Positions 1 through 64,000 of a stretch of 64,000 nt of DNA are shown one piece after another. Every line of letters begins with the position of its first letter. Positions within the stretch are counted from its first letter, which is position 1. Position numbers and translations under genes: made by a program. The notes below the pieces were generated by a model, which saw only the letters and a list, made by a program, of their open reading frames with translations, did no database searches and was not told where the DNA came from. Source of the stretch: Bdellovibrio sp. ZAP7. Its GTDB lineage: Bacteria; Bdellovibrionota; UBA1018; CAIMNF01. The DNA is taken from positions 154,471 through 218,470 of the forward strand of contig CAMCGZ010000001.1 in NCBI GenBank assembly GCA_945874535.1, read 5' to 3'.

Positions 1-2824
1 CGCCACCGAGAACATTGCCGCCGCCTCGGATTTCGAGGTCGAGCGAGGCGATTTGAAAGCCGCTCCCCAGTTCGACAAAGCGCTGGAGAGCGTCGAGTCG
101 CTGTTTGGCCTCATCTGTGAGTGTGCCCTCTTCACGCACCAGCAAGTAGGCATGGGCCCGGCGATGACTCCTGCCCACCCTTCCGCGGATCTGGTACAAC
201 TGGGCGAGTCCGAGTTGATCGGCCCGGTCGATCAGGATGGTCCCCGCATTCGGAACGTCGATTCCGGACTCGATGATGGTCGTACAAACGAGGACTTGAG
301 CGTGTCCTCTGTAAAACTCGAGCATTCTCTCCTCGATCTCGGTTTCCGACATCTGACCATGGGCCACGATCACTTTGCAGGAGGGGATCAGTTTTTGGAT
401 TTCGTTGGCGTGGTGTTGGATGCTCTGGACTTTATTATGAAGGTAAAACACCTGACCGCCCCGGGCGAGTTCGGTCTCGATTGCCCCTTTCACCAGCTCG
501 GCCGACCAGGCCGAAACATGGGTTTGAATCGGTTGGCGGTTGGTCGGTGGCGATTGAATCACGCTGATGTCTTTCAGTCCGGAAAGAGCCATGTTCAGAG
601 TCCGCGGAATCGGGGTGGCGGTCAAGGTGAGCGTGTGGGTGTCGGCCTGAATGGCTTTGATCTTCTCTTTGTGTTCGACACCGAATCGGTGTTCTTCATC
701 AACAATGAGCAAACCGAGATTCGCCCATCCGACGTCCTTGGAAAGCAGCCGATGGGTTCCGATCAGAATGTCGATCTTGCCACCCTGTAAGTCTTTCAAA
801 AGTGAGTTTTGCACAGCCTTGGTTTTGAATCTTGAAATCGATTCGATCCGCACCGCAAAATCACGCATCCGGTTGCGGAAGGACTGTTCGTGTTGAAATG
901 CAAGCAGAGTGGTGGGTACCAGTACGGCGACCTGATAACCGTTTTGAACCGCCTGAAAAGCAGCGCGGATTGCCACTTCGGTTTTACCGAATCCCACGTC
1001 ACCGCAGACCAGGCGGTCGAGCAGCTTGGCGGACTCGAGATCGTGGAGGATGTCACGGACGGCACTCATCTGACCTTCGGTTTCCTGGAATTCGAACTTC
1101 TCGCAAAAGTCGAAATACTCGTCCGAGGGCGGTTCGAATTTCGGGCCCTTCAGAAGCGCGCGTTTGGCATAGATCTCGACAAGATTGATGGCGAGTTTCC
1201 TCGCAGATTCCCGGGCCTTCTGTTTTGCCCGGTCAAACTGACCACTCCCGAGCCGGTCGAGTGCGCCGTCGCTCCCCCCCGAGGCATGCCGCTGAATGTT
1301 GTTCAGCCGGTAAACCGGAAGGTACAATTTATCGCCCGAAGAATACTCGATCAGAAGGTATTCCCCGGATGGTTGCCCTGCAGATCTCAGTTCCTGCATT
1401 CCGAGGTAACGCCCGACGCCGTGAAGAGAGTGAACCACCAGGTCGCCCGGTGCGAGGTCTTCGAGTCGCTGAAATGCCAATGCGGGATTTTTCTCGAACT
1501 TGGGGTGTCGGACTTTGGTGGCAACCTTGCCGGTCGACTCACCCGGAAAAATGGATCGTTCGGAGAGAATCACGGTCTTTCTGATAGGCAGAACCCCGGA
1601 TTCCCCCGGGTCCGTCGTCAAGAAAAAGAGTCCGGGACGGGAGGTGGCGTCCTTCAGGTGGTGGCGGATCCGCTCCTGATGAGAGGGGCCACGGGAACCG
1701 ATCCAGACCGTGAAACCATCCTCAAGCCATTCGACAATCTCCCGTTCTTGCACCCGGGTCGATTCCAGCCGGTCGACAATCTCGGAGTCGGGCTCCATCG
1801 ATCGGTTCATCAGAGTCCCGATCTGTGAATCGACATCCGGATAAAGCAGATCGAATGACGGGGTGATCCAGTGGCGATCGGAGTAACGGTTCTCCTCGCT
1901 CTTCAGCCATTGGATATGACTCCTCATGGAACTTTCGAACCTGCCACGATCATGGAGGAAGACGGGAGTGCCGGGCGGGAGGTGTTCTGCGAGGTGGCCG
2001 GTGACTCCGTGCACGAAGGGAATCCAGGTCCGGGCATGATCTGGCAAGAACCCGCTCCGGATGTTCTCAAATACGGGGTCGCGAATTTTTCTCGAAATCT
2101 GATGGTGGTCACAGAACTCTTTGATGCGCTCCAACACCGGGGAGAGCTGTCTCCAAGGGAGTAGGACTTCTTCCGCCGGCCCGGCTTCGATGCGGGTCCG
2201 GCCCGTTCCATCGCCCCCCAGGGTCCTCTGCGTTTCGGGATGGAAAAACCGGATGCTCTCGGGAACGGTATCGAAAAACCCCACTCTGAGCGGGCGGTCA
2301 TATTCCGGCGGAAAGAAATCGAGAATTTCACCCCGGAATGCGAATTGCCCGGGCTCCTGTACCAAATCGGAAGGGACATAGCCGAGCTCCCTCATCCGAG
2401 CCCTGAGCTCATCGCGGGTCCCCGCGTCGGTGTCACATTCGAGCAACAGTGTCGCCCGCTCCCGAACCGAGTCGGGCAGGGTGGGTTGGAGCCAGGACGC
2501 CGCTGTTCCGATCAGGATGACTGTTCGATCCGAAGAATGGAGCAATGAGAGAGTCCGGAGTCTTGCTGTTTTCTGGGAAAGCGAGGGCGACACGGGAGAA
2601 AATGGAGCGTGTTCGGATGCGGTCCAGAGAGCGATCTCCACCCCGGGCCCGCCAGTGTCCGCCTCGGCAAAGCTCCTCAGGAGTTCGGCGAACTCATCCG
2701 CTTGCTCCTGTTCCGGAAACAAATGAACCCGGACCCGGGACGACTGCTCCCGGGCACGGAACCATGCGGTGGCGGCTCTTGCGAGAGGCGTTGATAAATT
2801 TATCTCGCTCGGACCGGCAGGCAT
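1..2824 (-). CDS. mfd: Transcription-repair coupling factor Mfd (C-terminus cut off by window edge)
   Basis: Mfd is a DNA translocase that removes RNA polymerase stalled at DNA lesions and recruits UvrA for excision repair. The reading frame is open from an ATG at 2824 to the window edge, about 941 residues of a family that is usually near 1150, so the last part of the helicase and the C-terminal domain lie outside. The helicase motifs are clear: Walker A in LVCGDVGFGKTE (Asp609 onward) and the DEAD-type box DEEHR at about residues 709-713, within LLIVDEEHRFGVEH. The N-terminal third carries the UvrB-homology region expected of Mfd. The start has a strong ribosome binding site (GAAGGAGAAGGGG) just upstream. 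The gene is divergent from the small membrane gene at 2866, leaving 41 bases for two start regions. Confidence 0.95.
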   Translation of the reverse strand, partial: MPAGPSEINLSTPLARAATAWFRAREQSSRVRVHLFPEQEQADEFAELLRSFAEADTGGPGVEIALWTASEHAPFSPVSPSLSQKTARLRTLSLLHSSDRTVILIGTAASWLQPTLPDSVRERATLLLECDTDAGTRDELRARMRELGYVPSDLVQEPGQFAFRGEILDFFPPEYDRPLRVGFFDTVPESIRFFHPETQRTLGGDGTGRTRIEAGPAEEVLLPWRQLSPVLERIKEFCDHHQISRKIRDPVFENIRSGFLPDHARTWIPFVHGVTGHLAEHLPPGTPVFLHDRGRFESSMRSHIQWLKSEENRYSDRHWITPSFDLLYPDVDSQIGTLMNRSMEPDSEIVDRLESTRVQEREIVEWLEDGFTVWIGSRGPSHQERIRHHLKDATSRPGLFFLTTDPGESGVLPIRKTVILSERSIFPGESTGKVATKVRHPKFEKNPALAFQRLEDLAPGDLVVHSLHGVGRYLGMQELRSAGQPSGEYLLIEYSSGDKLYLPVYRLNNIQRHASGGSDGALDRLGSGQFDRAKQKARESARKLAINLVEIYAKRALLKGPKFEPPSDEYFDFCEKFEFQETEGQMSAVRDILHDLESAKLLDRLVCGDVGFGKTEVAIRAAFQAVQNGYQVAVLVPTTLLAFQHEQSFRNRMRDFAVRIESISRFKTKAVQNSLLKDLQGGKIDILIGTHRLLSKDVGWANLGLLIVDEEHRFGVEHKEKIKAIQADTHTLTLTATPIPRTLNMALSGLKDISVIQSPPTNRQPIQTHVSAWSAELVKGAIETELARGGQVFYLHNKVQSIQHHANEIQKLIPSCKVIVAHGQMSETEIEERMLEFYRGHAQVLVCTTIIESGIDVPNAGTILIDRADQLGLAQLYQIRGRVGRSHRRAHAYLLVREEGTLTDEAKQRLDALQRFVELGSGFQIASLDLEIRGGGNVLGG

Positions 2825-2865
2825 TGACTCACCCCTTCTCCTTCAATTAGCCTCTTCATGAATCC

Positions 2866-3090
2866 ATGGATCCTAGGAAGATTTTACCCTTTGAAATCAA
2901 GACGACACAGTTGACCCAGGTCATTCTTTACCTGTGGATTCCCCTTTTGGTGGCGCTTCCCCTATTCATTTCAGGGGAGATCAGGATCATCCCGTATTTA
3001 ATCGCGATTCTGGTGATGATGGTAGTGTTTTTGTCATTCTTCCTTGCGACCCAGCACTATCTTAAAAAGGACTCGGATGACGAAGTTTAA
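2866..3090 (+). CDS. Small membrane protein of unknown function, first gene of the complex I-like cluster
   Basis: This 74-residue protein is not recognised. Residues about 18-38 and 42-62 form two hydrophobic stretches long enough to cross the membrane, and the C-terminus is highly charged (KKDSDDEV). It could occupy the place that NuoA takes in a normal nuo operon, but NuoA has three spans and no NuoA motif is visible. Its end overlaps the start of the NuoB-like gene by 14 bases, which implies translational coupling and a shared function with that cluster. It is divergent from mfd. Confidence 0.6.
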   Translation: MDPRKILPFEIKTTQLTQVILYLWIPLLVALPLFISGEIRIIPYLIAILVMMVVFLSFFLATQHYLKKDSDDEV

Positions 3091-3454
3091 GCCCGCTCTC
3101 AGATATGTGCGTGTGGGACTCACCTGTTGTGGCGATGACTGGATCCAGACAGAATCGAGCCGCTATGACCTCGAGCGCCTCGGGTGTGTCGCGTCGGAGC
3201 GCGCGGAGGATGCCAACCTCCTGGTCGTACAGGGTACGCTCAATAGCGCCTTGTTCGAAGAGGCCGTGGCTCACTTCGAGCGGATGAGGGTGCCGAAGTA
3301 TGTCATTGCGATCGGCACTTGTGCGTGCGGGGGGGGCTTGTTCCCCACTCCGGGTGACTCAAGGCTTCCGGTCAATATCTATGTGACCGGATGCCCGCCC
3401 CGACCCGAGGCGATCATGAACGGAATTCTCTCACTCCGGGAGGTTCAGGCGTGA
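3077..3454 (+). CDS. NuoB-like iron-sulphur subunit (paralogue of complex I subunit B / group 4 hydrogenase small subunit)
   Basis: A 125-residue protein of the NuoB / HyfI / EchC family, which binds one [4Fe-4S] cluster equivalent to N2 of complex I. All four expected ligands are present: the tandem pair Cys17-Cys18 in LTCCGDDW, Cys82 in IGTCACGGG and Cys106 in TGCPPRPE. The start is taken as the ATG at 3077, which overlaps the previous gene by 14 bases. The protein is shorter than the canonical NuoB at 9820 (166 residues). It overlaps the NuoD-like gene by four bases. Because its partner at 3451 lacks NiFe cysteines, an active hydrogenase is unlikely; it may instead be an electron-transfer or structural subunit of an unusual membrane complex. 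Confidence 0.85.
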   Translation: MTKFKPALRYVRVGLTCCGDDWIQTESSRYDLERLGCVASERAEDANLLVVQGTLNSALFEEAVAHFERMRVPKYVIAIGTCACGGGLFPTPGDSRLPVNIYVTGCPPRPEAIMNGILSLREVQA

Positions 3455-4458
3455 TCCAGGAAACCATCGAAATCGGACCGATTCATGAATGGCTGCCCGG
3501 GCCGATGAAGCTGAGCCTCGGTATGAGCGGTGACCGGATTGTCCGGGTGGACGCCCGTTTCGGGTATGCTTCCAGAGACATCGAGCGTCAAGCGATCGGT
3601 CAGCACCATCGGCGGGCCCAATTGACCGTGGGTCGTGTGGAGCCGGAGAGCGCGCTCATTCTGGATCGGGTTTTCAGCGAAGCGGTCGAGAAGATCTCGG
3701 GCATGGAGGCGGGGGAACGTGTCCGGTGGATACGTGATATCACCTCGAGTCTCTCTGAGTTGAACTTCCAGCTGAAGTACCTTGCCAATATGTCGAGACG
3801 CCTCGGAGTGAAAATCCTGTTTCATTCCATTCTGAAACACCGCGAATCCTTGCTCGATCTTCTCGAGCTTCTTTCGGGTTCGAGATACGGCTACTACTAT
3901 CTGATTCCCGGCGGAGCCCGCTATGACATCACCGAGGGGTTTCAGGAAAGACTGGACGCTTGGAGCAGGAATTTCGTGGAGGACTACCCCAGAATTGAAG
4001 CCCTGTTCCGTTGGACCCACGTGTTCCAGAACCGGATGAAAAATCTGGGCCAGATTCTGGATCGGGGCGAGTACGGATTCGTCAGTGAAGCGTCGATCGA
4101 GACCACGCGTTACGGATTGGTGAGTCACGTGGAGTCTCGCCTCATCTATTCGCTCGAGAACTGCAAGGCCATGGCAATCGAGTTGAGAGACCTCTTGAAC
4201 CTGCGTCCGTCGGGAGACCACCTTTCAGTTCCGGGGATTCGCGAGGGGAAGTTGTCGCACGAACGTGTGACGCTTCGTGGAGCGTGGGGGATCACTCTCG
4301 GTCTCGATTCCGCTGGCAAAGTGACCGCTCTTGAGTTGCGCTCGCCCTCTTCATCGATCGTGAGTGCGATCGGTCCCGCACTCGAGGGTGAATCACTTGA
4401 GGATCTGGCTGTGGTGCTTGAGAGTCTCTCGTTCTCGATACCGGAGATCGACCGATGA
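3451..4458 (+). CDS. NuoD-like subunit lacking quinone-site and NiFe residues
   Basis: A 335-residue protein that aligns over its N-terminus with NuoD and the large subunit of group 4 hydrogenases: GPIHEWLPGPMKLSL matches the GPxHPxxHGxxR segment and RFGYASRDIERQA matches the GYxHRGxEK segment. The second histidine of the first motif, which contacts quinone in complex I, is a proline here, and the tyrosine motif MDYL is replaced by VEPESAL. There is no CxxC pair at either end, so NiFe binding is excluded. The GTG start at 3451 shares GTGA with the stop of the NuoB-like gene. The next gene again overlaps by four bases. The protein probably forms a connecting module with its NuoB-like neighbour. 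Confidence 0.78.
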   Translation: MIQETIEIGPIHEWLPGPMKLSLGMSGDRIVRVDARFGYASRDIERQAIGQHHRRAQLTVGRVEPESALILDRVFSEAVEKISGMEAGERVRWIRDITSSLSELNFQLKYLANMSRRLGVKILFHSILKHRESLLDLLELLSGSRYGYYYLIPGGARYDITEGFQERLDAWSRNFVEDYPRIEALFRWTHVFQNRMKNLGQILDRGEYGFVSEASIETTRYGLVSHVESRLIYSLENCKAMAIELRDLLNLRPSGDHLSVPGIREGKLSHERVTLRGAWGITLGLDSAGKVTALELRSPSSSIVSAIGPALEGESLEDLAVVLESLSFSIPEIDR

Positions 4459-5264
4459 TTGAAGCATTGATGGTCCTGCTGTCGGGAGTCGCCTCCGTTT
4501 TTCCAGTATCGTTTCTGATGTTTTCCATCAGCGAGAGAATGATCGCCCGGCATGAGTCGCGCGTCGGCAAGCAGGTCGGATGGGCAGGATTCATCTGGCA
4601 AACCTGGGTCGATGCCCGCACCGAAATGGGAGCGCAAACTGACCGGGGTGTCTGGTTGTTGCATCTGTTCCAGTTGTCGATGGTTTTTTTGCTCGGAATC
4701 CGTGTCGAATACCTGATGTTCATCCATGTCGCCCTGATCGGATTCCTGCTTGCTTGGATGTCCCTCGGCACCAATCGGGTGGTCTCAAGAATCCAGGCTG
4801 ATGGACACCAGGTTCGTTTCGCCGTCGCCGGGGCAATCGCCCTTCTTTGTCTGTTTGTCTGTTTCACCTATTCCAAAACCACAGATATGAGCGGAGTGAT
4901 TTGGAGTCCAGTATTGCTCGGTTTTGTGATCCCTTTCCAGTTGTGCGGTATGATCCTATTCGGAGAACATCCGTTTCGGGGCATGGGCGAGCGAACCGGA
5001 TGGCTTCATTCGGCCAGGTTCTATGTGTGGTCCTTGATCACTGCCAGGCTTTTCCTAGGCGGTGGAGATTGGTTTTTTGACATCCACCTGAAGGCGGCTG
5101 CACTTTATCTCGGCTCCAGAATCTTCGCGATCTACTTTCCGGGCTTCCACCAGAAGGATCTTCTTCGGATTTCGATCATTTATCTTTTCCCGATCACGGG
5201 AGCGCTCTGGCTGATTGCGATGCTCTGGTATGCGGTGAGTGGCGTGGGAGGTTCGGGTGTTTAA
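4455..5264 (+). CDS. NuoH-like membrane subunit, divergent
   Basis: A 269-residue polytopic membrane protein with about seven or eight hydrophobic spans. Near the N-terminus ERMIARHESRVGKQVGW matches the family signature seen in the true NuoH at 15317 (ERRGSALMQNRLGPNRMG). Farther on, GEHPFRGMGERTGW lies where the normal NuoH has the acidic loop ETNRLPFDLPEGESE. Most acidic residues of that loop, which line the quinone pocket, are gone. The protein is about 90 residues shorter than the canonical one. It overlaps both the NuoD-like gene and the ferredoxin-like gene. Its likely role is the membrane anchor of the cluster's peripheral arm. The assignment rests on motif position and gene order. 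Confidence 0.72.
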   Translation: MIEALMVLLSGVASVFPVSFLMFSISERMIARHESRVGKQVGWAGFIWQTWVDARTEMGAQTDRGVWLLHLFQLSMVFLLGIRVEYLMFIHVALIGFLLAWMSLGTNRVVSRIQADGHQVRFAVAGAIALLCLFVCFTYSKTTDMSGVIWSPVLLGFVIPFQLCGMILFGEHPFRGMGERTGWLHSARFYVWSLITARLFLGGGDWFFDIHLKAAALYLGSRIFAIYFPGFHQKDLLRISIIYLFPITGALWLIAMLWYAVSGVGGSGV

Positions 5265-5652
5265 CAAGATCATCGGCCATTTTTTGAATCGAAATGAAAT
5301 GCGGAAGATCGACACCGAATTCTATCCCGACCCGGTTTCCTCGCGCGGGAAAGACGACTTTCCGGCACGGGCGCGGGGGCTTCTTTTCAATGAGATCGAA
5401 AAGTGCACCGGGTGCGGAGATTGTGCCAAGGTCTGCCCCTCCTCTTGTATCGAGGTCGAGGCGAGCATCAATGCCCGAAATAATCGACCCTGGGTTTCCC
5501 GATTCGAGATCGATTTTTCGAAGTGTGTGTTTTGCGGCCTGTGTGTAGAGGTTTGTGAGCCCAACTCGTTGGTCCAGACCAAGGAAGTTCAACCCGCGGT
5601 TTTCGATCCCAAAGACCTCAAGATGAGTTTCGGCAGGGGGGATCTGGGATGA
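5257..5652 (+). CDS. NuoI-like ferredoxin subunit, two [4Fe-4S] clusters
   Basis: A 131-residue protein with two complete CxxCxxCxxxC sets: Cys50, 53, 56 and 60 in CTGCGDCAKVCP, and Cys90, 93, 96 and 100 in CVFCGLCVEVCE. This is the NuoI / HyfH / EchF pattern, and it would carry electrons toward the NuoB-like cluster. The second motif ends in Glu rather than the usual Pro. The GTG at 5257 is chosen as start because GGGAGG stands just before it and the codon overlaps the stop of the NuoH-like gene; an earlier GTG at 5239 is possible. The last four bases overlap the next gene. Redox function looks intact even though its neighbours are degenerate. Confidence 0.85.
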   Translation: MFNKIIGHFLNRNEMRKIDTEFYPDPVSSRGKDDFPARARGLLFNEIEKCTGCGDCAKVCPSSCIEVEASINARNNRPWVSRFEIDFSKCVFCGLCVEVCEPNSLVQTKEVQPAVFDPKDLKMSFGRGDLG

Positions 5653-5999
5653 GGGTTTTCGATCTGGTCTTCCTCCTGTCGGTTTCGGGCTTCCTTGCCA
5701 CCCGCTCACCCTTTTCGGGAGTGGTGGTCCTGGTTCTGGGCTTGTTGATCCGGATTCAGCTGTTCAGGATGCGGCTCTTGCTCGGGGGGGGCTCAGAGAG
5801 TGCTCCGGCCGGCAGGCGTGTCCGCGCGCTGATCCTGGCTCTCGGCTTGTCTGCCACCCTTCTGCCCTTGGTGCAGGAATCCGCGGGTCCGAGCCCGGTC
5901 GAAATCGAATACAGCCACTACTTGCCCGTGGTGATTCTGATTTCTTTGCTCTCTGCTGTGATGATGGCGGGTCTTGCCGTAGAAAAGAGGAAGCGATGA
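5649..5999 (+). CDS. Small membrane protein in the NuoJ position
   Basis: A 116-residue protein with about three hydrophobic segments and a basic end (VEKRKR). The N-terminal stretch FLATRSPFSGVVVLVLGLL resembles the first span of NuoJ (compare FKKNPVSSAFALVLVFF in the NuoJ at 16852), but the rest is too divergent to assign by eye. The best argument is position: it sits between the NuoI-like and NuoK-like genes exactly as nuoJ does downstream. ATGA overlaps link it to both neighbours. It may be a truncated NuoJ or an unrelated small subunit. Confidence 0.6.
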   Translation: MRVFDLVFLLSVSGFLATRSPFSGVVVLVLGLLIRIQLFRMRLLLGGGSESAPAGRRVRALILALGLSATLLPLVQESAGPSPVEIEYSHYLPVVILISLLSAVMMAGLAVEKRKR

Positions 6000-6238
6000 T
6001 CTCGGCCGTTTTTCTGGCGCTACTGGTGTTTTCGCTCTACACGCTCTTCACCTCATCGGACGTGCTCGAGTTTTCCGGGGCGATGTTGAGAGTGGCGCTT
6101 GCCCTTCTGGGGGTGGTCGCATCCCGCGAAACTTCGATTCCGATGCTTCCCGGTGCGGTGATGCTTTTCGCAGTTATAGCGATCGCACTTTTGGCGATTT
6201 CGAGAGGGGAGGTTCAGCTCGAAAATGATGAACCTTGA
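5996..6238 (+). CDS. Small membrane protein in the NuoK position
   Basis: An 80-residue protein with three hydrophobic spans and an acidic tail (LENDEP). NuoK and its MrpC/HyfE relatives are three-span proteins of about 100 residues with buried glutamates; here the only acidic residues near the membrane are Asp20 and Glu23, next to the second span. It lies directly after the NuoJ-like gene, as nuoK does in the canonical operon, and overlaps neighbours on both sides. The NuoK assignment is inferred from length, topology and order. Confidence 0.58.
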   Translation: MISAVFLALLVFSLYTLFTSSDVLEFSGAMLRVALALLGVVASRETSIPMLPGAVMLFAVIAIALLAISRGEVQLENDEP

Positions 6239-7067
6239 ACTCAGTCAGCCTGATCAGACAACCATCTTGTTTTTCATCTTCAGTGCCGTTGGCTTGATTC
6301 GGGAACGTCAAGCGCTCCCGTTTCTGATGGTGCTTCTCGGCTCTTTGTTGCACGGGCCGATGGTCGCCGCGCTGGTCGCCGGCCTTCTCATTTGGCATCG
6401 GATCGACAGAAAGGTCCGGGTCTGGGTCCGCCTGAAGGATTTTGTCGGTATTTTTCTGATCATGGGAGGGGCGATTTCCCCCGAGCCACTCGGGGAGTTT
6501 TTCACTTTCATCGGGGTTTTGCTGGTGTCGCTGAGTTTCGGTCGCGGGTACCTGGGCATCCTGCCAGCCCTGTTACTGTTCCGACAGTACTATCCCCAGC
6601 CCGAAAGGCCTGAGATCGCACTCGTGGCGGCAGGAATCTATTGGATTGCTGCTGAATCTTTCAGGTGGTTCAAGTCCGAGCAAGAGGAGCGGATTCTCAC
6701 CGCTCTGGAAGTGGCCTGCGCCGGGGTGATTCTTTCCGGTTTTTCAGGACAGTTCGAAAAATGGGCGGAAAACAATGTGGTGATCGCTCTCGGGTCCACT
6801 CTTCTGTTTGTCACGGCGGCGCTTTTCGCATGGACCAAATGGCGGCTCGAAGGCTTCCGTAGAAGCCTCCTGGCCTTCCGCACGAATGGACTTCGCGCCC
6901 TGACTTTCGGTGCCCGGCTGATCGATAGCCGGAATTCCTGGGGCGGGGATGAGCCCGCATACACCGTTCCCACAACCGGTTCGGCCATGGATCGCATTTT
7001 TTATCTGTTCATCGGCGCCCTTGCTTTCTTCGGGTTGTATCTTCTGGCCATGAAAGGGGGCGTCTGA
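6225..7067 (+). CDS. Polytopic membrane protein in the NuoL position, about half normal length
   Basis: A 280-residue protein with about eight hydrophobic segments. Canonical NuoL, at 17703, has 605 residues. None of the antiporter signatures (the span-5 glutamate in a GWEGVG-type motif, or the span-7/8 lysines) is visible. The C-terminal part has an amphipathic stretch (residues about 215-240) followed by a final span ending in MKGGV, reminiscent of the NuoL tail FMKGVV. Position after the NuoK-like gene suggests a shortened NuoL derivative, but sequence similarity alone would not carry that claim. The start overlaps the previous gene by 14 bases; ATG 6228 is an equally possible start. Confidence 0.58.
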   Translation: MMNLELSQPDQTTILFFIFSAVGLIRERQALPFLMVLLGSLLHGPMVAALVAGLLIWHRIDRKVRVWVRLKDFVGIFLIMGGAISPEPLGEFFTFIGVLLVSLSFGRGYLGILPALLLFRQYYPQPERPEIALVAAGIYWIAAESFRWFKSEQEERILTALEVACAGVILSGFSGQFEKWAENNVVIALGSTLLFVTAALFAWTKWRLEGFRRSLLAFRTNGLRALTFGARLIDSRNSWGGDEPAYTVPTTGSAMDRIFYLFIGALAFFGLYLLAMKGGV

Positions 7068-7070
7068 GTC

Positions 7071-8054
7071 ATGCTTGAGTTCAGTCTTCCATCAGCGCTG
7101 GTCGCCCTGTCCTGGTTGCCCTGTCTACCACCGGCCAGTTGGCTTTCGGTTCCCTTTGCAGCCGCGATCTTCTTTTCCAAGTCGGTTCCGGTCAGTTTGC
7201 TGTTTCTCTTGACCCTTCAAGTGATCGGATTTCTCCAGTCCACGCGTGGCTCGAGGCGTGCAGACCATCCCTTGGTCCAGAAGCACCACTTCATTTCGGT
7301 GGCGGGGATTTTTCTTGCGATCTTCGGAGCCTCACTCGGAGATCATCCTCAAGCGAAAATCCTCATTTTCGGAGGTCTGATTCTAACCATTCCCACCGGC
7401 GCGCATTTGTTCTTTTTCAGTCGCTTCTATGAACGGCAGACTCTTGCATCATTCCTCGGGTCAGTGATCATTCCGGCTCTTTCCGGTATCGAGATCCTTT
7501 TAAAAATCAGAGGCGAAATGAAGGCCGAAAGCGGCCAGCTTTGGGATGTGGGACTGTCCGTTGTGGGTTTGTTCACCTACATTTACGGGAGTTTGATGGC
7601 GGTTTTGCGACTCAGAATGAAGTCTTCGATCATTCACCTCGCTCTTGCGCAAATCGGTCTCGCCCTTTTCATACTGGTTATCGATCACGAAACCCTCGGC
7701 AGGACCACGCTCTGGGCATTGTCGGTCGCGGCAATCGGAGGGGCGGCTCTACTTTCATTGGGTGATCAGATGGGAGAGCGCTTCGGGGCTTTTTCGAGGG
7801 TTGCGTTCGTCGCACTACCCGGAATGGCGGGATTCACCGCCTACTTTTATTCGATGAAAATGGCGATCTCCATGAATCCTGTCTGGATCGCCGCACTCCT
7901 GGCTGGCTATCTGCTCCAGGTGATCACTCTGGTGGCCATCCCGGGGTACGGGTTCTCGAGCCCCGAGCGGATCACGACGATCCGGTTCTGGATGGTGGTT
8001 TTGGTTCAAGTTGCAGCCGGTGTCGGATTCTTCCTCCTCGGAGGTGTCAAGTGA
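7071..8054 (+). CDS. Antiporter-like membrane protein in the NuoM position, truncated
   Basis: A 327-residue protein with about nine or ten hydrophobic spans. The segment VLRLRMKSSIIHLALAQIGL resembles the span-8 region of NuoM and NuoN, where DLKRLIAYSSISHLG is typical, so this is probably a shortened Mrp-antiporter-family protein. The lysine of that segment is kept, but the span-5 glutamate motif and the HxWLP-type region are not visible. Canonical NuoM, at 19522, has 487 residues. It starts four bases after the preceding gene and shares GTGA with the next. A non-pumping structural role is likely. Confidence 0.62.
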   Translation: MLEFSLPSALVALSWLPCLPPASWLSVPFAAAIFFSKSVPVSLLFLLTLQVIGFLQSTRGSRRADHPLVQKHHFISVAGIFLAIFGASLGDHPQAKILIFGGLILTIPTGAHLFFFSRFYERQTLASFLGSVIIPALSGIEILLKIRGEMKAESGQLWDVGLSVVGLFTYIYGSLMAVLRLRMKSSIIHLALAQIGLALFILVIDHETLGRTTLWALSVAAIGGAALLSLGDQMGERFGAFSRVAFVALPGMAGFTAYFYSMKMAISMNPVWIAALLAGYLLQVITLVAIPGYGFSSPERITTIRFWMVVLVQVAAGVGFFLLGGVK

Positions 8055-9415
8055 CGATGTTGAACTGGCTGCCGGAACTCGCCCTTCTGGGGATGTTGTT
8101 TGTCACCCTTGTTTTGATCAACTTCAGGGTGTTGACAGTTCGTTCGATCGCGCCTGTGGCAGCAATCGCCTCTTCGGTGGTGCTGGTCTACTTTTCCTTG
8201 CGAACCGATCTCGCCTATTTCGAATCTCCGCTCCAAGTCCTCCATTCTGACTCACTGTCGTATTTCGGAAGATTGCTTTCGCTGGTGATGCTCTCGGTGT
8301 TTTCGATGGGGTTTTACTTCCACGGTTCACTCAGCGTGAGAGACAAGCAACTCACCACCCTGTTCACCCTGTTTCTTTCGGCCTTTGTTTCGCTTCTCCT
8401 CCAGGCGAATCATTTGGTGTTGTTTCTCGGGTCCGCGGTCGGAATCTACTTCTGTTCTACCAGTCTGATTCTTGTGGAGTCCGGCAAAGATCAAGCATGG
8501 GTGCGCCTCATCCGTCAAAGGAGCATGATCCTGGGTAGCTGGATTGCGGTGTTATCTCTCTTGATCGTCCTTTCGAGTTTCTTGTCGGGCTCGTTATTTC
8601 TGGGTGACTGGATCAACGGATTGGATTCTTATTCGGGTTCCGAGGTCGGGATCTGGCTCCCCGCCATTCTGATTCTCCTCGGCTCGGTGATCTTGCTCGA
8701 GGCGATCCCCCATCCCGGCAGGGCCCCGGTGGGTGTCGGGGTTCTCTATTTCGGTATGCATCTGATCGTTCAGGTGTTCTGGCTCAGGGTCGGGGTTCCT
8801 TTCTTCAGTAAGTCTTCTTTTCTGGCCAAACAACAGGCACAACTCCTGATTGCCCTGATGTTCGGGGCCTTCACGCTCCGGTACGCCTATCAGGCAGTAC
8901 GGGCGAGAGAACACCATCGGTGGTTCAGTGCGGCACTCCCGGTCCTGCTTGGACTCGGCTTCTTTTTGTGTCTCCTACCGGCCGATAAGATCTTGCCCGC
9001 ATTTTTCGCCATCTCCCTTTCACTCCTTCTGACCATCGCACTCTCGTCTCACGCTTTCCTCGACGAGAACTACCGTAAGAAAGGCGTCGTCACCGGAGCT
9101 TTGATTGCGCTGATGGGCGTTCCCCCCCTGGTTCTGGGAGACCAGATTTATCGACTCATCCACGACATCGTCACTGGAGGAAATGGGTTGGCAGGCATCC
9201 TGATGATCGTTTCCTGGTTCGCCCTGGTTCTTGCGGTCATCCGAATGATGGGTAAGGTACTCTTGGCAAGAAACGGCGCGAAAGAACTTCGCAAGATCCA
9301 GCCCGGAGAGGCGTTCTTCATCGGGCTTTATCTTCTCTGTGTCATCGGTTTGACACTCTTGCGCCCGAGCCTGTTCTCCCTATTAAAAGAGCATCCTCTC
9401 CTGAATTTGTGGTAA
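8051..9415 (+). CDS. NuoN-like antiporter-family protein lacking the pump glutamate and lysine
   Basis: A 454-residue protein with about twelve or more spans. It aligns with the NuoN at 20987: the region LFLGSAVGIYFCS matches LFIALEVMSLPAY, and LVESGKDQAWVRLIRQRSM matches the GFRRNDSRSNEAAIKYF segment. The span-5 glutamate that is essential for pumping in complex I (Glu134 of the NuoN here) is replaced by Ala129, and the FLFKVAAAPFHFW lysine motif is absent. The start is the GTG at 8051 that overlaps the previous stop; ATG 8057 is an alternative. It is the last gene of the cluster, 38 bases before nuoA. A structural, non-translocating membrane subunit is the best reading. Confidence 0.7.
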   Translation: MTMLNWLPELALLGMLFVTLVLINFRVLTVRSIAPVAAIASSVVLVYFSLRTDLAYFESPLQVLHSDSLSYFGRLLSLVMLSVFSMGFYFHGSLSVRDKQLTTLFTLFLSAFVSLLLQANHLVLFLGSAVGIYFCSTSLILVESGKDQAWVRLIRQRSMILGSWIAVLSLLIVLSSFLSGSLFLGDWINGLDSYSGSEVGIWLPAILILLGSVILLEAIPHPGRAPVGVGVLYFGMHLIVQVFWLRVGVPFFSKSSFLAKQQAQLLIALMFGAFTLRYAYQAVRAREHHRWFSAALPVLLGLGFFLCLLPADKILPAFFAISLSLLLTIALSSHAFLDENYRKKGVVTGALIALMGVPPLVLGDQIYRLIHDIVTGGNGLAGILMIVSWFALVLAVIRMMGKVLLARNGAKELRKIQPGEAFFIGLYLLCVIGLTLLRPSLFSLLKEHPLLNLW

Positions 9416-9453
9416 GGTTCTAAAAAAGAAATTCACAAGGAAAGGGCAAGTGT

Positions 9454-9816
9454 ATGGAATACCTTCCTGTACTGGTCATGATGGCCGCAGGGGTGTGCAT
9501 CGGCGGAGCCGTCCTCCTCATCACAACCTGGCTTGGGCCGAAGTTGCCCAACAAAACAAAAGATTCACCGATCGAGTGCGGTGTCGGTGACTCCGGACCG
9601 GCAAAAAAACATCGTGTCTCTGTGCGATTCTATCTCGTGGCCATCCTCTTTCTTCTGTTCGACATCGAAACGGTGTTCTTCTATCCGTGGGCGGTCGTTT
9701 ACAAACGCTTTTTGACCACGGGTGAATTCATTCTCATTGAAATGATGGTTTTTGTTTTCATACTTCTCGTCGGATACATCTACGTGATCCGTCGTGGTGC
9801 ATTGGAGTGGGAGTAA
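9454..9816 (+). CDS. nuoA: NADH-quinone oxidoreductase subunit A
   Basis: NuoA is a three-span membrane subunit of complex I next to the quinone cavity. This 120-residue protein has the family signature loop SPIECGVGDSG followed by VSVRFYLVAILFLLFDIETVF, whose acidic residues are conserved in NuoA/ND3. It has normal length and a good ribosome binding site (AAGGAAAGGG) 7 bases before the ATG. It opens the complete nuoA-N set, and nuoB follows after three bases. Because only 38 bases separate it from the complex I-like cluster, both may share one transcript. Confidence 0.96.
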   Translation: MEYLPVLVMMAAGVCIGGAVLLITTWLGPKLPNKTKDSPIECGVGDSGPAKKHRVSVRFYLVAILFLLFDIETVFFYPWAVVYKRFLTTGEFILIEMMVFVFILLVGYIYVIRRGALEWE

Positions 9817-9819
9817 ATC

Positions 9820-10320
9820 ATGAGCAAGGACGGGTCTTCCGATTTTTTCACGACCAAACTGGATGACATGGTCAACTGGGCCAGGAAACACTCTCTGTTC
9901 CCTCTTCCGTTCGGAACCAGTTGTTGCGGGATTGAGCTGATGTCGACCCTGGCCTCGGGTTACGACATGGCCCGCTTCGGAGCCGAGGTGGTCCGGTTTT
10001 CTCCAAGGCAGAGCGATCTCCTCATTGTCGCCGGTATCGTCAATCTCAAGATGGCGCCGGTTCTCCGGAATATCTATGACCAGATGGCCGACCCGAAGTG
10101 GGTGATTTCGATGGGTGCTTGTGCCTCATCCGGCGGGATCTTCAATGTCTACAGCGTGACTCAGGGAATCGACACCGTTCTTCCGGTGGACGTGTATGTT
10201 CCGGGTTGTCCTCCTGCCCCGGAGGGGCTTCTGAACGCACTATTGCGACTCAAAGAGATGATCGCAGCGGGTGAAACCCACTCCCAGCGACGGGAGCGGG
10301 CCCTGAGAGGAGAAGTGTGA
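9820..10320 (+). CDS. nuoB: NADH-quinone oxidoreductase subunit B
   Basis: NuoB carries cluster N2, the last electron carrier before quinone in complex I. The four ligands are visible: adjacent cysteines in [10 protein letters not shown], one in [10 protein letters not shown] and one in PGCPPAPE. Length (166 residues) is normal. Its stop overlaps the nuoC start. Compared with the shorter NuoB-like protein at 3077 it retains the N-terminal helix and the arginine-rich tail. Confidence 0.97.
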
Positions 10321-10880
10321 TGGACATCAACACGCCTGTAAAAACCATCTACGGCGGACATTACGACAAGTATCTCCCGGAGTGGACGATGGTGGTCGAG
10401 GCCCTGCAATCCGAGTTCGGTGATTTCATCGAAGAAATCTTGATGCCTAGAATTGCGGCGACGGATGTTCCCATCATCCAGATCAGGAAGTCCGGAATGA
10501 TGGCGGTGCTCTCCCGTCTCAAAGAGGGTCTGGGCTTCTCTTTCCTGACAGACTACACGGCAACGGACGAAGAATCGGAGCCGAGGTTCCGACTCGTTCT
10601 TCAGCTGATGAATCCCACCACCAAGGCCCGAATGAGGGTGAAGATCAGACTCTCCGAGCAGGAGACCTCACCCACGCTGATCCCCCTTTGGGAGGGGGCG
10701 AATTGGGCTGAGCGCGAAATTTACGACATGTTCGGGATCCGTTTCGAGGGTCACCCCGACCTCCGGAGAATTCTGATGGACATGCGCTGGGAGGGGCACC
10801 CTCTCCGTAAAGATTACCCTCTCAGGGGCTATCAGGTATTCCTGACCCCGGAGCCCCTTGATCCGGAGTTGCTGAAATGA
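10320..10880 (+). CDS. nuoC: NADH-quinone oxidoreductase subunit C
   Basis: NuoC is a peripheral-arm subunit that braces NuoD. The protein has 186 residues and carries the family signature region EREIYDMFGIRFEGHPDLRR, followed by GHPLRKDYPLRGY. It is separate from nuoD here, not fused as in enterobacteria. The ATG at 10320 is preferred because GAGAGGAGAAG lies 7 bases upstream; a GTG at 10317 is also in frame. The end overlaps nuoD by four bases. Confidence 0.96.
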   Translation: MDINTPVKTIYGGHYDKYLPEWTMVVEALQSEFGDFIEEILMPRIAATDVPIIQIRKSGMMAVLSRLKEGLGFSFLTDYTATDEESEPRFRLVLQLMNPTTKARMRVKIRLSEQETSPTLIPLWEGANWAEREIYDMFGIRFEGHPDLRRILMDMRWEGHPLRKDYPLRGYQVFLTPEPLDPELLK

Positions 10881-12157
10881 GTGATTCAAATCCGAAAAAT
10901 TTCAAGACCGATCTCCCCCTTGACGTCGCCCGTTGGGGCATTCCGTCGACCTACGATGTCTCGGTGAAACGTGACACTGACGATATTTTCGAGGACTCGA
11001 AAGTTCTCGTGAACATCGGACCGACTCACCCGGCGATGCACGGAGCATTCCGTTGCATGGCTCGGTTGAACGGCGAAATCATCGAAAAATCATACTGCGA
11101 GTTCGGATATACCCATCGTGCGAAGGAAAAGCTCGGCGAAAACCGGACCTATCACCAGTTCGTCGTTTATACCGATCGTCTGAACTACTGTTCCGCCCTG
11201 ATCAACAACGTCACTTATGCCATGGCGGTGGAGCGACTGATGGGGATCGAAGTGCCGGAACGCGCGGTTTGGATCCGGATGATGTGTGCCGAGCTGGCCC
11301 GGGTGATCGACCACCTCATTTGTGTCGGTATCAACGCGGTCGATCTCGGAGCATTCTCCTTTTTCCTTTACGGTTATCATCAACGCGAGAAAGCCTACAC
11401 GCTGATCGAGAAGCTGTGCGGAGCCCGCTTGACCACCTCTTACACCCGGATCGGAGGCCTCATGGCCGATGCTCCGGAGGGTTGGGAGAAAGAGGTCAAG
11501 GAATGGGTGAAAGAAACCCGCGCTGTTGTCGATGAAATGGACCGGCTCCTCACCGAGAACCGGATCTGGCTCAAGCGGACCAAGGGTGTTGCGATCATGA
11601 ATCGCGAAGACTGCCTCAAGTACAGCTTCACGGGCCCGAACGCCCGTGCAGCAGGGGTCGACATCGACCTCCGTCGCGATCAGCCTTGCATGTTTTATGA
11701 TCAGGTCGATTTCGACGTTCCAGTCGCGCAAACCGGTGACGTGTTCGACCGCTATTACGTCCGCCTCGAGGAGGTGCGCCAGTCCCTGAACATCCTCACC
11801 CAGTGTGCGGATCGTATCAAGCGAGGACCGATCTGGGCTGACGACAAGAGAACCCGCATTCCCGAGAAGGACCAGGTTTACAACACGATGGAGGGTCTCA
11901 TCCATCACTTCAAATTCTTCATGAACGGATTCAACGTTCCGGCAGGAGAGGCGTATACGTCCTTTGAGGCCGCCAATGGAGAACTTGGATTCTACATTGT
12001 CAGCAAAGGCGGCCCTGCTGCGCACCGGATGCGGATTCGCGGGCCTTCCTTCTGGCACTATCAGGGGCTCGACCCCATGATTCGCGGCGAATACATTGCG
12101 GATCTGGTGGCGGCTCTCGGAAGCATCAATGTCATTGCAGGGGAGCTCGATCGCTGA
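10877..12157 (+). CDS. nuoD: NADH-quinone oxidoreductase subunit D
   Basis: NuoD forms the quinone-reduction site with NuoB and NuoH. This 426-residue protein shows the diagnostic GPTHPAMHGAFR, with both histidines, then YTHRAKEKLGE and the tyrosine segment DRLNYCSALINN. The C-terminus keeps RIRGPSFWHYQGLDPMIRG and ends in GELDR, as usual. This intact set of quinone-site residues is what the NuoD-like protein at 3451 has lost. It overlaps nuoC by four bases and nuoE by one. Confidence 0.97.
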   Translation: MSDSNPKNFKTDLPLDVARWGIPSTYDVSVKRDTDDIFEDSKVLVNIGPTHPAMHGAFRCMARLNGEIIEKSYCEFGYTHRAKEKLGENRTYHQFVVYTDRLNYCSALINNVTYAMAVERLMGIEVPERAVWIRMMCAELARVIDHLICVGINAVDLGAFSFFLYGYHQREKAYTLIEKLCGARLTTSYTRIGGLMADAPEGWEKEVKEWVKETRAVVDEMDRLLTENRIWLKRTKGVAIMNREDCLKYSFTGPNARAAGVDIDLRRDQPCMFYDQVDFDVPVAQTGDVFDRYYVRLEEVRQSLNILTQCADRIKRGPIWADDKRTRIPEKDQVYNTMEGLIHHFKFFMNGFNVPAGEAYTSFEAANGELGFYIVSKGGPAAHRMRIRGPSFWHYQGLDPMIRGEYIADLVAALGSINVIAGELDR

Positions 12158-12639
12158 TGGAAAAGCAGCTTTCTCAAAAGTTTTATGAAGCCATGAAGGA
12201 CCTCGAGCCGAGGTATCCCAACAAAAAGGCGCTGATTCTGCCGGCCTTGCATCAGGCTCAGGCGGAGTGCGGCTGGCTTCCGCCGGAAGTTCTTGCCGAA
12301 GTGGCGGCTTACATCGGTGTCCATGAGGCGCAAATTCGCGAGGTTGCCAGCTTTTACACCATGTACAACCTGAAACCGGTGGGAAAAAACCATCTCCGGA
12401 TCTGTACCAATGTGGCCTGTTGCCTGAGGGGTGCGGACGAGCTGATGAGTTATGCCGAGCGCAAGCTCGGTATTGCCTGCGGTGAGACGACCCCGGACGG
12501 GATGTTCACTCTTTCGGAAGAGGAGTGTCTGGGGGCTTGCACCACCGCCCCCGTGATGATGGCGAACGACGACTACGTCGAGAACCTGGACATCAACGGC
12601 CTGAATGATTGGATTGAGAGGGCTAAAAATGAGCGCTGA
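12157..12639 (+). CDS. nuoE: NADH-quinone oxidoreductase subunit E
   Basis: NuoE belongs to the NADH-oxidising tip of complex I and holds the [2Fe-2S] cluster N1a. In this 160-residue protein the four ligands appear as CTNVAC, with Cys-x4-Cys spacing, and EECLGAC farther on. Length is normal. The ATG overlaps the nuoD stop (TGATG), and the end overlaps nuoF by 11 bases. Confidence 0.96.
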   Translation: MEKQLSQKFYEAMKDLEPRYPNKKALILPALHQAQAECGWLPPEVLAEVAAYIGVHEAQIREVASFYTMYNLKPVGKNHLRICTNVACCLRGADELMSYAERKLGIACGETTPDGMFTLSEEECLGACTTAPVMMANDDYVENLDINGLNDWIERAKNER

Positions 12640-13909
12640 GCAAAACACACTGTTCATCCAGCACTTCTGGAAAGACTCGAACCGGACTCTCGAATACTAC
12701 CTGAAAAACATGAACGGATACGAGGCGGCGAAAAAGGTATTCGCCGGAATGACTCCGGACCAGGTGATCGATGAGGTCAAAAAGGCGAACATTCGTGGAC
12801 GCGGAGGCGCCGGATTTCCAATGGGGATGAAGTGGAGCTTCATTCCTAAAAATTCCGATAAACCCAAATATCTGGTTTGCAACGCCGATGAATCCGAGCC
12901 GGGCACCTGCAAGGACCGCCAGATCATGCGCTATACACCGCACGTCCTGATCGAGGGGTTGCTCATCGGGTCTTTCGCCATCGGATGTCATCATGCGTAC
13001 GTATACATCCGGGGCGAGTATGTCAGGGAAGCCGAGTTGCTGAAGGCGGCGATCGACGAAGCGCGCGCGGCCGGCTATCTCGGAAAGAACATCTTCGGAT
13101 CCGGCTACGATCTGGAAATCACGGTCCACCGTGGCGCCGGTGCATACATTTGCGGAGAGGAAACGGGCCTTCTGAACTCTTTGGAGGGTAAACGGGGAGA
13201 GCCCCGCGTGAAGCCCCCTTTTCCGGCTGTATCGGGTGCATTCTCCTGCCCGACCGCGGTGAATAATGTCGAATCGATCGCCAATGTCCCTCACATCATC
13301 CGGATGGGTGGCGAGGCATTCGCCGGCCTGGGCAAGATCGACAAGTCGGGAGGAACCCGGCTCATTTCACTTTCCGGCCACGTACAAAAGCCCGGTGTCT
13401 ACGAAATGCAGGCGGGCTCCATGACTCTGCGCCAAATCATCGATCAATTCGGAGGCGGATTATTGAATGGCCGTCGCCTCAAGGCCGTTATTCCCGGGGG
13501 ATCCTCCTCTCCGGTCCTGACTGCGGATGAGATCGACGTGGTTTACGATGTCGAACCGCTCATGAAAATCGGAACCATGATGGGATCTGCCGCAATCATG
13601 GTGATCAACGAGGATACGGACATGGTGAAGCTCCTCCTCAGGATCACAAAGTTCTATGCCCATGAATCCTGCGGACAGTGCACCCCTTGTCGCGAAGGTT
13701 GTCACTGGATGGAGTCCATCCTCCACAAGATTCTTCATGGCGAGGCGAGACCCGCGGACATCGATCTTCTGGTCGATGTGGCAGGGAATATCGGTGGAAA
13801 GACCTTGTGTGCTCTAGGAGATGCAGCCGCGATGCCTGTCCAGAGTTTCCTGAAAAAGTTCCGGCCTGAATTCGAGGCCTATGTAAAGGGGCTAAAGCGT
13901 CATGCCTAA
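12629..13909 (+). CDS. nuoF: NADH-quinone oxidoreductase subunit F
   Basis: NuoF binds NADH, FMN and a [4Fe-4S] cluster (N3) and is the electron entry point of complex I. The 426-residue protein shows the glycine-rich nucleotide segment RGRGGAGFPMGMKW, the FMN-associated GAGAYICGEETGLLNSLEG, and the cluster ligands in ESCGQCTPCREG with a fourth cysteine in TLCALGD. The ATG at 12629 is chosen over an in-frame codon at 12605 because it gives the normal N-terminus and is preceded by GAGAGG. It overlaps nuoG by eight bases. Confidence 0.97.
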   Translation: MSAEQNTLFIQHFWKDSNRTLEYYLKNMNGYEAAKKVFAGMTPDQVIDEVKKANIRGRGGAGFPMGMKWSFIPKNSDKPKYLVCNADESEPGTCKDRQIMRYTPHVLIEGLLIGSFAIGCHHAYVYIRGEYVREAELLKAAIDEARAAGYLGKNIFGSGYDLEITVHRGAGAYICGEETGLLNSLEGKRGEPRVKPPFPAVSGAFSCPTAVNNVESIANVPHIIRMGGEAFAGLGKIDKSGGTRLISLSGHVQKPGVYEMQAGSMTLRQIIDQFGGGLLNGRRLKAVIPGGSSSPVLTADEIDVVYDVEPLMKIGTMMGSAAIMVINEDTDMVKLLLRITKFYAHESCGQCTPCREGCHWMESILHKILHGEARPADIDLLVDVAGNIGGKTLCALGDAAAMPVQSFLKKFRPEFEAYVKGLKRHA

Positions 13910-15320
13910 GTGTTTCGTTGATGGAAAGGAAGTGGAGTTCGCACTGGGCGAGAATCTCGTCAAGGTGGCCAAGCGTGCCGGGGTCGAGATTCCCGTATTC
14001 TGTTATCACCCGGGATTGTCCGTCGTCGCCCAGTGCCGCATGTGCTACGTCGAAGTCGAAAAAATGCCCAAGCTCCAGACAGCTTGTTCAACCATGGCTG
14101 CAGAGGGCATGGTGGTGAAAACCCAGAGTGAAGCCGTAAAAAAGGGAAGACAGGGAACGATGGAGTTCCTGCTCTTGAATCACCCGCTCGACTGCCCCAT
14201 TTGCGACAAGGCCGGTGAGTGCGATCTCCAGGACAATTCTTTCGGGCATGGTAGTGCGAATATGCGGCACAGCGAGGAACGCAGAACCTACGTCGATGTC
14301 GACATGGGTTCCGTGATCCAGAAGAACATGAATCGCTGCATTCACTGCACCCGCTGCATTCGCTTCGGCGACGAAATTGCCGGAATCCATGAAATGGTGG
14401 CCATCAAGCGCGGAAACAACATCGATATCACCACGATCGACGGAAAGCAGTTGAAGACCGAATACGCCGGGAACTACTCCGACATCTGTCCTACCGGGTC
14501 CCTGACCTTGAAGGACTTCCGGTTCAAAAAACGCGCATGGATGCTGAAAAAGACTGCAACCGTGTGCGAGGGTTGCTCCAAGGGCTGCAACATGGAGATT
14601 CAGCACGAAGGAAACGTGGTTTATCGCTGTGTCCCCCGCGAGAACCTCGAGATCAACAAGTACTGGATGTGTGATGAAGGCCGGTTCAATTACCGTTATA
14701 CCCAGGATGAGACGAGAGTGGTCGATCCGACTCTGCGTGGTGCCGAGGGTGCAAAACAGGCCTCCTGGCAGGATGTGGTGGCCTCGATAGAAGTTAAAAT
14801 CCGGAACGGAGATGTCCTGTTTCTGGTCGGAACCGATCTCACCAACGAGGAACTGTCCGCCATCCGTGAGGCGGCATCCGCCTTGCGATCGGGTATCAAG
14901 ATCCGCACTTTCGGGAACGCGGATGTCACGAAATCCTCGGAAGACGGACCCGCAGACAACATCCTGAAGATGAAAAGCAAAACGGGGAATCTTCTCGGGG
15001 CGGAGAAGCTCGGTCTCGAGCCCCTCACTGGAGAGGCCAAGGCCGAGACGGTTGTTGTTTTCCGCGGCGGCCGGGCCGTGTTGCCTAAAATCGATTCGAA
15101 GTGGACTGCCGGGATCGGTGTTTTCAACCGTGAGGAGTCAGCAGGGTTCGACGGAGTGCTCCCTGGTTTGGCCTTCACCGAGAAAGAGGGAACCCTGGTC
15201 AACCATGCAGGGTTCGAACAACGCCTGGCCAGGGCGGTGCGCCCCAGGGGGGGCTGCAAGCCTGTTTCAGAGATCCTGATGTTGCTCTTGAACACCAAGT
15301 CAAAGGCAGGGCAAGCATGA
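13902..15320 (+). CDS. nuoG: NADH-quinone oxidoreductase subunit G, short form
   Basis: NuoG carries several iron-sulphur clusters of the peripheral arm. Visible ligand sets are the [2Fe-2S] N1b cysteines (FCYHPGLSVVAQCRMC), the His/Cys N4-type site CPICDKAGEC, the N5 site CIHCTRC with CPTGS, and an extra set CEGCSKGC followed 27 residues later by Cys, which matches cluster N7. At 472 residues it is much shorter than the common 680-900, because the molybdopterin-like domain is reduced to about 230 residues. There is no sign of a frameshift and nuoH follows with a four-base overlap, so the short form is probably native. Confidence 0.93.
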   Translation: MPKCFVDGKEVEFALGENLVKVAKRAGVEIPVFCYHPGLSVVAQCRMCYVEVEKMPKLQTACSTMAAEGMVVKTQSEAVKKGRQGTMEFLLLNHPLDCPICDKAGECDLQDNSFGHGSANMRHSEERRTYVDVDMGSVIQKNMNRCIHCTRCIRFGDEIAGIHEMVAIKRGNNIDITTIDGKQLKTEYAGNYSDICPTGSLTLKDFRFKKRAWMLKKTATVCEGCSKGCNMEIQHEGNVVYRCVPRENLEINKYWMCDEGRFNYRYTQDETRVVDPTLRGAEGAKQASWQDVVASIEVKIRNGDVLFLVGTDLTNEELSAIREAASALRSGIKIRTFGNADVTKSSEDGPADNILKMKSKTGNLLGAEKLGLEPLTGEAKAETVVVFRGGRAVLPKIDSKWTAGIGVFNREESAGFDGVLPGLAFTEKEGTLVNHAGFEQRLARAVRPRGGCKPVSEILMLLLNTKSKAGQA

Positions 15321-16408
15321 GCTCCATAGAAACCACACTGATGTTCGTGAAGATCGCCATCGTTCTGATGGGTCTTCTCCTGACTGTGCCGATCATGCTT
15401 TTTGTCGAGAGGCGGGGATCGGCACTCATGCAGAATCGTCTCGGCCCGAACCGTATGGGTCCATTCGGTTTGTTCCAGGCCGCATGCGACGTGGTGAAGT
15501 TCATCTTCAAGGAAGATCGGGCTCCCGGGCACGTGAATCGCTTTTACTACACGATCGCTCCCTGGATCGCAGTGATCCCGGCTTTCATGACCTTCGCAGT
15601 AATTCCCTTTGCCGGGTCTCTGCAAATGGATGGGTTCGAGGCAAAATTCCTCATCGCCAATCTCGATGTCGGTGTCCTGTACTGTTTCAGTATCGCCTCA
15701 CTCGGAGTCTACGGGATCATCATGGCGGGTTGGGCCTCCAATAACAAGTATTCGCTCCTTGGGAGTCTCAGGAGTTCGGCTCAAATGATCAGTTATGAGC
15801 TCACTTTGGGACTATCCATTGTTGGCCTCATGATGGTGTTCCAATCGGTCAATTTAGGAGAGATTGCCGCAGCCCAAGGAGAAACGCTGATTCAACTCGG
15901 GCCGATTGCGGTTCCCAAGTGGGGGGTGTTCATTCAGCCTCTCGGCTTCGTGCTTTTCCTGGTATCCATGTTCGCAGAAACAAACAGGCTTCCGTTCGAC
16001 CTTCCCGAGGGAGAGTCTGAGCTGATCGCCGGATACCATCTAGAATACGGATCGATGCGTTTCGCCCTGTTCATGATGGCGGAATTCGTCAACATGGCGG
16101 TCGCTTCCGGACTCATCACCACACTCTTTTTCGGTGGTTGGCAGCTTCTTCCCGGCATGGGATTCCTTGCGACCCAAGTCGAGCAGCTCGGAATCCTGCC
16201 GGCTGGTGGCTGGGTTCAGGTTCTGTTCCAGGGGCTTTCCTTCGTCATGAAGGTGGCATTCTTCATGTGGTTCTTCGTATGGGTTCGCTGGACGCTTCCG
16301 CGGTTTCGCTTCGACCAGCTCATGAACCTGGGGTGGAAGGTCCTGTTTCCGTTGGGTCTGGTGAATGTTCTCGTCACAGGCCTGCTCATCTACAAGGGAG
16401 TGCTCTGA
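15317..16408 (+). CDS. nuoH: NADH-quinone oxidoreductase subunit H
   Basis: NuoH is the membrane subunit that joins the peripheral arm to the pumping arm and forms the quinone channel. The 363-residue protein has about eight spans, the N-terminal signature QNRLGPNRMGPFGLFQAACD and the acidic loop AETNRLPFDLPEGESELIAG. Length is normal. It overlaps nuoG by four bases and nuoI follows without a gap. It is the reference against which the divergent NuoH-like protein at 4455 was judged. Confidence 0.97.
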   Translation: MSSIETTLMFVKIAIVLMGLLLTVPIMLFVERRGSALMQNRLGPNRMGPFGLFQAACDVVKFIFKEDRAPGHVNRFYYTIAPWIAVIPAFMTFAVIPFAGSLQMDGFEAKFLIANLDVGVLYCFSIASLGVYGIIMAGWASNNKYSLLGSLRSSAQMISYELTLGLSIVGLMMVFQSVNLGEIAAAQGETLIQLGPIAVPKWGVFIQPLGFVLFLVSMFAETNRLPFDLPEGESELIAGYHLEYGSMRFALFMMAEFVNMAVASGLITTLFFGGWQLLPGMGFLATQVEQLGILPAGGWVQVLFQGLSFVMKVAFFMWFFVWVRWTLPRFRFDQLMNLGWKVLFPLGLVNVLVTGLLIYKGVL

Positions 16409-16852
16409 ATGTTGGCGCAAAGAAAACCCAGTTTATTGAACCGTCTGTACCTGATCGAGGTGGTACGAGGCCTGGCCATTACCATGAAAAACTTCTTGTT
16501 CCACAAGAAGGTGACCTTGCAATTTCCGGAACAGCGCAGGGATTATTCAGGCCGCTACCGTGGTCAGCACTATATCAAATCCGTGAACGGGGTTGAGAAC
16601 TGCACTGCTTGCATGCTCTGTCCCACCGTTTGTCCGGCTGAATGCATCCACATTGTTGCAGGCGAGCGCGAGGACAAGGAAAAGTATCCGATAAAGTTCG
16701 AGATCGACTCACTCCGGTGTTGCTTCTGCGGGATGTGCGAAGAGGCGTGTCCGAAGGATGCCATCAAACTTTCAAATATCTACGAAATGAGCCAGAAGAA
16801 CCGGACGGTCTACGAGAAGGATTTCCTACTCGAACAGAGAGGGAATAAGTGA
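16409..16852 (+). CDS. nuoI: NADH-quinone oxidoreductase subunit I
   Basis: NuoI carries clusters N6a and N6b. Two complete [4Fe-4S] motifs are present, CTACMLCPTVCP and CCFCGMCEEACP, in a protein of 147 residues. The N-terminus has the amphipathic helix that lies on the membrane. It starts directly after the nuoH stop and overlaps nuoJ by one base. Confidence 0.96.
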   Translation: MLAQRKPSLLNRLYLIEVVRGLAITMKNFLFHKKVTLQFPEQRRDYSGRYRGQHYIKSVNGVENCTACMLCPTVCPAECIHIVAGEREDKEKYPIKFEIDSLRCCFCGMCEEACPKDAIKLSNIYEMSQKNRTVYEKDFLLEQRGNK

Positions 16853-17394
16853 TGGATTTCCCGCTTCTCGCCTTCTCGGTGTTCTCAACGATTGCCATTC
16901 TGGGTTCCTTGCTGGTCATCTTCAAGAAAAACCCCGTTTCATCCGCGTTCGCTTTGGTTCTGGTGTTCTTCGCCTTTGCCGGTCTCTATGCACTTCTCGG
17001 CGCGCACCTGGTGGCCGCACTCCAGATCCTGGTGTATGCGGGGGCCATCATGGTTCTTTTCGTGTTTGTCATCATGCTCCTGAATCAGGATGAGCCGGTG
17101 CACGACCTCGAAGCAACCGGAGTCATCTACAGGGTGGTCTCAGCGTTGACGGTGACCGCACTCGGGGCGATCCTGGTCCGGGCAGTACTCGCTTCAAAGT
17201 CGATGACCCCCTCGGGTGCGCTGACCGATGAAAAGATTGCAAGCCTAGGTGGAAACATGAAGGCGATCTCGGAACAGCTGTTCACCGATCGTGTCTTTCA
17301 CTTCGAGCTGACGTCATTCTTGCTCCTTGGAGCGATTGTCGCGACGGTCACCCTTGCAAAGCGAAAGAGCCGTGGAGAAGAGGGGGAAGTATGA
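16852..17394 (+). CDS. nuoJ: NADH-quinone oxidoreductase subunit J
   Basis: NuoJ is a five-span membrane subunit. This 180-residue protein contains KKNPVSSAFALVLVFFAFAG and the conserved segment LQILVYAGAIMVLFVFVIML, both diagnostic. The ATG at 16852 is preferred over the GTG at 16849 because of the TGATG arrangement with nuoI. It overlaps nuoK by four bases. Confidence 0.96.
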   Translation: MDFPLLAFSVFSTIAILGSLLVIFKKNPVSSAFALVLVFFAFAGLYALLGAHLVAALQILVYAGAIMVLFVFVIMLLNQDEPVHDLEATGVIYRVVSALTVTALGAILVRAVLASKSMTPSGALTDEKIASLGGNMKAISEQLFTDRVFHFELTSFLLLGAIVATVTLAKRKSRGEEGEV

Positions 17395-17699
17395 CTGCAT
17401 TTGAGCCATGGATGCTTCTGGTGGTTTCCATACTGGTGTTCTGCATCGGCCTTTTGGGCCTGATTCTCCGCAAGAATCTTTTGGTGATGTTGATGAGCAT
17501 CGAGTTGATGCTGAATGCGGTGAACCTCTGTTTCGTGACCTTTTCAAAGATGCATCAGTTGTTGGATGGTCATCTGACCGTCCTTTTTGTCATGACCGTG
17601 GCTGCAGCCGAGTCGGCCGTAGGCCTCGGGCTGGTCATCGCCATGTTCAGGAACCTGAGATCGGTCGATTCCGATCAGATTCAACTCTTGAGGGACTGA
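17391..17699 (+). CDS. nuoK: NADH-quinone oxidoreductase subunit K
   Basis: NuoK is a three-span subunit related to MrpC. This 102-residue protein keeps the buried glutamates, in the segment LMSIELMLNAVNL and in the segment AAAESAVGLGLV, that belong to the proton pathway. Length is normal. Overlaps nuoJ by four bases; nuoL starts three bases later. Confidence 0.96.
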   Translation: MTAFEPWMLLVVSILVFCIGLLGLILRKNLLVMLMSIELMLNAVNLCFVTFSKMHQLLDGHLTVLFVMTVAAAESAVGLGLVIAMFRNLRSVDSDQIQLLRD

Positions 17700-17702
17700 C
17701 CC

Positions 17703-19520
17703 ATGATCACATCGATGATTCTATTTCCATTGGCCGGATTTGTGATCAACGGAGCTTGGAGCCTGTGGTCGGCCCGCAACGGAACAAGGGTTTCGCCTCG
17801 TGTTTCCGGATCGATTGCAACCACGGCCATGGTGGCGGCATTCATGGCTGCTATCATGGCCCGAGCTCAGATTCCGGCAACCGGCTCAATCGAGGTCGAC
17901 TGTTTCCGGTGGTTCAGCCTGGGGTCGCTCAGCGTTGATTTCAAGCTTCGTCTCGATGCGCTCTCCTCGATCTTCACCCTGGTCATTACGGGTGTCGGGG
18001 CAATGATCCATCTTTACTCTGTTTCCTATATGGAAGAAGACGAAGCGGCCGGCAAGTATTTCGCCTATCTCAATTTATTCTGCTTCATGATGCTGAACCT
18101 GGTCCTCGGCGGCACCCTTCCGCAGGTCTTCTTGGGTTGGGAAGGTGTCGGCCTCGCGAGTTACTTGCTGATCGGATTCTGGTACCGGGAAGAGGCGAAT
18201 GTGGCCGCCGGCCAAAAGGCATTTATCATGAACCGGATCGGGGATCTGGGATTCTTGATCGCCATGTTCATCGGTTACAAGTACTCCGGATCGCTGGACC
18301 TGACGACGGTTGAAAAAGTGATTCTTCCAGCAGGGGTTGGAACCAGCTTCGTGCTCCTGATTTTTCTCGCCTGTACCGGCAAGTCTGCGCAGCTCCCCTT
18401 GTTTACCTGGCTTCCGGATGCAATGGCCGGGCCGACACCGGTATCAGCCCTGATTCACGCGGCAACCATGGTGACGAGCGGTGTTTACTTGCTGGCTCGC
18501 TTGAGCCCGGTGATCTCGCAGTCTGCTACGGGGATGGCGGTCATTGCGGGTATCGGTGCTGCAACAGCTTTGATTACGGCAATCATCGCCTGTTTCCAGC
18601 GCGATATTAAGAAAGTTCTGGCGTATTCGACTGTATCCCAACTCGGTTTTATGTTCGCAGCCTGCGGTGTGGGGGCGTTCGGCGCCGGTGTGTTTCATGT
18701 CATGACCCACGCCTTCTTCAAGGCCTTGTTGTTTCTCGCGGCGGGGAGCGTGATCCACGGATTGCACGGTGAGCAGGATATCTTCAAGATGGGAGGTCTC
18801 AAAAAGAAACTCCCGGTGACATTCTGGACTTTCACGGCCGGGTGGGCGGCCATACTCGGTTTACCCCCGTTCAGCGGTTTCTTCTCCAAAGACGAAATTC
18901 TTCACCAGGCTCTGGTTTCAAATTCAGGATCGGCGTGGCTGTTCGGTGTCCTCCTGATTGCAGCAGTGCTCACCGCTTTCTACATGACCCGCCTTTACAG
19001 GTTGGTGTTTTTTGGCACTCCGCGAATGGATCAAGCCAAGTTCGATCATGCACATGAATCGCCTGTGCCGATGGCGCTTCCCTTGGTCCTTTTGGGAGTG
19101 CTTTCCCTGGCTGGAGGTTTTGCCGGGGAGCCTGTTCACTTGGCGCATCCGGAGTCCGCCTTGTCCACTCCGACCTGGGTCATCATGATCGTGAGTGTGA
19201 TTGCAGCCGCGATCGGGGCAACCATCGCATTCCGGCGCTACTCGGTCTCGGAAGTGAAGGCCGAGCCGACAAGTGATGTTTTCCGGATCGATGCCGTTTA
19301 TTCAAAATTGTTTGGCGGGGGTCTGGGCGTCATCGCATCCGCAAGTCAGTGGCTGGAAGAGCGGGTGGTTCAGGGAATGATCCGGATGGTGGCCGCAGTT
19401 ACCGATCTATCCGGTAATATGATCCGGGTGCTCCAAGTCGGATCAGCTCAGGCTTACCTTCTCATGATGATCATCGCGTTGGTGGTCATGGTGTTCTACT
19501 TCATGAAAGGGGTGGTTTAA
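17703..19520 (+). CDS. nuoL: NADH-quinone oxidoreductase subunit L
   Basis: NuoL is the distal antiporter-like pump of complex I. The 605-residue protein has the Mrp-antiporter core: the span-5 glutamate in FLGWEGVGLASYLLIGFW, the lysine-bearing TGKSAQLPLFTWLPDAMAGP, and the span-8 segment DIKKVLAYSTVSQLGFM. The long lateral helix and final span lie at the C-terminus. Length is normal. nuoM follows after one base. Confidence 0.97.
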   Translation: MITSMILFPLAGFVINGAWSLWSARNGTRVSPRVSGSIATTAMVAAFMAAIMARAQIPATGSIEVDCFRWFSLGSLSVDFKLRLDALSSIFTLVITGVGAMIHLYSVSYMEEDEAAGKYFAYLNLFCFMMLNLVLGGTLPQVFLGWEGVGLASYLLIGFWYREEANVAAGQKAFIMNRIGDLGFLIAMFIGYKYSGSLDLTTVEKVILPAGVGTSFVLLIFLACTGKSAQLPLFTWLPDAMAGPTPVSALIHAATMVTSGVYLLARLSPVISQSATGMAVIAGIGAATALITAIIACFQRDIKKVLAYSTVSQLGFMFAACGVGAFGAGVFHVMTHAFFKALLFLAAGSVIHGLHGEQDIFKMGGLKKKLPVTFWTFTAGWAAILGLPPFSGFFSKDEILHQALVSNSGSAWLFGVLLIAAVLTAFYMTRLYRLVFFGTPRMDQAKFDHAHESPVPMALPLVLLGVLSLAGGFAGEPVHLAHPESALSTPTWVIMIVSVIAAAIGATIAFRRYSVSEVKAEPTSDVFRIDAVYSKLFGGGLGVIASASQWLEERVVQGMIRMVAAVTDLSGNMIRVLQVGSAQAYLLMMIIALVVMVFYFMKGVV

Positions 19521-19521
19521 T

Positions 19522-20985
19522 ATGGAAACTTCTAGTTCCCTGAGCTTCCTGCTCACTATTCCTTTGTTAGCGGTAGTGATCTCTTGGGTGATTCCAAAAG
19601 CTCTTCAGAGAATCTATGCGATTTTCGGATCCGCGCTGATTCTGGCGCTGACTGTATATGAAACATCCGGGATCCTTTTCTCGTCGACAACCGAGGCCGC
19701 CAAGGCATATTTTGTCGATCAGCGCCTCGAGTGGGTGTCGGAGCTTGGCTTGTCTGCGGGTTTCCGTTTGGATGGAGTGTCGGCTTGGTTTTTGGTTCTT
19801 TCGGCACTGACGACACTGGTTGCATTTTACTTGCGGGGGATCTGGTACCGCAAACAGCCCAGGCTGTTTGTGTCCATGGGGTTTTTCCTGCTGTTCGCTC
19901 TCAACTCCGCATTCCTCGCCACTGATTTAATCACGTTTTATCTCTCGTATGAGGCGGTGTTCATTCCCATGATCTTCATGGTCGGTGTGTGGGGTGAGAA
20001 TCAAAAGGCCTCTGCAGTATTCCGCTTCTTTTTGATGAGCTTCGCGGGATCGATCCTGATGTTGGTTGCCATGTTCCAACTCATGTCGATGCACCATGCG
20101 GCCACGGGGCAGTGGTCCTCCCACCTCCCGGACATTTTGAAGGTGGTGGCCAATGTTCCAGTCGAGTCCTTGCTTTGGCCTGGTGCGGGATTCCTTCTGG
20201 CTTTTGCCATCAAGGTGCCCTTGGTTCCGTTCCACGGTTGGCTGAAAGAAGTCTATGTAAACGCACCCATGCCGGGGACCATCTGGATGTCTGCCATTCT
20301 TTCCAAGCTGGGAGTCGTCGGAGTCATTCGATTCGTCCTTCCGCTCTTCCCGGCTGTCATCAAGGAGTACCAGGGGGCGCTGCTTGCGGTTTCCGCCGTT
20401 TCGGTAATCTATGCAGCACTTCTTGCGATCCGTTCGAATGAGGGGAAGACTCTTCTCGCGTATTCTTCAATCAGTCACCTTGGTTTCGTGATGTTGGGAC
20501 TTTTTTCCTTGAGCTCCGAGGGGTCCAATGCGGGAGTGTTGCTTTCGGTCGGGCACGCAGTGACCAGCGGGATGTTGTTTTATTTGTTGCACCAAGTTGA
20601 AGAGCGTAGCGGGAACCTCGATCTTACCACTTCGAAGGGGCTTGCCACAGCCTACCCGGTGTTGTTCAGCGGATTGTTCATTGCCGTTTTGGCTTCAGTC
20701 TCCCTACCCGGGACTCTCAACTTCGGTGGCGAGTTTTTGGTGTTGCTGAATGCCTATCGAGCCAGTGCATTGTGTACGATTCTGGCCGCACTCGGCGTGA
20801 TTCTCGGTGCAGTCTACATGCTCCGGTTTTTTCAGAGGCTCGGCTTGGGAAAAACCGGCACCGCGAATCCGGTCGATGTTTTGGTTAAGAAAGATCTGTC
20901 ATTAGCTGACCTCTTGATGGTGGTCCTGCTGGTCGGGATTGTGATTTATGGCGGGATCAATCCCGGAATTTTCATGAAGGGATGA
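19522..20985 (+). CDS. nuoM: NADH-quinone oxidoreductase subunit M
   Basis: NuoM is the middle antiporter-like pump. The 487-residue protein shows YLSYEAVFIPMIFMVGVWG with the key glutamate, AFAIKVPLVPFHGWLKEVY with the channel lysine, and EGKTLLAYSSISHLGFVMLG. Length is normal and about fourteen spans are visible. nuoN follows after one base. Confidence 0.97.
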   Translation: METSSSLSFLLTIPLLAVVISWVIPKALQRIYAIFGSALILALTVYETSGILFSSTTEAAKAYFVDQRLEWVSELGLSAGFRLDGVSAWFLVLSALTTLVAFYLRGIWYRKQPRLFVSMGFFLLFALNSAFLATDLITFYLSYEAVFIPMIFMVGVWGENQKASAVFRFFLMSFAGSILMLVAMFQLMSMHHAATGQWSSHLPDILKVVANVPVESLLWPGAGFLLAFAIKVPLVPFHGWLKEVYVNAPMPGTIWMSAILSKLGVVGVIRFVLPLFPAVIKEYQGALLAVSAVSVIYAALLAIRSNEGKTLLAYSSISHLGFVMLGLFSLSSEGSNAGVLLSVGHAVTSGMLFYLLHQVEERSGNLDLTTSKGLATAYPVLFSGLFIAVLASVSLPGTLNFGGEFLVLLNAYRASALCTILAALGVILGAVYMLRFFQRLGLGKTGTANPVDVLVKKDLSLADLLMVVLLVGIVIYGGINPGIFMKG

Positions 20986-20986
20986 T

Positions 20987-22453
20987 ATGCACATGAATGA
21001 AATCATTCAAACACTGATGCCTTGGTTGATACTGGCGGCAGGGATCCTGGTGACCCTGTTGGTGAGTGTGATTCGGGTTGAATCCAAACGGCCGGCCCAA
21101 TTTTCGGCACTTTTGACCCTGGTTCTGACCGGAGTCTCGGCGCTCCAAACGGTTTCTCTTCCCGGCGAGGCGATTTTCTCAGGATCGATCGAGATCTCCT
21201 CGTTGACCCGGATCCTACTGGCACTGTTCAGTCTGATCGGAGTCCTTTTTGTCGTCGGTGCAGACCGCTATCTGAGTAAAGAAAAAATCCATCTTTCCGA
21301 TTACTATCACCTTCTCCTCATCATGATTCTCGGAGCTGGAATCATGGTAGCGGCAAAAGACCTGGTGGTTCTTTTCATCGCACTGGAAGTCATGTCGCTC
21401 CCGGCCTACACACTCGCGGGTTTCAGGCGGAATGACTCCAGATCCAACGAGGCAGCGATCAAGTACTTCGTTTTAGGAGGTGCCGTAGGAGCCGTGTTTC
21501 TGCTGGGTTCGGCATTCTTGTTCGGGGCAACAGGATCCACGCAGTTTCCTGCGATTTATTCTTGGTCGCGCCAGTCTGTGACAGGCTCCAATCTCCTGTT
21601 TGCAGCTGGTCATTTTCTGGTCATCGTTGCTTTTTTGTTCAAGGTCGCTGCAGCGCCCTTTCACTTCTGGAAGCCTGATGTTTATGAAGGTGCCCCGACT
21701 CCGGTAACCGGCCTCATGTCGACGCTGGTCGCGGTGGCATCATTCGTCACTTTGGTTCGACTGATTCATCTTCCGGCCTTAGACTCGACAGGCTGGGAGG
21801 TTTACGCTGCTTCTATCAAAACGACGATCCGCGTTCTCGCCGTTGCCAGTTTGGTGGTCGGCTCGCTTGTCATCATCACGCAGAAAAACTTAAAACGACT
21901 GTTTGCCTATTCATCGATCTCGCAATCGGGCTACCTGATGCTGGGGGTTTTAGCCAGTCTGCAGCCCGGGCACGGAATTGCTCCGGTTCTGATTTATCTC
22001 TTCGGATATGTCTTTGCCGCTGTCGGTCTTTTTGTCCTGTTGAGCCAGTCCGAGCCACGCGGCGACACAGGTGTCGAGCTTGTGGATTTGACCGGACTGG
22101 TGCGAAGGTCGCCTCTTCGAACGGCTCTTTGGTCAGTGCTCCTGTTTTCGATGGCTGGGATGCCTTTCACGGTGGGATTCTTCACTAAGTATTTCATTTT
22201 CATTTCTTCGGTCGGGTCCGGGGAAACGCCTTTGGTTGTTCTGGCCGCAATGTGTGCGGTGGTGAGTGCATACGCCTATCTCAGACCGATCGGACTGATG
22301 GTGATGCGTGATGCTGATCCCGGAGCGGCACAGTGGGGTGGCGGATTTTGGAGTCAATTAGTTGTCGTCGTTTCCGTCATTCTAGTGGTCTTTCTAGGAT
22401 TGATGCCGAATGCCATGATACAATACCTGAAAGGGATCCCGCTGATCCATTAA
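20987..22453 (+). CDS. nuoN: NADH-quinone oxidoreductase subunit N
   Basis: NuoN is the proximal antiporter-like pump. The 488-residue protein has the span-5 glutamate Glu134 in LFIALEVMSLPAYTLAGF, the lysine motif AFLFKVAAAPFHFWKPDVY and NLKRLFAYSSISQSGYLMLG. The ATG at 20987 is preferred over the one at 20993 because GAAGGG lies at the proper distance. It ends the nuo operon, and the next gene starts six bases later, so the following TPR protein is likely on the same transcript. Confidence 0.97.
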   Translation: MHMNEIIQTLMPWLILAAGILVTLLVSVIRVESKRPAQFSALLTLVLTGVSALQTVSLPGEAIFSGSIEISSLTRILLALFSLIGVLFVVGADRYLSKEKIHLSDYYHLLLIMILGAGIMVAAKDLVVLFIALEVMSLPAYTLAGFRRNDSRSNEAAIKYFVLGGAVGAVFLLGSAFLFGATGSTQFPAIYSWSRQSVTGSNLLFAAGHFLVIVAFLFKVAAAPFHFWKPDVYEGAPTPVTGLMSTLVAVASFVTLVRLIHLPALDSTGWEVYAASIKTTIRVLAVASLVVGSLVIITQKNLKRLFAYSSISQSGYLMLGVLASLQPGHGIAPVLIYLFGYVFAAVGLFVLLSQSEPRGDTGVELVDLTGLVRRSPLRTALWSVLLFSMAGMPFTVGFFTKYFIFISSVGSGETPLVVLAAMCAVVSAYAYLRPIGLMVMRDADPGAAQWGGGFWSQLVVVVSVILVVFLGLMPNAMIQYLKGIPLIH

Positions 22454-22459
22454 GGAAGA

Positions 22460-26149
<3,690 letters not shown>

Positions 26150-26152
26150 GAC

Positions 26153-26497
26153 TCACTCTACCTTGCGGTTGAGGAGCAGGCCTTTGGTATTGCCCGCAGA
26201 GGGCTGGTAGCGGGTGGTGAGGCCGGCTGGAGGTTCTCGGTCTTTTTTGTTTTCATGAAACTCGCGGACGACTTCGGTCATCCCGCTTTGTTCCACGGGG
26301 ACTACGACCCGAAGGCCGGGTTTGGCCTCGGTCTCAGCAGGAGCGTCCGACTTGCCCTCGGATTCCGTATCGTCCGTTCCCCCGGGGGGGCCCTCATCAG
26401 CCACCCCACTCCCCTGGCTGGAGCCAGGGTCGTTTTCCATCGAGCGGGGCTCGGGAACGACGCGAAGCAGGGGGGTGGAGTTTACCTTTGGGATCAA
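26153..26497 (-). CDS. Hypothetical small low-complexity protein
   Basis: A protein of about 114 residues starting at a TTG, with GAGGT a few bases upstream. It is rich in Gly, Pro, Glu and Ser in the first half (DEGPPGGTDDTESEG) and ends in NTKGLLLNRKVE. No domain, signal peptide or membrane span is seen. It converges on the TPR gene with only three bases between stops, and its start faces the promoter of the serine palmitoyltransferase-like gene. It may be a real accessory protein, but coding status is uncertain because an overlapping frame of similar length exists on the plus strand. Confidence 0.45.
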   Translation of the reverse strand: MIPKVNSTPLLRVVPEPRSMENDPGSSQGSGVADEGPPGGTDDTESEGKSDAPAETEAKPGLRVVVPVEQSGMTEVVREFHENKKDREPPAGLTTRYQPSAGNTKGLLLNRKVE

Positions 26498-26557
26498 GCG
26501 CTTACCTCAACCTTAGTTTACCACATCCGTCAAGTAATGCAACGTCCCAAAAATGAC

Positions 26558-26586
26558 TTGCGGAGTGGCCCCCAAAAGGGTATAAC
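26558..26586 (+). promoter_or_regulatory. Sigma-70-type promoter for the serine palmitoyltransferase-like gene
   Basis: TTGCGG (26558-26563) and TATAAC (26581-26586) are separated by exactly 17 bases. They lie 25 bases before the ATG at 26612, which leaves room for a start site near 26593 and a short leader. This is the clearest promoter-like match in the window. Confidence 0.65.
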
Positions 26587-26611
26587 CGCCTAAATTTGAA
26601 GGGATATTTTT

Positions 26612-27877
26612 ATGAGCACCGGTGGTGATTTGTTCTCCAAATGTTACAAGTTCGAAGACGCCAAGAAGCTTCAGGCCATGGGACTCTATCCCTATTTCAG
26701 ACCGATTACCGCCTCCACCGGCAACAACGTGGTCACCGCTGGCAAGCGCCAGGTCATGATCGGATCCAACAACTATCTGGGACTCACCCATGACCGACGG
26801 GTGATGGAAGCCGCCCAGGATGCGATCGATAAGTATGGCACGGGATGCACCGGCTCCCGCTTTTTGAACGGGAATCTCGATTTGCACGAACTGCTTGAAG
26901 CCCGTCTGGCCACTTTTGTCGGAAAAGAAGCCGCGCTTTGTTTCTCCACTGGTTTTTTTGTAAACCAGGGAACCCTCGGCGCGCTCGTCGGACGAGCTGA
27001 TGTTATTTACAGTGACCGCGAAAACCACGCCTCCATTGTAGAGGGAACCCGGGTTGCCCTCGGTGATACGATTCGTTTCAAACACAACGATCTCGAAGAT
27101 CTTGAGCGCGTTCTGAAGAACACCCGTGAAAAATACGATGGTGCACTCATCATTGCGGACGGGGTTTTCTCCATGTCCGGAGATATTCTGAATCTTCCTG
27201 GAATGATTGATCTGGGCAAGAAATACAACTGCAAGATTTACGTGGACGATGCCCACTCCCTCGGGGTTCTCGGGCCGCGGGGCGAGGGGACTGGTCACCA
27301 TTTTGGAATGCATCAGGAGATCGACCTGGTCATGGGAACCTTTTCGAAGTCCTTTGCATCGATCGGTGGTTTCATTGCGGGAACCAGTGATGTAGTCCAC
27401 TACATCAAGCACAAGGCCCGGCCGTTCATGTTCTCGGCAGCCATGTCACCCGCCTCGACTGCAACGGTATTGAAGTGCCTCGACATCATGGAGACCGAAC
27501 CCGAACATCTGCGGAACCTGACCGATAATGCCGCGTATATGAGCAAAAACCTGAGGTCCATGGGCTTCAACACCTTGAACAGCAGGACTCCGATCATTCC
27601 ACTTTTGATCGGTGACGACGCCACCGCTTTCGCCATGACCCAAAAGCTTTGCGAAGAAGGGGTGTTCGTCACACCGGTTGTCCGTCCGGCTGTTCCCGAA
27701 GGGTGTTCGCTGATCCGGACCAGCTACATGGCCTCACACACCAGGGAAGACCTGGATTACGCCCTCGAGCATCTGGAAAAGGTCGGACGCGAGTTCGGTG
27801 TCCTCGGGAGTGCAGAGGCCACCGAGCGCCTCAATCGGATTGCTCTCGAAAACTTCGGGGCCCATTCCATTCAATGA
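26612..27877 (+). CDS. spt: Serine palmitoyltransferase-like alpha-oxoamine synthase
   Basis: A PLP enzyme of the alpha-oxoamine synthase family, 421 residues. The family condenses an amino acid with an acyl-CoA and includes serine palmitoyltransferase, BioF and Kbl. The segment YGTGCTGSRFLNGNLDLHE resembles bacterial serine palmitoyltransferases more than Kbl or BioF. The cofactor lysine is Lys246 in GTFSKSFASIGG, the PLP-stacking histidine is His139 in ENHAS, and the Asp/His pair lies in VDDAHSLG. The product would be 3-ketodihydrosphingosine, the first step of sphingolipid synthesis. No other sphingolipid gene is nearby; ruvC overlaps its end by four bases. An alternative is an amino-acid-specific oxoamine synthase of another pathway. 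Confidence 0.82.
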   Translation: MSTGGDLFSKCYKFEDAKKLQAMGLYPYFRPITASTGNNVVTAGKRQVMIGSNNYLGLTHDRRVMEAAQDAIDKYGTGCTGSRFLNGNLDLHELLEARLATFVGKEAALCFSTGFFVNQGTLGALVGRADVIYSDRENHASIVEGTRVALGDTIRFKHNDLEDLERVLKNTREKYDGALIIADGVFSMSGDILNLPGMIDLGKKYNCKIYVDDAHSLGVLGPRGEGTGHHFGMHQEIDLVMGTFSKSFASIGGFIAGTSDVVHYIKHKARPFMFSAAMSPASTATVLKCLDIMETEPEHLRNLTDNAAYMSKNLRSMGFNTLNSRTPIIPLLIGDDATAFAMTQKLCEEGVFVTPVVRPAVPEGCSLIRTSYMASHTREDLDYALEHLEKVGREFGVLGSAEATERLNRIALENFGAHSIQ

Positions 27878-28446
27878 TCATTCTCGGGGTGGATCCGGGA
27901 TCCCGCCTCCTCGGATACGGGTTGATCGAGAAATCGGGAAACTCCGTACGGGTGGTCGATCACGGAACCCTGCGCTTGTTTCATAAAGAATACCGGGACG
28001 TACCTGTGGATGAGACCACTCCGTCCCGATTGAAGGAAATTCATACCGGTTTATCCGAGCTGATTCTGAAGCACCACCCGACTGTCATGGCGGTCGAGAA
28101 GGTGTTCTTCTCCAAGAACGCGGTTTCGGCACTGAAGCTCGGGCAGGCGCGGGGGGTGGTTCTCCTCACGGGGGCACTCCATGATCTCGAAATTCATGAG
28201 TATGCGGCCACCGAAGTGAAGAGCCGGATCACCGGCCACGGACGAGCAGACAAAGAGCAGGTGGCCAAGATGCTCCGGATTCTTCTTGGCGGACAGGAGT
28301 TCGAAACGGCAGACGCCTCGGATGCACTTGCGCTAGCGTTGGCCCATGCGCTGGTCGGACAATCGAAGACGGGGGGGCGATCCCGAAACTCCCTAAAATC
28401 TCTCGCTGAATCGGCACTCAACAAGGGCCGGACACTCAAGCGTTGA
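27874..28446 (+). CDS. ruvC: Holliday junction resolvase RuvC
   Basis: RuvC cuts Holliday junctions during recombination. The 190-residue protein starts with MIILGVDPGSRLLGYG, where Asp7 is catalytic; Glu75 lies in VMAVEKVFFSKN, and the acidic C-terminal site is in ETADASDALALALAH. The ATG at 27874 overlaps the previous stop (ATGA). ruvA and ruvB follow, so the complete RuvABC set lies in one operon. The C-terminal 25 residues are a basic extension. Confidence 0.96.
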   Translation: MIILGVDPGSRLLGYGLIEKSGNSVRVVDHGTLRLFHKEYRDVPVDETTPSRLKEIHTGLSELILKHHPTVMAVEKVFFSKNAVSALKLGQARGVVLLTGALHDLEIHEYAATEVKSRITGHGRADKEQVAKMLRILLGGQEFETADASDALALALAHALVGQSKTGGRSRNSLKSLAESALNKGRTLKR

Positions 28447-28477
28447 AAAGGCCGACGATTCAAGACATGATGAACGC

Positions 28478-29143
28478 ATGTTGGCGTATCTGAACGGCGT
28501 CGTCAAAGAACGGCAGAACGGCGAGATGATTCTCGTGACGGGAAGTGAATCCGCGGGACAGGTCGGTTACCTGGTGAAGACCCCCGATCACCCTCGCTAC
28601 GATGTCCTGATTCCCGGACAACGGGCTGAGATCTATCTTTACACCCATGTTCGTGAGGATGCTTTCGATCTTTACGGATTCCAGTATCCGGGTGAAAAAA
28701 ATTTTTTCACGACTCTTTTACAGGTCTCGGGTGTGGGTCCGAAAATGGCCCTGGCGCTGCTCTCGCATGCTGACGATCTTTCATTGGCGGCAATGATTCT
28801 TGACGAGGACAAAGCGGCGCTCACGGGCATCTCCGGAGTGGGGAAGAAAACCGCTGAGCGGATGGTACTCGAGCTGAAAGATGTGATTGTAAAAAAAATC
28901 GAGGCGGGAATTCTCCGTCGTTCATTGGGTGGCTCGGCCCCAGCTCGCGCTACGTCGGCCCATTCAGTTTCCGGCGATCGGAGCAATCCGGTATTCATCG
29001 ATGCTTATCTGGCCCTACAGGGGCTCGGGTACAAAGAGGTTCAGGCCAAACAAATGGTGGAACACGCTTTTTCGGTATTGGGGCGTCCTGAGCGGGTGGA
29101 AGAAGTACTCAAGGTCGCACTCAAGGGAGGTCTTGGCGCATGA
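28478..29143 (+). CDS. ruvA: Holliday junction DNA helicase subunit RuvA
   Basis: RuvA binds the four-way junction and recruits the RuvB motor. The 221-residue protein has the N-terminal OB fold, the two helix-hairpin-helix segments ([17 protein letters not shown] and [15 protein letters not shown]), a flexible linker near residues 150-165 and the C-terminal domain that contacts RuvB. It follows ruvC after 31 bases and overlaps ruvB by four. Confidence 0.96.
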
Positions 29144-30162
29144 ATGATCGTGATGTCGATCCTGCTGTGCGGTCCGAGGGAGGCGAGCTCCAGATCGAAC
29201 AATCCCTTCGCCCCCAGGTGCTCGAGGAATACATCGGACAAGATTCGGTCCGCGAAAAAATCTCTTTATTCATTGAAGCGGCACGACAGCGTGGTGATGC
29301 CCTCGACCATGTTTTGCTCGCGGGGCCACCCGGTCTCGGAAAAACGACCCTCGCACAGATTGTGGCGCGGGAAATGGGAACACAGATTCACATTGCGACG
29401 GGTCCCACCATTGAAAAGAAGGGCGATCTCGCGGCCGTCCTGACCAATCTCGCGCCCGGAGATGTGTTGTTCATAGACGAGATCCACCGCTTGCAAAAAT
29501 CGATCGAAGAGGTGCTGTACGGAGCGATGGAGGATTACAAGCTCGACCTGATTGTCGGTCAGGGTCCGAGCGCCCGAACCATCCGGATCGATCTGCCCCG
29601 CTTCACTTTGGTCGGAGCCACAACGCGAACCGGGCTACTTTCGAGTCCTCTTCGGGGTCGTTTCGGAGTCGAGCTCCGTCTTGATTTTTATTCGGCGGGC
29701 GAGCTTGCTAAGATCGTCTCCAGATCGGCGCGACTGTTGAGTGTCAGCATTGAGGAAGCGGGTGCCCTTGAAATTGCCAGACGCGCCCGGGGAACTCCTC
29801 GCATTGCGAATCGGCTGGTCCGGCGTGTTCGCGATTTCGCACAGGTGAAGTTCAAGTCGGTGACCGGCTTCAGTATCGATAAAAAAACAGCGGGCGAGGC
29901 GTTGAGCTTGTTTGAAATCGATGACCAGGGACTCGATTCGATGGACCGTAAGCTCTTGACCGCCATGATCGAAAAATTCGATGGGGGTCCTGTTGGAATC
30001 GAAACACTCTCTAGCGTGTTATCTGAAGAGCGCGACACGATCGAAGATGTTTACGAGCCCTATCTCGTCCAACAGGGGTTCATTCAAAGAACCCCGCGCG
30101 GCAGGGTTGCGACTCCTCAGGCTTTTTCCCATCTCGGGTTTCCGGCCAAGACATTGTTTTAA
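29140..30162 (+). CDS. ruvB: Holliday junction DNA helicase subunit RuvB
   Basis: RuvB is the AAA+ motor of branch migration. The 340-residue protein carries Walker A in [13 protein letters not shown], Walker B in LFIDEIHRL, the sensor region [20 protein letters not shown] and a C-terminal winged helix ending in [14 protein letters not shown]. Normal length. It closes the ruvCAB operon. Confidence 0.97.
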
Positions 30163-30168
30163 AAAAAC

Positions 30169-30195
30169 AGCCCGGTGAAGATCCTCCACCGGGCT
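30169..30195 (-). terminator. Rho-independent terminator of the RAMA-like gene
   Basis: A perfect 9-bp stem (30169-30177 with 30187-30195) encloses a 9-base loop. Read on the minus strand it is followed by GTTTTTTT, a proper uridine tract, so it terminates the gene at 30220. On the plus strand the hairpin is followed by A-rich sequence, so it is a poor terminator for ruvB. Confidence 0.85.
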
Positions 30196-30219
30196 TGAAA
30201 AAATCAGATATACCGACAC

Positions 30220-30516
30220 TCAGGCTGCGTACTGGTCTTCTTCTCCTGCGTGCCACAATTGGTAGAGGGTCTCATTCTTCATGTTCCTGAACCAGCGCGA
30301 GGCATGTTCCGGCGGCTCGCTGCCTAGGCATTGAGTTGCAAATGCATGGACCGTGGTGGTGCCTTCGGGGGTTTTGATTTTGAATTCACCATTGGGCTGC
30401 TTCTGAACGACGGCGGTCATCGCCGGATTGCTCACGAAATAAATGGTCTCTCCATCTTTCAGGTAGCCATCGTGAACCAGTTTCGTCAGATCGAATTTGC
30501 CCTTTTTCTTGCTCAT
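30220..30516 (-). CDS. Small protein, possibly RAMA-like
   Basis: A 98-residue basic-start protein (MSKKKGKFDL). The pattern LVHDGYLKDGETIYF, a central segment of short strands, and a tryptophan-rich end (FRNMKNETLYQLWHAG) is reminiscent of the RAMA domain found with restriction and modification enzymes, but this is recognised only by eye. It is a stand-alone gene with its own terminator, transcribed against ruvB. A DNA- or nucleoid-associated role is a guess. Confidence 0.7.
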   Translation of the reverse strand: MSKKKGKFDLTKLVHDGYLKDGETIYFVSNPAMTAVVQKQPNGEFKIKTPEGTTTVHAFATQCLGSEPPEHASRWFRNMKNETLYQLWHAGEEDQYAA

Positions 30517-30654
30517 TTCTTATTCTCCTCGGGAGGTTTTGGTGCAATGTCTACCTTCCGTATCGGCAGCCCCCGAAATCGACTTGAGTGCAGCCAGGGG
30601 CGGAATATTTTTGACGTTACAGGTTTGGTTCTGGGATGACGAAATGGGTGACAG

Positions 30655-31635
30655 ATGAAGCTTGTTCGATTGTTGCCGGTAATTCTGTTGATAGCCTCGT
30701 GCTCAACCCGCATTCTCAGCCGAAGCCCCGCGACTTCAGACGCACCCGTCACGACTGTGGAGCAGTTCAAGGCGCGACTCGCGGGTGCCAAGGAGGCGGA
30801 AGTCATTCTGATTGGCGAGGGGGCCCGATTGGATCTGACCGCTGAGCCGACGATCCGAGTCACCGTGCCAGTGGTGATCAAGGGGATCAGGGCGTCCGAT
30901 GGTACGACCCCCAGTCTGGTTCACCGGGGCAAGCCTTTTCCAATGCTGATGATCGGGGCACCGGAAGTCCGGATCGAAGATTTGAAATTCGAGGGTGTTG
31001 AAACCGACTCAAAAAAAGACGAAATCATCTCGCTCAATCGTCGCGGAATCAAAGGTGTATACGAGTTTCCGGTCCCCCGGGGTATCGAAATCGTCGCGCG
31101 CGGGGTGTTCATCTCGGGATGTGAATGGAGCGGGTTCTCGCATGCGGCGGTTTTTTTGCGTGGCAATTCTTCGGTATATATCGAGAAAAGTCACTTCCAC
31201 CACAATCAACGCTGGGGACTGGGATACGGGGTGGCTCTGCATGAGCAGGCCCAGGCGCGCATCACTGCAAGTCGTTTCAACTGGAACCGGCACTCGATCG
31301 CGGCAAGTGGCCTGCCTGGGCAGGCTTATGAAGCCGATCACAATTGGTTCGGTCCCAATCACAATGATACGCCACTCGACATGCATGGCGGGAAAGACCG
31401 GGGAGATGGAACTGAAGTTGCCGGGCGCCGGGTTCATATCCACCACAATAAAATCCTATCCACCGCTGTTCCGATTTTCATACATCGGGGGATTCCACAG
31501 GATGAAGTCAGGATTGAATACAATCAGCTGGCCCATGCGAGCGAGAAGACAGCTATCGGATACTACAATGGGGTGACCACCAAGTCAGTTCGCGGAAAAT
31601 TCGTATTCGAACGGAACGAGTTCGGAGCGGATTGA
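30655..31635 (+). CDS. Predicted lipoprotein with right-handed beta-helix fold
   Basis: A 326-residue exported protein. The N-terminus has a lipoprotein signal with lipobox LIASC, so it should be lipid-anchored. Residues about 95-320 contain repeated short segments of the form IEDLKFEGV, IEKSHFHHN, ITASRFNWN and VHIHHNKIL that are typical of pectate-lyase-like or NosD-like parallel beta-helices. Many histidines (DMHGG, HIHHN) may bind metal. A polysaccharide-binding or lyase role is possible but no catalytic set was identified. It is a single gene that converges on tRNA-Pro. Confidence 0.82.
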   Translation: MKLVRLLPVILLIASCSTRILSRSPATSDAPVTTVEQFKARLAGAKEAEVILIGEGARLDLTAEPTIRVTVPVVIKGIRASDGTTPSLVHRGKPFPMLMIGAPEVRIEDLKFEGVETDSKKDEIISLNRRGIKGVYEFPVPRGIEIVARGVFISGCEWSGFSHAAVFLRGNSSVYIEKSHFHHNQRWGLGYGVALHEQAQARITASRFNWNRHSIAASGLPGQAYEADHNWFGPNHNDTPLDMHGGKDRGDGTEVAGRRVHIHHNKILSTAVPIFIHRGIPQDEVRIEYNQLAHASEKTAIGYYNGVTTKSVRGKFVFERNEFGAD

Positions 31636-31639
31636 AAAA

Positions 31640-31717
<78 letters not shown>

Positions 31718-31749
31718 AACCAAGGCGGACAATCAGGGGTGGCTCTTGA

Positions 31750-32712
31750 TTAAAAAGAGCCCTGCAGCGGCCGAAATCCCCGAAAAAGGGCGCTAACCGC
31801 GGCCAAGGAAGCATCCATCGGAGCACGGATTTCGTCAAGAGTTTTGACCTCGTAGTTGTCCGTGCTCGAGAAGATCGAGTGGACCAATTCCGCATGAAGT
31901 TCGTGTCCCGCCTTGTGCAGCGTGACATTCCCGACAATGGGAATCGGAGCCAAGGCGAAGTCACCGATGGCATCCAAAACTTTGTGTCGAACAAACTCGT
32001 CCGGATAGCGAAGCCCGCCGGGGTTCACCACGGAAGACTCGTCGAGGACGATCGCGTTGTCGTAAGAGCCACCTTGAATCAAGCCCTTGGCCTGAAGGGC
32101 GGAAACGTCTTTCAAGAACCCGAAGGTGCGAGCGCGTGCAATTTCACGATGGTCACTCCGGCCGACGGTGAAAGACAGCTCCTGGGTGCGAATCACGGGA
32201 TGATTCCACTCGATCCGTGCGTGGATGGAAAGTGCGTTCGCAGGCTCGATCAAGGCGATTTTGTCACCCTTTCTCACTTCAATCCGCTTTTTCAGGACTG
32301 CGACCTTCTTGGCGACGGACTGATCAAAAAAACCGGCAGCTTGAATGGCATCACAAAATGGACCTGCGGAGCCGTCCATGATCGGAACTTCGGGGCCGTC
32401 CACTTCCACCAATGCGTTGTCGACACCCATCAGGCGGAAGGCGGAAAGCAAGTGTTCAACCGTTGAAATCCGAGCTTCGCCACGACCCAGGGTGGTCGCC
32501 AAAACGGTCTGGGTAACGAATTCAAAAGATGCGGGGATGGCAACCGGCTGGGACAGGTCTTTGCGGACAAAAAGGATTCCGGTGTTGGGAAGCGCGGGCT
32601 TGAGGGTCAGGCTCGCAGCCTTCCCTGAATGGAGTCCAACACCCTCGATCCGGATTTCTCGACGGATCGTGACTTGGTGAGGGGTTTTGTGTTCAATGTG
32701 CGTCTTGTTCAT
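31750..32712 (-). CDS. lpxC: UDP-3-O-acyl-N-acetylglucosamine deacetylase LpxC
   Basis: LpxC removes the N-acetyl group in the first committed step of lipid A synthesis and depends on zinc. The protein shows GVGLHSGK near the N-terminus, STVEHLLSAFRLMGVDN with a zinc histidine, GLRYPDEFVRHKVLDAIGDFAL with the second zinc site, and HKAGHELHAELV. The ATG at 32712 (320 residues) fits the family start; an in-frame ATG at 32757 would add 15 residues. A 7-bp hairpin overlaps the stop codon region without a uridine tract, and tRNA-Pro follows. It is divergent from the pseudouridine synthase gene. Confidence 0.95.
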   Translation of the reverse strand: MNKTHIEHKTPHQVTIRREIRIEGVGLHSGKAASLTLKPALPNTGILFVRKDLSQPVAIPASFEFVTQTVLATTLGRGEARISTVEHLLSAFRLMGVDNALVEVDGPEVPIMDGSAGPFCDAIQAAGFFDQSVAKKVAVLKKRIEVRKGDKIALIEPANALSIHARIEWNHPVIRTQELSFTVGRSDHREIARARTFGFLKDVSALQAKGLIQGGSYDNAIVLDESSVVNPGGLRYPDEFVRHKVLDAIGDFALAPIPIVGNVTLHKAGHELHAELVHSIFSSTDNYEVKTLDEIRAPMDASLAAVSALFRGFRPLQGSF

Positions 32713-32827
32713 GGACAATTTGACTCTCAACACGGGAAGAAGCAATACGCGTGCCATGTGCGACGCATCCAGCCCTTAAAAAACCCCAACCCTTTCGAGA
32801 CCTTGTGAGGGCTTCGGTGGCTGAATT

Positions 32828-32889
32828 TTGACACTCACTGACTAGAGTGTTGTACAGTACACACTGGGGTGTGCACAAAAGTGTACACC
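32828..32889 (+). promoter_or_regulatory. Promoter with overlapping palindromic operator-like sites
   Basis: TTGACA (32828-32833) is a consensus -35 box. Seventeen bases on, the presumed -10 (32851-32856, TGTACA) sits inside the perfect dyad TGTAC-A-GTACA (32851-32861). Two further short palindromes follow, GTGCAC (32871-32876) and GTGTACAC (32881-32888), flanked by GGTGT and ACACC. The layout looks like a repressor-controlled promoter for the gene at 32908, with possible reach to divergent lpxC. The regulator is unknown. Confidence 0.5.
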
Positions 32890-32907
32890 GGAATCGTTGA
32901 GGAGCCC

Positions 32908-33615
32908 ATGCAGCAGGTGCGAATCATTTGGAGGGATGACTCTTTGGTGGTGGTGGATAAGCCTGCCGGAGTGCCGGTGCATCCCCCTGAGGATCCCGGC
33001 CGAGCGAATTCGAGTGTGGATCTGATCCGGATCCTTCGAGCTCAGCTCGGGGTCCGGGGCTATCCGGTTCATCGGCTCGATCAGGCCACTTCCGGGGTCA
33101 TGCTTTGGGCACTCAACTCAGAAACCGCGGGTCAAATCCAAGCGCAGTTTCAGGCCGGGCAAATTCAGAAAACCTATTTGGCATTGGTCAGGGGCTGGTT
33201 GAGGGGATCGGGGGTGGTGGACTCGCCCCTGGCTTCGGAGCACGATCCCGCCGTGCTGAAACCGGCCGCCACACGCTATGAGGCTTTGCATGGTTTTGAG
33301 CTGCCCACCCCCGACCGGAATCACCCGACCTCACGATACACCTTGGTTCGGGCCGAACCCGTCACCGGGCGCTGGCACCAAATTCGGAGGCACCTCAAGC
33401 GACTTTCTCATCCTTTGATTGGAGATACGGTTCATGGAGATGGTGTCCACAACCGTGTTTGGAGGCAACAAACGGGAGATCACCGGCTCTACCTCCTGTC
33501 TTGGCAGATTGAATTCCACCACCCCCAAACTGGCCAGCCTCTTTCGTTTCGTTCGAAGTTTCCGGGGGTGTGGCACCGGATCTTCGATCGAGCGGGTTTT
33601 TGCCCGTATATTTAA
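32908..33615 (+). CDS. RluA-family RNA pseudouridine synthase, TruC-like
   Basis: Pseudouridine synthases of the RluA family isomerise uridines in rRNA or tRNA. The 235-residue protein has the diagnostic catalytic motif HRLDQATSGVMLWA with Asp58, the N-terminal VVDKPAGVPVHP and a C-terminal GRWHQIRRHLKRL. Its lack of an S4 domain and its size suggest TruC, which modifies tRNA position 65, but the exact target cannot be read from sequence. The ATG at 32908 is preferred, with GAGGAG just upstream; a GTG at 32869 lies inside the palindromic operator region. Upstream control appears unusual for such a gene. Confidence 0.88.
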   Translation: MQQVRIIWRDDSLVVVDKPAGVPVHPPEDPGRANSSVDLIRILRAQLGVRGYPVHRLDQATSGVMLWALNSETAGQIQAQFQAGQIQKTYLALVRGWLRGSGVVDSPLASEHDPAVLKPAATRYEALHGFELPTPDRNHPTSRYTLVRAEPVTGRWHQIRRHLKRLSHPLIGDTVHGDGVHNRVWRQQTGDHRLYLLSWQIEFHHPQTGQPLSFRSKFPGVWHRIFDRAGFCPYI

Positions 33616-33695
33616 ACTGAAATCATTGATCCAGGTTTGGTTTGGACGGGCACTCGGGGTCGTGCGACAATTCCGTTTAGGGGAAGACACGAGTC

Positions 33696-36600
33696 ATGTT
33701 CATGGGGTTCAAAAAAGCTTTATTGAAGCTAAGTGTGGTGGTTGCCTTGATGTGGGCTTGTCCGATGTCTGCTTGGGGCTTGGCGCTCGAGTGCGGAGTT
33801 ACCGGAAGTCCCGGAGCCCCCTGTAATGTGTACAACAACTACTACACCTCCGTCATGGGGGTGTGCCAGTTGGACAATTCCTGTAAGCCGAGCAACTTTG
33901 GAACCAAATTCGCCACCTGCAATGACACTTGCTTGTGGCATCGCTCGACCTACGCCACGACGAATCCTACGGGCGTTTCATGCTCGGGGGGGACGTGTGA
34001 CTGCGGCGCCATTGCATTTGGGGGCTACACGGGAGCATCCTGTATCCCATCCGGTATCCCATCCGGGGGCGGAGGGTCGTGTGGAACCGGAACCGGGATC
34101 CAGGGCCAAATGTGCGATGATATTTTTTCATGCGTGACCACATCCACCATTCCATTTGATGCCCTGGGGTGTGGTCTGGGCCTCAAGTGTTCGTGTAATC
34201 CAAAGGGGGCAACCAATGGCTTCGGTCAGTGGGTCCCCAGGTGTCAGCCCGATGCGGCCTGCAGCACTCCGACCCCGGCGCCCACAGCTCCTCCAGCTGC
34301 AGGATTGAATTTCATTCCCAATTCATTCGACTTCGGAAATATCGCGCTCGGGCAAAACACGAAGAAAACGATCACTATTTCGAACACGAGTACCACCAGC
34401 CACACCGGATGCGTTTTGTTCAGTACCGAGCCCGATGTTTTCATCATTTCCGGAACCAGTGGATGCAGCTCGCTTCCGGCAGGGGGGAGTTGTAATTTTA
34501 CCCTCACCGTGGCGCCAACTGCCACGACCCAGGCAAATGCTCGGCTGAGCGTTTGTTGCGGAAGTGGCGGGGTCAATTGCCCGCTCGTGGCCCAACTCGA
34601 GAAAAGGAAATCCGCACCGAAAAAGGTTGCTGAATCACTGTATGCGGGCGGTAAGGCCACACTGAAGTGGTTAGAAAGCCATCTGCTCCAATCGGCCGGA
34701 GCCTGTACGATTCCAGCATGTCCGGCCACGAGTCATTGCGATTGTCACGGAACCAGTTGGCAAGTTTGCGGATTTGCCTCCCAACAGGCCTGCTACTGTT
34801 CTGTGGGTTACAATCCAGCGGTCAACTGCCCGGCGCCTCCTCCCGCGGGGACCATGCCTAGCATCAATACGAACAGCGGCACGTTCACCGTGAAGGGCGT
34901 TGCGTCGGGGGCGGCGGTGTGTTTTTCGGGCTATAACTGTGGTCCTTGTCCCGTGGGGGATGTGTGCACCTTCGATGCGACCGGAAATTGCTGTATCAAT
35001 CAAACCAAGCAGGTGTGTTTGGTTTCTTGGAGCACTTGCACCGCGCCCGTGACGCCCACACCCGCGCCGGCGGGAACGCCGGTTGCAAATTGTTATGCAT
35101 CAGGCGGTGTTGGGCGGAAGTGCGGCGCGGATGCCGATTGTTGCTCTGGGTTGAAGTGCATGATTGCGGGGTCTCAGCCCGTAAGCATGCACCCCGCCTG
35201 TGCCAATGGAGATCCGGGGTGCACGAACGGAGTGAGTTACTACACCAACTTTGCCACCAACTTCGATTGGATGGAGTCCAATCTCCCGCGCCCCTTGGAG
35301 CCCGGCGGATCGAATGGCCCTCAGCTCCGGACTTCCGGGCCGCTCAAGGTATGCGTGAATCCTTCGGGTGGAAAGTATCCCGTCCCGGCCCCTTATGCCA
35401 CCCCGGCGCAACTGATGCCCAAAGGAAGCGGGCACGATGCTCCGGCCATGGTGTGGGACGGCAGCTTCGGGTTCAAGTGTAAGCTCACCTCTGGCGACAC
35501 CCATCGCCATGCCGATCCGAAAGTCTGCGCTTGTCAGTCGGGTTACGAGCCCGCGCTCGTTTTGCCAAGCGAGTTTTCTTCGATTGCCTCCGTCAGTCCC
35601 TTCCAGCAGAAGAAGGAGATTCTGTGGTCTCTGTTGCAGCGGGCGCTCCAGTCTTCATTCAGTCTGCGCCAGGAGCTTCGGGCGCAAAACGCCTTGCCAG
35701 ATGCTCGAGCGGCGCTGCCTTCCTCATGCCCCCAGAACACGTGCGCATCTGTCACCTGTCCTGGCGGTGGAACGAAATTGTACTTTCCATACACTCAGGA
35801 TCTGAATCAATTCCTGGCGTATTCTGGGAAGAGCGGATTGATTGCCGCATCTCAATCAACCTGTAAGGTGCCGTGGAATGAAAGTACGACCAAGGAGCAA
35901 AGTCTGCTGGTCATTTGTTCGAATGTGGATCCTAGCTCTGCACCCGCATACTTTTCCCCTTGCGACGGGAACTCAAGCCTAGGTGGATCATTTTGGGCTG
36001 GGTTGCACCCCGCCCACTGGCCCTGTGGACTAGACCTTTCTGTAACTTGTTCGTCCACCCCCAGTCCAACCCCATCACCGACAGCTACGCCAGGGAAGGG
36101 CGGCGGCGCCTGCAACAATGGAGACGTCTGTACCAATGGTTCCCTCACCGGGATCTGGGACGCTCCCAATAACACCTGTTGCGGAGGCAAGGCACCGAAT
36201 CAAGTGTGTATCGCTCCTCCCATCACTTGCACCGGGGTGGTTGCCACTCCAACGCCCACTCCTTCCGGCGGTGGTGGACCGACCCCGACCCCGATCGCCG
36301 GAACCCCGGTCGATCTTTATGGCGAGGGCTTCACCCTTTACGGAACGACTCCGCAAAACTGGGGATACAATTCCGCAGGGCAGGCGATTGCCGCATCGGG
36401 ATCACTCGCCACCAATAGCATGATGGTGGCCTGTGTGAAGACGTGCCCGAGTGGAGTACCCCGCAAAACCACGCCCAGCATGCTGTCTTGCGATTGTGCA
36501 GCGGCGGACCCGTCCAAGCCGAACTACGATGCGACCAATAATGTGTGCCTGGCTTCACCGCATGAGGATGCCCAGCTGGATGCCACTGGCGCTTGGGTTT

Positions 36601-38303
36601 GCCCTCCCGGATACGATAAGTATCCGAACGCGACCGATCCCGCCTGGAAGTGCCGTCCGAAGCTTCCTTCCAACGAGTTCACTCGCAATGCGGATGGTTA
36701 TCCGGTGTGTACCGGGGGCTCGGCGTTGAGTGCGAGAATCGCGGTGCAGTATGGTGCGAGTTCGATGAGTGCAGGAAATTACTCAGGTAGCGAATTGCCG
36801 CTGTATTCTGCAACCTCCAAGTGGATGAACGGAACGGTGAACTACAAGTACGCCAAGCAGATGGGGACCACCCCGAATGAGTACCCGTTTTATCTCTACT
36901 CCGATCAGACCCACTGTTATTGTGCGAATGCTGCCCTGAAGTCACCTCCTTTGGCGGCGGTATCGAGTGCCAATTCGATTTCACGGGTGTCAGGGGTTTC
37001 TCCTGATACCTATGACATCATCAGCAAGCAAACCGGAGGTTTCCCTGACTCAAATTATGGCTTGGTCGCGGTACACAAGGACTCGAGTAAGGACGGCAGA
37101 TTGGGAGCAGAGATCTCTGCCGGCAATTCGGTGTGTGCCTGCCCGAATGTGAATGAAGTGCCCACCGCGGTGAGTGCCACCGAACCACGCCTTGGAGTGG
37201 TTTGCGCACCTCCAGCCACACTCAAAACCGACCCGAATCGCGCCTTCACCCGTTTCGATCCGGTCAAGGATGCCACCTTTGTTCTCAACTCTGCGAATGA
37301 GCCCAAGGACTCCGGCGGGGTGATTCAGAAGGAGATCAGCTTGCCGGCCAGTATGGCTGCGCCCAGCAGCATGGTGAAGTACACACGAAGGATTCACAAG
37401 TGCCAGATCGGGTATGTGCTCGATAAAACGAACTTCAAGTGCGTGTGGGATCCGGCAGCGCACCAGTGCGATTCGACCTCTCCTTTGCCTGCTAAAACAC
37501 GCGAGAATCAAGCCTTCCCGGCTTGGTCACAAGTGGTGAACAAGCGGGTGGCCTGTTGTACCAACGACATGGATGCGAACACCATCTCGTCCTCCGTCAA
37601 GTTCGACTGTGTCGACAATACGACTCAAGCCAAAACAGCCACCTTCAATGAACTCTGGGCTGCAGATCCTTCCACGCTCGGAGGGCAAATGAACGCCGTG
37701 GTGTTGTCGACCGGAAACTACCAGCCCTTGACCGGTTGGTACACGCAAGATGGACGCCGCTGTATGGAGTTCAGTGAATTCAGCACCGTTCCGATTGTTC
37801 CGGGTACCGTGGCTCCCTTCAGTACTGCCGGTCAGAAAGAAGTGGCCACTGCGCCATGGTTGGCGACAGGCTCGGCGATTCCGATGCCGTCGGGTCCCGC
37901 ATTCGATGATGTGGTGTCGAAGCTCGGTGCCAAGGCAAAAGGCCCGAATCCCTCCAGTGGAACCGCAATTGAATTGAACAATGCCAGACGGTGTCCGTTG
38001 TTGGTCCGCGCAGCGCTCATCACCCGCTGCCCCGGAAATCCGCCCGCAGGCACGAATTCACCCCGCTTCACGGTGAAGGACGCGAGCAATATCACCCGTT
38101 GCCCTTCAGCCGATGCAGCACAGGTTCAGATCCGGGTGGAGCAAGTGTACAGAATCGTGGGCGAACCCCAGATGGCGCCAGTGGACACGATCCTCGACCA
38201 AAAGTCCGCAAGTACCCTGAATGTCGGGGACATCATTCGCACCAAGAATGGTGGAAAGTGCTTGCCCGGGCTGAACGCAAGTGGCAGCAATTGTAGCTAC
38301 TGA
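33696..38303 (+). CDS. Giant cysteine-rich exported protein with HYDIN/ASPM-like domain
   Basis: A 1535-residue protein with an N-terminal signal peptide (hydrophobic residues about 11-29). The mature part is rich in cysteine spread over many short modules, such as GRKCGADADCCSGLKC and several CxCxxG-type motifs. Proline-threonine linkers (PTPAPTAPP, TPSPTPSPTATPG, PTPTPSGGGG) separate the modules. Residues about 203-300 resemble an ASPM-SPD-2-Hydin / choice-of-anchor immunoglobulin-like domain (FDFGNIALGQNTKKTITISN). No catalytic motif or C-terminal anchor was seen. It is probably a secreted or surface protein stabilised by many disulphides. It stands alone between convergent neighbours. Function unknown. 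Confidence 0.85.
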   Translation: MFMGFKKALLKLSVVVALMWACPMSAWGLALECGVTGSPGAPCNVYNNYYTSVMGVCQLDNSCKPSNFGTKFATCNDTCLWHRSTYATTNPTGVSCSGGTCDCGAIAFGGYTGASCIPSGIPSGGGGSCGTGTGIQGQMCDDIFSCVTTSTIPFDALGCGLGLKCSCNPKGATNGFGQWVPRCQPDAACSTPTPAPTAPPAAGLNFIPNSFDFGNIALGQNTKKTITISNTSTTSHTGCVLFSTEPDVFIISGTSGCSSLPAGGSCNFTLTVAPTATTQANARLSVCCGSGGVNCPLVAQLEKRKSAPKKVAESLYAGGKATLKWLESHLLQSAGACTIPACPATSHCDCHGTSWQVCGFASQQACYCSVGYNPAVNCPAPPPAGTMPSINTNSGTFTVKGVASGAAVCFSGYNCGPCPVGDVCTFDATGNCCINQTKQVCLVSWSTCTAPVTPTPAPAGTPVANCYASGGVGRKCGADADCCSGLKCMIAGSQPVSMHPACANGDPGCTNGVSYYTNFATNFDWMESNLPRPLEPGGSNGPQLRTSGPLKVCVNPSGGKYPVPAPYATPAQLMPKGSGHDAPAMVWDGSFGFKCKLTSGDTHRHADPKVCACQSGYEPALVLPSEFSSIASVSPFQQKKEILWSLLQRALQSSFSLRQELRAQNALPDARAALPSSCPQNTCASVTCPGGGTKLYFPYTQDLNQFLAYSGKSGLIAASQSTCKVPWNESTTKEQSLLVICSNVDPSSAPAYFSPCDGNSSLGGSFWAGLHPAHWPCGLDLSVTCSSTPSPTPSPTATPGKGGGACNNGDVCTNGSLTGIWDAPNNTCCGGKAPNQVCIAPPITCTGVVATPTPTPSGGGGPTPTPIAGTPVDLYGEGFTLYGTTPQNWGYNSAGQAIAASGSLATNSMMVACVKTCPSGVPRKTTPSMLSCDCAAADPSKPNYDATNNVCLASPHEDAQLDATGAWVCPPGYDKYPNATDPAWKCRPKLPSNEFTRNADGYPVCTGGSALSARIAVQYGASSMSAGNYSGSELPLYSATSKWMNGTVNYKYAKQMGTTPNEYPFYLYSDQTHCYCANAALKSPPLAAVSSANSISRVSGVSPDTYDIISKQTGGFPDSNYGLVAVHKDSSKDGRLGAEISAGNSVCACPNVNEVPTAVSATEPRLGVVCAPPATLKTDPNRAFTRFDPVKDATFVLNSANEPKDSGGVIQKEISLPASMAAPSSMVKYTRRIHKCQIGYVLDKTNFKCVWDPAAHQCDSTSPLPAKTRENQAFPAWSQVVNKRVACCTNDMDANTISSSVKFDCVDNTTQAKTATFNELWAADPSTLGGQMNAVVLSTGNYQPLTGWYTQDGRRCMEFSEFSTVPIVPGTVAPFSTAGQKEVATAPWLATGSAIPMPSGPAFDDVVSKLGAKAKGPNPSSGTAIELNNARRCPLLVRAALITRCPGNPPAGTNSPRFTVKDASNITRCPSADAAQVQIRVEQVYRIVGEPQMAPVDTILDQKSASTLNVGDIIRTKNGGKCLPGLNASGSNCSY

Positions 38304-38313
38304 GCGGGCGGAC

Positions 38314-38970
38314 TTAGAGGATCTGGAACAACGAAACGCCGTCCCGAATCGGAAGTAACAGACTCTCTACGCGGACATCCGTTCTTCTTGCCTCGTTGAA
38401 CGCATGAATCGCTTTTGCGGCCTTGTCCTGGGGATTGAGAACGTCGCCGGACCAAAGGGTGTTGTCGACAATGATCAATCCGCCCTTTTTTACCAATTTC
38501 ATGGAAGCCCGGAAGTAATCCTCGTAAGAGGATTTATCCGCATCGATGAACGCCAGATCAAATAGGGGGCGCTTGCCGGAGTCCACCTCTTCGATCAGCA
38601 TCGAAACGCTCGCGTGGGCATCCTGGACCAGGCTTTCAACCTTGCTCTCCCAGCCGTGACTCGACCAGAACTTGCGAGCGACTGCCACGGCCTTTTCATC
38701 GATATCGAGAGTGGTCAGTTTTCCGTTGTCAGGGAGGGCCTTCAAAAAGTGCAGTGAGCTGCAGCCGGTGAAGGTGCCGAATTCGAGAATGCGCGTGGCA
38801 CCCGAGAGGCGGGTTAACAGCGAGAGCAATCGACCCTCGATCGTACCGACCTGCATGTGAGCCACTTTGGGTGCGAACGCGCGAGTTTCTTCTTCGAGTT
38901 CCCGGAAGAGCGGATCGCTCAAGCTGCTGTGTTCATCGCAATACTTCTCGATTCCCTCTCTGAAGATCAT
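38314..38970 (-). CDS. SAM-dependent O-methyltransferase, class I family 3
   Basis: A 218-residue protein of the catechol / caffeoyl-CoA O-methyltransferase family. SAM motif I appears as ILEFGTFTGCSSLHF, the metal- and substrate-site region as FDLAFIDADKSSYEDYF, and GGLIIVDNTLWSGDV matches the conserved end. The substrate cannot be told. It overlaps murA by four bases at its start, so it is co-transcribed with the murA-prmC-prfA-rho group. Confidence 0.93.
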   Translation of the reverse strand: MIFREGIEKYCDEHSSLSDPLFRELEEETRAFAPKVAHMQVGTIEGRLLSLLTRLSGATRILEFGTFTGCSSLHFLKALPDNGKLTTLDIDEKAVAVARKFWSSHGWESKVESLVQDAHASVSMLIEEVDSGKRPLFDLAFIDADKSSYEDYFRASMKLVKKGGLIIVDNTLWSGDVLNPQDKAAKAIHAFNEARRTDVRVESLLLPIRDGVSLFQIL

Positions 38971-40226
38971 TTTTCGTTCTCCCTGCGGATGTTCGCGCCC
39001 AGAGCGCTGAGTTTCAGTTCGAGTTTTTCATAACCCCGGTCCAGATGGTAGATCCTCCGGATCACGGTTTCTCCTGTTGCGGCGATTCCGGCGATTACCA
39101 AGGAGGCGCTCGCACGAAGGTCGGTTGCCATGACGGTCGCACCGCTCAGCTTCACGGGGCCCTCCACGAGGGCCTCATTGCCCTGAATCCGGATGCGGGC
39201 ACCGAGGCGGGCTAACTCCGGCACGTGCATGAAGCGGTTCTCGAAAATGGTTTCTTCAATTCTGGAGTTTCCGTCGGCCTGGGTCATCAGCGCCATGAAT
39301 TGCGCCTGCATATCGGTCGGAAATCCCGGAAAGGGAGCTGTCTGGATGTTTGAGGGAATGAGACGGTCTCCTGCTTCGGCCTCGACCCAGTCCGCCCCCG
39401 AGGTGATTCTGGCACCCATGGATTCGAGGACCTCAAGGGCCGATCCCAAATAGTGCGAATCGATTCCGGTGACGCGGACCTTTCCTTTGCTGATGAGTCC
39501 TGCACACAAAAAGGTCGCAGCCTCCACGCGGTCCGGTGCGATGGAATGGTTCATTCCACCGAGGGAGGAAACGCCTTCGATGCGGATCACGGGAGTCCCG
39601 TCACCCGAAATTCTCGCACCCATCGAACGGAGGGCTGTAGCCAGATCGACAATCTCGGGCTCGCATGCGGCGTTCTGAATCTCTGAAATTCCAGAGGCAA
39701 GCGATGCTGCCATCAGTGCGTTTTCGGTCGCTCCCACGCTCGGGAAGGGGAGGGGAAGGATTGCTCCACGCAAGCCATGGGGGGCGCGGCCATGAATGTA
39801 TCCTCCATCGATCTCGAACACGGCACCGAGTTTTTCAAGGGCACTCAGATGGAAGTCGACAGGCCGTGCCCCAATCGCGCATCCACCAGGAAGGCTCACC
39901 TTCGCCTCACCCGCCCGCGCCAACAGGGGGCCGAGAACCAGGACCGAGGCACGCATGGTCCGGACCAGATCATAGGGGGCTTCGATCGAGCTCAAATTTC
40001 CGGCGTCGAGTGTGACTCGATCGTCTTCTCGGCTCACCGAGATGCCGAGGGTCTCGAGCACCTTCAGGGTGGTCTTGATGTCTGCAAGATCAGGGACATT
40101 CCGCAGAGTCGAAGGTTGATCGCTCAGGATCCCCGCAAAAAGAATGGGAAGTGCTGCGTTTTTAGCACCACTGACCGGAACGGAGCCCTCCAGTCGGGTC
40201 CCACCGCGGATTCTCAAGATCTCCAT
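38967..40226 (-). CDS. murA: UDP-N-acetylglucosamine 1-carboxyvinyltransferase MurA
   Basis: MurA transfers enolpyruvate to UDP-GlcNAc in the first committed step of peptidoglycan synthesis. The 419-residue protein has the substrate-binding SGAKNAALP (Lys22-Asn23) and the catalytic Cys116 in LPGGCAIGARP, so it is of the fosfomycin-sensitive cysteine type. The C-terminus has the repeated fold and the conserved DRGYEKLELKLSALGA. It lies between prmC and the methyltransferase gene. Confidence 0.97.
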   Translation of the reverse strand: MEILRIRGGTRLEGSVPVSGAKNAALPILFAGILSDQPSTLRNVPDLADIKTTLKVLETLGISVSREDDRVTLDAGNLSSIEAPYDLVRTMRASVLVLGPLLARAGEAKVSLPGGCAIGARPVDFHLSALEKLGAVFEIDGGYIHGRAPHGLRGAILPLPFPSVGATENALMAASLASGISEIQNAACEPEIVDLATALRSMGARISGDGTPVIRIEGVSSLGGMNHSIAPDRVEAATFLCAGLISKGKVRVTGIDSHYLGSALEVLESMGARITSGADWVEAEAGDRLIPSNIQTAPFPGFPTDMQAQFMALMTQADGNSRIEETIFENRFMHVPELARLGARIRIQGNEALVEGPVKLSGATVMATDLRASASLVIAGIAATGETVIRRIYHLDRGYEKLELKLSALGANIRRENEK

Positions 40227-40229
40227 AAA

Positions 40230-41114
40230 TCAGAACTCTGCCCGAAGCACTCTGGGCCGTCCAGTCAGATCTGGAATCAAGAACACGCGCGTGGCTCCCG
40301 ACTTCTGGAACCCCGCTTCCAGGAGGTGTGCCCGCTCATGGGGGATTTCAAAAAAGGCCGCGCCGCCCGGTGCCATCAGTCGCTTCGCACGCGAAATGAA
40401 GTCCGCGTAGAAAAATCCGGGATCGTTGTTCCAGGGGAACAGCGCCGAGGCTGGCTCGTGCAGCAATACGCCGGACTCGATCTCATCGTTCCGGGAGACA
40501 TAAGGAGGATTCGAGACCAGGAGGGTGAAGGGCGCGAGGGGTTCGAAAGGACCGAAGCCCTGATCCTGGGACACGGGCAGAATCCGGAGGCGCTCGGCCC
40601 AGCCCGACCCGCACCAGCGGGACAGATTGGATTCGGCCAATTCAATTGCGGCAGCGGAGGTCTCGGTCGCAATGCCCGAAGCCCCCGGAAATCGAACCAG
40701 CAACTCGCATGAGATCACCCCGGTCCCCAAGCCGAGCTCTGCAAATCGGAATGAAGCACGCCCCTGATTTTGAAGGATCCACTCTTCGCAGGCGGCCACC
40801 AGAATCTCGGTCTCGGGCCTCGGAATCAGGGTTGCTCCATTCACCGAGTAGTCTCGGTCCATGAAGGTCTGGTAACCAAGAAGGTGTTGGAGTGGAATGC
40901 CTTGAGCGCGGTCTCGGGCCAGATGAATCGCCCAATTCCGTTCGGCAGAAGTGGGAACGGGATCGAACAGATAGAGTTTTCCAAAGCTGTCGAGCTCGGG
41001 TCGGGTTTGAGACAGGACATGCAATAATATCCGCTCTGCCTCCGCACCCGGGCTGGCCACGGAGTCCTTTCCACCTGTCAGAATCAATAAAATCTCAGAC
41101 TTAAGCTCCCGCAT
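40230..41114 (-). CDS. prmC: Peptide chain release factor N5-glutamine methyltransferase PrmC
   Basis: PrmC methylates the glutamine of the GGQ motif in release factors. The 294-residue protein has the N-terminal helical domain, the SAM region FAELGLGTGVISCEL and the catalytic NPPYVSR. Its substrate RF1 is encoded immediately upstream, with a 14-base overlap, which is the common arrangement. Confidence 0.96.
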   Translation of the reverse strand: MRELKSEILLILTGGKDSVASPGAEAERILLHVLSQTRPELDSFGKLYLFDPVPTSAERNWAIHLARDRAQGIPLQHLLGYQTFMDRDYSVNGATLIPRPETEILVAACEEWILQNQGRASFRFAELGLGTGVISCELLVRFPGASGIATETSAAAIELAESNLSRWCGSGWAERLRILPVSQDQGFGPFEPLAPFTLLVSNPPYVSRNDEIESGVLLHEPASALFPWNNDPGFFYADFISRAKRLMAPGGAAFFEIPHERAHLLEAGFQKSGATRVFLIPDLTGRPRVLRAEF

Positions 41115-42177
41115 ATCCGGCCTGTTTTAGGGCCTCCGCTTGATAATGGGTCTGAAGAGCATCGAGGAGTTCCTGGATGTGTCCCTCCATCACATCGGGG
41201 AGTTGATGGATGGTGAATCCGATCCGATGATCGGTGAGTCGGCCCTGGGGAAAATTGTAAGTCCGGATGCGCTCCGATCGATCTCCTGTGCCGACCATGG
41301 CACGTCGGGAATCGGCGTGTTCTTTTGCCGCCTTTTCTTGCTCGGCCTCGAGAATGCGCGAGCGGAGGATCTTCATCGCTTTCTCTTTATTCTTCAGCTG
41401 CGAGCGCTCGTCCTGGCAAGCCACGACTACGCCACTCGGAAGGTGGGTGATCCGGACGGCCGAGTCGGTGGTGTTCACGGATTGACCGCCGGCTCCACTC
41501 GAGCGGAACACATCAATTCTGAGATCGGCCGGATTGATCTGGACATCGATTTCCTCGGCCTCGGGTAGAACGGCAACAGTCACGGTAGAGGTGTGCACCC
41601 GACCCTGGGCCTCGGTTTCCGGAACGCGTTGGACCCGGTGGACTCCGGCCTCGAACTTGAGCCGGGAATAAACCTTGGTACCCTCGATCATGAGAATGAT
41701 CTCTTTGAGGCCGCCCTTTTCCGCCTGACTCACAGACATCACCTCGGTGCGCCAGCCCTGACGTTCCGAATACCGCTGATACAGTCTGTACAGTTCTCCA
41801 GCAAACAGGGCCGCTTCTTCTCCACCCGCTCCGGCGCGGACTTCCAGAATCACGTTTTTCAGGTCATTCGGATCCTGTGGAAGGAGTAGGACTTGGAGGC
41901 GCTTGGCGCTGGCTTCGAGCTCCGGCTCGAGTGCTTTCAGTTCTTCTTTGGCCATGGCGGAGAATTCGGGATCTCCCTCGACCAACAGCTCTTTGTTCGA
42001 CTGGATCTCCGACTTGGTCTTGCGGTGGTGCCGGTATTCCGCCACCACTTCTTGCAAAGACGCATGCTCCTTTGACAAGCGACGGAACTCGTCCGGTCGG
42101 TTTGCCAGATCCGGATCGCCGAGCTTGTGCTCGATTTCAAGATATCGGGCCTCGACGGCCTGGAGCTTGTCGAACAT
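41101..42177 (-). CDS. prfA: Peptide chain release factor 1
   Basis: RF1 recognises UAA and UAG stop codons and triggers peptide release. The 358-residue protein has the GGQ loop in SSGAGGQSVNTTDSAVRITH and the typical C-terminal ERIRTYNFPQGRLTDHRI. Normal length. It shares a base with the rho stop and overlaps prmC. Confidence 0.97.
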   Translation of the reverse strand: MFDKLQAVEARYLEIEHKLGDPDLANRPDEFRRLSKEHASLQEVVAEYRHHRKTKSEIQSNKELLVEGDPEFSAMAKEELKALEPELEASAKRLQVLLLPQDPNDLKNVILEVRAGAGGEEAALFAGELYRLYQRYSERQGWRTEVMSVSQAEKGGLKEIILMIEGTKVYSRLKFEAGVHRVQRVPETEAQGRVHTSTVTVAVLPEAEEIDVQINPADLRIDVFRSSGAGGQSVNTTDSAVRITHLPSGVVVACQDERSQLKNKEKAMKILRSRILEAEQEKAAKEHADSRRAMVGTGDRSERIRTYNFPQGRLTDHRIGFTIHQLPDVMEGHIQELLDALQTHYQAEALKQAGYAGA

Positions 42178-43622
42178 CAGCTACTCATCGATTTGATGAA
42201 CTCTTCGTTGGATTTCGTATGGGAGACCTTGTCGAGCAAGAACTCCATGGCATCCACGGTGTTCATGGGGTGCAAGACCTTGCGAAGAATCCAGATCCGG
42301 TTGATCACTTCCTTGGGAAGCAGGAGGTCTTCTTTCCGCGTTGCTGACTTATTGATGTCAAGGCACGGGAAAATCCGCTTTTCCATGAGCTTCCGGTCGA
42401 GAACGATCTCGGAATTTCCGGTTCCTTTGAACTCCTCGAAAATCACCTCATCCATCCGCGAGCCAGTATCGACCAGTGCGGTAGCAATGATGGTCAAAGA
42501 GCCGCCTTCCTCGATGTTTCGGGCCGCACCGAAGAAACGCTTCGGCTTGTGGAGGGCGTTCGAGTCGACACCGCCCGACAGGATTTTTCCGGACGGCGGG
42601 ACCACCGCGTTGTAGGCGCGAGCCAAGCGGGTGATGGAGTCGAGCAAGATCACCACATCGTATTTGTTTTCGACCAGGCGCTTGGCTTTCTCGATCACCA
42701 TCTCCGCGACCTGCACGTGCCGGGACGCTTGCTCGTCGAAGGTGGACGAGATCACCTCGCCTTTGACCGATCGTTGCATGTCGGTCACTTCTTCGGGGCG
42801 TTCATCAATCAGGAGGACAATCAGTTTCACCTCGGGATGATTCGATGTGATCGCATTCGCAATATCCTGCATGAGAACCGTTTTGCCGGCACGGGGTGGT
42901 GCTACAATCAGGCAACGTTGCCCCTTTCCGAGTGGAACCATCAGGTCGATGATTCGAGTACTGTGATTGTTGGGCTGATACTCAAGGTGCAGGCGTTGCT
43001 TCGGATAAAGAGGCGTGAGGTTGTCGAACAGAACGCGCTCGGTATTCAGTTCGGAAGCCTGGAAGTTCACCTGCTCGACCTTCAGGAGTGCGAAGTAGCG
43101 TTCGCCCTCTTTCGGAGAGCGGACCGAACCGCTCACGGTATCGCCCGTACGAAGTCCGAATCGACGGATCTGGGATGGAGAGACATACACATCGTCTGGA
43201 CCGGGAAGGTAGTTGTACTCGGGAGCCCGCAAGAACCCGAATCCGTCGGGCAGGCACTCGAGCACCCCGTCGGCATAGATGTGCTCATTCCGCTCGGCCA
43301 TTTTCTGGAGAATGACGAAGATGAGGTCCTGCTTCCGGAGGCTGCCGGCATTCTCGATGCCCACACTGTGGGCGAGGTCGACCAGTTCATGGGCCTTCTT
43401 GTTCTTGAGCTCCTTCAGGTGCATCGGCTTTTGGCTGGTATCGATTTCGGAGGATTCCTCCTGGTCGATACTCGGGCTGACGGGGGCGACCTCGACAGGA
43501 TCGGGCTGGACGTCTGCCATTTCAGCGACATCGGCCGGAACTTCTGCGGGTCGCTTTCCTGCGATGATGCGCTTGTTCCCGGGTTTGTTGGCGGGCTTGT
43601 TCGGCGGGATTGAATTGCTCAT
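42177..43622 (-). CDS. rho: Transcription termination factor Rho
   Basis: Rho is a hexameric RNA helicase that ends transcription. The 481-residue protein has the Rho N-terminal and RNA-binding OB region ([21 protein letters not shown]), Walker A in [16 protein letters not shown], Walker B in [16 protein letters not shown] and the Q-loop/R-loop segments. An acidic, proline-rich N-terminal extension of about 65 residues precedes the conserved core. The start has AAGGAG seven bases upstream. It heads the rho-prfA-prmC-murA run and is divergent from mltG. Confidence 0.97.
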
Positions 43623-43774
43623 GACGCATCTCCTTTTTGGAACTTAAAAATGGGTGGCTGGAATGAGGTGGGAAGTGGGATGTCAAAAAATTGAAAGGGA
43701 CCTAACGGATGATTGAGGAATAACAAAGCTTTTTGATCCCGTCCAGTCCGAATTGGATGCTACTCTTGAGGTCG

Positions 43775-44839
43775 ATGAATCGTTTCAAGTGGCTTTGGAT
43801 CCTCATGATTCCTCTTGTTTTCGTGGCGGCTTATTTTTACTTGAACCGCTTCTGGGAGACTCCCTTCAAGCCCGGAGCCAAAGACCAGAAAGTGGTTTTT
43901 GATCTGACCCGGGGAATGAGTCCTCAGGCCATATCGGACGCGCTCGAAAGAAGCGGACTGATCGAACAATCCTTTCTGTTTCTCTGGGCGGGTAAGTGGC
44001 ATCGGGCTTGGGGCGGGATCAAGTCAGCCGAATACGAACTGAGTCCGGCACTCTCACCCCGGCAATTGTTCAAGGTTCTTCAGAGCGGCATTGGCATCCA
44101 AAAGGCTCTCTTGATCCGCGAAGGAGACAACATCTTCCAGGTGGCGGATGCTTTTGCCGCCGCCGGACTCGCAAAGAGGCGAATCATTCTCGAAAGATTG
44201 CGCTCATCGGAGTTCATTGCCGATCTGGGACTTTCGGGCGAGGCCGGTTCGAGCCTGGAGGGCTACCTGCTTCCCAATACGTATTTTTTTGATAAGCGCG
44301 AAACTCCCGAGCATCTGATTCGGAGGATGGTCGAGGCCTTCAAGAAAAACTGGACTCCTGAGTTCGAAGCCCGCGCCAAGTCGCTCGGGTTATCCCGTCG
44401 CGATGTGGTGATCCTGGCTTCGGTGGTGGAGAAAGAAACGGGAGCCGGGTTCGAACGGCCGATGATCGCTTCGGTATTTCACAACCGTTTGAAAAAAAAG
44501 ATGCGTCTCCAGAGCGACCCCACAACCATTTACGGAATCTGGGAGGGCTATTCGGGAAATCTGCGTCGCTCGGACTTGCTGCAAAAAACCCCTTACAACA
44601 CCTACGCCATTCCGGCGCTGCCGGCGGGACCGATCTCGAATCCCAATCCGGAATCCATCCGGGCGGTGCTCCACCCGGCCGAGACCGAGTATCTGTACTT
44701 TGTTTCAAAGAATGACGGAACTCACATCTTCTCGAAGACCTATGGCGAGCACGCAGCGCACGTCCGCGAAACACAGCTCGACCCGAAGGCGCGCGATGGG
44801 AAGAGCTGGAGGGATCTCGGAAAGTCCGGCGGCCACTGA
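43775..44839 (+). CDS. mltG: Endolytic murein transglycosylase MltG
   Basis: MltG is an inner-membrane lytic transglycosylase that trims nascent peptidoglycan strands. The protein has one N-terminal membrane span (residues about 5-23), a LysM-like region, and the YceG core with the catalytic glutamate in LASVVEKETG, followed by VFHNRLKKKMRLQSDPTTIYG and NTYAIPALPAGPISNP. The ATG at 43775 is chosen (354 residues) because it places the span at the very start; in-frame TTG 43733 and ATG 43757 are possible. It is divergent from rho and converges on the photolyase gene. Confidence 0.93.
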   Translation: MNRFKWLWILMIPLVFVAAYFYLNRFWETPFKPGAKDQKVVFDLTRGMSPQAISDALERSGLIEQSFLFLWAGKWHRAWGGIKSAEYELSPALSPRQLFKVLQSGIGIQKALLIREGDNIFQVADAFAAAGLAKRRIILERLRSSEFIADLGLSGEAGSSLEGYLLPNTYFFDKRETPEHLIRRMVEAFKKNWTPEFEARAKSLGLSRRDVVILASVVEKETGAGFERPMIASVFHNRLKKKMRLQSDPTTIYGIWEGYSGNLRRSDLLQKTPYNTYAIPALPAGPISNPNPESIRAVLHPAETEYLYFVSKNDGTHIFSKTYGEHAAHVRETQLDPKARDGKSWRDLGKSGGH

Positions 44840-44842
44840 TTC

Positions 44843-46342
44843 TCAGTGCGGCAAAGAGGTCCGATCCCGAAACGCGGCGGCGGCGGCTCTCAATTTGTCC
44901 AGTTTGGCGGAGGGCATTTTCTCGAGCAGTTTCACCATCATCGAAAGGCGTGGGTTTTTCGAGAAAAACGCACGGTGACGGTCGATGAAGCTCCAGTAGA
45001 GGCCATCCCATTCCTCGCACCAGGGGCCCTTGGTGTAGTGACTCATTTTCAAAATGTAATTGGATCCCGAAATGTAGGGTTTGGTGGCGAAGATCCCGCC
45101 ATCGCTCATGAGCCCCATGCCGCACACATTCGGGCCCATGACCCACTCGTAAGAGTCCACATACATCTCCATGAACCAGCGGTAAGCTTCTTTGGGGTGG
45201 ATTTCGGACAAGAGCATCAGGTTCGAGATCACCATCAGGCGTTCGATGTGGTGGTTGTATCCGAGGCGGAGCACTTTCTTGATGGCATCATCGAGTGGCG
45301 GAATCCCGGTATCGCCCGTGTACCAGGCGGCGCCCAGCTTTCGATGGTGATTCCAGAAGTTCGAGTTTTCCTGGATTTGGCCGAATTTCTGATCGACCCC
45401 ATGGACGAATTCCCGCCAACCGATGATCTGTCGGAGAAATCCCTCCACCGAGGCGATGGGGGCACCGGTCTTTCGAGCGTGTTCCAGCGTTTGCGCGACA
45501 ACGGTACGGGGGCTCAGTATCCCGAGGTTTAGCAGGGGAGATAGCAAAGAGTGATGGAGAATGTCGCGACTTCCATCGAGGGCGTCTTCATAGGGGCCGA
45601 AATCCTCGAGGCGCACCTTCAGGAAGTCATCCAGCCAAGAGCGGGCTCCCGCGTGATCGTAAGGAAGATAAAGGGATCCGATTTCTCCGGGATGGTCGGG
45701 AAAGTGCTTTTCGATCATGGCCCGGACCCGCGCCTCATGAGACGAGGGGGTCGCTTCGGGAAGTGGCGGCTCGCGGTAGTTTCTCGGAAGTTTCTTCCGG
45801 TTCTCGGTGTCGAAACTCCATTTGCCTCCGACCGGCTGCCCGTCACCATCCACCAAAACCTTGAGGCGTTTGCGCTCCTGCTCGTAGAAGCGCTTCATGA
45901 AGGGCTTCCCGTTTTTGTCGAGGTGGGACTCGAAATGTCGATCCTGAGACAGGAAGGAGGGGCAGGGCAAAACTTCGAGGGGGACGTTACGCGTCCGGCA
46001 AAAATCCTGAATGGCTTGCATGAAGCTGCGATCCGGATTCCGGGCGACACGAATTGCGGACTTCCCCGAAAGAGCCTCCGCAACCCGATCCCAAAAGGAG
46101 CACTGAACCGATTCCGGAAGCTCGAAATAGCGCACACTGTGGCCCTGGGCCAGCAGTTGATCCCGGAAGCTTCTCATCGAAACAAAGGTGTGGAGCAGGC
46201 GCTTCCGGTGGTAGCGGTACTGTTTTGCGATTCCCAGATCCTCGATCAGGAGCGCCTCGGTACCGGCAGAGAGCCTGAGGGGTCCATCGGCGAGCCATTC
46301 TGGAAACAGTTGATTGCCAAGAATCAGGGTCAGTGTGTTCAC
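44843..46342 (-). CDS. Photolyase-related protein (FeS-BCP / DPRP family) without cluster cysteines
   Basis: A 499-residue member of the deoxyribodipyrimidine photolyase-related family, whose known members repair (6-4) photoproducts using FAD. The N-terminal Rossmann domain starts TLILGNQLFPEW. The C-terminal FAD domain has VEGFLRQIIGWREFVHG, NHHIERLMVISNLMLL, YEWVMGPNVCGMG and GIFATKPYISGSNYI, all strongly family-like. The family normally has a [4Fe-4S] cluster bound by one cysteine before the FAD helices and three in the YCxxC...CPF region. Here that region reads SHYTKGPWCEEWDGLYWSF, with only Cys442, and the early cysteine position reads IPPLDDAI. The cluster is therefore probably absent. 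Stand-alone gene. Confidence 0.9.
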   Translation of the reverse strand: MNTLTLILGNQLFPEWLADGPLRLSAGTEALLIEDLGIAKQYRYHRKRLLHTFVSMRSFRDQLLAQGHSVRYFELPESVQCSFWDRVAEALSGKSAIRVARNPDRSFMQAIQDFCRTRNVPLEVLPCPSFLSQDRHFESHLDKNGKPFMKRFYEQERKRLKVLVDGDGQPVGGKWSFDTENRKKLPRNYREPPLPEATPSSHEARVRAMIEKHFPDHPGEIGSLYLPYDHAGARSWLDDFLKVRLEDFGPYEDALDGSRDILHHSLLSPLLNLGILSPRTVVAQTLEHARKTGAPIASVEGFLRQIIGWREFVHGVDQKFGQIQENSNFWNHHRKLGAAWYTGDTGIPPLDDAIKKVLRLGYNHHIERLMVISNLMLLSEIHPKEAYRWFMEMYVDSYEWVMGPNVCGMGLMSDGGIFATKPYISGSNYILKMSHYTKGPWCEEWDGLYWSFIDRHRAFFSKNPRLSMMVKLLEKMPSAKLDKLRAAAAAFRDRTSLPH

Positions 46343-46406
46343 GCCCGCTTAAACTATCATGGGCCCTTGAGTTTTGAAACGGCGCAGGCTTAAACTTTCC
46401 GGAATC

Positions 46407-48620
46407 ATGAAATGGTTCACCTTTCTGCCCCTTTTGGTACTTTGCTCGCCGGCATTTGCCGGAACCCGTTTGCTCATCAAGACCGCTAAGCCGGTTCCGG
46501 GAGCTCGGATGCTTTCCGGGGCGAATCCATGGCAGGCGCTGGAGTTGGAAACCGAGGCTGAGAAATTCGGCCTCATTGCAGAGTTGCTCCGCGATCCGGA
46601 GGTCGAGTGGGTGGAGGAAGACCGTCAGGTCCGGGTCGATCCGGTCCTGCCGAATGACGCACAAGTTTCAAAACAATGGGCACTCGCACGCCTGGGTGTG
46701 TTCGAGGCGTGGAAGTCGGTGCCAGCGAATGCGCCGGATATCCTCGTTGCGGTGATCGATACGGGAGTCGACTCGTCCCATCCGGATCTTCGAGAGGTGA
46801 TGTTCACTCATCCCGGAGAGATTCCGGGCAATGGCCGGGACGATGACGGAAACGGATTTGTGGATGACGTGAGAGGTTGGAACTTTGAAGCCGACGATGC
46901 GGACTCGTCGGATGACTTCCATCACGGAACCCATGTGGCCGGCATCATCGGAGCTAAGAGCGACAACCGGATCGGCATCAGCGGGGTTGCACCGCGAGTC
47001 CGGATCCTTCCCGTGCGTTGGATGAAAAAAGGTCTGGGCTGGGGCGAAGATGCGATCGAATCGATTCATTACGCCGTAAAAATGGGCGCGCGCGTGATCA
47101 ATGCGAGCTGGGGCGGAATCGGTTATTCGAAGGCACTCGAAGAGGCCATTCGCGAGGCCGAAAAAAAGGGAGTCCTGTTCGTCTCCTCTGCAGGAAACGG
47201 CAAATCCGATAACGATGTGAAGCCCCATCATCCCGCGAACCTCGTCCTCTCGAACACCCTTTCGGTGGCCTCCGTGGATGAGAACGATCAACTGGAGAAA
47301 TACTCGAACTACGGAAAAACGAAAGTCGACTTCGGAGCTCCCGGAAAAGAAATCCTGAGCACCATGATGTCTGGCATCTATGGAAATCTATCAGGGACTT
47401 CGATGGCAGCGGCGATGGTGAGCGGAAGTGCCGCATTGATCCTCTCTGCGCGCCCCGAATTGAGCGCGCAAGACCTGAAGCGCATTTTCTCTGAGACCGT
47501 GACCCCGTCGGTGAGCTTGCAGGGAAAAACCCGGACCGGGGGGCGGATCGACACCCTTCGGGCCATGCGTGCGGCCTTTGGCCGTACACGGCTAGAGAAG
47601 CAGGTCGACGCGAATGACACCGATATTTCGGGTGAATCGCTCATTTCTGAAGCCTGGGTCTCCGGAGAAGTGATCCGGCCGGATCGGGTCGAAGAAGGAG
47701 CCGGTGTGAGTGGCCTTTCCTTGAAAATCGTCCGGAAGGTGAAGGGCCTCGATGTTCCAGTGGAAGGCGTGACCTTCCGGGCCCAGACGGTCTCGAGCGG
47801 GGCGTCGGTGGTGCTTCGGTCTGGGGTAGACGGAGCTATCCGGGCTCCCGGGTGTGATCGCGAATCCTTTACGGCGACCGCTTACTTGGAAAGCCCGCGG
47901 TTCAGAATTGTGGCAGGAGCCTCGCCCTACGAGCTCGTTCTCAAGATCCGATGTGGTGTTGAGCAAAAGCTGGTATTTGAAGAGGCCACTCCCGCCGGCC
48001 AGGCAATCGGGATCTGGCAAACCGCAGCGACGGGCGAGCGGAAACTGGCTGAATCGGTGGGGCTCCAGTTCTGGAAGCGAACCATCGATTTTGAGTGGCC
48101 TGCCAAAGGGGACTATTACAGCATGGACCGGGTCCGGATCACGCGTGGTGACCACTGGGACGTGGTGGGCCACGAGATGGGCCACGCCATCTACGATCAG
48201 GCCGGGATCGGTGTATTCGGTGGGGGCCAGCATTACATCGACCAGTGTTACACCGAAGCCATGGCGATCTCTGAGGGCTGGGCTTCCTTCTATTCCGCGT
48301 GGGTAGCACTTTCTCTTTCCGATCCCGATGCCCGATTCGAATTCATGGTTCCCCGTCGGGCGCCCATCCGGATCGAGAACATCCCGGCCGATGTTTGTAG
48401 CAAGCAAACCAACGAGTGGCGGGCGTCCGGGTTTTTTTGGGATCTGGTCGACCTGCATGAAGACGGAGAGGGGGAGGCGGCGCCATTTGCAAGACTCTGG
48501 GCAGACACCCTGGGTGCGCGCGCGTCAAGTGTTGGAAAAGTAAAGGCTCGGCTGCTGCAAAAGGGTTGGAGTCCGGAACGCCTCGAGACCATTTGGAAAT
48601 TGAATTTCCCGGGTGAGTGA
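46407..48620 (+). CDS. Exported subtilisin-family protease with C-terminal HExxH domain
   Basis: A 737-residue protein with a signal peptide ending in PAFA. Residues about 20-80 form an inhibitor_I9-like propeptide. The S8 domain has the full triad: Asp118 in VAVIDTGVDSSHPDL, His173 in HHGTHVAGI and Ser332 in LSGTSMAAAMVSG; the oxyanion asparagine is in FVSSAGNGK. After a linker domain, His589-Glu590 and His593 form HEMGHAIYD, followed by an acidic, glutamate-containing segment (EAMAISEGWASFYSAW) of the type that supplies the third zinc ligand in gluzincins. It thus combines serine- and metallo-peptidase signatures. ATG 46407 is preferred over TTG 46374 because it starts the signal peptide. 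Confidence 0.9.
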   Translation: MKWFTFLPLLVLCSPAFAGTRLLIKTAKPVPGARMLSGANPWQALELETEAEKFGLIAELLRDPEVEWVEEDRQVRVDPVLPNDAQVSKQWALARLGVFEAWKSVPANAPDILVAVIDTGVDSSHPDLREVMFTHPGEIPGNGRDDDGNGFVDDVRGWNFEADDADSSDDFHHGTHVAGIIGAKSDNRIGISGVAPRVRILPVRWMKKGLGWGEDAIESIHYAVKMGARVINASWGGIGYSKALEEAIREAEKKGVLFVSSAGNGKSDNDVKPHHPANLVLSNTLSVASVDENDQLEKYSNYGKTKVDFGAPGKEILSTMMSGIYGNLSGTSMAAAMVSGSAALILSARPELSAQDLKRIFSETVTPSVSLQGKTRTGGRIDTLRAMRAAFGRTRLEKQVDANDTDISGESLISEAWVSGEVIRPDRVEEGAGVSGLSLKIVRKVKGLDVPVEGVTFRAQTVSSGASVVLRSGVDGAIRAPGCDRESFTATAYLESPRFRIVAGASPYELVLKIRCGVEQKLVFEEATPAGQAIGIWQTAATGERKLAESVGLQFWKRTIDFEWPAKGDYYSMDRVRITRGDHWDVVGHEMGHAIYDQAGIGVFGGGQHYIDQCYTEAMAISEGWASFYSAWVALSLSDPDARFEFMVPRRAPIRIENIPADVCSKQTNEWRASGFFWDLVDLHEDGEGEAAPFARLWADTLGARASSVGKVKARLLQKGWSPERLETIWKLNFPGE

Positions 48621-48637
48621 GCTAGCGTTCAAGGTTT

Positions 48638-50392
48638 GTGAGTTCTTATCTCGTCCTTGCGCGCAAGTACCGCCCCAAGCAGTTTTCCGACATTGTCGGT
48701 CAGCAGTCGGTCGTGCGCACCCTGGTCAATGCGATTCAGCTGAAACGAACCCACCAGGCCTATGTTTTTTCGGGCTCTAGGGGTATCGGCAAGACCTCCA
48801 TCGCCCGGATTTTCTCGAAGGCGCTCCGTTGTCCGAACGTGATCGAGCGGGAAGGGTTATTGGTTTCGTGTGATTCCTGCTCGGATTGCCAGGAGATCGC
48901 TTCCGGCACGAGCGTGAATGTCCTCGAGATCGACGGTGCTTCGAATAACGGGGTAGAAAACGTTCGCGAAATCCGCGAGAGCGCGAAGTTCCTTCCTTCG
49001 AGCGGCCAATACAAGATTTATATCATCGATGAAGTTCACATGCTTTCGAACCAGGCCTTCAATGCGCTGCTGAAGACACTCGAAGAGCCGCCCGAACACG
49101 TGGTATTCATCTTCGCCACCACGGAGTCCCACAAGATTCCCGAGACCATCCTGGGGCGTTGCCAGCGATTTGATTTCAAGCGCGTGACGGTCGCTCAGAT
49201 TGTCGAGCGGGTGACCCAAGTTTTGAATTCCGAAAAAATCGAATTCGATCCGGCGGCGCTCAATCTCATCGCACGCGCCGCAGAGGGGTCCATGCGGGAC
49301 GCTCTTTCGATTCTCGATCAGGTGATTTCATTCTCCGGAATGCGAGTCAGCGCCACAGCGGTGAGGGACAGCATCGGCCTGATCGGAACCGAATTGGTTC
49401 TGTCTTTGTTGACTGCGGTGCTCGAACGGAATGCGGTGCCGGCTCTTTCTACGCTTCAGACGGCCTTCAATCAGGGGGTCGACTTGCGGGCGCTTTTGAA
49501 GGCTTTGATTGAAATGACTCACGCGTTGCTCTTGCTCAAAGCCGGAGTGACCGAGCCGGAAACACCTTTCAATTCGGACGAGATCGCCAGCCTGCGTCGC
49601 TTGCTCGACCGGCGTGAGCTGGAAGAGCTCGAACTCATTTTCCAAGTCTACCATCATGGTTTGGATCTGCTTTCGCGGGCGCCTCAGCCCAAGCTCGTCT
49701 TTGACATGCTGGTGATCAAAACCGCGCTGGCAGAGGCCCTGGTCCGGACCGGAGGGGGCGGAGAAGGAAAGTCCACCGAATCTCCGCGCCGGAATCCCGC
49801 GCCTGAATCCAAGCCTGTTCTGCAAACAGCGCCAGTGCCAACGCCCGTGGCAATCCCCTCAGCAGTTGCGGCACCCCCTCAGCCCGCGCCCCCCGCTGGA
49901 CTCGGTTTTGACTTCCGGGCCCCCCTGAGCAGCCCTCCTGTAAAGACCGAACTTCCGACTCCGGGCCGCACTTCCGGGGTGGCCGCCGGAAAGAGCTGGG
50001 AGGGCATGATCCAGTTTGCCACCGCCGCACGTCCGGTACTCGGTATTCTGTTGGAGTCCGTCGTGGAGTGGGCCCTGCCCTCCGGTCCTGATGACAAGTT
50101 CCGACTCGGATTCCGGTCTAAAGACCGCACCAAGGCAGATCAACTCATGCAAAAGGCGATGAAAGACCAGTTCCTTTTGTTGACGGAGAACTACCTCGGA
50201 TTCAAAGCCCAGCCGGAAGTCTTCTTCTCAGAGGTCCAGTCTGAAAGTCTTGCAGAAAGGGCGGAACGCGAGCACCGTGAACAACAAGAGAGCATCATGA
50301 AGCGCATCCTCTCCCATGAGGTGGTTCAAGAGGCGAGCTCCCTGTTCGGAGCCCGCCTGACCCAGGTGGAAGTGGTGAAGAGGAACTCATGA
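48638..50392 (+). CDS. dnaX: DNA polymerase III subunits gamma and tau
   Basis: DnaX is the clamp-loader ATPase of the replisome. The 584-residue protein begins with LARKYRPKQFSDIVGQ, has Walker A GSRGIGKTSIAR, the zinc cysteines in CDSCSDCQEI, Walker B region IIDEVHMLS and sensor FATTESHKIPETILGRCQ. A proline- and alanine-rich linker (residues about 385-440) leads to a C-terminal tau-like domain. The start is GTG with AAGG upstream. No obvious slippery A-run for a short gamma form was noticed. recR overlaps by four bases. Confidence 0.95.
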   Translation: MSSYLVLARKYRPKQFSDIVGQQSVVRTLVNAIQLKRTHQAYVFSGSRGIGKTSIARIFSKALRCPNVIEREGLLVSCDSCSDCQEIASGTSVNVLEIDGASNNGVENVREIRESAKFLPSSGQYKIYIIDEVHMLSNQAFNALLKTLEEPPEHVVFIFATTESHKIPETILGRCQRFDFKRVTVAQIVERVTQVLNSEKIEFDPAALNLIARAAEGSMRDALSILDQVISFSGMRVSATAVRDSIGLIGTELVLSLLTAVLERNAVPALSTLQTAFNQGVDLRALLKALIEMTHALLLLKAGVTEPETPFNSDEIASLRRLLDRRELEELELIFQVYHHGLDLLSRAPQPKLVFDMLVIKTALAEALVRTGGGGEGKSTESPRRNPAPESKPVLQTAPVPTPVAIPSAVAAPPQPAPPAGLGFDFRAPLSSPPVKTELPTPGRTSGVAAGKSWEGMIQFATAARPVLGILLESVVEWALPSGPDDKFRLGFRSKDRTKADQLMQKAMKDQFLLLTENYLGFKAQPEVFFSEVQSESLAERAEREHREQQESIMKRILSHEVVQEASSLFGARLTQVEVVKRNS

Positions 50393-50982
50393 ATCCGCTG
50401 TCCAGACTGGTCTTCGAACTATCCAAGTTGCCCGGAATCGGCGAGAAAAGCGCGACGAGGCTCGCTTATTACATTCTCAATCAGGACGGAGCTTATGCTT
50501 CCGGCCTGGCCCAAGCCCTCATCGATGCGAAGACCAAACTCAGGTATTGCGCCCAGTGCTTCAACTTTTCAGAAGAAGAGAGCTGTGAAATCTGCAACGA
50601 CTCCAAGCGGGACCGTGGATTGATCTGTGTGGTGGAGCGGCCAAGTGATGTCACACCGCTCGAGAAGACCGGGAGCTATCGCGGTGTTTATCATGTGTTG
50701 CACGGATTGCTTTCTCCGATGGACGGAGTGGGCCCCGAAGATCTCCGCATGAGAGAATTGTTCACCCGGCTCAAACAGGCTGAGATTGCGGAGGTGATCT
50801 TCGCGCTCAATCCGTCGGTTGAGGGCGAGGCAACCACCCTGTATTTGTCGAGACTCCTGAAGCCGGTCGGAATCAAGGTGTCCCAGGTGGCCTATGGGAT
50901 TCCTTTCGGGGGAACCATCGAATTCACCGATCGGCAGACTCTGGGCAAGGCGCTCGAGAATCGGACGGAGATGCAGAAGTGA
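50389..50982 (+). CDS. recR: Recombination protein RecR
   Basis: RecR works with RecO and RecF to load RecA at gaps. The 197-residue protein has the helix-hairpin-helix LSKLPGIGEKSATRLAYY, the zinc finger CAQCFNFSEEESCEIC, and the TOPRIM domain with GVYHVLHGLLSPMDGVGPED. Normal length. It overlaps dnaX and the MglA gene by four bases each. Confidence 0.96.
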   Translation: MNPLSRLVFELSKLPGIGEKSATRLAYYILNQDGAYASGLAQALIDAKTKLRYCAQCFNFSEEESCEICNDSKRDRGLICVVERPSDVTPLEKTGSYRGVYHVLHGLLSPMDGVGPEDLRMRELFTRLKQAEIAEVIFALNPSVEGEATTLYLSRLLKPVGIKVSQVAYGIPFGGTIEFTDRQTLGKALENRTEMQK

Positions 50983-51575
50983 GCTTCGTCAATCCGGTCT
51001 CGAAAGAAGTGAACTGCAAGATCGTTTATGTCGGGACGGGGCTTTCCGGAAAAACGACGAACCTGCAGTACATTTACGAGAACACCCAAACAGACCGGGC
51101 GGGAAAGCTCGTGAGCCTCAGCACCGAGAACGAGCGGACGCTCTTTTTTGATTTTCTTCCTCTCAGTGTCGGAGAAGTCCGGGGTTACAAGACCCGGTTC
51201 CATCTTTATACGATTCCAGGCCAGACTTTTTACGAGGTCTCGAGAGACTTTATTTTGAAAGGAGTCGATGGCGTGGTCTATGTGATCGACTCGGATCCCG
51301 GCCGATTGGACGCCAATCTTGAGGCCTGGGAGCAATTCCAGCAGGCGCTCGCGCGTCAGGGTTACGATCTTTCGCGCATTCCTTTGGTGTTCCAATACAA
51401 CAAGCGCGACTTGCCCGACGCGTTAAGTCTTGAGGATCTGGAACTCACATTCAATCCGTCTCAAAAACCGCATTTTGAAGCCGTGGCCAATCGCGGCCAG
51501 GGCGTGATGGAGACATTAGAAAACATTAGCCAAATGGTCATGGATGCATTAAGAGGTTTGAGGGCAAATTCCTGA
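50979..51575 (+). CDS. mglA: MglA-type small GTPase
   Basis: MglA is a Ras-like polarity GTPase that controls motility switching in myxobacteria and prey invasion in Bdellovibrio. The 198-residue protein has P-loop GTGLSGKTTNLQ (residues 19-30), the G3 region TIPGQ and the G4 motif QYNKRDLP, all MglA-like, including the threonine pair after the P-loop lysine. The GTG start overlaps the recR stop. There is no mglB-like GAP gene adjacent. Neighbourhood with dnaX and recR resembles that of mglA in Bdellovibrio bacteriovorus as I recall it. Confidence 0.93.
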   Translation: MSFVNPVSKEVNCKIVYVGTGLSGKTTNLQYIYENTQTDRAGKLVSLSTENERTLFFDFLPLSVGEVRGYKTRFHLYTIPGQTFYEVSRDFILKGVDGVVYVIDSDPGRLDANLEAWEQFQQALARQGYDLSRIPLVFQYNKRDLPDALSLEDLELTFNPSQKPHFEAVANRGQGVMETLENISQMVMDALRGLRANS

Positions 51576-51625
51576 AACATCGATCCGCAACTTGAAACAC
51601 CCGGGAATTTGAGAATGGGGAAAAA

Positions 51626-52009
51626 ATGCGTAAGACCGAAGTGGCCAAGCGGCAGAAAATGTTCGAAGCCCAGCGGCTTCTGATTCTCGAAGATGCGACC
51701 AGAATCCGTGAAAACCTGGTTACGAGACCTGAAGATAAAGACGAAGTGGATCAGGCAAACGCCTACATCGAGCAATCCCGGATGATGCAATGGGGCGAGA
51801 AGGCCCGGAAGCAGCTCCGCAACATCGAGCGAGTCCTCGAAAAGATCCAGAAGAACGAGTACGAAATTTGCGACGGTGCTGAATGCGGTGAAGAAATCGA
51901 ATCAAAGAGGCTTGCGGCCAACGGTCTCACTTTGTTCTGCATCCAATGTCAGGAAAAGTTGGATTACCAGGATCGCGTGATCCGTGGTGCGCGACACGTC
52001 GTGCACTGA
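51626..52009 (+). CDS. TraR/DksA-family protein with widened first Cys pair
   Basis: A 127-residue member of the TraR/DksA family, which acts on RNA polymerase through its secondary channel. A coiled-coil of about 80 residues is followed by the zinc-finger region. The second pair CIQC is canonical Cys-x2-Cys, but the first reads YEICDGAECGEEI, Cys-x4-Cys, with two extra residues. Zinc binding may still be possible. It lies 50 bases after mglA and ends in a good terminator, so it may be the last gene of the dnaX operon. Confidence 0.87.
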   Translation: MRKTEVAKRQKMFEAQRLLILEDATRIRENLVTRPEDKDEVDQANAYIEQSRMMQWGEKARKQLRNIERVLEKIQKNEYEICDGAECGEEIESKRLAANGLTLFCIQCQEKLDYQDRVIRGARHVVH

Positions 52010-52031
52010 AAAAACATGCACTGAAAACGCA

Positions 52032-52069
52032 GAACCCCGGCCTTCATCCATGAGGGCCAGGGTTCTTTT
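52032..52069 (+). terminator. Rho-independent terminator
   Basis: GAACCC-C-GGCC (52032-52042) pairs with GGCC-A-GGGTTC (52055-52065) with a single mismatch and a 12-base loop, followed by TTTT. It lies 22 bases after the TraR/DksA-family stop and closes the dnaX-recR-mglA group. Confidence 0.8.
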
Positions 52070-52081
52070 GCACAAGGTACA

Positions 52082-52231
52082 GCGCTCGAATCCGTTCGAG
52101 TGACTGAGGGCCTCCATCCTGAAGGCCGTTCGTCTCGACACTTCCCGTCCTGGAAAGCGGTTGTGTTCACGTGTCCCTCAAGCGGGACGGCTGGGTTTGG
52201 TTGGGGCAGATTGGCTTGGCTCATCATGAGC
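52082..52231. other. Hairpin-rich non-coding gap
   Basis: Between the terminator and the end of the minus-strand DksA-like gene there are four further inverted repeats: CTCGAA/TTCGAG (52086-52101), GGCC/GGCC around TCCATCCTGAA (52109-52127), GTCCC/GGGAC (about 52173-52188) and GGCTCAT/ATGAGCC (52217-52231). No convincing ORF or tRNA was seen. It could be a small structured RNA, but no family is recognised. Confidence 0.4.
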
Positions 52232-52283
52232 CTGTCTGGATCCATTTAGCGACTCGTCCTTAAGTCTGCCCTTGCCCGGAATC

Positions 52284-52697
52284 TCAAGCGATCCGAAGAT
52301 GGTTCTTCAGGCCGCTGCTCTTGGATTTGCGTCCGTCCGCGGAGCGGGTTTCCCGCATCTCTTCTTCTTCCTTGCAGGTCAGGCAGAGAGAGGCGGTGGG
52401 TCGCACTTCCAGTCGGGAGAGTTCGATGTTCTGCTCACAGCATTCGCAGACACCGAAGGTTCCCGATTGAATCTTTTCCAGAGCCGAATCGATCTTTTTT
52501 AGTAGCAGGGCTTCGCGGTTCCGTAGGCGGAGCTTCATTCCTTGTTCGGCCTCGGCAGAGCAAAGATCCACTTCGTCGGACAGCTCCTCGGTCTTCAGGT
52601 TGAATTCTTCGTTCAGCAGTGTGTGGGAGTACAGTAGCGAGGCCTTCTGGTTTTCGAAGAGTTTTTTGAACTTCATGGCTTGCTCGATCTTCATCAT
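52284..52697 (-). CDS. DksA/TraR-family regulator, canonical zinc finger
   Basis: A 137-residue DksA-like protein: coiled-coil with acidic residues near its tip (TEELSDEVDLCSAE), followed by GTFGVCECCEQNIELSRL and CLTCKEEEE, two Cys-x2-Cys pairs. It would modulate transcription initiation with ppGpp. The ATG at 52697 is chosen because AAAGGAG stands 8 bases upstream and the conserved part begins there; the frame extends farther upstream without family similarity. It converges on the other DksA-like gene at 51626. Confidence 0.9.
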   Translation of the reverse strand: MMKIEQAMKFKKLFENQKASLLYSHTLLNEEFNLKTEELSDEVDLCSAEAEQGMKLRLRNREALLLKKIDSALEKIQSGTFGVCECCEQNIELSRLEVRPTASLCLTCKEEEEMRETRSADGRKSKSSGLKNHLRIA

Positions 52698-53025
52698 AAG
52701 TCTGACTCCTTTACTGGTGATTCTTGCGCATCCCTGAGCGTCTTTTTTTCTTTTGGTGGGGCGCCCATCCTGGGTGCCGCACACCCAATAAGATTGCGAG
52801 AGGCGTGCCAGAATGTCCCGTGGGGAGACCAAGGGGCCCCTGTGGCGTAAGTGACTGAAACTAATGATAAAAATCAAAAGAGACCTGGATGCCCCCGGTG
52901 GGTCGCTTGCGTCGGTGTCGAATCGCACCGCCGAATATTTACACCGACGGGGAGGTGTCATCTCCGGGGCGTTCGGGTTCAAATGCTGGAAATTTGGCCT
53001 GTTTTAGGGTATTTTGGGGTGCTCT
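52698..53025. other. Divergent intergenic region with a long inverted repeat
   Basis: These 328 bases separate the DksA-like gene (minus) from the nucleotidyltransferase-like gene (plus). A T-rich run (about 52741-52757) and a GC-rich imperfect hairpin follow the DksA start. A perfect 9-bp inverted repeat, GTCGGTGT extended by one pair (52910-52918 with 52941-52949, 22-base loop), lies 77 bases before the ATG at 53026. No convincing promoter boxes or ORF were seen. Confidence 0.5.
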
Positions 53026-53595
53026 ATGGCCAGAACGAACAAACCCCAGATCACCTTGGATTCCATTTACTTTGTGACGCCCGAGCAGAAGCTGCTCCGC
53101 TTTTTGATGACGGAACCGACCACGGCCTTCACACCCCGCGTTCTCTCTTCCAAGTTGAAGGGCGTACGAGGCTTGGGAGGGGTCGAGGGAATTACCAAGA
53201 TCCTGAAATCACTCCAGGAGCTCGGCCTGGTGATCTTCTTGAATAACAACCGCGAGGTTTGTCTTCAGAATGACCATCCGGCGATTCAGCTCATGAAAAC
53301 CTTTTGTGCCATCTCCGACCTCGAAGGGCTCAAGCAAATGATCGAGCCCATGTCCTCACGCGGTGTCCTTTTCGGAAGTCGTGCGAGCGGTAAGTCGAGA
53401 ACCGACAGCAATTACAATCTGCTGGTGGTCTCCGAGACTCCGGACGAAATCAAAAAAATCACCTCCCGCCATCCGCTCGGCAAAAAGCTCGAGCCCATGG
53501 TGCTCACGCCCGATGAATTCGCCTCGGTCGAGTCCAAAAACAAGGAATTGTCGAAGAGCCTCGATACCGGAATCACACTTTGGGGCTCGTCTTGG
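53026..53595 (+). CDS. Winged-helix plus degenerate nucleotidyltransferase-fold protein
   Basis: A protein of about 190 residues. The N-terminal half (residues about 12-80) looks like a winged helix-turn-helix (TPEQKLLRFLMTE, then ILKSLQELGLV). The C-terminal half has the minimal nucleotidyltransferase motif GSRASGKSRTDSNYNLLVV at residues 117-135. In active enzymes this reads GS...D-x-D; here both acidic positions are asparagine (Asn129 and Asn131). Catalysis is therefore unlikely, and a DNA- or nucleotide-sensing regulator is more plausible. The ATG at 53026 is preferred over a TTG at 53014. Its stop (TGA, 53596-53598) overlaps the lspA start, so it heads the lspA-lgt-ABC run. Confidence 0.82.
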
Positions 53596-54092
53596 TGAAG
53601 GCGGCGTTCTTTTTTGCGAGCATTGTCGTGGTGATCCTCGCGGACCAGTGGACGAAGAGCCTCGTTCTGGCCCGGTTCGCCTATGGTGAATCTCTGGCTT
53701 TGGTCCCGGATTGGTTCAGCCTGACCTATGTGAGGAATACCGGTGCCGCATTCGGTTTTTTGGCGGATGCCAATCCCAGCTTCCGGGTTCCGTTTTTTCT
53801 CGTGGTTCCTCTGATTGCCATGGTGGTTCTCGGTTTGCTTTATCGTGATCTGCCAAAGACTTCACGCTACCGTGCGATGTCACTCGGACTGGTTTCTGGT
53901 GGAGCGCTCGGCAACCTGATCGATCGTGTCCGTCTCGGATACGTGGTCGACTTTTTGGACTTCCATTGGAGGAGCTCCTGGTATTTCCCGGCCTTTAATG
54001 TGGCGGATTCGGCGATTTGCATCGGAGTCGGGATCCTGCTTCTTTCGACCTTCAAGCAGGAAGGGGGCCAGCGTGCATCCGACGCTTCTTGA
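53595..54092 (+). CDS. lspA: Lipoprotein signal peptidase
   Basis: LspA cleaves the signal peptide of lipid-modified prolipoproteins in the inner membrane. The protein of 165 residues has four spans, DQWTKSLV near the start, RNTGAAFGF, and the catalytic aspartates in GNLIDRVRLGYVVDFLDF and FNVADSAICIG. The GTG at 53595 overlaps the preceding stop; a TTG at 53580 is possible. lgt follows with an overlap, so the two lipoprotein maturation enzymes are coupled. Confidence 0.95.
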   Translation: MKAAFFFASIVVVILADQWTKSLVLARFAYGESLALVPDWFSLTYVRNTGAAFGFLADANPSFRVPFFLVVPLIAMVVLGLLYRDLPKTSRYRAMSLGLVSGGALGNLIDRVRLGYVVDFLDFHWRSSWYFPAFNVADSAICIGVGILLLSTFKQEGGQRASDAS

Positions 54093-54864
54093 GCTCCAGC
54101 TCGGGTCCTGGCGCTTGCCGCTCCACAGTTACGGACTGATGATCGCAATCGGCTTTCTGGTGGCGATATCCGTCGTGAAGAAGCTTTCCGTGCGCAACTC
54201 GATGGACCCCGAGCAGATTGCCGATTTGTCGTTTTGGCTGCTCATGACGGGATTCCTCGGGGCCAGAATCCTGTTCATCATCACCCGGATCGATTTTTTC
54301 CTCGCCAATCCGATGGAGATGTTCAAGGTGTGGGAGGGCGGATTGGTCTTCTTCGGCGGATTGATCACGGCTACCGCGTATGCGTTCTGGTATTTCAGAA
54401 AGCATCGGCTGAACGTCTGGAAGATGATCGACGTGCTGTCTCCCGGGGTGGTCGTGGCTCACGCATTCGGAAGGATCGGCTGTCTTGCGGCGGGATGTTG
54501 TTACGGGCGGCCCACGGGACAACCTTGGGGCATCCGTCTTGAGTCTGAACTGGTGGAGGCCTCGTTGCGTGGGATCCCTCTTCATCCGACCCAGTTATAC
54601 GAATCATCTGCACTATTCATTCTTTTTGCAGGATTGATGTATGTTTCAAAGAAAAAGCGGTTTGATGGTCAGGTGGGTCTGACTTATTTCATGCTGTATC
54701 CGATCATCCGGAGCATCATCGAGATATTCCGTGGTGACACGGTCCGCGGTTTCGTCATCGACGGGATTCTCTCTACCAGCCAGTTCATCTCGATTCTCGT
54801 GTTTGGGGCGGCCTGGGTAATGCTCAGTTTGAGAATGAGACAGTCCGATGCGCGTCGTTCTTAG
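54073..54864 (+). CDS. lgt: Prolipoprotein diacylglyceryl transferase
   Basis: Lgt attaches diacylglycerol to the lipobox cysteine, the step before LspA. The 263-residue protein has HSYGLMIAIGFL near the N-terminus, GGLVFFGGL and the signature HAFGRIGCLAAGCCYGRPTG, then HPTQLYESS. About seven spans. The GTG at 54073 is chosen because GAAGGGGG lies just upstream and the protein then has family length. It overlaps lspA by 20 bases and the BtuF-like gene by 17. Confidence 0.95.
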   Translation: MHPTLLELQLGSWRLPLHSYGLMIAIGFLVAISVVKKLSVRNSMDPEQIADLSFWLLMTGFLGARILFIITRIDFFLANPMEMFKVWEGGLVFFGGLITATAYAFWYFRKHRLNVWKMIDVLSPGVVVAHAFGRIGCLAAGCCYGRPTGQPWGIRLESELVEASLRGIPLHPTQLYESSALFILFAGLMYVSKKKRFDGQVGLTYFMLYPIIRSIIEIFRGDTVRGFVIDGILSTSQFISILVFGAAWVMLSLRMRQSDARRS

Positions 54865-55663
54865 TCTGCTCGGGCTGATTTTGTTTCTTCTACCACAGCA
54901 AGCCCGGGCCATGCCTTCCCGGGTGGTGACGCTGTCTCCACTCCTTTCGGAATGGGTCGGAGAGCTGCTCGGGTGCGAGTCGGCTTTGAAAGTGATTGCG
55001 GGAGTCAGTGAGTATTCCGACTTCCCCGCTTGCCTCGCGGGGAAGCCGAGTGTCGGCCCGTATCACCGGGTGTCGATCGAGAAGATCGTCTCACTCCGGC
55101 CGGATCTGGTGCTGGCGTCGGATGAGTACAATCGCGATGCGATCGGACGATTGCGGGGGCTCGGTATTCGAGTCGAGGTCTTACCGAAAGAGCGATTCCA
55201 CACCATGCCCACCTGGATTGAAAAATTGGGAGCTCTCCTCGGGGCGGATCAAGAGGCCAGACGTCAAAGTGCGATTTGGTCGGGCCAATTGAAGGAGTTT
55301 TCGGTCCGGCAGAAACGTCACCGGACGGTTTTCATCGAGGTCCAGCACGATCCGCTCATGACCGTGGGTGGAGGCAACTTTTTGGATGAGGCGTTCGGCG
55401 CGGTGGGACTTTTGAATGTTTTCCGCGATCATCAGGAAGGATACCCGAGAGTATCGCGTGAAGCGGTATTGAAGGCCGATCCCGAGGAGATCCATATTCT
55501 CGACCTAAGGGGGCGTGAGCGCGAGTTTGAGGACTCCCGTAAGTCTTGGGCGCGATTTCCGGAGCTGAAGGCGGTCCGGGCGGGTCGGATTCTCCGGTTG
55601 CGAGGAGAGGATTTTGCCAGATGCACCCCCAGGCTCTTGCGCGCACTGAAAGGGCTCGGTTGA
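54848..55663 (+). CDS. Periplasmic binding protein, BtuF-like
   Basis: A 271-residue protein with a signal peptide ending near QARA and the type III binding-protein fold: RVVTLSPLLSEWVGELL, then VSIEKIVSLRPDLVLAS and DEAFGAVGLLNVF. It captures cobalamin or a ferric siderophore and delivers it to the permease encoded next. The distinction between BtuF and siderophore-binding proteins cannot be made with certainty here. It overlaps lgt by 17 bases; the permease gene starts three bases after its stop. Confidence 0.87.
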   Translation: MRVVLSLLGLILFLLPQQARAMPSRVVTLSPLLSEWVGELLGCESALKVIAGVSEYSDFPACLAGKPSVGPYHRVSIEKIVSLRPDLVLASDEYNRDAIGRLRGLGIRVEVLPKERFHTMPTWIEKLGALLGADQEARRQSAIWSGQLKEFSVRQKRHRTVFIEVQHDPLMTVGGGNFLDEAFGAVGLLNVFRDHQEGYPRVSREAVLKADPEEIHILDLRGREREFEDSRKSWARFPELKAVRAGRILRLRGEDFARCTPRLLRALKGLG

Positions 55664-55666
55664 TCC

Positions 55667-56620
55667 ATGTCCGGTCGGATGGTTCGGGTTTACGTTTGGG
55701 TGACGGTCGCTTGGATTTCAGGGATCCTGATTTCTTTGTTTTATGGTCTGGACCCGGATCAGGCCCGTTTGATTCTGACCGAGTTACGCTTTCCGCGGCT
55801 TATCCTCGCTCTTTCGGTTGGAGGAGCGCTTGCCATTTCGGGTTTGGTGCTCCAGACCGTGCTCGGAAATCCGCTCGCTGAGCCCTACACCCTGGGCGTG
55901 GCATCCGGTGCTGCCCTGGGCGCTGCTTTGGGCTCTTCTTGGGACAATGCGGGCGCGACACTCTCGCTCGAATCGGGGGCGACCCTGGGGGCGGGAGTTG
56001 TGATCGCTCTCCTGATCGGAGGGTTTCGCAATCGGGCCCGGAGCGGGGATGCGATGATTCTTGCCGGGGTGATGTTGAGCCTGTTGCTTGCAGGATTTCT
56101 GTCCCTTTGGATGGGGCTGGCCGATGCATCGGGTGTCAGGTCTTTGCAATTCTGGCTTTTGGGGGATCTCGGTCGGGCGACCTACAGGACTTCGATTCCT
56201 GTCTTAATGCTTGGCCTGGCGAGTGTCTTTTATTTCATGCATGCATCAAAAAAGCTCGATGCCTTTCTGTTCGGTGAGGGCGAGGTCGAGGGGTTTGGTG
56301 TGTCGCTCGAAAAATCCCGTCGAGTATTCATTCTCTGGATTTCCGTGCTGGTTGGATTTTGTGTCAGCTCCGCGGGCATGATCGGATTTGTCGGACTCGC
56401 GGTGCCACATGTCCTGAGGCGCTTTTCCGGAACCTCGCTCCACCGTCATCTGATTCCCCTGTGTTGGATCTGCGGGGGCGCTGTTTTGTCGGCTGGAGAC
56501 TCGATCGCCCGCGGAGTGGTCAGGCCTAAAGAGCTTCCGGTGGGAGCGGTCATGGTCGTCATCGGAGTTCCTGCATTTTTTTGGATTCATTCCCGAATGC
56601 GGGGGCGGGTCGAGTCATGA
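55667..56620 (+). CDS. FecCD/BtuC-family ABC transporter permease
   Basis: A 317-residue polytopic permease with about ten spans. LRFPRLILALSVGGALAISG and QTVLGNPLAEPYTLGVASGA are the hallmark segments of the BtuC/FecCD family, and GFVGLAVPHVLRR near the C-terminus is the coupling segment for the ATPase. It transports cobalamin or an iron chelate with its neighbours. ATGA overlap with the ATPase gene. Confidence 0.92.
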   Translation: MSGRMVRVYVWVTVAWISGILISLFYGLDPDQARLILTELRFPRLILALSVGGALAISGLVLQTVLGNPLAEPYTLGVASGAALGAALGSSWDNAGATLSLESGATLGAGVVIALLIGGFRNRARSGDAMILAGVMLSLLLAGFLSLWMGLADASGVRSLQFWLLGDLGRATYRTSIPVLMLGLASVFYFMHASKKLDAFLFGEGEVEGFGVSLEKSRRVFILWISVLVGFCVSSAGMIGFVGLAVPHVLRRFSGTSLHRHLIPLCWICGGAVLSAGDSIARGVVRPKELPVGAVMVVIGVPAFFWIHSRMRGRVES

Positions 56621-57351
56621 TTTTTCTGGATGATGTGACGGTCTCAACAGGAAAACGCACCTTGGTTTCGAATGTCGGGTTCCGGGTACAGGGGGGTGTG
56701 GTCCTCGGGGTTTATGGTCCGAACGGAGCCGGTAAGAGCACACTGCTCCGGGCGGTGGCCGGGGTCCTGCCGCATCCCCACTCCGGAATCATCGAGATCG
56801 ATGGCGTGATGATTTCTCCGCGACTCGATCCGGCTGAGCGATGTCGGAAGGTCTTGCGACTCGGAAGCGATTTTCAATCGTCTTTTGGTGTGCGGGTAAG
56901 TGAATTGTTCGAGCTCGCCACCCGATCGGGCGGTCGAGGCGATCTCGTTCCGGAGGTCTTGAATCGCTTGGAGTTGAGGGGGTTTCTTGCAAGAGATTTC
57001 GGATCACTGAGCGACGGGCAGAAACAATGGGTGATGTTCGGTCGTGCCCTGATCCAGAATCCGCGTGTCTTGGTTCTGGATGAGACATTTTCGAAACTCG
57101 ACCTCGACAGATTGGCGACGGCCAAAGATCTGATCCGCCAACGGGTCTCCGCAGGTGGCGTGGTGATCGTCGCATCACACGACTTGAACCGCCTGGCCCG
57201 TTGGAGCGACCGGCTTTTGTTCCTGGCGTCCGGAAGAAAGATCGCCGACGGACCGGTGGACGAGGTGTTCAACTCCGAGAATCTGAAGAAAATGTATCCC
57301 GACTCCAAGCTCGAGTTGGATCCGCAAGCGCCTCTTTCGGTTCGCTACTAA
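56617..57351 (+). CDS. ABC transporter ATPase, BtuD/FecE-like
   Basis: A 244-residue ATPase with Walker A GPNGAGKSTLL (residues 34-44), signature LSDGQKQW and Walker B RVLVLDETFSKLD, then the switch histidine in VIVASHDLNRLARW. The ATG at 56617 overlaps the permease stop. It completes a binding protein-permease-ATPase importer. The stop overlaps the stop of the convergent outer-membrane-type gene by four bases, leaving no room for a separate terminator. Confidence 0.93.
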   Translation: MIFLDDVTVSTGKRTLVSNVGFRVQGGVVLGVYGPNGAGKSTLLRAVAGVLPHPHSGIIEIDGVMISPRLDPAERCRKVLRLGSDFQSSFGVRVSELFELATRSGGRGDLVPEVLNRLELRGFLARDFGSLSDGQKQWVMFGRALIQNPRVLVLDETFSKLDLDRLATAKDLIRQRVSAGGVVIVASHDLNRLARWSDRLLFLASGRKIADGPVDEVFNSENLKKMYPDSKLELDPQAPLSVRY

Positions 57352-58184
57352 TAGAATACGGTGAGGGCTCCCGAGTGGGCCACGTCCCCGCCGGCCGTGT
57401 GAGTGGTTTGTGCCCGGCTCATGGCATATTCGATATTGAGCTTGGGTGCGATCCAGCCGAGCCCGAACCCGTAACCGGACCCCCGGGTTCCCAGGTGGGC
57501 GATTTCGCCATCCTGGAATTTTCCAGCACGAAAATAGAAGTCATCTAGCATGCCGAGCTCCATACCGGCACTGTAGCCCGCCTTTTTGCCCAGATCATAA
57601 GAAGGAGAATAGAGAGGATCGACGAAGAACTCGATCTTCTTGGCCGGGATGAACTTGAAGGCCAAGTAGGCGGTGCGATAGAGACCTCTCGAAATCCGCG
57701 CGCGGTCCTCGATCAGGTTGTCTACAATCAAGGATGTGTACATCCAGGGGAGTGCAACGAATGAGGTCGAGAAGTTCAATTCGGAAAGCGGACGCTCCCC
57801 GTTCCTTCCCAACAGCATTTTCGAGCCGAGGCCCACCCCCAGGCGCTCGATCACCTGCTTGCTGGCCCCCACGTTCACAACCGCATCCCGCTCCCTGACC
57901 GTGTACCCCAGGCCGGCCTGAAAGAGCTCGGTGCGGGAGTCGAGAACAGACACGTTGTAATTTCTTCCGCCTTCGAACTTCACGTATCCGGCGTAGAGGC
58001 TGTAAATGGGTGTGAAGGAGGCGTGAGACGGGTTCAGGTAGATGGCGTCATTGAGCAGGGGGGCAGCCCGACCTGCGCCGCCGAGGCCGAGCGTTCTCGG
58101 ACTCTGGTATTCGACCGCAGCGGCCATTTCAGGGGCGATCAGCGGCACCACACTTGCCAAGAGCGTCAAAAACAGGATTTTCAT
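57348..58184 (-). CDS. Exported protein, predicted outer-membrane beta-barrel
   Basis: A 278-residue protein with a signal peptide (residues 1-23). The mature part alternates short polar and apolar strands with many glycines and ends in SGALTVFY, with a terminal aromatic residue, as in many outer-membrane barrels. N-terminal RTLGLGGAGRAAPLLNDAIYLNP resembles the plug region of FadL/PorV-type proteins, where GGA...LNPA is common. Function unknown; transport of a hydrophobic compound is one possibility. Divergent from galU. Confidence 0.82.
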   Translation of the reverse strand: MKILFLTLLASVVPLIAPEMAAAVEYQSPRTLGLGGAGRAAPLLNDAIYLNPSHASFTPIYSLYAGYVKFEGGRNYNVSVLDSRTELFQAGLGYTVRERDAVVNVGASKQVIERLGVGLGSKMLLGRNGERPLSELNFSTSFVALPWMYTSLIVDNLIEDRARISRGLYRTAYLAFKFIPAKKIEFFVDPLYSPSYDLGKKAGYSAGMELGMLDDFYFRAGKFQDGEIAHLGTRGSGYGFGLGWIAPKLNIEYAMSRAQTTHTAGGDVAHSGALTVFY

Positions 58185-58223
58185 TCAATATTCGGGGTAT
58201 CGCGGATAGAATGACAAGGCAAT

Positions 58224-59096
58224 ATGAAAGCCAAAGTCAGCAAAGCTGTCATTCCTGTCGCCGGTCTCGGAACCCGCTTTCTGCCCGTGACCAAGGCCGT
58301 CGCGAAGGAGATGATTCCGATCATCGACAAACCCATGATCCACTACATTGTCGAGGAAGCCGTAGCGAGCGGCATCGAGGACATCGTACTGGTGACTTCC
58401 CGCCATAAAAACGAGATCCAGCGCTACTTTGACTACAATGCGGAGCTCGAGGATCGCCTGGTGAAGTCTGGCAAGGCCGAACTCGCCTCGGAGCTGAAAA
58501 CCATTGCCGAAAGCTGCAATATCATTTGCGTCTATCAAAAAGATCCCGCCGGTCTGGGACATGCAGTGGGTTGCGCGCGTCCCGTGATCGGTGACCAACC
58601 TTTCGCAGTTTTACTCGGTGACGATCTCATCGATGCCCCCGTTCCTTGCACCCGCCAGTTGATCAATGTCTTCGAGCACCGTGGAACGAGTGTGGTGGGC
58701 GTGATGGAGGTTCCGGCGACTGAAGTATCCAAGTACGGCATTGTCGGCGGGGTTCCCATCGATGATCGTACGCTTAAAATCGATCGCATGGTCGAGAAGC
58801 CGAAGCCCGAGGATGCCCCGTCCCGATTCGCCATTCCGGGGCGCTATGTGGTCGATCCGGCCATCTTCCGCCACATTTCAGAAACCCGCCCGGGCAAAGG
58901 CGGAGAAATCCAGTTCACTGACGCCTTAGCGGCTCTTGCCAGAAACGAGGGGCTCCTATCTTACCGGTTTGACGGAGATCGCTACGATACCGGAGATCGG
59001 CTGGGATACCTCGAGGCAACACTTGTTTTCGGACTCCGGAGGCCGGAACTCCGCGATGGACTCGTTCGCCTGATGAGAGCGCACCTTCCTTCATGA
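58224..59096 (+). CDS. galU: UTP-glucose-1-phosphate uridylyltransferase
   Basis: GalU makes UDP-glucose for envelope polysaccharides. The 290-residue protein has PVAGLGTRFLPVTKAVAKEM, the substrate segment DKPMIHYIVEEA, LLGDDLID and GMVEKPKPEDAP-like VEKPKPEDAPS. Length is normal. An ATGA overlap couples it to the following exported protein. Confidence 0.96.
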   Translation: MKAKVSKAVIPVAGLGTRFLPVTKAVAKEMIPIIDKPMIHYIVEEAVASGIEDIVLVTSRHKNEIQRYFDYNAELEDRLVKSGKAELASELKTIAESCNIICVYQKDPAGLGHAVGCARPVIGDQPFAVLLGDDLIDAPVPCTRQLINVFEHRGTSVVGVMEVPATEVSKYGIVGGVPIDDRTLKIDRMVEKPKPEDAPSRFAIPGRYVVDPAIFRHISETRPGKGGEIQFTDALAALARNEGLLSYRFDGDRYDTGDRLGYLEATLVFGLRRPELRDGLVRLMRAHLPS

Positions 59097-59794
59097 AAAA
59101 ACTTCTCGGAATCCTGCTACTCGGCTTTTTTTCGGTATCGGATGCAAGCGCTTACACCCCCCCGCCTTCCTTTATTCTCGCCCGTTCGATCAAAGACCGT
59201 AAGGGCCTTCGCTCCATCGAGTGGACCGCGCGCATCACCGACACAAAAAGCCAGGTGACCTTCAAAGAACAGCTGAGGATTGAATACCCTTCCGGGCGCT
59301 TGTTTACTTCATATTCCGGGCCATCGGATGAGCCCTGGGGGTCTCACGAGGCAGACCCTTCTACGCTATCGCGTTTGGGCCGCTTTTGGATCACGGTGGG
59401 ACTCGATCCAAATGGAGCGAGAGTCAAATCAGCGCTTTCTGAGCTCGGGGTTCTGCCCGAGGAGTCTTCGGAATCGAAATTGACCAAAGTCGGAAAATCC
59501 ATCGCATGGACCTGGGGAGAGCAGGCGAGGATCCTTTTCGGCAAAGACAGTTTTTTACCGGTCGGGTATTCCAGCCGCCCCGATACGGGCTCGGAATCGA
59601 TTCTGGTGGAAAGCTTCATGCTAGCCGGGAATCAACTCCAGGTTCCGAAAGGGGTTCAGGTCACTGCCGGATCGGCTTCCTACCGTTTCGAGGTCCGTTC
59701 GGTGAAGGTCGATGTCCCGAACAAGTCGGCTCCATTCAGTCAGGGAAAAACGGACAATGCTTGGGTAAAGGGATGGGTCACCCTTGTTCGTTAA
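59093..59794 (+). CDS. Exported protein of unknown function
   Basis: A 233-residue protein with an N-terminal signal peptide ending near ASAY. The mature part is mostly predicted beta strand (IEWTARITDTKSQVTFKEQL, then LRIEYPSGRLFTSY) and loosely recalls LolA-type or outer-membrane lipoprotein sorting folds, but no family can be claimed. It is translationally coupled to galU and its end overlaps the priA start by 11 bases. Confidence 0.78.
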   Translation: MKKLLGILLLGFFSVSDASAYTPPPSFILARSIKDRKGLRSIEWTARITDTKSQVTFKEQLRIEYPSGRLFTSYSGPSDEPWGSHEADPSTLSRLGRFWITVGLDPNGARVKSALSELGVLPEESSESKLTKVGKSIAWTWGEQARILFGKDSFLPVGYSSRPDTGSESILVESFMLAGNQLQVPKGVQVTAGSASYRFEVRSVKVDVPNKSAPFSQGKTDNAWVKGWVTLVR

Positions 59795-61781
59795 GGTCGT
59801 TGTACCCCGTCCGCTCGATGCGACCTTCGACTATGCTTACGACGAGGAAGTTCTCGGTCCGGTCGAGCCCGGAGATTGGGTGCGAGTTCCATTCGGCAGG
59901 GGGCGCTTGAACGCCTGTGTGATTTCGGTTCAGCAGGAGGCTCCCGTGTTGCCCGAAGGGGTCAAGGTTCGTGGAGTGGAGTCCCGGCTCGATTCTACCT
60001 TCAGGGTTCTTCCTGAAATCCTGAAGCTTTGCAGTTTCGGTTCCGAATACTATCAATATCCACTGGGAGAGGCGCTCGCCTCTGCCATTCCTCCTAAAAT
60101 TGAAAAACCCATCAAACCCCGCTCGAACAAGGAGTCCGGCGTCACACACGCCCCGAGAACACTCTCGGCGGGGCAACGGTCAGTATCGGATGCACTTAGC
60201 AGAATCAGCGACGAAACCCAGGGGAGTGTTTTTCTTCTCGAAGGTGTGACCGGAAGCGGTAAAACCGAAGTTTATATCGACCAAGTGAGAAGAGTTCTCG
60301 ATGCGGGCGGTTCGGCGCTCGTATTGGTACCGGAAATCGCACTCACTGCGCAGTTGAGGGAGCGGTTCGAGAGCGGTCTCGGAGTGCACGCCGCACTCTG
60401 GCACTCGGCGCTTGCGGATGGTCAGCGACAGGATCTTTGGAGACGGGTCCGGCAGGGTGAGATCCGGGTCGTCATCGGTGCGCGGTCGGCTGTGTTCGCC
60501 CCCCTCCAGAATCTCGGGATCATCATTGTCGATGAGGAGCACGATCCCACCTACAAGCAGGAAGACCGATTTCGCTATCAAGGAAGAGACCTGGCTTTGT
60601 TTCGAGGACGGTTCTCGAAAGCCGTGGTCATTCTCGGAAGCGCCACTCCTTCCCTCGAAACTCTTCAGAGGGTGAAAGAGGGAAAGATCCACCACCTGAA
60701 GCTCGATCAAAGGTACTCGGAGCAGCAGCTTCCGGCGATTCATCTGGTTTCACTGGTCGAGGAGTCACCCGTCGGGGCAGGGACGGTAAAAACTCATTTG
60801 GCCGAGACGACGATCCGGGCGATCCAGGAGACGCTCGATCGGGGTGAGCAAGTGATCTTGTTCTTGAATCGACGCGGGTTCTCCCAGTTTTTGCTTTGCC
60901 AGGGTTGCGGGGAGGTCAAGAAGTGCGTCCAGTGTTCCATTTCCATGACGCATTATCAGAAGCGTCCGCATTTGAAATGCCATGTGTGTGGTGCCAAAGA
61001 GCCGGTGCCGAAGCTGTGTCACGTTTGCGGGACCGGAGAATGGGTCGGCATGGGATCTGGAACAGAGTCCCTCGAAGACGACCTTGGAATGGTGCTGACC
61101 GGTGCGCGGATTCTGCGCTTGGACCGGGATCTCATCACCTCACAGCAACGGCTCGAAGAGACTCTGGATGAGTTCCGGGCAAAGCGGGCTAATGTGTTGA
61201 TCGGCACACAGATGCTCGTCAAGGGTCACGACTTCCCGGGTGTCACCTGTGTGGTGGTGATCAGTGCCGACATGTTGCTGAAGTGGCCCGACTTCCGGGC
61301 ATCCGAGCGGGCGCTTCAGACCCTGATTCAGGTTTCCGGCCGTGCAGGACGGGGGGAATTACCCGGGAGGGTCTATATTCAAGGTTACGATCTCGAGCAT
61401 CCGGTGATCCAAGTTCTGACCGGCGAATTGGACAGGCAAGACTTCCTGAGCGAGGAGTTGGCCATGCGCGAATTATTGGCCTATCCGCCGTTTTCGCGCC
61501 TGGTCCGATTCCGATTCGAGTCCAAAGAAGAGTCCGTCAGTCGTGAGGCGGCCAAGGGTGCGGCCGAGGAGCTCAGGCGCCTTTTGCCCGAGGAGTTTCG
61601 AGGGAGGCTGCTCGGTCCTTCCGAAGCACTGTTGCCCAGGGCGAATGGTCGATATCGCCACGATCTTTACTTCAAAAGTCCCGGGGTGGACCTCCTTTAC
61701 CGGGCCGGACAAGCAGTCCGGGCCTGGATCGGAGAGCAAGAAGTCGATCTGATTGTGGACGTGGACCCTTATCACTCGTAG
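59784..61781 (+). CDS. priA: Primosomal protein N' (replication restart helicase PriA)
   Basis: PriA reloads the replisome at stalled forks. The 665-residue protein has the N-terminal DNA-binding domain (KVVVPRPLDATFDYAY), Walker A GVTGSGKTEVYI, the DEEH box, and the zinc region CQGCGEVKKCVQC with CHVCGAKEPVPKLCHVC. Slightly shorter than the common 700-730. The start is a TTG at 59784 inside the previous gene, with AAGGGATGG upstream; no ATG gives a suitable N-terminus. The CFI-box gene follows after nine bases. Confidence 0.95.
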   Translation: MFVKVVVPRPLDATFDYAYDEEVLGPVEPGDWVRVPFGRGRLNACVISVQQEAPVLPEGVKVRGVESRLDSTFRVLPEILKLCSFGSEYYQYPLGEALASAIPPKIEKPIKPRSNKESGVTHAPRTLSAGQRSVSDALSRISDETQGSVFLLEGVTGSGKTEVYIDQVRRVLDAGGSALVLVPEIALTAQLRERFESGLGVHAALWHSALADGQRQDLWRRVRQGEIRVVIGARSAVFAPLQNLGIIIVDEEHDPTYKQEDRFRYQGRDLALFRGRFSKAVVILGSATPSLETLQRVKEGKIHHLKLDQRYSEQQLPAIHLVSLVEESPVGAGTVKTHLAETTIRAIQETLDRGEQVILFLNRRGFSQFLLCQGCGEVKKCVQCSISMTHYQKRPHLKCHVCGAKEPVPKLCHVCGTGEWVGMGSGTESLEDDLGMVLTGARILRLDRDLITSQQRLEETLDEFRAKRANVLIGTQMLVKGHDFPGVTCVVVISADMLLKWPDFRASERALQTLIQVSGRAGRGELPGRVYIQGYDLEHPVIQVLTGELDRQDFLSEELAMRELLAYPPFSRLVRFRFESKEESVSREAAKGAAEELRRLLPEEFRGRLLGPSEALLPRANGRYRHDLYFKSPGVDLLYRAGQAVRAWIGEQEVDLIVDVDPYHS

Positions 61782-61790
61782 ACTGGTTCT

Positions 61791-62510
61791 ATGGCATCCG
61801 ATGATCGTCCCTTATCCGTGCGGGCGAGAAAAAAAGTCAAAGAGCAGATGGAGAAAGCGGAACGCGAACGCCTGATGAAGCTCTTTCAGCGCAGGATGGA
61901 ATTGGCCCGCGATGGCGCACTTGCCTACCGCGAGGGGAAGCTCAAGGAAGCCGTTCAAAACTATTACAGTTACATCGATATTCTGGAGCGGACCAAGGGA
62001 GTCGGTCGCGACAAGCTCGAACCGACGCATTTCGACTCCAAACAGGATGTGGCTGAATTGCTGCTCTTAAGCGGTGTGTTTTGGGATCTGGCCAAGATCC
62101 ACGATCGTTCGGTCAAATCGGACATGACCCGGCTCCGGTTCTATCTCGATCGATTCGTCTTGTTCTCGAAGAACATGCCCTTTCATCATGTTTCAGCCGA
62201 GTTGGTTCGAAAGTATCTGGTGAACGGAACCCCGAGACACCGGAAGGAATTCAAGGATTCCCATATCCGTCTCGGTGGGGGGAAGTGTTTCATTGCAACG
62301 GCACTCGAGGACGAGTGCGATTCGGGCACCGTCGATCGCTTACGTGCATTCCGCGACCGAAGGTTGCAAACCACCCCCTGGGGCAGGGGAGTCGTCCGCA
62401 TTTATTATGCGGTGTCCCCTCCGGTGGCTCGCGGTGTCCTCAGGCTTCCTGACGGAATCAGGAGATACCTGGGCACTTCGCTCTCCCGGCTGGCTCGGCT
62501 CCTTCAGTGA
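61791..62510 (+). CDS. CFI-box domain protein
   Basis: A 239-residue protein. Residues 8-40 are a strongly charged helix, residues 40-160 look helical and TPR-like, and the C-terminus has the CFI-box pattern: KCFIATALEDE (Cys166) followed by VDRLRAFRDRRL, TTPWGRGVV and YYAVSPPVAR. Such CFI-box tails occur in proteins of many bacteria and may serve in sorting or anchoring; the mechanism is unknown. It converges on lepB with overlapping stops. It may be co-transcribed with priA. Confidence 0.8.
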   Translation: MASDDRPLSVRARKKVKEQMEKAERERLMKLFQRRMELARDGALAYREGKLKEAVQNYYSYIDILERTKGVGRDKLEPTHFDSKQDVAELLLLSGVFWDLAKIHDRSVKSDMTRLRFYLDRFVLFSKNMPFHHVSAELVRKYLVNGTPRHRKEFKDSHIRLGGGKCFIATALEDECDSGTVDRLRAFRDRRLQTTPWGRGVVRIYYAVSPPVARGVLRLPDGIRRYLGTSLSRLARLLQ

Positions 62511-63286
62511 AGGATGGTGCCGATCCGGTCGAAATGCTGGGTCGAGCGTGACAGGTCGTCAAAATCGATCCAAAGAGAGAGCCAAACGATGAAGGCTTTG
62601 CCTTTGATGTTTTCGAAGGGCACAAAGCCCCAGAAACGGCTGTCTTTCGAGTTGTCGCGGTTGTCTCCCATGACGAAATAATTTCCATCCGGCACGGTCA
62701 CTGCCTCGAAGTTCACCGACATCATGCTCTGCTTGTCGACCATGATGGTGGCAGTTTCGCGGTCGAACCGGTCCTCGTAAATGGTCATCCGGTCCTTCGG
62801 ATATTCGCCTTCCGAATCATGGAGCCACTTGTCGTAAATGCGATTGACCTGTTCCTGGGCCATGGGTTTACGGTCGAAGGGTTTCCCGTTGATGAAGACC
62901 TCTTTGTTCTTCATTTCGATCCGGTCACCCGGAAGAGCGACCACCCGTTTGATGAAATACACATCCGGATCGACCGGGTATTTGAAGACGATGATGTCGC
63001 CCCGCTCGGGGCCGGTGTTCTTGTAAAAATACAGAGGTTTATCGCCAATCCAGTCGGTCAGGGGAACCCTGAGCCCATAGGCGAACTTATTGACGAAAAT
63101 CTGATCTCCGACAAGGAGCGTAGGAATCATGGACCCGGATGGGATTTTGAAGGCTTCAATGACGCTGGATCGGATCACCAGGACCAGGAGCAGGGCCGAC
63201 CCTAGGGACACCACATTGTCCCACACGACCTTTTTCCAAGAATTTCGGGGTAACGCAGGTTGTTCCGGTTTGAATTCTTCTGCCAT
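62504..63286 (-). CDS. lepB: Signal peptidase I
   Basis: LepB cleaves secretory signal peptides on the periplasmic side of the inner membrane. The 260-residue protein has one N-terminal span (residues about 26-40), the catalytic Ser52 in IPSGSMIPTLLVGD and Lys113 in YFIKRVVALPGD, and the closing box FVMGDNRDNSKDSRFWG. Divergent from the LptF/G gene and convergent with the CFI-box gene, which its stop overlaps. Confidence 0.96.
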   Translation of the reverse strand: MAEEFKPEQPALPRNSWKKVVWDNVVSLGSALLLVLVIRSSVIEAFKIPSGSMIPTLLVGDQIFVNKFAYGLRVPLTDWIGDKPLYFYKNTGPERGDIIVFKYPVDPDVYFIKRVVALPGDRIEMKNKEVFINGKPFDRKPMAQEQVNRIYDKWLHDSEGEYPKDRMTIYEDRFDRETATIMVDKQSMMSVNFEAVTVPDGNYFVMGDNRDNSKDSRFWGFVPFENIKGKAFIVWLSLWIDFDDLSRSTQHFDRIGTILH

Positions 63287-63312
63287 AGTAGGGATAATTT
63301 AACCCTGATTTC

Positions 63313-64000
63313 ATGCAAATACTAGCGCGATACCTCGCAGCAACGTTTTTTAAGAATCTGGTACTCGCCTTGATCGGCCTGACCGGTCTCTTTTATTTCC
63401 AGACGCTGATCACCCAGGTGAATGATTTCACCATGAGTCAAAGGATTCTTTATCAGTTGTACGACATTCCTGCGACCCTCGTCATGATCGCACCTCCGTC
63501 GGTGTTGCTGGCCACGGTCCTCACGCTTTCGGGATTCAGTAAAACGAACGAGTTAGTTGCTTGTTTTTCGATCGGAGTGAGCATTCGTCAGATCATGGGG
63601 ATTCTCTTCCCCCTCGTTTTTGTCCTATGTTGTTTCTCTTTGGTGTTGCAGGACCGGATTCTCCCCGCATTCAGCGAAAAGAAAAATGTGTTCTATTGGA
63701 AAGAAATCAAGAAGCGTCAAGACTTCTTTCTCGACGTGAAGCAGGAGAAAATCTGGTACCGGTCGAATCGGATGATCTACCACCTCAGGAATTTCGATTC
63801 GCAAAATGAGCGGATTCTCGGAATCGGGGTTTACCTTTTCGATGAAGCCTTCGACCTCGTGGAGCAGATCCAAGCGGCTGAGGCGCGCTGGGTGGGGAAC
63901 GGTTGGATGCTCCAGAATGGAAGATCGACGAGATTCGACAAAGAAACCGGTTACCCGGTCACCGAAGAATTCCGGCAACGCCCCTTGCTGATCAAGGAAG
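63313..64000 (+). CDS. LptF/LptG-family permease, N-terminal part (cut by window edge)
   Basis: LptF and LptG are the membrane subunits of the ABC machine that extracts lipopolysaccharide from the inner membrane. The frame runs from ATG 63313 to the window edge without a stop, 229 residues of about 360. It begins MQILARYLAATFFKNLVLAL and continues with spans and then the periplasmic beta-jellyroll region (WYRSNRMIYHLRNFD), typical of the family. Whether it is LptF or LptG cannot be settled from the N-terminus. Only 26 bases separate it from the divergent lepB start. Confidence 0.9.
   Translation, partial: MQILARYLAATFFKNLVLALIGLTGLFYFQTLITQVNDFTMSQRILYQLYDIPATLVMIAPPSVLLATVLTLSGFSKTNELVACFSIGVSIRQIMGILFPLVFVLCCFSLVLQDRILPAFSEKKNVFYWKEIKKRQDFFLDVKQEKIWYRSNRMIYHLRNFDSQNERILGIGVYLFDEAFDLVEQIQAAEARWVGNGWMLQNGRSTRFDKETGYPVTEEFRQRPLLIKE

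Follow-up and report, generated by a model that had tools for sequence, protein, structure and literature searches.

A shortened member of a class-wide complex I paralogue upstream of the nuo operon in Bdellovibrio sp. ZAP7

Gene content of the block and homology of its subunits

The window, i.e., the whole stretch of 64,000 nucleotides that was analysed, contains ten intact genes on the plus strand between mfd and nuoA (2866-9415), and neighbouring open reading frames overlap or abut. The starts of B2 (3077) and D2 (3451) were set by comparison with relatives. The gene to the left is presumably mfd, the name given in an earlier note on this DNA. The features are:

2..2824, minus strand: presumably mfd, context; a conserved neighbour on the left, oriented divergently and cut by the window edge
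2866..3090, plus strand: A2, 74 aa with two helices at the NuoA position; in the genus placed by position only
3077..3454, plus strand: B2, NuoB-like (PF01058, 1.8e-17), all four N2 cysteines present
3451..4458, plus strand: D2, NuoD-like (PF00346, 6.9e-18), His38 replaced by Pro, Tyr87 by Pro and Asp139 by Arg
4455..5264, plus strand: H2, NuoH-like membrane anchor, shortened (269 aa); hhalign via order-level H2
5239..5652, plus strand: I2, NuoI-like with Fer4 matches and eight cluster cysteines
5649..5999, plus strand: J2, shortened membrane protein at the NuoJ position; position and a weak hhalign match (20%, E 0.0011)
5996..6238, plus strand: K2, membrane protein of 80 aa at the NuoK position; in the genus by position only
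6225..7067, plus strand: L2, protein of 280 aa in the place of NuoL; assigned in the genus by its position
7071..8054, plus strand: M2, 327 aa, antiporter-like remnant; PF00361 7.6e-4 (below the cut-off), hhalign to order-level M2
8051..9415, plus strand: N2, 454 aa, antiporter-like; hhalign to order-level N2
9454..22453, plus strand: complete canonical nuoA-N operon, context; starts 38 bases 3' of N2

The earlier note had described a collinear complex I-like block ending 38 bases before nuoA, and this was confirmed by the open reading frames, Pfam and hhalign. It had counted nine genes and regarded A, C, E, F and G as missing. The nine B- to N-like genes were indeed found, and C, E, F and G are absent, but the 74-aa A2 precedes B2 and raises the count to ten.

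Pfam searches of the window proteins gave no convincing family for H, J, K, L and N, and the M-like match (Proton_antipo_M) reached 19.2 bits at a cut-off of 21.5. For H, M and N, homology was established through order-level intermediates: hhalign linked the genus to the order level with 99% (H2), 95% (M2) and 96% (N2), and the order level to the canonical subunits with 100% in each case. Full-length order-level A2, K2 and L2 matched NuoA, NuoK and NuoL (97, 97 and 98%), and at the order level every Nuo subunit has its match by profile. An intermediate species (G012, L065) gave no profile link between genus and order for A, J, K or L. The comparison with Nuo profiles, which the note had proposed, was thus positive for B, D, H, I, M and N and weak for J; A, K and L are assigned in the genus by their position. 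The AlphaFold models of L2 and N2 had a pLDDT of 42. Taken together, homologues of B, D, H and I and antiporter-like proteins in nuo order place the block in the complex I superfamily.

D2 matched the 49-kDa family across the full profile length, and its best match among solved chains was the 2fug/4hea chain. The score was 320 bits for Nqo4, versus 246 for 6u8y chain L, which we take to be MBS, and 232 for the MBH chain 6cfw. Membership in the group 4 [NiFe] hydrogenases/MBH was rejected, because four large-subunit cysteines are needed and the window D2 as well as the family consensus has one; the scores also argue against it.

Distribution, shortening and origin of the paralogue

The D2 gene was present in 53 of the 58 genomes examined from the window's class. 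The claim that the gene order is conserved in relatives was borne out by the synteny check, in which N2 lay immediately 5' of nuoA in all 32 loci measured, with a median gap of 37 bases. When 368 genomes of the phylum were searched for I2, with at most nine candidates scored per genome, at least 50 places in the class reached at least 181 bits, and all others among the matches listed had at most 115 bits. A pattern scan of genome contigs for close relatives yielded four loci (55-90% identical), the matches in plasmid and phage collections were all below 60% identity, and a literature search found no description of such a cluster.

Outside the window's genus the cluster is mostly full length, also without E, F and G. 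From the order level to the window's genus L is shortened from mostly about 645 to 280 aa, M from about 500 to 327 aa, and H from about 360 to 269 aa. C is missing in several lineages, was lost more than once, and is absent from the window's genus. Two congeners (G004 and G007) have lost the whole A2-N2 block and have kept nuo, which is intact over the stretch examined; D2 is present in ten congeners. The block of the window was thus shown to be a shortened member of a mostly full-length, class-wide A2-N2 paralogue, and the "new complex" that had been proposed was too narrow a description of what is the reduced end of this family.

An ancient block duplication had also been suggested. A tandem copy of the neighbouring operon was rejected by a tree of B, D and I, in which grouping the paralogue with the neighbouring nuo had a p-AU of 6e-51; the branches are long, and the test inherits the model's pull between them. 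B, D and I of the neighbouring operon grouped with 14-subunit nuo from other classes of the phylum. Comparison of the sequences showed A2-N2 to be a class-specific complex I paralogue without E, F and G (11-subunit type) whose lineage is distinct from that of the adjacent nuo operon.

Three known arrangements are close to A2-N2. The 11-subunit-type complex I (e.g., of Desulfitobacterium, as described in PMC11238625) has the same gene set and order except for C. It likewise has no N-module and the Fe-S chain N6a, N6b, N2, whereas A2-N2 has lost quinone-site residues and most coupling residues, adjoins a full nuo operon, and is not linked to 2-oxoacid:ferredoxin oxidoreductase (POR). The canonical 14-subunit NuoA-N of the downstream operon is homologous to and collinear with A2-N2, but no NuoE, F or G lies inside the A2-N2 cluster (nor C in the genus), its lineage is separate, and its quinone-site and most coupling residues are lost. 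In other classes of the Bdellovibrionota, freestanding B-C-D-I clusters (among them L081 and L082) also encode a peripheral arm without EFG, in L081 with no recognised membrane arm; in contrast to D2 they keep His38, Tyr87 and Asp139 where covered, and they form separate branches. The best reading is that an ancient complex I of the 11-subunit type gave rise to A2-N2, which is shrinking.

Between the window and L076, dN/dS was 0.018-0.052 for the ten block genes and 0.006-0.063 for nuoA-L; versus distant congeners J, L, M and N had values of 0.2-0.6 where computable. In general, dS was close to saturation. The stepwise shortening, the absence of C from several lineages and the complete loss in two congeners could indicate a decaying relic without present function. 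The same is true for an in-frame TAG in D2 of G017 and in I2 of G014 (a real mutation or a sequence error), for the D2 match of G051, which is in two pieces with stops, and for the identity of only 26-39% of J2-N2 between the window and L059 or L061. However, dN/dS is low for all ten genes in close species and the B2 and I2 cysteines are nearly invariant, which makes a relic highly unlikely. The low dN/dS also disfavours a pseudogene in the window's genus.

Retained cluster ligands and lost quinone-site and coupling residues

All four N2-cluster cysteines of B2 are present in 36 of 37 paralogue rows, and all eight N6a/N6b cysteines of I2 in 37 of 38 rows, as in a functional complex I. The I2 of the window also contains the YPDPxSSxxxDDxP stretch that is typical of the paralogue.

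Asp139 of D, which we take to be a quinone-site residue, was found in none of the 38 D2 rows. His38 is also missing in all 38 (one row has a gap there), and Tyr87 is present in three; both are quinone-site residues according to PMC7684303. The window has none of the three, and these quinone-site residues of a functional complex I are absent. In the D rows other than D2 the four checked residues are all present in 57 of 59 cases; of the two exceptions, one carries E in place of D139 and the other is a truncated sequence.

The full-length fit of D2 to the 49-kDa profile, with the 2fug/4hea chain as best match, and the first His of the motif, which is retained in many D2 rows, would agree with an uncoupled quinone reductase, in which quinone is still the acceptor in a pocket of altered geometry and complex I is bypassed with low yield. 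The loss of His38 and Asp139 in 38 of 38 rows and of Tyr87 in 35 of 38 makes this distinctly unlikely. The MBS of P. furiosus points in the same direction: as described in PMC7684303, it has no equivalents of Nqo4 His38 and Tyr87, a likeness to A2-N2 as is the missing N-module, its three [4Fe-4S] clusters are fed without such a module, and it reduces sulfane sulfur instead. MBS and MBH are working proton pumps, whereas the pump residues of A2-N2 are mostly lost, and the proximal cluster of MBS has three ligating cysteines, whereas the four cysteines of B2 align with the N2 ligands. Membership in MBS was ruled out by these four cysteines, the lost pump positions, and the D2 score, which is closer to Nqo4.

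The coupling positions that were checked include a published set and further ones. The published set comprises E36/E72 of K, E144/K234/E407 of M, K399/D400 of L and K395 of N (PMC9271201). Glu36 and Glu72 are present in none of the 32 K2 rows, and Gln stands at these positions in 20 of 25 and 16 of 25 order-level rows. Asp79/Glu81 are kept in none of the 34 A2 rows, the H-loop positions are also lost, and at most two of the seven pump positions remain in every L2 row and in 32 of 33 M2 rows. In M2 the K234 position is occupied by Arg in 24 of 25 order-level rows, and one His persists in 21 of 33 rows; K395 is kept in 18 of 33 rows of the N2 protein, and one relative (G014, L053) retains several coupling residues. 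Most coupling residues of a functional complex I are thus not preserved, and the earlier claim that pump and active-site residues are absent holds for most of them. Canonical rows kept all checked residues (36 rows for A, 35 for B, 35 for D, 32 for I, 27 for K, 8 for L and 4 for M), and the 11-subunit controls kept nearly all.

When charged residues were roughly counted within the predicted TM cores, order-level A, H and K had fewer, with no clear decrease for L, M and N. Per TM, order-level versus canonical values were 0.55 and 0.56 for L, 0.35 and 0.40 for M, and 0.58 and 0.43 for N, with only eight, four and one canonical rows, respectively; in the window's genus the values were 0.69 versus 0.71 for H and 0.87, a rise, for L. 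A general loss of charge from the L, M and N cores is unsupported by this count. As charge persists in H and L of the window's genus, an ion path through other residues may exist. Redox-driven ion transport via other positions would also fit the full-length membrane arm of most members examined, the charged residues in the L, M and N cores, and the Arg, Lys or His retained at some pump positions. Nevertheless, it is very improbable in view of the losses at K Glu36/Glu72 and at the A, H-loop, L and M positions, and of the extreme shortening in the window's genus despite low dN/dS.

Proposed function and its significance

We consider the chances about even that A2-N2 is a non-pumping, membrane-anchored Fe-S electron-transfer complex. 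Electrons would enter at I2 through clusters N6a and N6b, pass to cluster N2 in B2, and exit in a rebuilt D2/H2 cavity. As this cavity is without the His38/Asp139/Tyr87 set, the acceptor would be a non-quinone, or it would be reduced without coupled chemistry. With coupling gone, the membrane arm would mainly be an anchor, in the course of shortening and in some species deleted.

The block itself (2866-9415) contains no NuoE, F, G or other input subunit; an FpoF/F420 input would be the mark of Fpo (F420H2 dehydrogenase). The sole module for electron input in the vicinity is the NuoEFG encoded by the downstream operon, which runs in the same direction. POR is an unlikely donor; it is absent in 41 of the 53 D2-carrying genomes, and in 8 of the 10 class genomes with a third, 11-subunit-type D match it lies at most 5 kb from that match. 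POR ferredoxin was rejected as a general donor, because POR was not found in 44 of the 58 class genomes, including that of the window. Rnf/Nqr, found in one of the 58 class genomes, and ETF-QO, found in none, yielded no partner either.

Alternatively, A2-N2 might be a pseudo-enzyme that forms a hetero-dimer with complex I, or regulates it by binding, with no need for redox chemistry of its own. The block is on the strand of nuoA, the median gap is short, and the listing of terminator-like sites gave none for the N2-nuoA gap of the window; joint expression with nuo is thus likely. The loss of active-site and most pump residues would also be in accord with such a partner. Yet the cluster cysteines survive in every row of B2 and I2 except one apiece, whereas residues with other functions vanish, and G004 and G007 keep a nuo operon, intact over the stretch examined, without the block. 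The block is thus not obligatory for complex I, which disfavours the obligate assembly platform or partner considered in the earlier note, and a pseudo-enzyme partner is unlikely.

The electron-transfer complex could be part of a larger scheme, in which a single gene block provides the whole class with two machines of the complex I type, the normal pump and an ancient, redox-active but uncoupled sister, with shared NuoEFG or another donor and a path from N2 to a non-quinone acceptor. This scheme is fairly unlikely; if it were true, the window's genus would represent the reduction to a small membrane-anchored relay, with natural uncoupling steps.

How electron transfer to N2 drives proton pumping in the distant membrane arm of complex I is a long-standing question. 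In A2-N2 the Fe-S ligands are kept while the quinone-site and most coupling residues are gone, in graded form and in many species, and the paralogue is thus a natural mutational series, for which the canonical complexes of the same genomes serve as controls. A2-N2 is also a candidate enzyme of complex I descent whose role differs from energy-coupled quinone reduction.

Gene content and distribution of A2-N2

Ten plus-strand ORFs, overlapping or abutting, fill the mfd-nuoA interval of the window.

Flanks of the A2-N2 cluster and its first gene
start at 2824, minus strand: mfd, left flank of the cluster
2866-3090, plus strand: A2, 74 aa, two hydrophobic stretches, at the place of NuoA
9454: nuoA, right flank, 38 bases after the end of the tenth ORF

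The earlier note had listed nine genes; these nine were found again, but the 74-aa ORF raises the count to ten. In the Pfam search of the window proteins B, D and I were clearly recognised, the M-like protein lay just below the cut-off, and H, J, K, L and N had no convincing family. In the profile comparison, A, H, J, K, L, M and N of the order-level set (mostly full-length paralogues outside the reduced genus) each joined the canonical subunit that bears its letter (97-100%), and M and N also matched L and each other. The H, M and N proteins of the genus matched their order-level counterparts (99, 95 and 96%), M also order-level L (94%), the profile match of J was only weak, and A, K and L are assigned from position alone.

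Synteny was followed in 39 relatives, from which 40 stretches, none longer than 20 kb, were compared, and the mfd match adjoins the paralogous cluster in 36 of them. Most loci of the order have full-length A, B, C, D, H, I, J, K, L, M and N at the same place, without E, F and G, and after this set comes the canonical nuoA-N. The gap between N2 and nuoA has a median of 37 bases at 32 measurable loci, with 31 values of 6-264 bases and one negative value, which results from a long start. At one locus (L037) the contig ends inside D2, and L056 is a different, third cluster and not A2-N2. A D-like protein is present in 10 of the 12 genomes of the genus; in the other two, G004 and G007, the cluster is gone and mfd lies beside nuoA (L054 and L055), the mfd match being at most 260 bases away from nuoA; the fetched stretches contain canonical genes A to K and A to H, respectively.

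In the D2 profile search of 58 class genomes, D2 was counted, by our reading, in 53, of which 49 score at least 339 bits; the others are G055, G012, where the match is split in two, and G037 and G050, which have fragments at contig edges. It was counted missing in G004, G007, G041, G052 and G056, with a completeness of only 82% for G041 and 56% for G052. For I2, with up to nine candidates scored in each of 368 phylum genomes, the best matches listed include 50 places in the class at 181 bits or more, and none of the matches listed outside these exceeds 115 bits. Three genomes (G190, G196, G203) have a single D match each.

Redox ligands, quinone site and coupling residues

In A2-N2 the redox ligands are kept, and the quinone-site residues and most coupling residues are lost. 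All four cysteines of B2 are present in 36 of 37 aligned rows and all eight of I2 in 37 of 38, the remaining one, in G014, lying behind an in-frame TAG; these and the following counts cover paralogue rows, with L056 set aside. I2 also bears a YPDPxSSxxxDDxP stretch, which is less regular in L051 and L052. In D2, Asp139, a further quinone-site residue, and His38 occur in none of 38 rows (one is gapped at His38), and Tyr87 in three, the deep-branching L051, L052 and L053. The commonest replacement is Pro at both His38 and Tyr87, and the alignment is gapless in the order and genus rows shown. The numbering of His38 and Tyr87 follows PMC7684303. All checked residues are found in 57 of 59 non-paralogue D rows (canonical, 11-subunit, B-C-D-I, Rhizobium, Nonomuraea, Halobaculum and Bacteroides); of the other two, one carries Glu in place of Asp139 and the second is truncated.

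Other classes of the Bdellovibrionota have NuoB-C-D-I clusters (L081 7610-10414, L082 1553-4302, L077, L079, L080 and L096), that of L080 being C-D-I, not B-C-D-I. No recognised H, J, K, L, M or N lies beside these six, and their quinone-site residues, where covered, are kept.

The coupling sites considered include A D79/E81, the Glu of the H loop and positions in J, as well as L E144/K229/H254/H338/K342, M K265 and His, and N E133/K217/K247. The positions K E36/E72, M E144/K234/E407, L K399/D400 and N K395 come from PMC9271201. Neither acid of A2 is present in any of 34 rows, and Glu36 and Glu72 of K2 are found in 0 of 32; the order-level rows have Gln at these positions in 20 and 16 of 25, respectively. 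Among 33 rows each, L2 has E144, K229, H254, H338, K342, K399 and D400 in 0, 1, 3, 0, 0, 1 and 2, M2 has E144, K234, one His, K265, two further His and E407 in 0, 0, 21, 1, 2, 1 and 1, and N2 has E133, K217 and K395 in 1, 0 and 18. Of the 25 order-level rows, 24 have Arg at the K234 position of M2. L053 (G014) still has N E133 and several of the H and M residues, and almost no checked coupling residues are left in L051 and L052.

Every checked residue is kept in canonical A, B, D, I, K, L and M (36, 35, 35, 32, 27, 8 and 4 rows); for N a single canonical row served for comparison. In that alignment the window's NuoN (20987-22453) has Ala at the presumed K247 position. Nearly all checked residues are present in the 11-subunit controls L078, L087, L088 and L100 (complex I without NuoE, F and G), with Gly for K E72 in the first two and Leu for M K234 in the last two.

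Selection, shortening and origin

A2-N2 has low dN/dS values, is shortened stepwise and is placed jointly with nuo. Between the window and the relative L076, dN/dS was 0.018-0.052 for the ten cluster genes and 0.006-0.063 for nuoA-L, and it was 0.027-0.114 for the computable genes against L057; since dS is high, the ratios are rough. Against L059 and L061, computable values for J, L, M and N were 0.2-0.6 at saturated dS, and identity is 69-77% for B2 and I2 and falls to 26-39% for J2-N2. Frames are interrupted in three relatives, by an in-frame TAG in G017 D2 (L037) and in G014 I2 (L053) and in the broken D2 match of G051. In the first two genes the TAG is the only one and the rest is readable, and it is either a mutation or a sequence error.

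Across most of the order L2 measures 624-662 aa; it is shorter in G029 (544), G016 (529), G005 (466) and G012 (414), and most members of the window's genus have 280-299. M2 declines from about 500 aa via 353 (G012) to mostly 327-344, N2 from about 490 via 389 (G012) to mostly 421-454; H2 shrinks from about 360 aa to 255-311. All are ORF lengths, some with longer starts. C2 was not recognised in G016, G012, G026 and the window's genus. The paralogous clusters of the deep-branching L051 (5483-11468) and L052 (6512-12672) have four large genes at antiporter-like positions, not three.

A tree of 76 D proteins has a branch (100/99) with all 37 D2 rows together on one side; the canonical D of the neighbouring operon clusters with its 14-subunit counterparts from other classes. 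The joined B, D, I tree (35 rows, 672 columns) again places D2 on one side (100/100). Grouping D2 with the neighbouring operon in this tree was rejected (log-likelihood 174 lower, p-AU 5.7e-51). Because both trees are unrooted and the D2 branches long, we infer the origin from gene content and tree separateness, by which A2-N2 would descend from an 11-subunit enzyme.

Candidate partners and possible function

Enzymes of the 11-subunit type and ferredoxin donors are treated in PMC11238625. 2-Oxoacid:ferredoxin oxidoreductase (POR), scored by PF01558, was matched in 14 of the 58 class genomes, 12 of them with D2, and 41 of the 53 D2 genomes had no PF01558 match. Ten class genomes have yet another D match, their third, at 292-317 bits, and in eight of them POR lies within 5 kb of it (G014:C110, G025:C31, G027:C7, G031:C46, G032:C147, G034:C2, G038:C134 and G039:C9). 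This vicinity points to a possible 11-subunit complex I that is fed by ferredoxin. Five third clusters are annotated as 11-subunit (L056, L087-L090), and residues were checked in two. Rnf/Nqr was found in just one of the 58 class genomes and ETF-QO in none.

Two large proteins are encoded further along the window. One of 1229 aa (22460-26149), directly after nuoN, has long Glu-Pro and Lys-Pro repeats ahead of a C-terminal part that is itself rich in repeats, and one of 1535 aa (33696-38303) is Cys-rich and Pro/Thr-rich with a hydrophobic N-terminus.

Among the papers listed by searches of the open-licence literature, none was recognised as describing the A2-N2 cluster. The main text of PMC12361115, on complex I mining, has no word beginning with Bdellovibrio; PMC13200544 reports an undescribed Bdellovibrionota class, which may or may not be that of the window, and 'nuo' is absent from its accessible part. 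The nearest precedent for the lack of His38 and Tyr87 is MBS, the group 4 membrane-bound complex of P. furiosus (PMC7684303). In contrast to A2-N2 with its mostly lost coupling residues, the pumps of MBS are kept (PMC7684303). A2-N2 may act as an Fe-S relay that is uncoupled and has an altered acceptor site, although a crude charge count, which did not fall for L, M and N nor for H of the genus, argues against this model.

Follow-up and report, generated by a model that had tools for sequence, protein, structure and literature searches.

Within the window, by which we mean the whole stretch of 64,000 nucleotides analysed here, ten genes (X-B'-D'-H'-I'-m1-m2-m3-m4-m5; positions 2866-9415, + strand) overlap or nearly touch one another, lie divergent from mfd and end 38 nt ahead of a complete canonical nuoA-N operon. 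The features are as follows:

2..2824, - strand: mfd
2866..3089, + strand: X, 74 aa with two predicted transmembrane (TM) helices, the first gene of the run, its open reading frame overlapping the start of B'
3077..3454, + strand: B', NuoB-like (Pfam PF01058, 1.8e-17), ATG start at 3077
3451..4458, + strand: D', NuoD-like (PF00346, 5.5e-18), GTG start at 3451
4455..5264, + strand: H', truncated NuoH-like membrane anchor, matched by profile via the H' of relatives
5239..5652, + strand: I', NuoI-like (TIGR01971, 8e-20), with two complete 4Fe-4S motifs (eight Cys)
5649..5999, + strand: m1, small membrane protein in the NuoJ' position, assigned by position and about three TM helices
5996..6238, + strand: m2, small membrane protein in the NuoK' position, assigned by position and three predicted TM helices
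6225..7067, + strand: m3, membrane protein in the NuoL' position, assigned by position and weak profile similarity to L'
7071..8054, + strand: m4, antiporter-like remnant in the NuoM' position (Proton_antipo_M, 7.6e-4; weak hhalign matches to L', N' and M')
8051..9415, + strand: m5, NuoN'-like (hhalign to N', E 1.7e-7 over 443 columns)
9454..22453, + strand: canonical nuoA-nuoN, its NuoD with the normal His/Tyr site (GPTHPAMH, DRLNYCSA)

H' itself has no Pfam match and was linked to NuoH in two steps by hhalign, the window H' to the H' of relatives (E 6e-16) and the latter to NuoH (2e-24). Identification of X, m1, m2 and m3 as NuoA, NuoJ, NuoK and NuoL by profile was rejected because hhalign gave no usable match, and their places in the scheme follow from position only. 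X occupies the site of nuoA' in relatives and has no profile match to NuoA; no homologue outside the genus was found by profile. Its identity across nine same-genus genomes is 46-100%, reaching 100% in the nearest relative, and it is among the slowest-evolving genes of the operon. With 280 aa, m3 is far shorter than its counterparts in other families (about 640 aa). No equivalent of NuoC, NuoE, NuoF or NuoG and no gene for an electron donor or acceptor is encoded in 2866-9415; E, F and G occur in the canonical operon only, and it is possible that the paralogue shares this NADH module with canonical complex I. The gap between the paralogous genes and nuoA is conserved across the order (8-207 nt, usually 8-117 nt), and this spacing makes it likely that the two operons are transcribed together. 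A promoter scan gave no sigma-70 match. Directly downstream of nuoN (22460-26149), a large protein with TPR repeats and extended (PE)n and (PK)n tracts is encoded.

B' contains cysteines at positions 17, 18, 37, 82, 84 and 106, of which Cys17, Cys18, Cys82 and Cys106 occupy, in the alignment, the columns that hold the N2 ligands in all canonical NuoB sequences compared. An earlier note, made from the window sequence alone, had assigned these four to N2, and the assignment stands: no recovered NuoB-type sequence has lost any of them where it spans the site, and one truncated record shows the last two only. The eight cysteines of I' (the N6a/N6b ligands) are likewise kept in all full-length relatives. 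B' and I' together therefore carry the CC...C...C pattern of NuoB and the two 4Fe-4S motifs of NuoI that mark complex I, and with all these ligands intact throughout the order, the sequences support the note's view that electrons can probably reach N2. Two positions after the CC pair, all canonical copies and those of family f3 have Ile or Val, and f8 has Leu; in f1, in f2 and in most of the other families, the D'-bearing genomes have Asp, Asn or rarely Ser there, and the window B' has Asp20. In the window's genus, the loop between Cys82 and Cys106 is shortened.

The GTG start of D' is preceded by GGGAGG and overlaps the B' stop codon. When D' is aligned by HMM with Nqo4 of Thermus (2fug chain 4, E 4e-79), its Pro16 (codon 3496-3498) lies opposite His38 and D' Pro65 (3643-3645) opposite Tyr87, the two residues that serve as quinone head-group ligands and likely proton donors (PMC8119997, PMC11228991, PMC7684303). 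The Tyr is described as strictly conserved and as binding the Q head group (PMC8119997). The earlier note had read GPIHEWLP as replacing GPTHPAMH, which is correct for the second His, the quinone ligand, and needs refinement for the first, non-liganding His, which D' keeps. Its reading of VEPESAL in place of the tyrosine motif agrees with the position of Pro65, and directly after the lost Tyr stands a new conserved acid, Glu66 (3646-3648). As the note had also stated, no CxxC is present in the alignment at either [NiFe] position of D'. A [NiFe]-type relative from the same order (L098, on contig 14 of genome G034) served as a positive control; its ERICGIC motif is visible in the alignment, so a [NiFe] CxxC in D' would have been exposed. 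We also looked for a His/Tyr or Cys pair that a corrected N-terminus might restore, the finding that the note had named as telling against it, and found none, as no upstream in-frame extension of D' alters the motif. D' thus has neither the His38/Tyr87 pair of complex I nor the two CxxC motifs of group 4 [NiFe] hydrogenases, and quinone or proton reduction by the known mechanisms, which the note had considered unsupported, appears equally so here.

Beyond what the note had described, the pair belongs to a whole paralogous complex co-linear with a complete nuo operon, its losses extend through the order, and most known proton-pumping residues are lost from the paralogue as well. In the alignment, H' is without the ETNRxPFDLPExESEL acidic loop (TMH5-6 of NuoH), and K' has Gln where NuoK has its TM glutamate. 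Of the antiporter-like subunits, M' has Arg for the TM7 Lys, N' mostly has Gln, and L' has lost it. The TM12 Lys is kept in most N' copies of f2, and the window's genus has lost all these antiporter residues, m5 being without the TM5 Glu, the TM7 Lys and the TM12 Lys. These single-residue readings can be relied on in H', M' and N' and at the TM7 Lys of L' (anchored by an FP motif) and are weak elsewhere, the alignments of X, m1, m2, m3 and the remainder of L' to canonical subunits being too weak for single residues. The NuoH acidic loop of the E channel and the antiporter Lys/Glu residues of complex I are accordingly not found in the paralogue.

The superfamily placement of D' was assessed by profile, by structure model and by tree. 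Profile E-values were 4e-79 for Nqo4, 5e-74 for NdhH, 1e-58 for MbsL, 3e-57 for MbhL and 7e-40 for HycE; membership of the group 4 hydrogenases or of the archaeal MBS was rejected on sequence, as their scores fall below those of Nqo4 and NdhH. The AF2 model (pLDDT 90.7) matched NuoD and MbsL (6u8y_L) in Foldseek with a TM-score of 0.90 each. A quick tree, which is unrooted, has long D' branches and no Ehr references and was used solely for the separation of canonical NuoD from D', set the canonical sequences (37 rows, support 100) apart from D', with the f3 and f8 copies between. Sequence and model together place D' in the complex I branch and not with the hydrogenases.

Among known systems, the 11-subunit complex I without NuoEFG (NDH-1/NdhH, Fpo-like) is similar in its gene complement, since the order-wide set is A'B'C'D'H'I'J'K'L'M'N', in the best D' matches (Nqo4/NdhH) and in the retained N6a/N6b/N2 ligands. 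The paralogue differs from it in having lost His38, Tyr87, the NuoH acidic loop, the NuoK Glu and the antiporter TM7 Lys; the window's genus, moreover, lacks C' and has smaller membrane subunits. MBS (Mbx/Mbs of Pyrococcus) has no equivalent of Nqo4 H38, of Y87 or of MbhL E21, and its proximal cluster is where polysulfide is reduced; the enzyme retains two NiFe cysteines, a three-Cys proximal cluster and intact proton pumps (PMC7684303). D' shares with it the loss of all three residues, the absence of a [NiFe] site and a similar large-subunit fold. In contrast to MBS, B' has four cysteines in the complex I spacing with its adjacent CC pair, the pump residues are lost, and the D' sequence is nearer to Nqo4 than to MbsL. 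Ehr, defined by missing Ni/Fe ligands, an unknown acceptor and a membrane arm (PMC6349859), resembles the paralogue in the first and last of these; compared by description, Ehr complexes are group 4 hydrogenase relatives with Mrp-like subunits, whereas D' is nearer to complex I in profile and fold and the pump residues are lost. A second complex-I-like gene set also occurs in f10, f11, f14 and f15 of the same phylum, but the second NuoDs of these families keep both residues (GPQHP[SA]THG and DRxDY) and with them a normal quinone site. We found no described second complex I in Bdellovibrio in the open-access literature.

D' is present in 9 of the 11 same-genus genomes at 42-93% identity (93% in L033, 85% in L034). 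In the other two, G004 and G007 (loci L043 and L044), the operon is cleanly absent and mfd lies next to nuoA, which makes them natural deletion genomes. Relocation of the operon was rejected, as searches for I' and D' elsewhere in both genomes gave canonical copies only, and the operon is thus dispensable there. Other families of the order carry a full-size A'B'C'D'H'I'J'K'L'M'N' set at the same place, without E, F and G, in which B', C', D', H', J', K', M' and N' have Pfam support. For L', which Pfam does not match, the model (mean pLDDT 73.6) shows a lateral helix of 65 residues and the beta-hairpin of NuoL, and Foldseek matches it to NuoL/NdhF. In a search of 369 genomes of the phylum, high-scoring D' sequences were confined to the window's own order.

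Every canonical NuoD examined has the His/Tyr pair. D' is without both residues at the same columns in 44 genomes of the order, a count that takes in the L008 copy and the window D' itself and that rules out an oddity of one MAG. The His position is occupied by Pro, rarely Ser, Gln or Gly, and the Tyr position by Pro, rarely Ser, Ala or Thr. Glu or Asp stands directly after the lost Tyr in all 44, and B' mostly has Asp or Asn two residues after the CC pair. D' Glu66 and, in most copies, B' Asp20 are, from sequence, our best candidates for a replacement site beside N2. Four f3 genomes and one f8 genome, representing one neighbouring family and one other family of the class, have lost the His and kept the Tyr, which suggests that the quinone-site residues changed stepwise. 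A more degraded D' was seen at L100 (G095, f7), about 10 kb upstream of the canonical nuoD; the beta1-beta2 loop with GPxH is gone from it and the Tyr is still aligned.

Selection was estimated against L033 and L034, where dN/dS was 0.02-0.12 for all ten genes with synonymous sites near saturation; the paralogue genes of the window contain no stop codons. Within the genus, I', B' and X evolve most slowly (mean identity 74-77%), and D', H' and the other membrane subunits faster (48-66%). The low dN/dS and this identity pattern indicate that function is maintained, with the strongest constraint on the iron-sulfur part and X. Because 44 genomes share the same altered columns under purifying selection, the residue losses are not attributable to chance or decay.

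The explanation that we prefer, and to which as a whole we give about an even chance (probability roughly 0.5), takes 2866-9415 to encode a second, divergent complex I composed of B', D', H', I' and six small or shortened membrane proteins. As read from the genes, it is most likely a co-transcribed complex I paralogue in which electrons would reach N2 and neither proton pumping nor quinone reduction of a known type would take place, and it probably does a different job from canonical complex I. The paralogue would have originated within the complex I branch, losing first His38 and then Tyr87, and would have gained carboxylates, D' Glu66 at the position following the lost Tyr and usually a second one beside N2 (Asp/Asn, as in B' Asp20). 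It would also have lost the NuoH acidic loop, the glutamates of NuoK and key lysines in the antiporter-like subunits, and would have kept the iron-sulfur ligands throughout. The product may be a membrane-anchored redox module in which I' takes electrons from a soluble donor or from the shared NADH module and passes them to N2. There, a non-quinone or differently bound acceptor would be reduced, or the redox state of N2 would be used for signalling or gating, with no protons pumped by the known route. Directly observed are the gene content, the residue states with the new acids, selection, distribution and operon position; electron flow, the acceptor and the lack of pumping are deduced from them. 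Several points weigh against this reading: the conserved Fe-S ligands could serve structure and not electron flow, some chamber of the complex might still take up an altered quinone, the operon contains no donor or acceptor gene, and G004 and G007 are without the whole operon. A fuller version, which we put forward tentatively, is that most of one Bdellovibrio-related order possesses a previously unrecognised machine of the complex I superfamily, whose quinone site has given way to a pocket of new carboxylates at N2 (D' Glu66, B' Asp20) and whose pumps are dismantled, so that electrons from I' would reach N2 and then pass to a new kind of acceptor or serve as a redox signal to the co-expressed true complex I, which they would control.

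Another reading, possible in our judgement but rather unlikely, is that the paralogous proteins carry out no electron turnover of their own and instead work with the true complex I, whether by assembling with it, by regulating or stabilising it or as part of a mixed complex. Their constant place directly upstream of nuoA (usually 8-117 nt away), the absence of E, F and G genes of their own, the missing catalytic and pump residues and the dispensability of the operon in G004 and G007, where nuo is kept, would suit such a partner; conservation of all Fe-S ligands in subunits that are among the slowest-evolving is not obviously needed for structure alone, and the new conserved acids around N2 suggest adaptation and not loss. 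The same acids could instead have replaced His38 and Tyr87 in proton donation, in which case the site would be a rebuilt reductase of quinone or another hydrophobic substrate. We regard this as doubtful: it agrees with the confidently modelled D' fold and with the co-occurrence of the acids with His/Tyr loss (the f3 and f8 intermediates still having Tyr), but it would dispense with the Tyr described as strictly conserved and as binding the Q head group (PMC8119997), with the NuoH TMH5-6 acidic loop and, in the window's genus, with part of the NuoB Cys3-Cys4 loop.

Direct transfer of N2 electrons to a sulfur or disulfide substrate, with no participation of amino acids, would follow the precedent of MBS, which has lost H38, Y87 and E21 (PMC7684303) and whose MbsL is structurally close to D' (6u8y_L, TM-score 0.90). 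This seems to us very improbable for the paralogue, since MBS needs a site-differentiated three-Cys cluster where B' has four cysteines with an adjacent CC pair, and since MBS keeps two proton pumps whose corresponding lysines are gone here. The precedent nevertheless bears on the earlier note's claim that a new terminal acceptor is required, which is not established and is too strong, because MBS without His38 and Tyr87 reduces another substrate; a non-catalytic or regulatory role or an altered quinone site is also possible. That the genes are a decaying nuo duplicate, with pseudogenes in progress, might be suspected from the shrinking membrane subunits in the window's genus and the clean loss in two congeners, but we give it hardly any credence, as it is contradicted by the dN/dS of 0.02-0.12 at saturated synonymous sites, by the absence of stop codons and by the persistence of the operon across the order.

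For complex I, it is debated in what way the E channel and the antiporter lysines are linked to the chemistry at N2, His38 and Tyr87. If the second, divergent complex I is what we take it to be, it would represent a natural dissection of that enzyme, in which the chemistry site and the pump residues were removed together and the electron wire was kept, and the intermediates of neighbouring families (Tyr kept, His lost) would extend it into a series. It also offers a testable candidate enzyme beside a normal complex I in a group related to predatory bacteria. What is new here is a co-operonic complex I paralogue without the quinone site through most of one bacterial order; under automatic annotation its genes would simply pass as nuoB, nuoD and nuoI, and the cell would seem to have two complex Is.

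Further complex I relatives were recovered in the same searches. In several genomes of the order, a third complex-I-like NuoD with a normal His/Tyr site (GPQHPSTHG, DRLDYLSA) was found, at L056 and L078 (G014), L058 (G034), L114, L115, L116 and L117; in G014 and G034 its cluster adjoins genes resembling 2-oxoacid:ferredoxin oxidoreductase, which suggests a ferredoxin-fed complex I. The L098 large subunit used above as a control is NuoD-like and, by its ERICGIC motif, of the group 4 [NiFe] hydrogenase type, and its genome (G034) also has D'. In f11, which belongs to another class of the phylum, L074-L077 are A-H-J-K-L-M-N clusters, that is, a membrane arm without B, C, D and I, and L075 and L076 also carry parts of a second membrane-arm set; the second NuoD of f11 lies on a different contig from these clusters and keeps His/Tyr.
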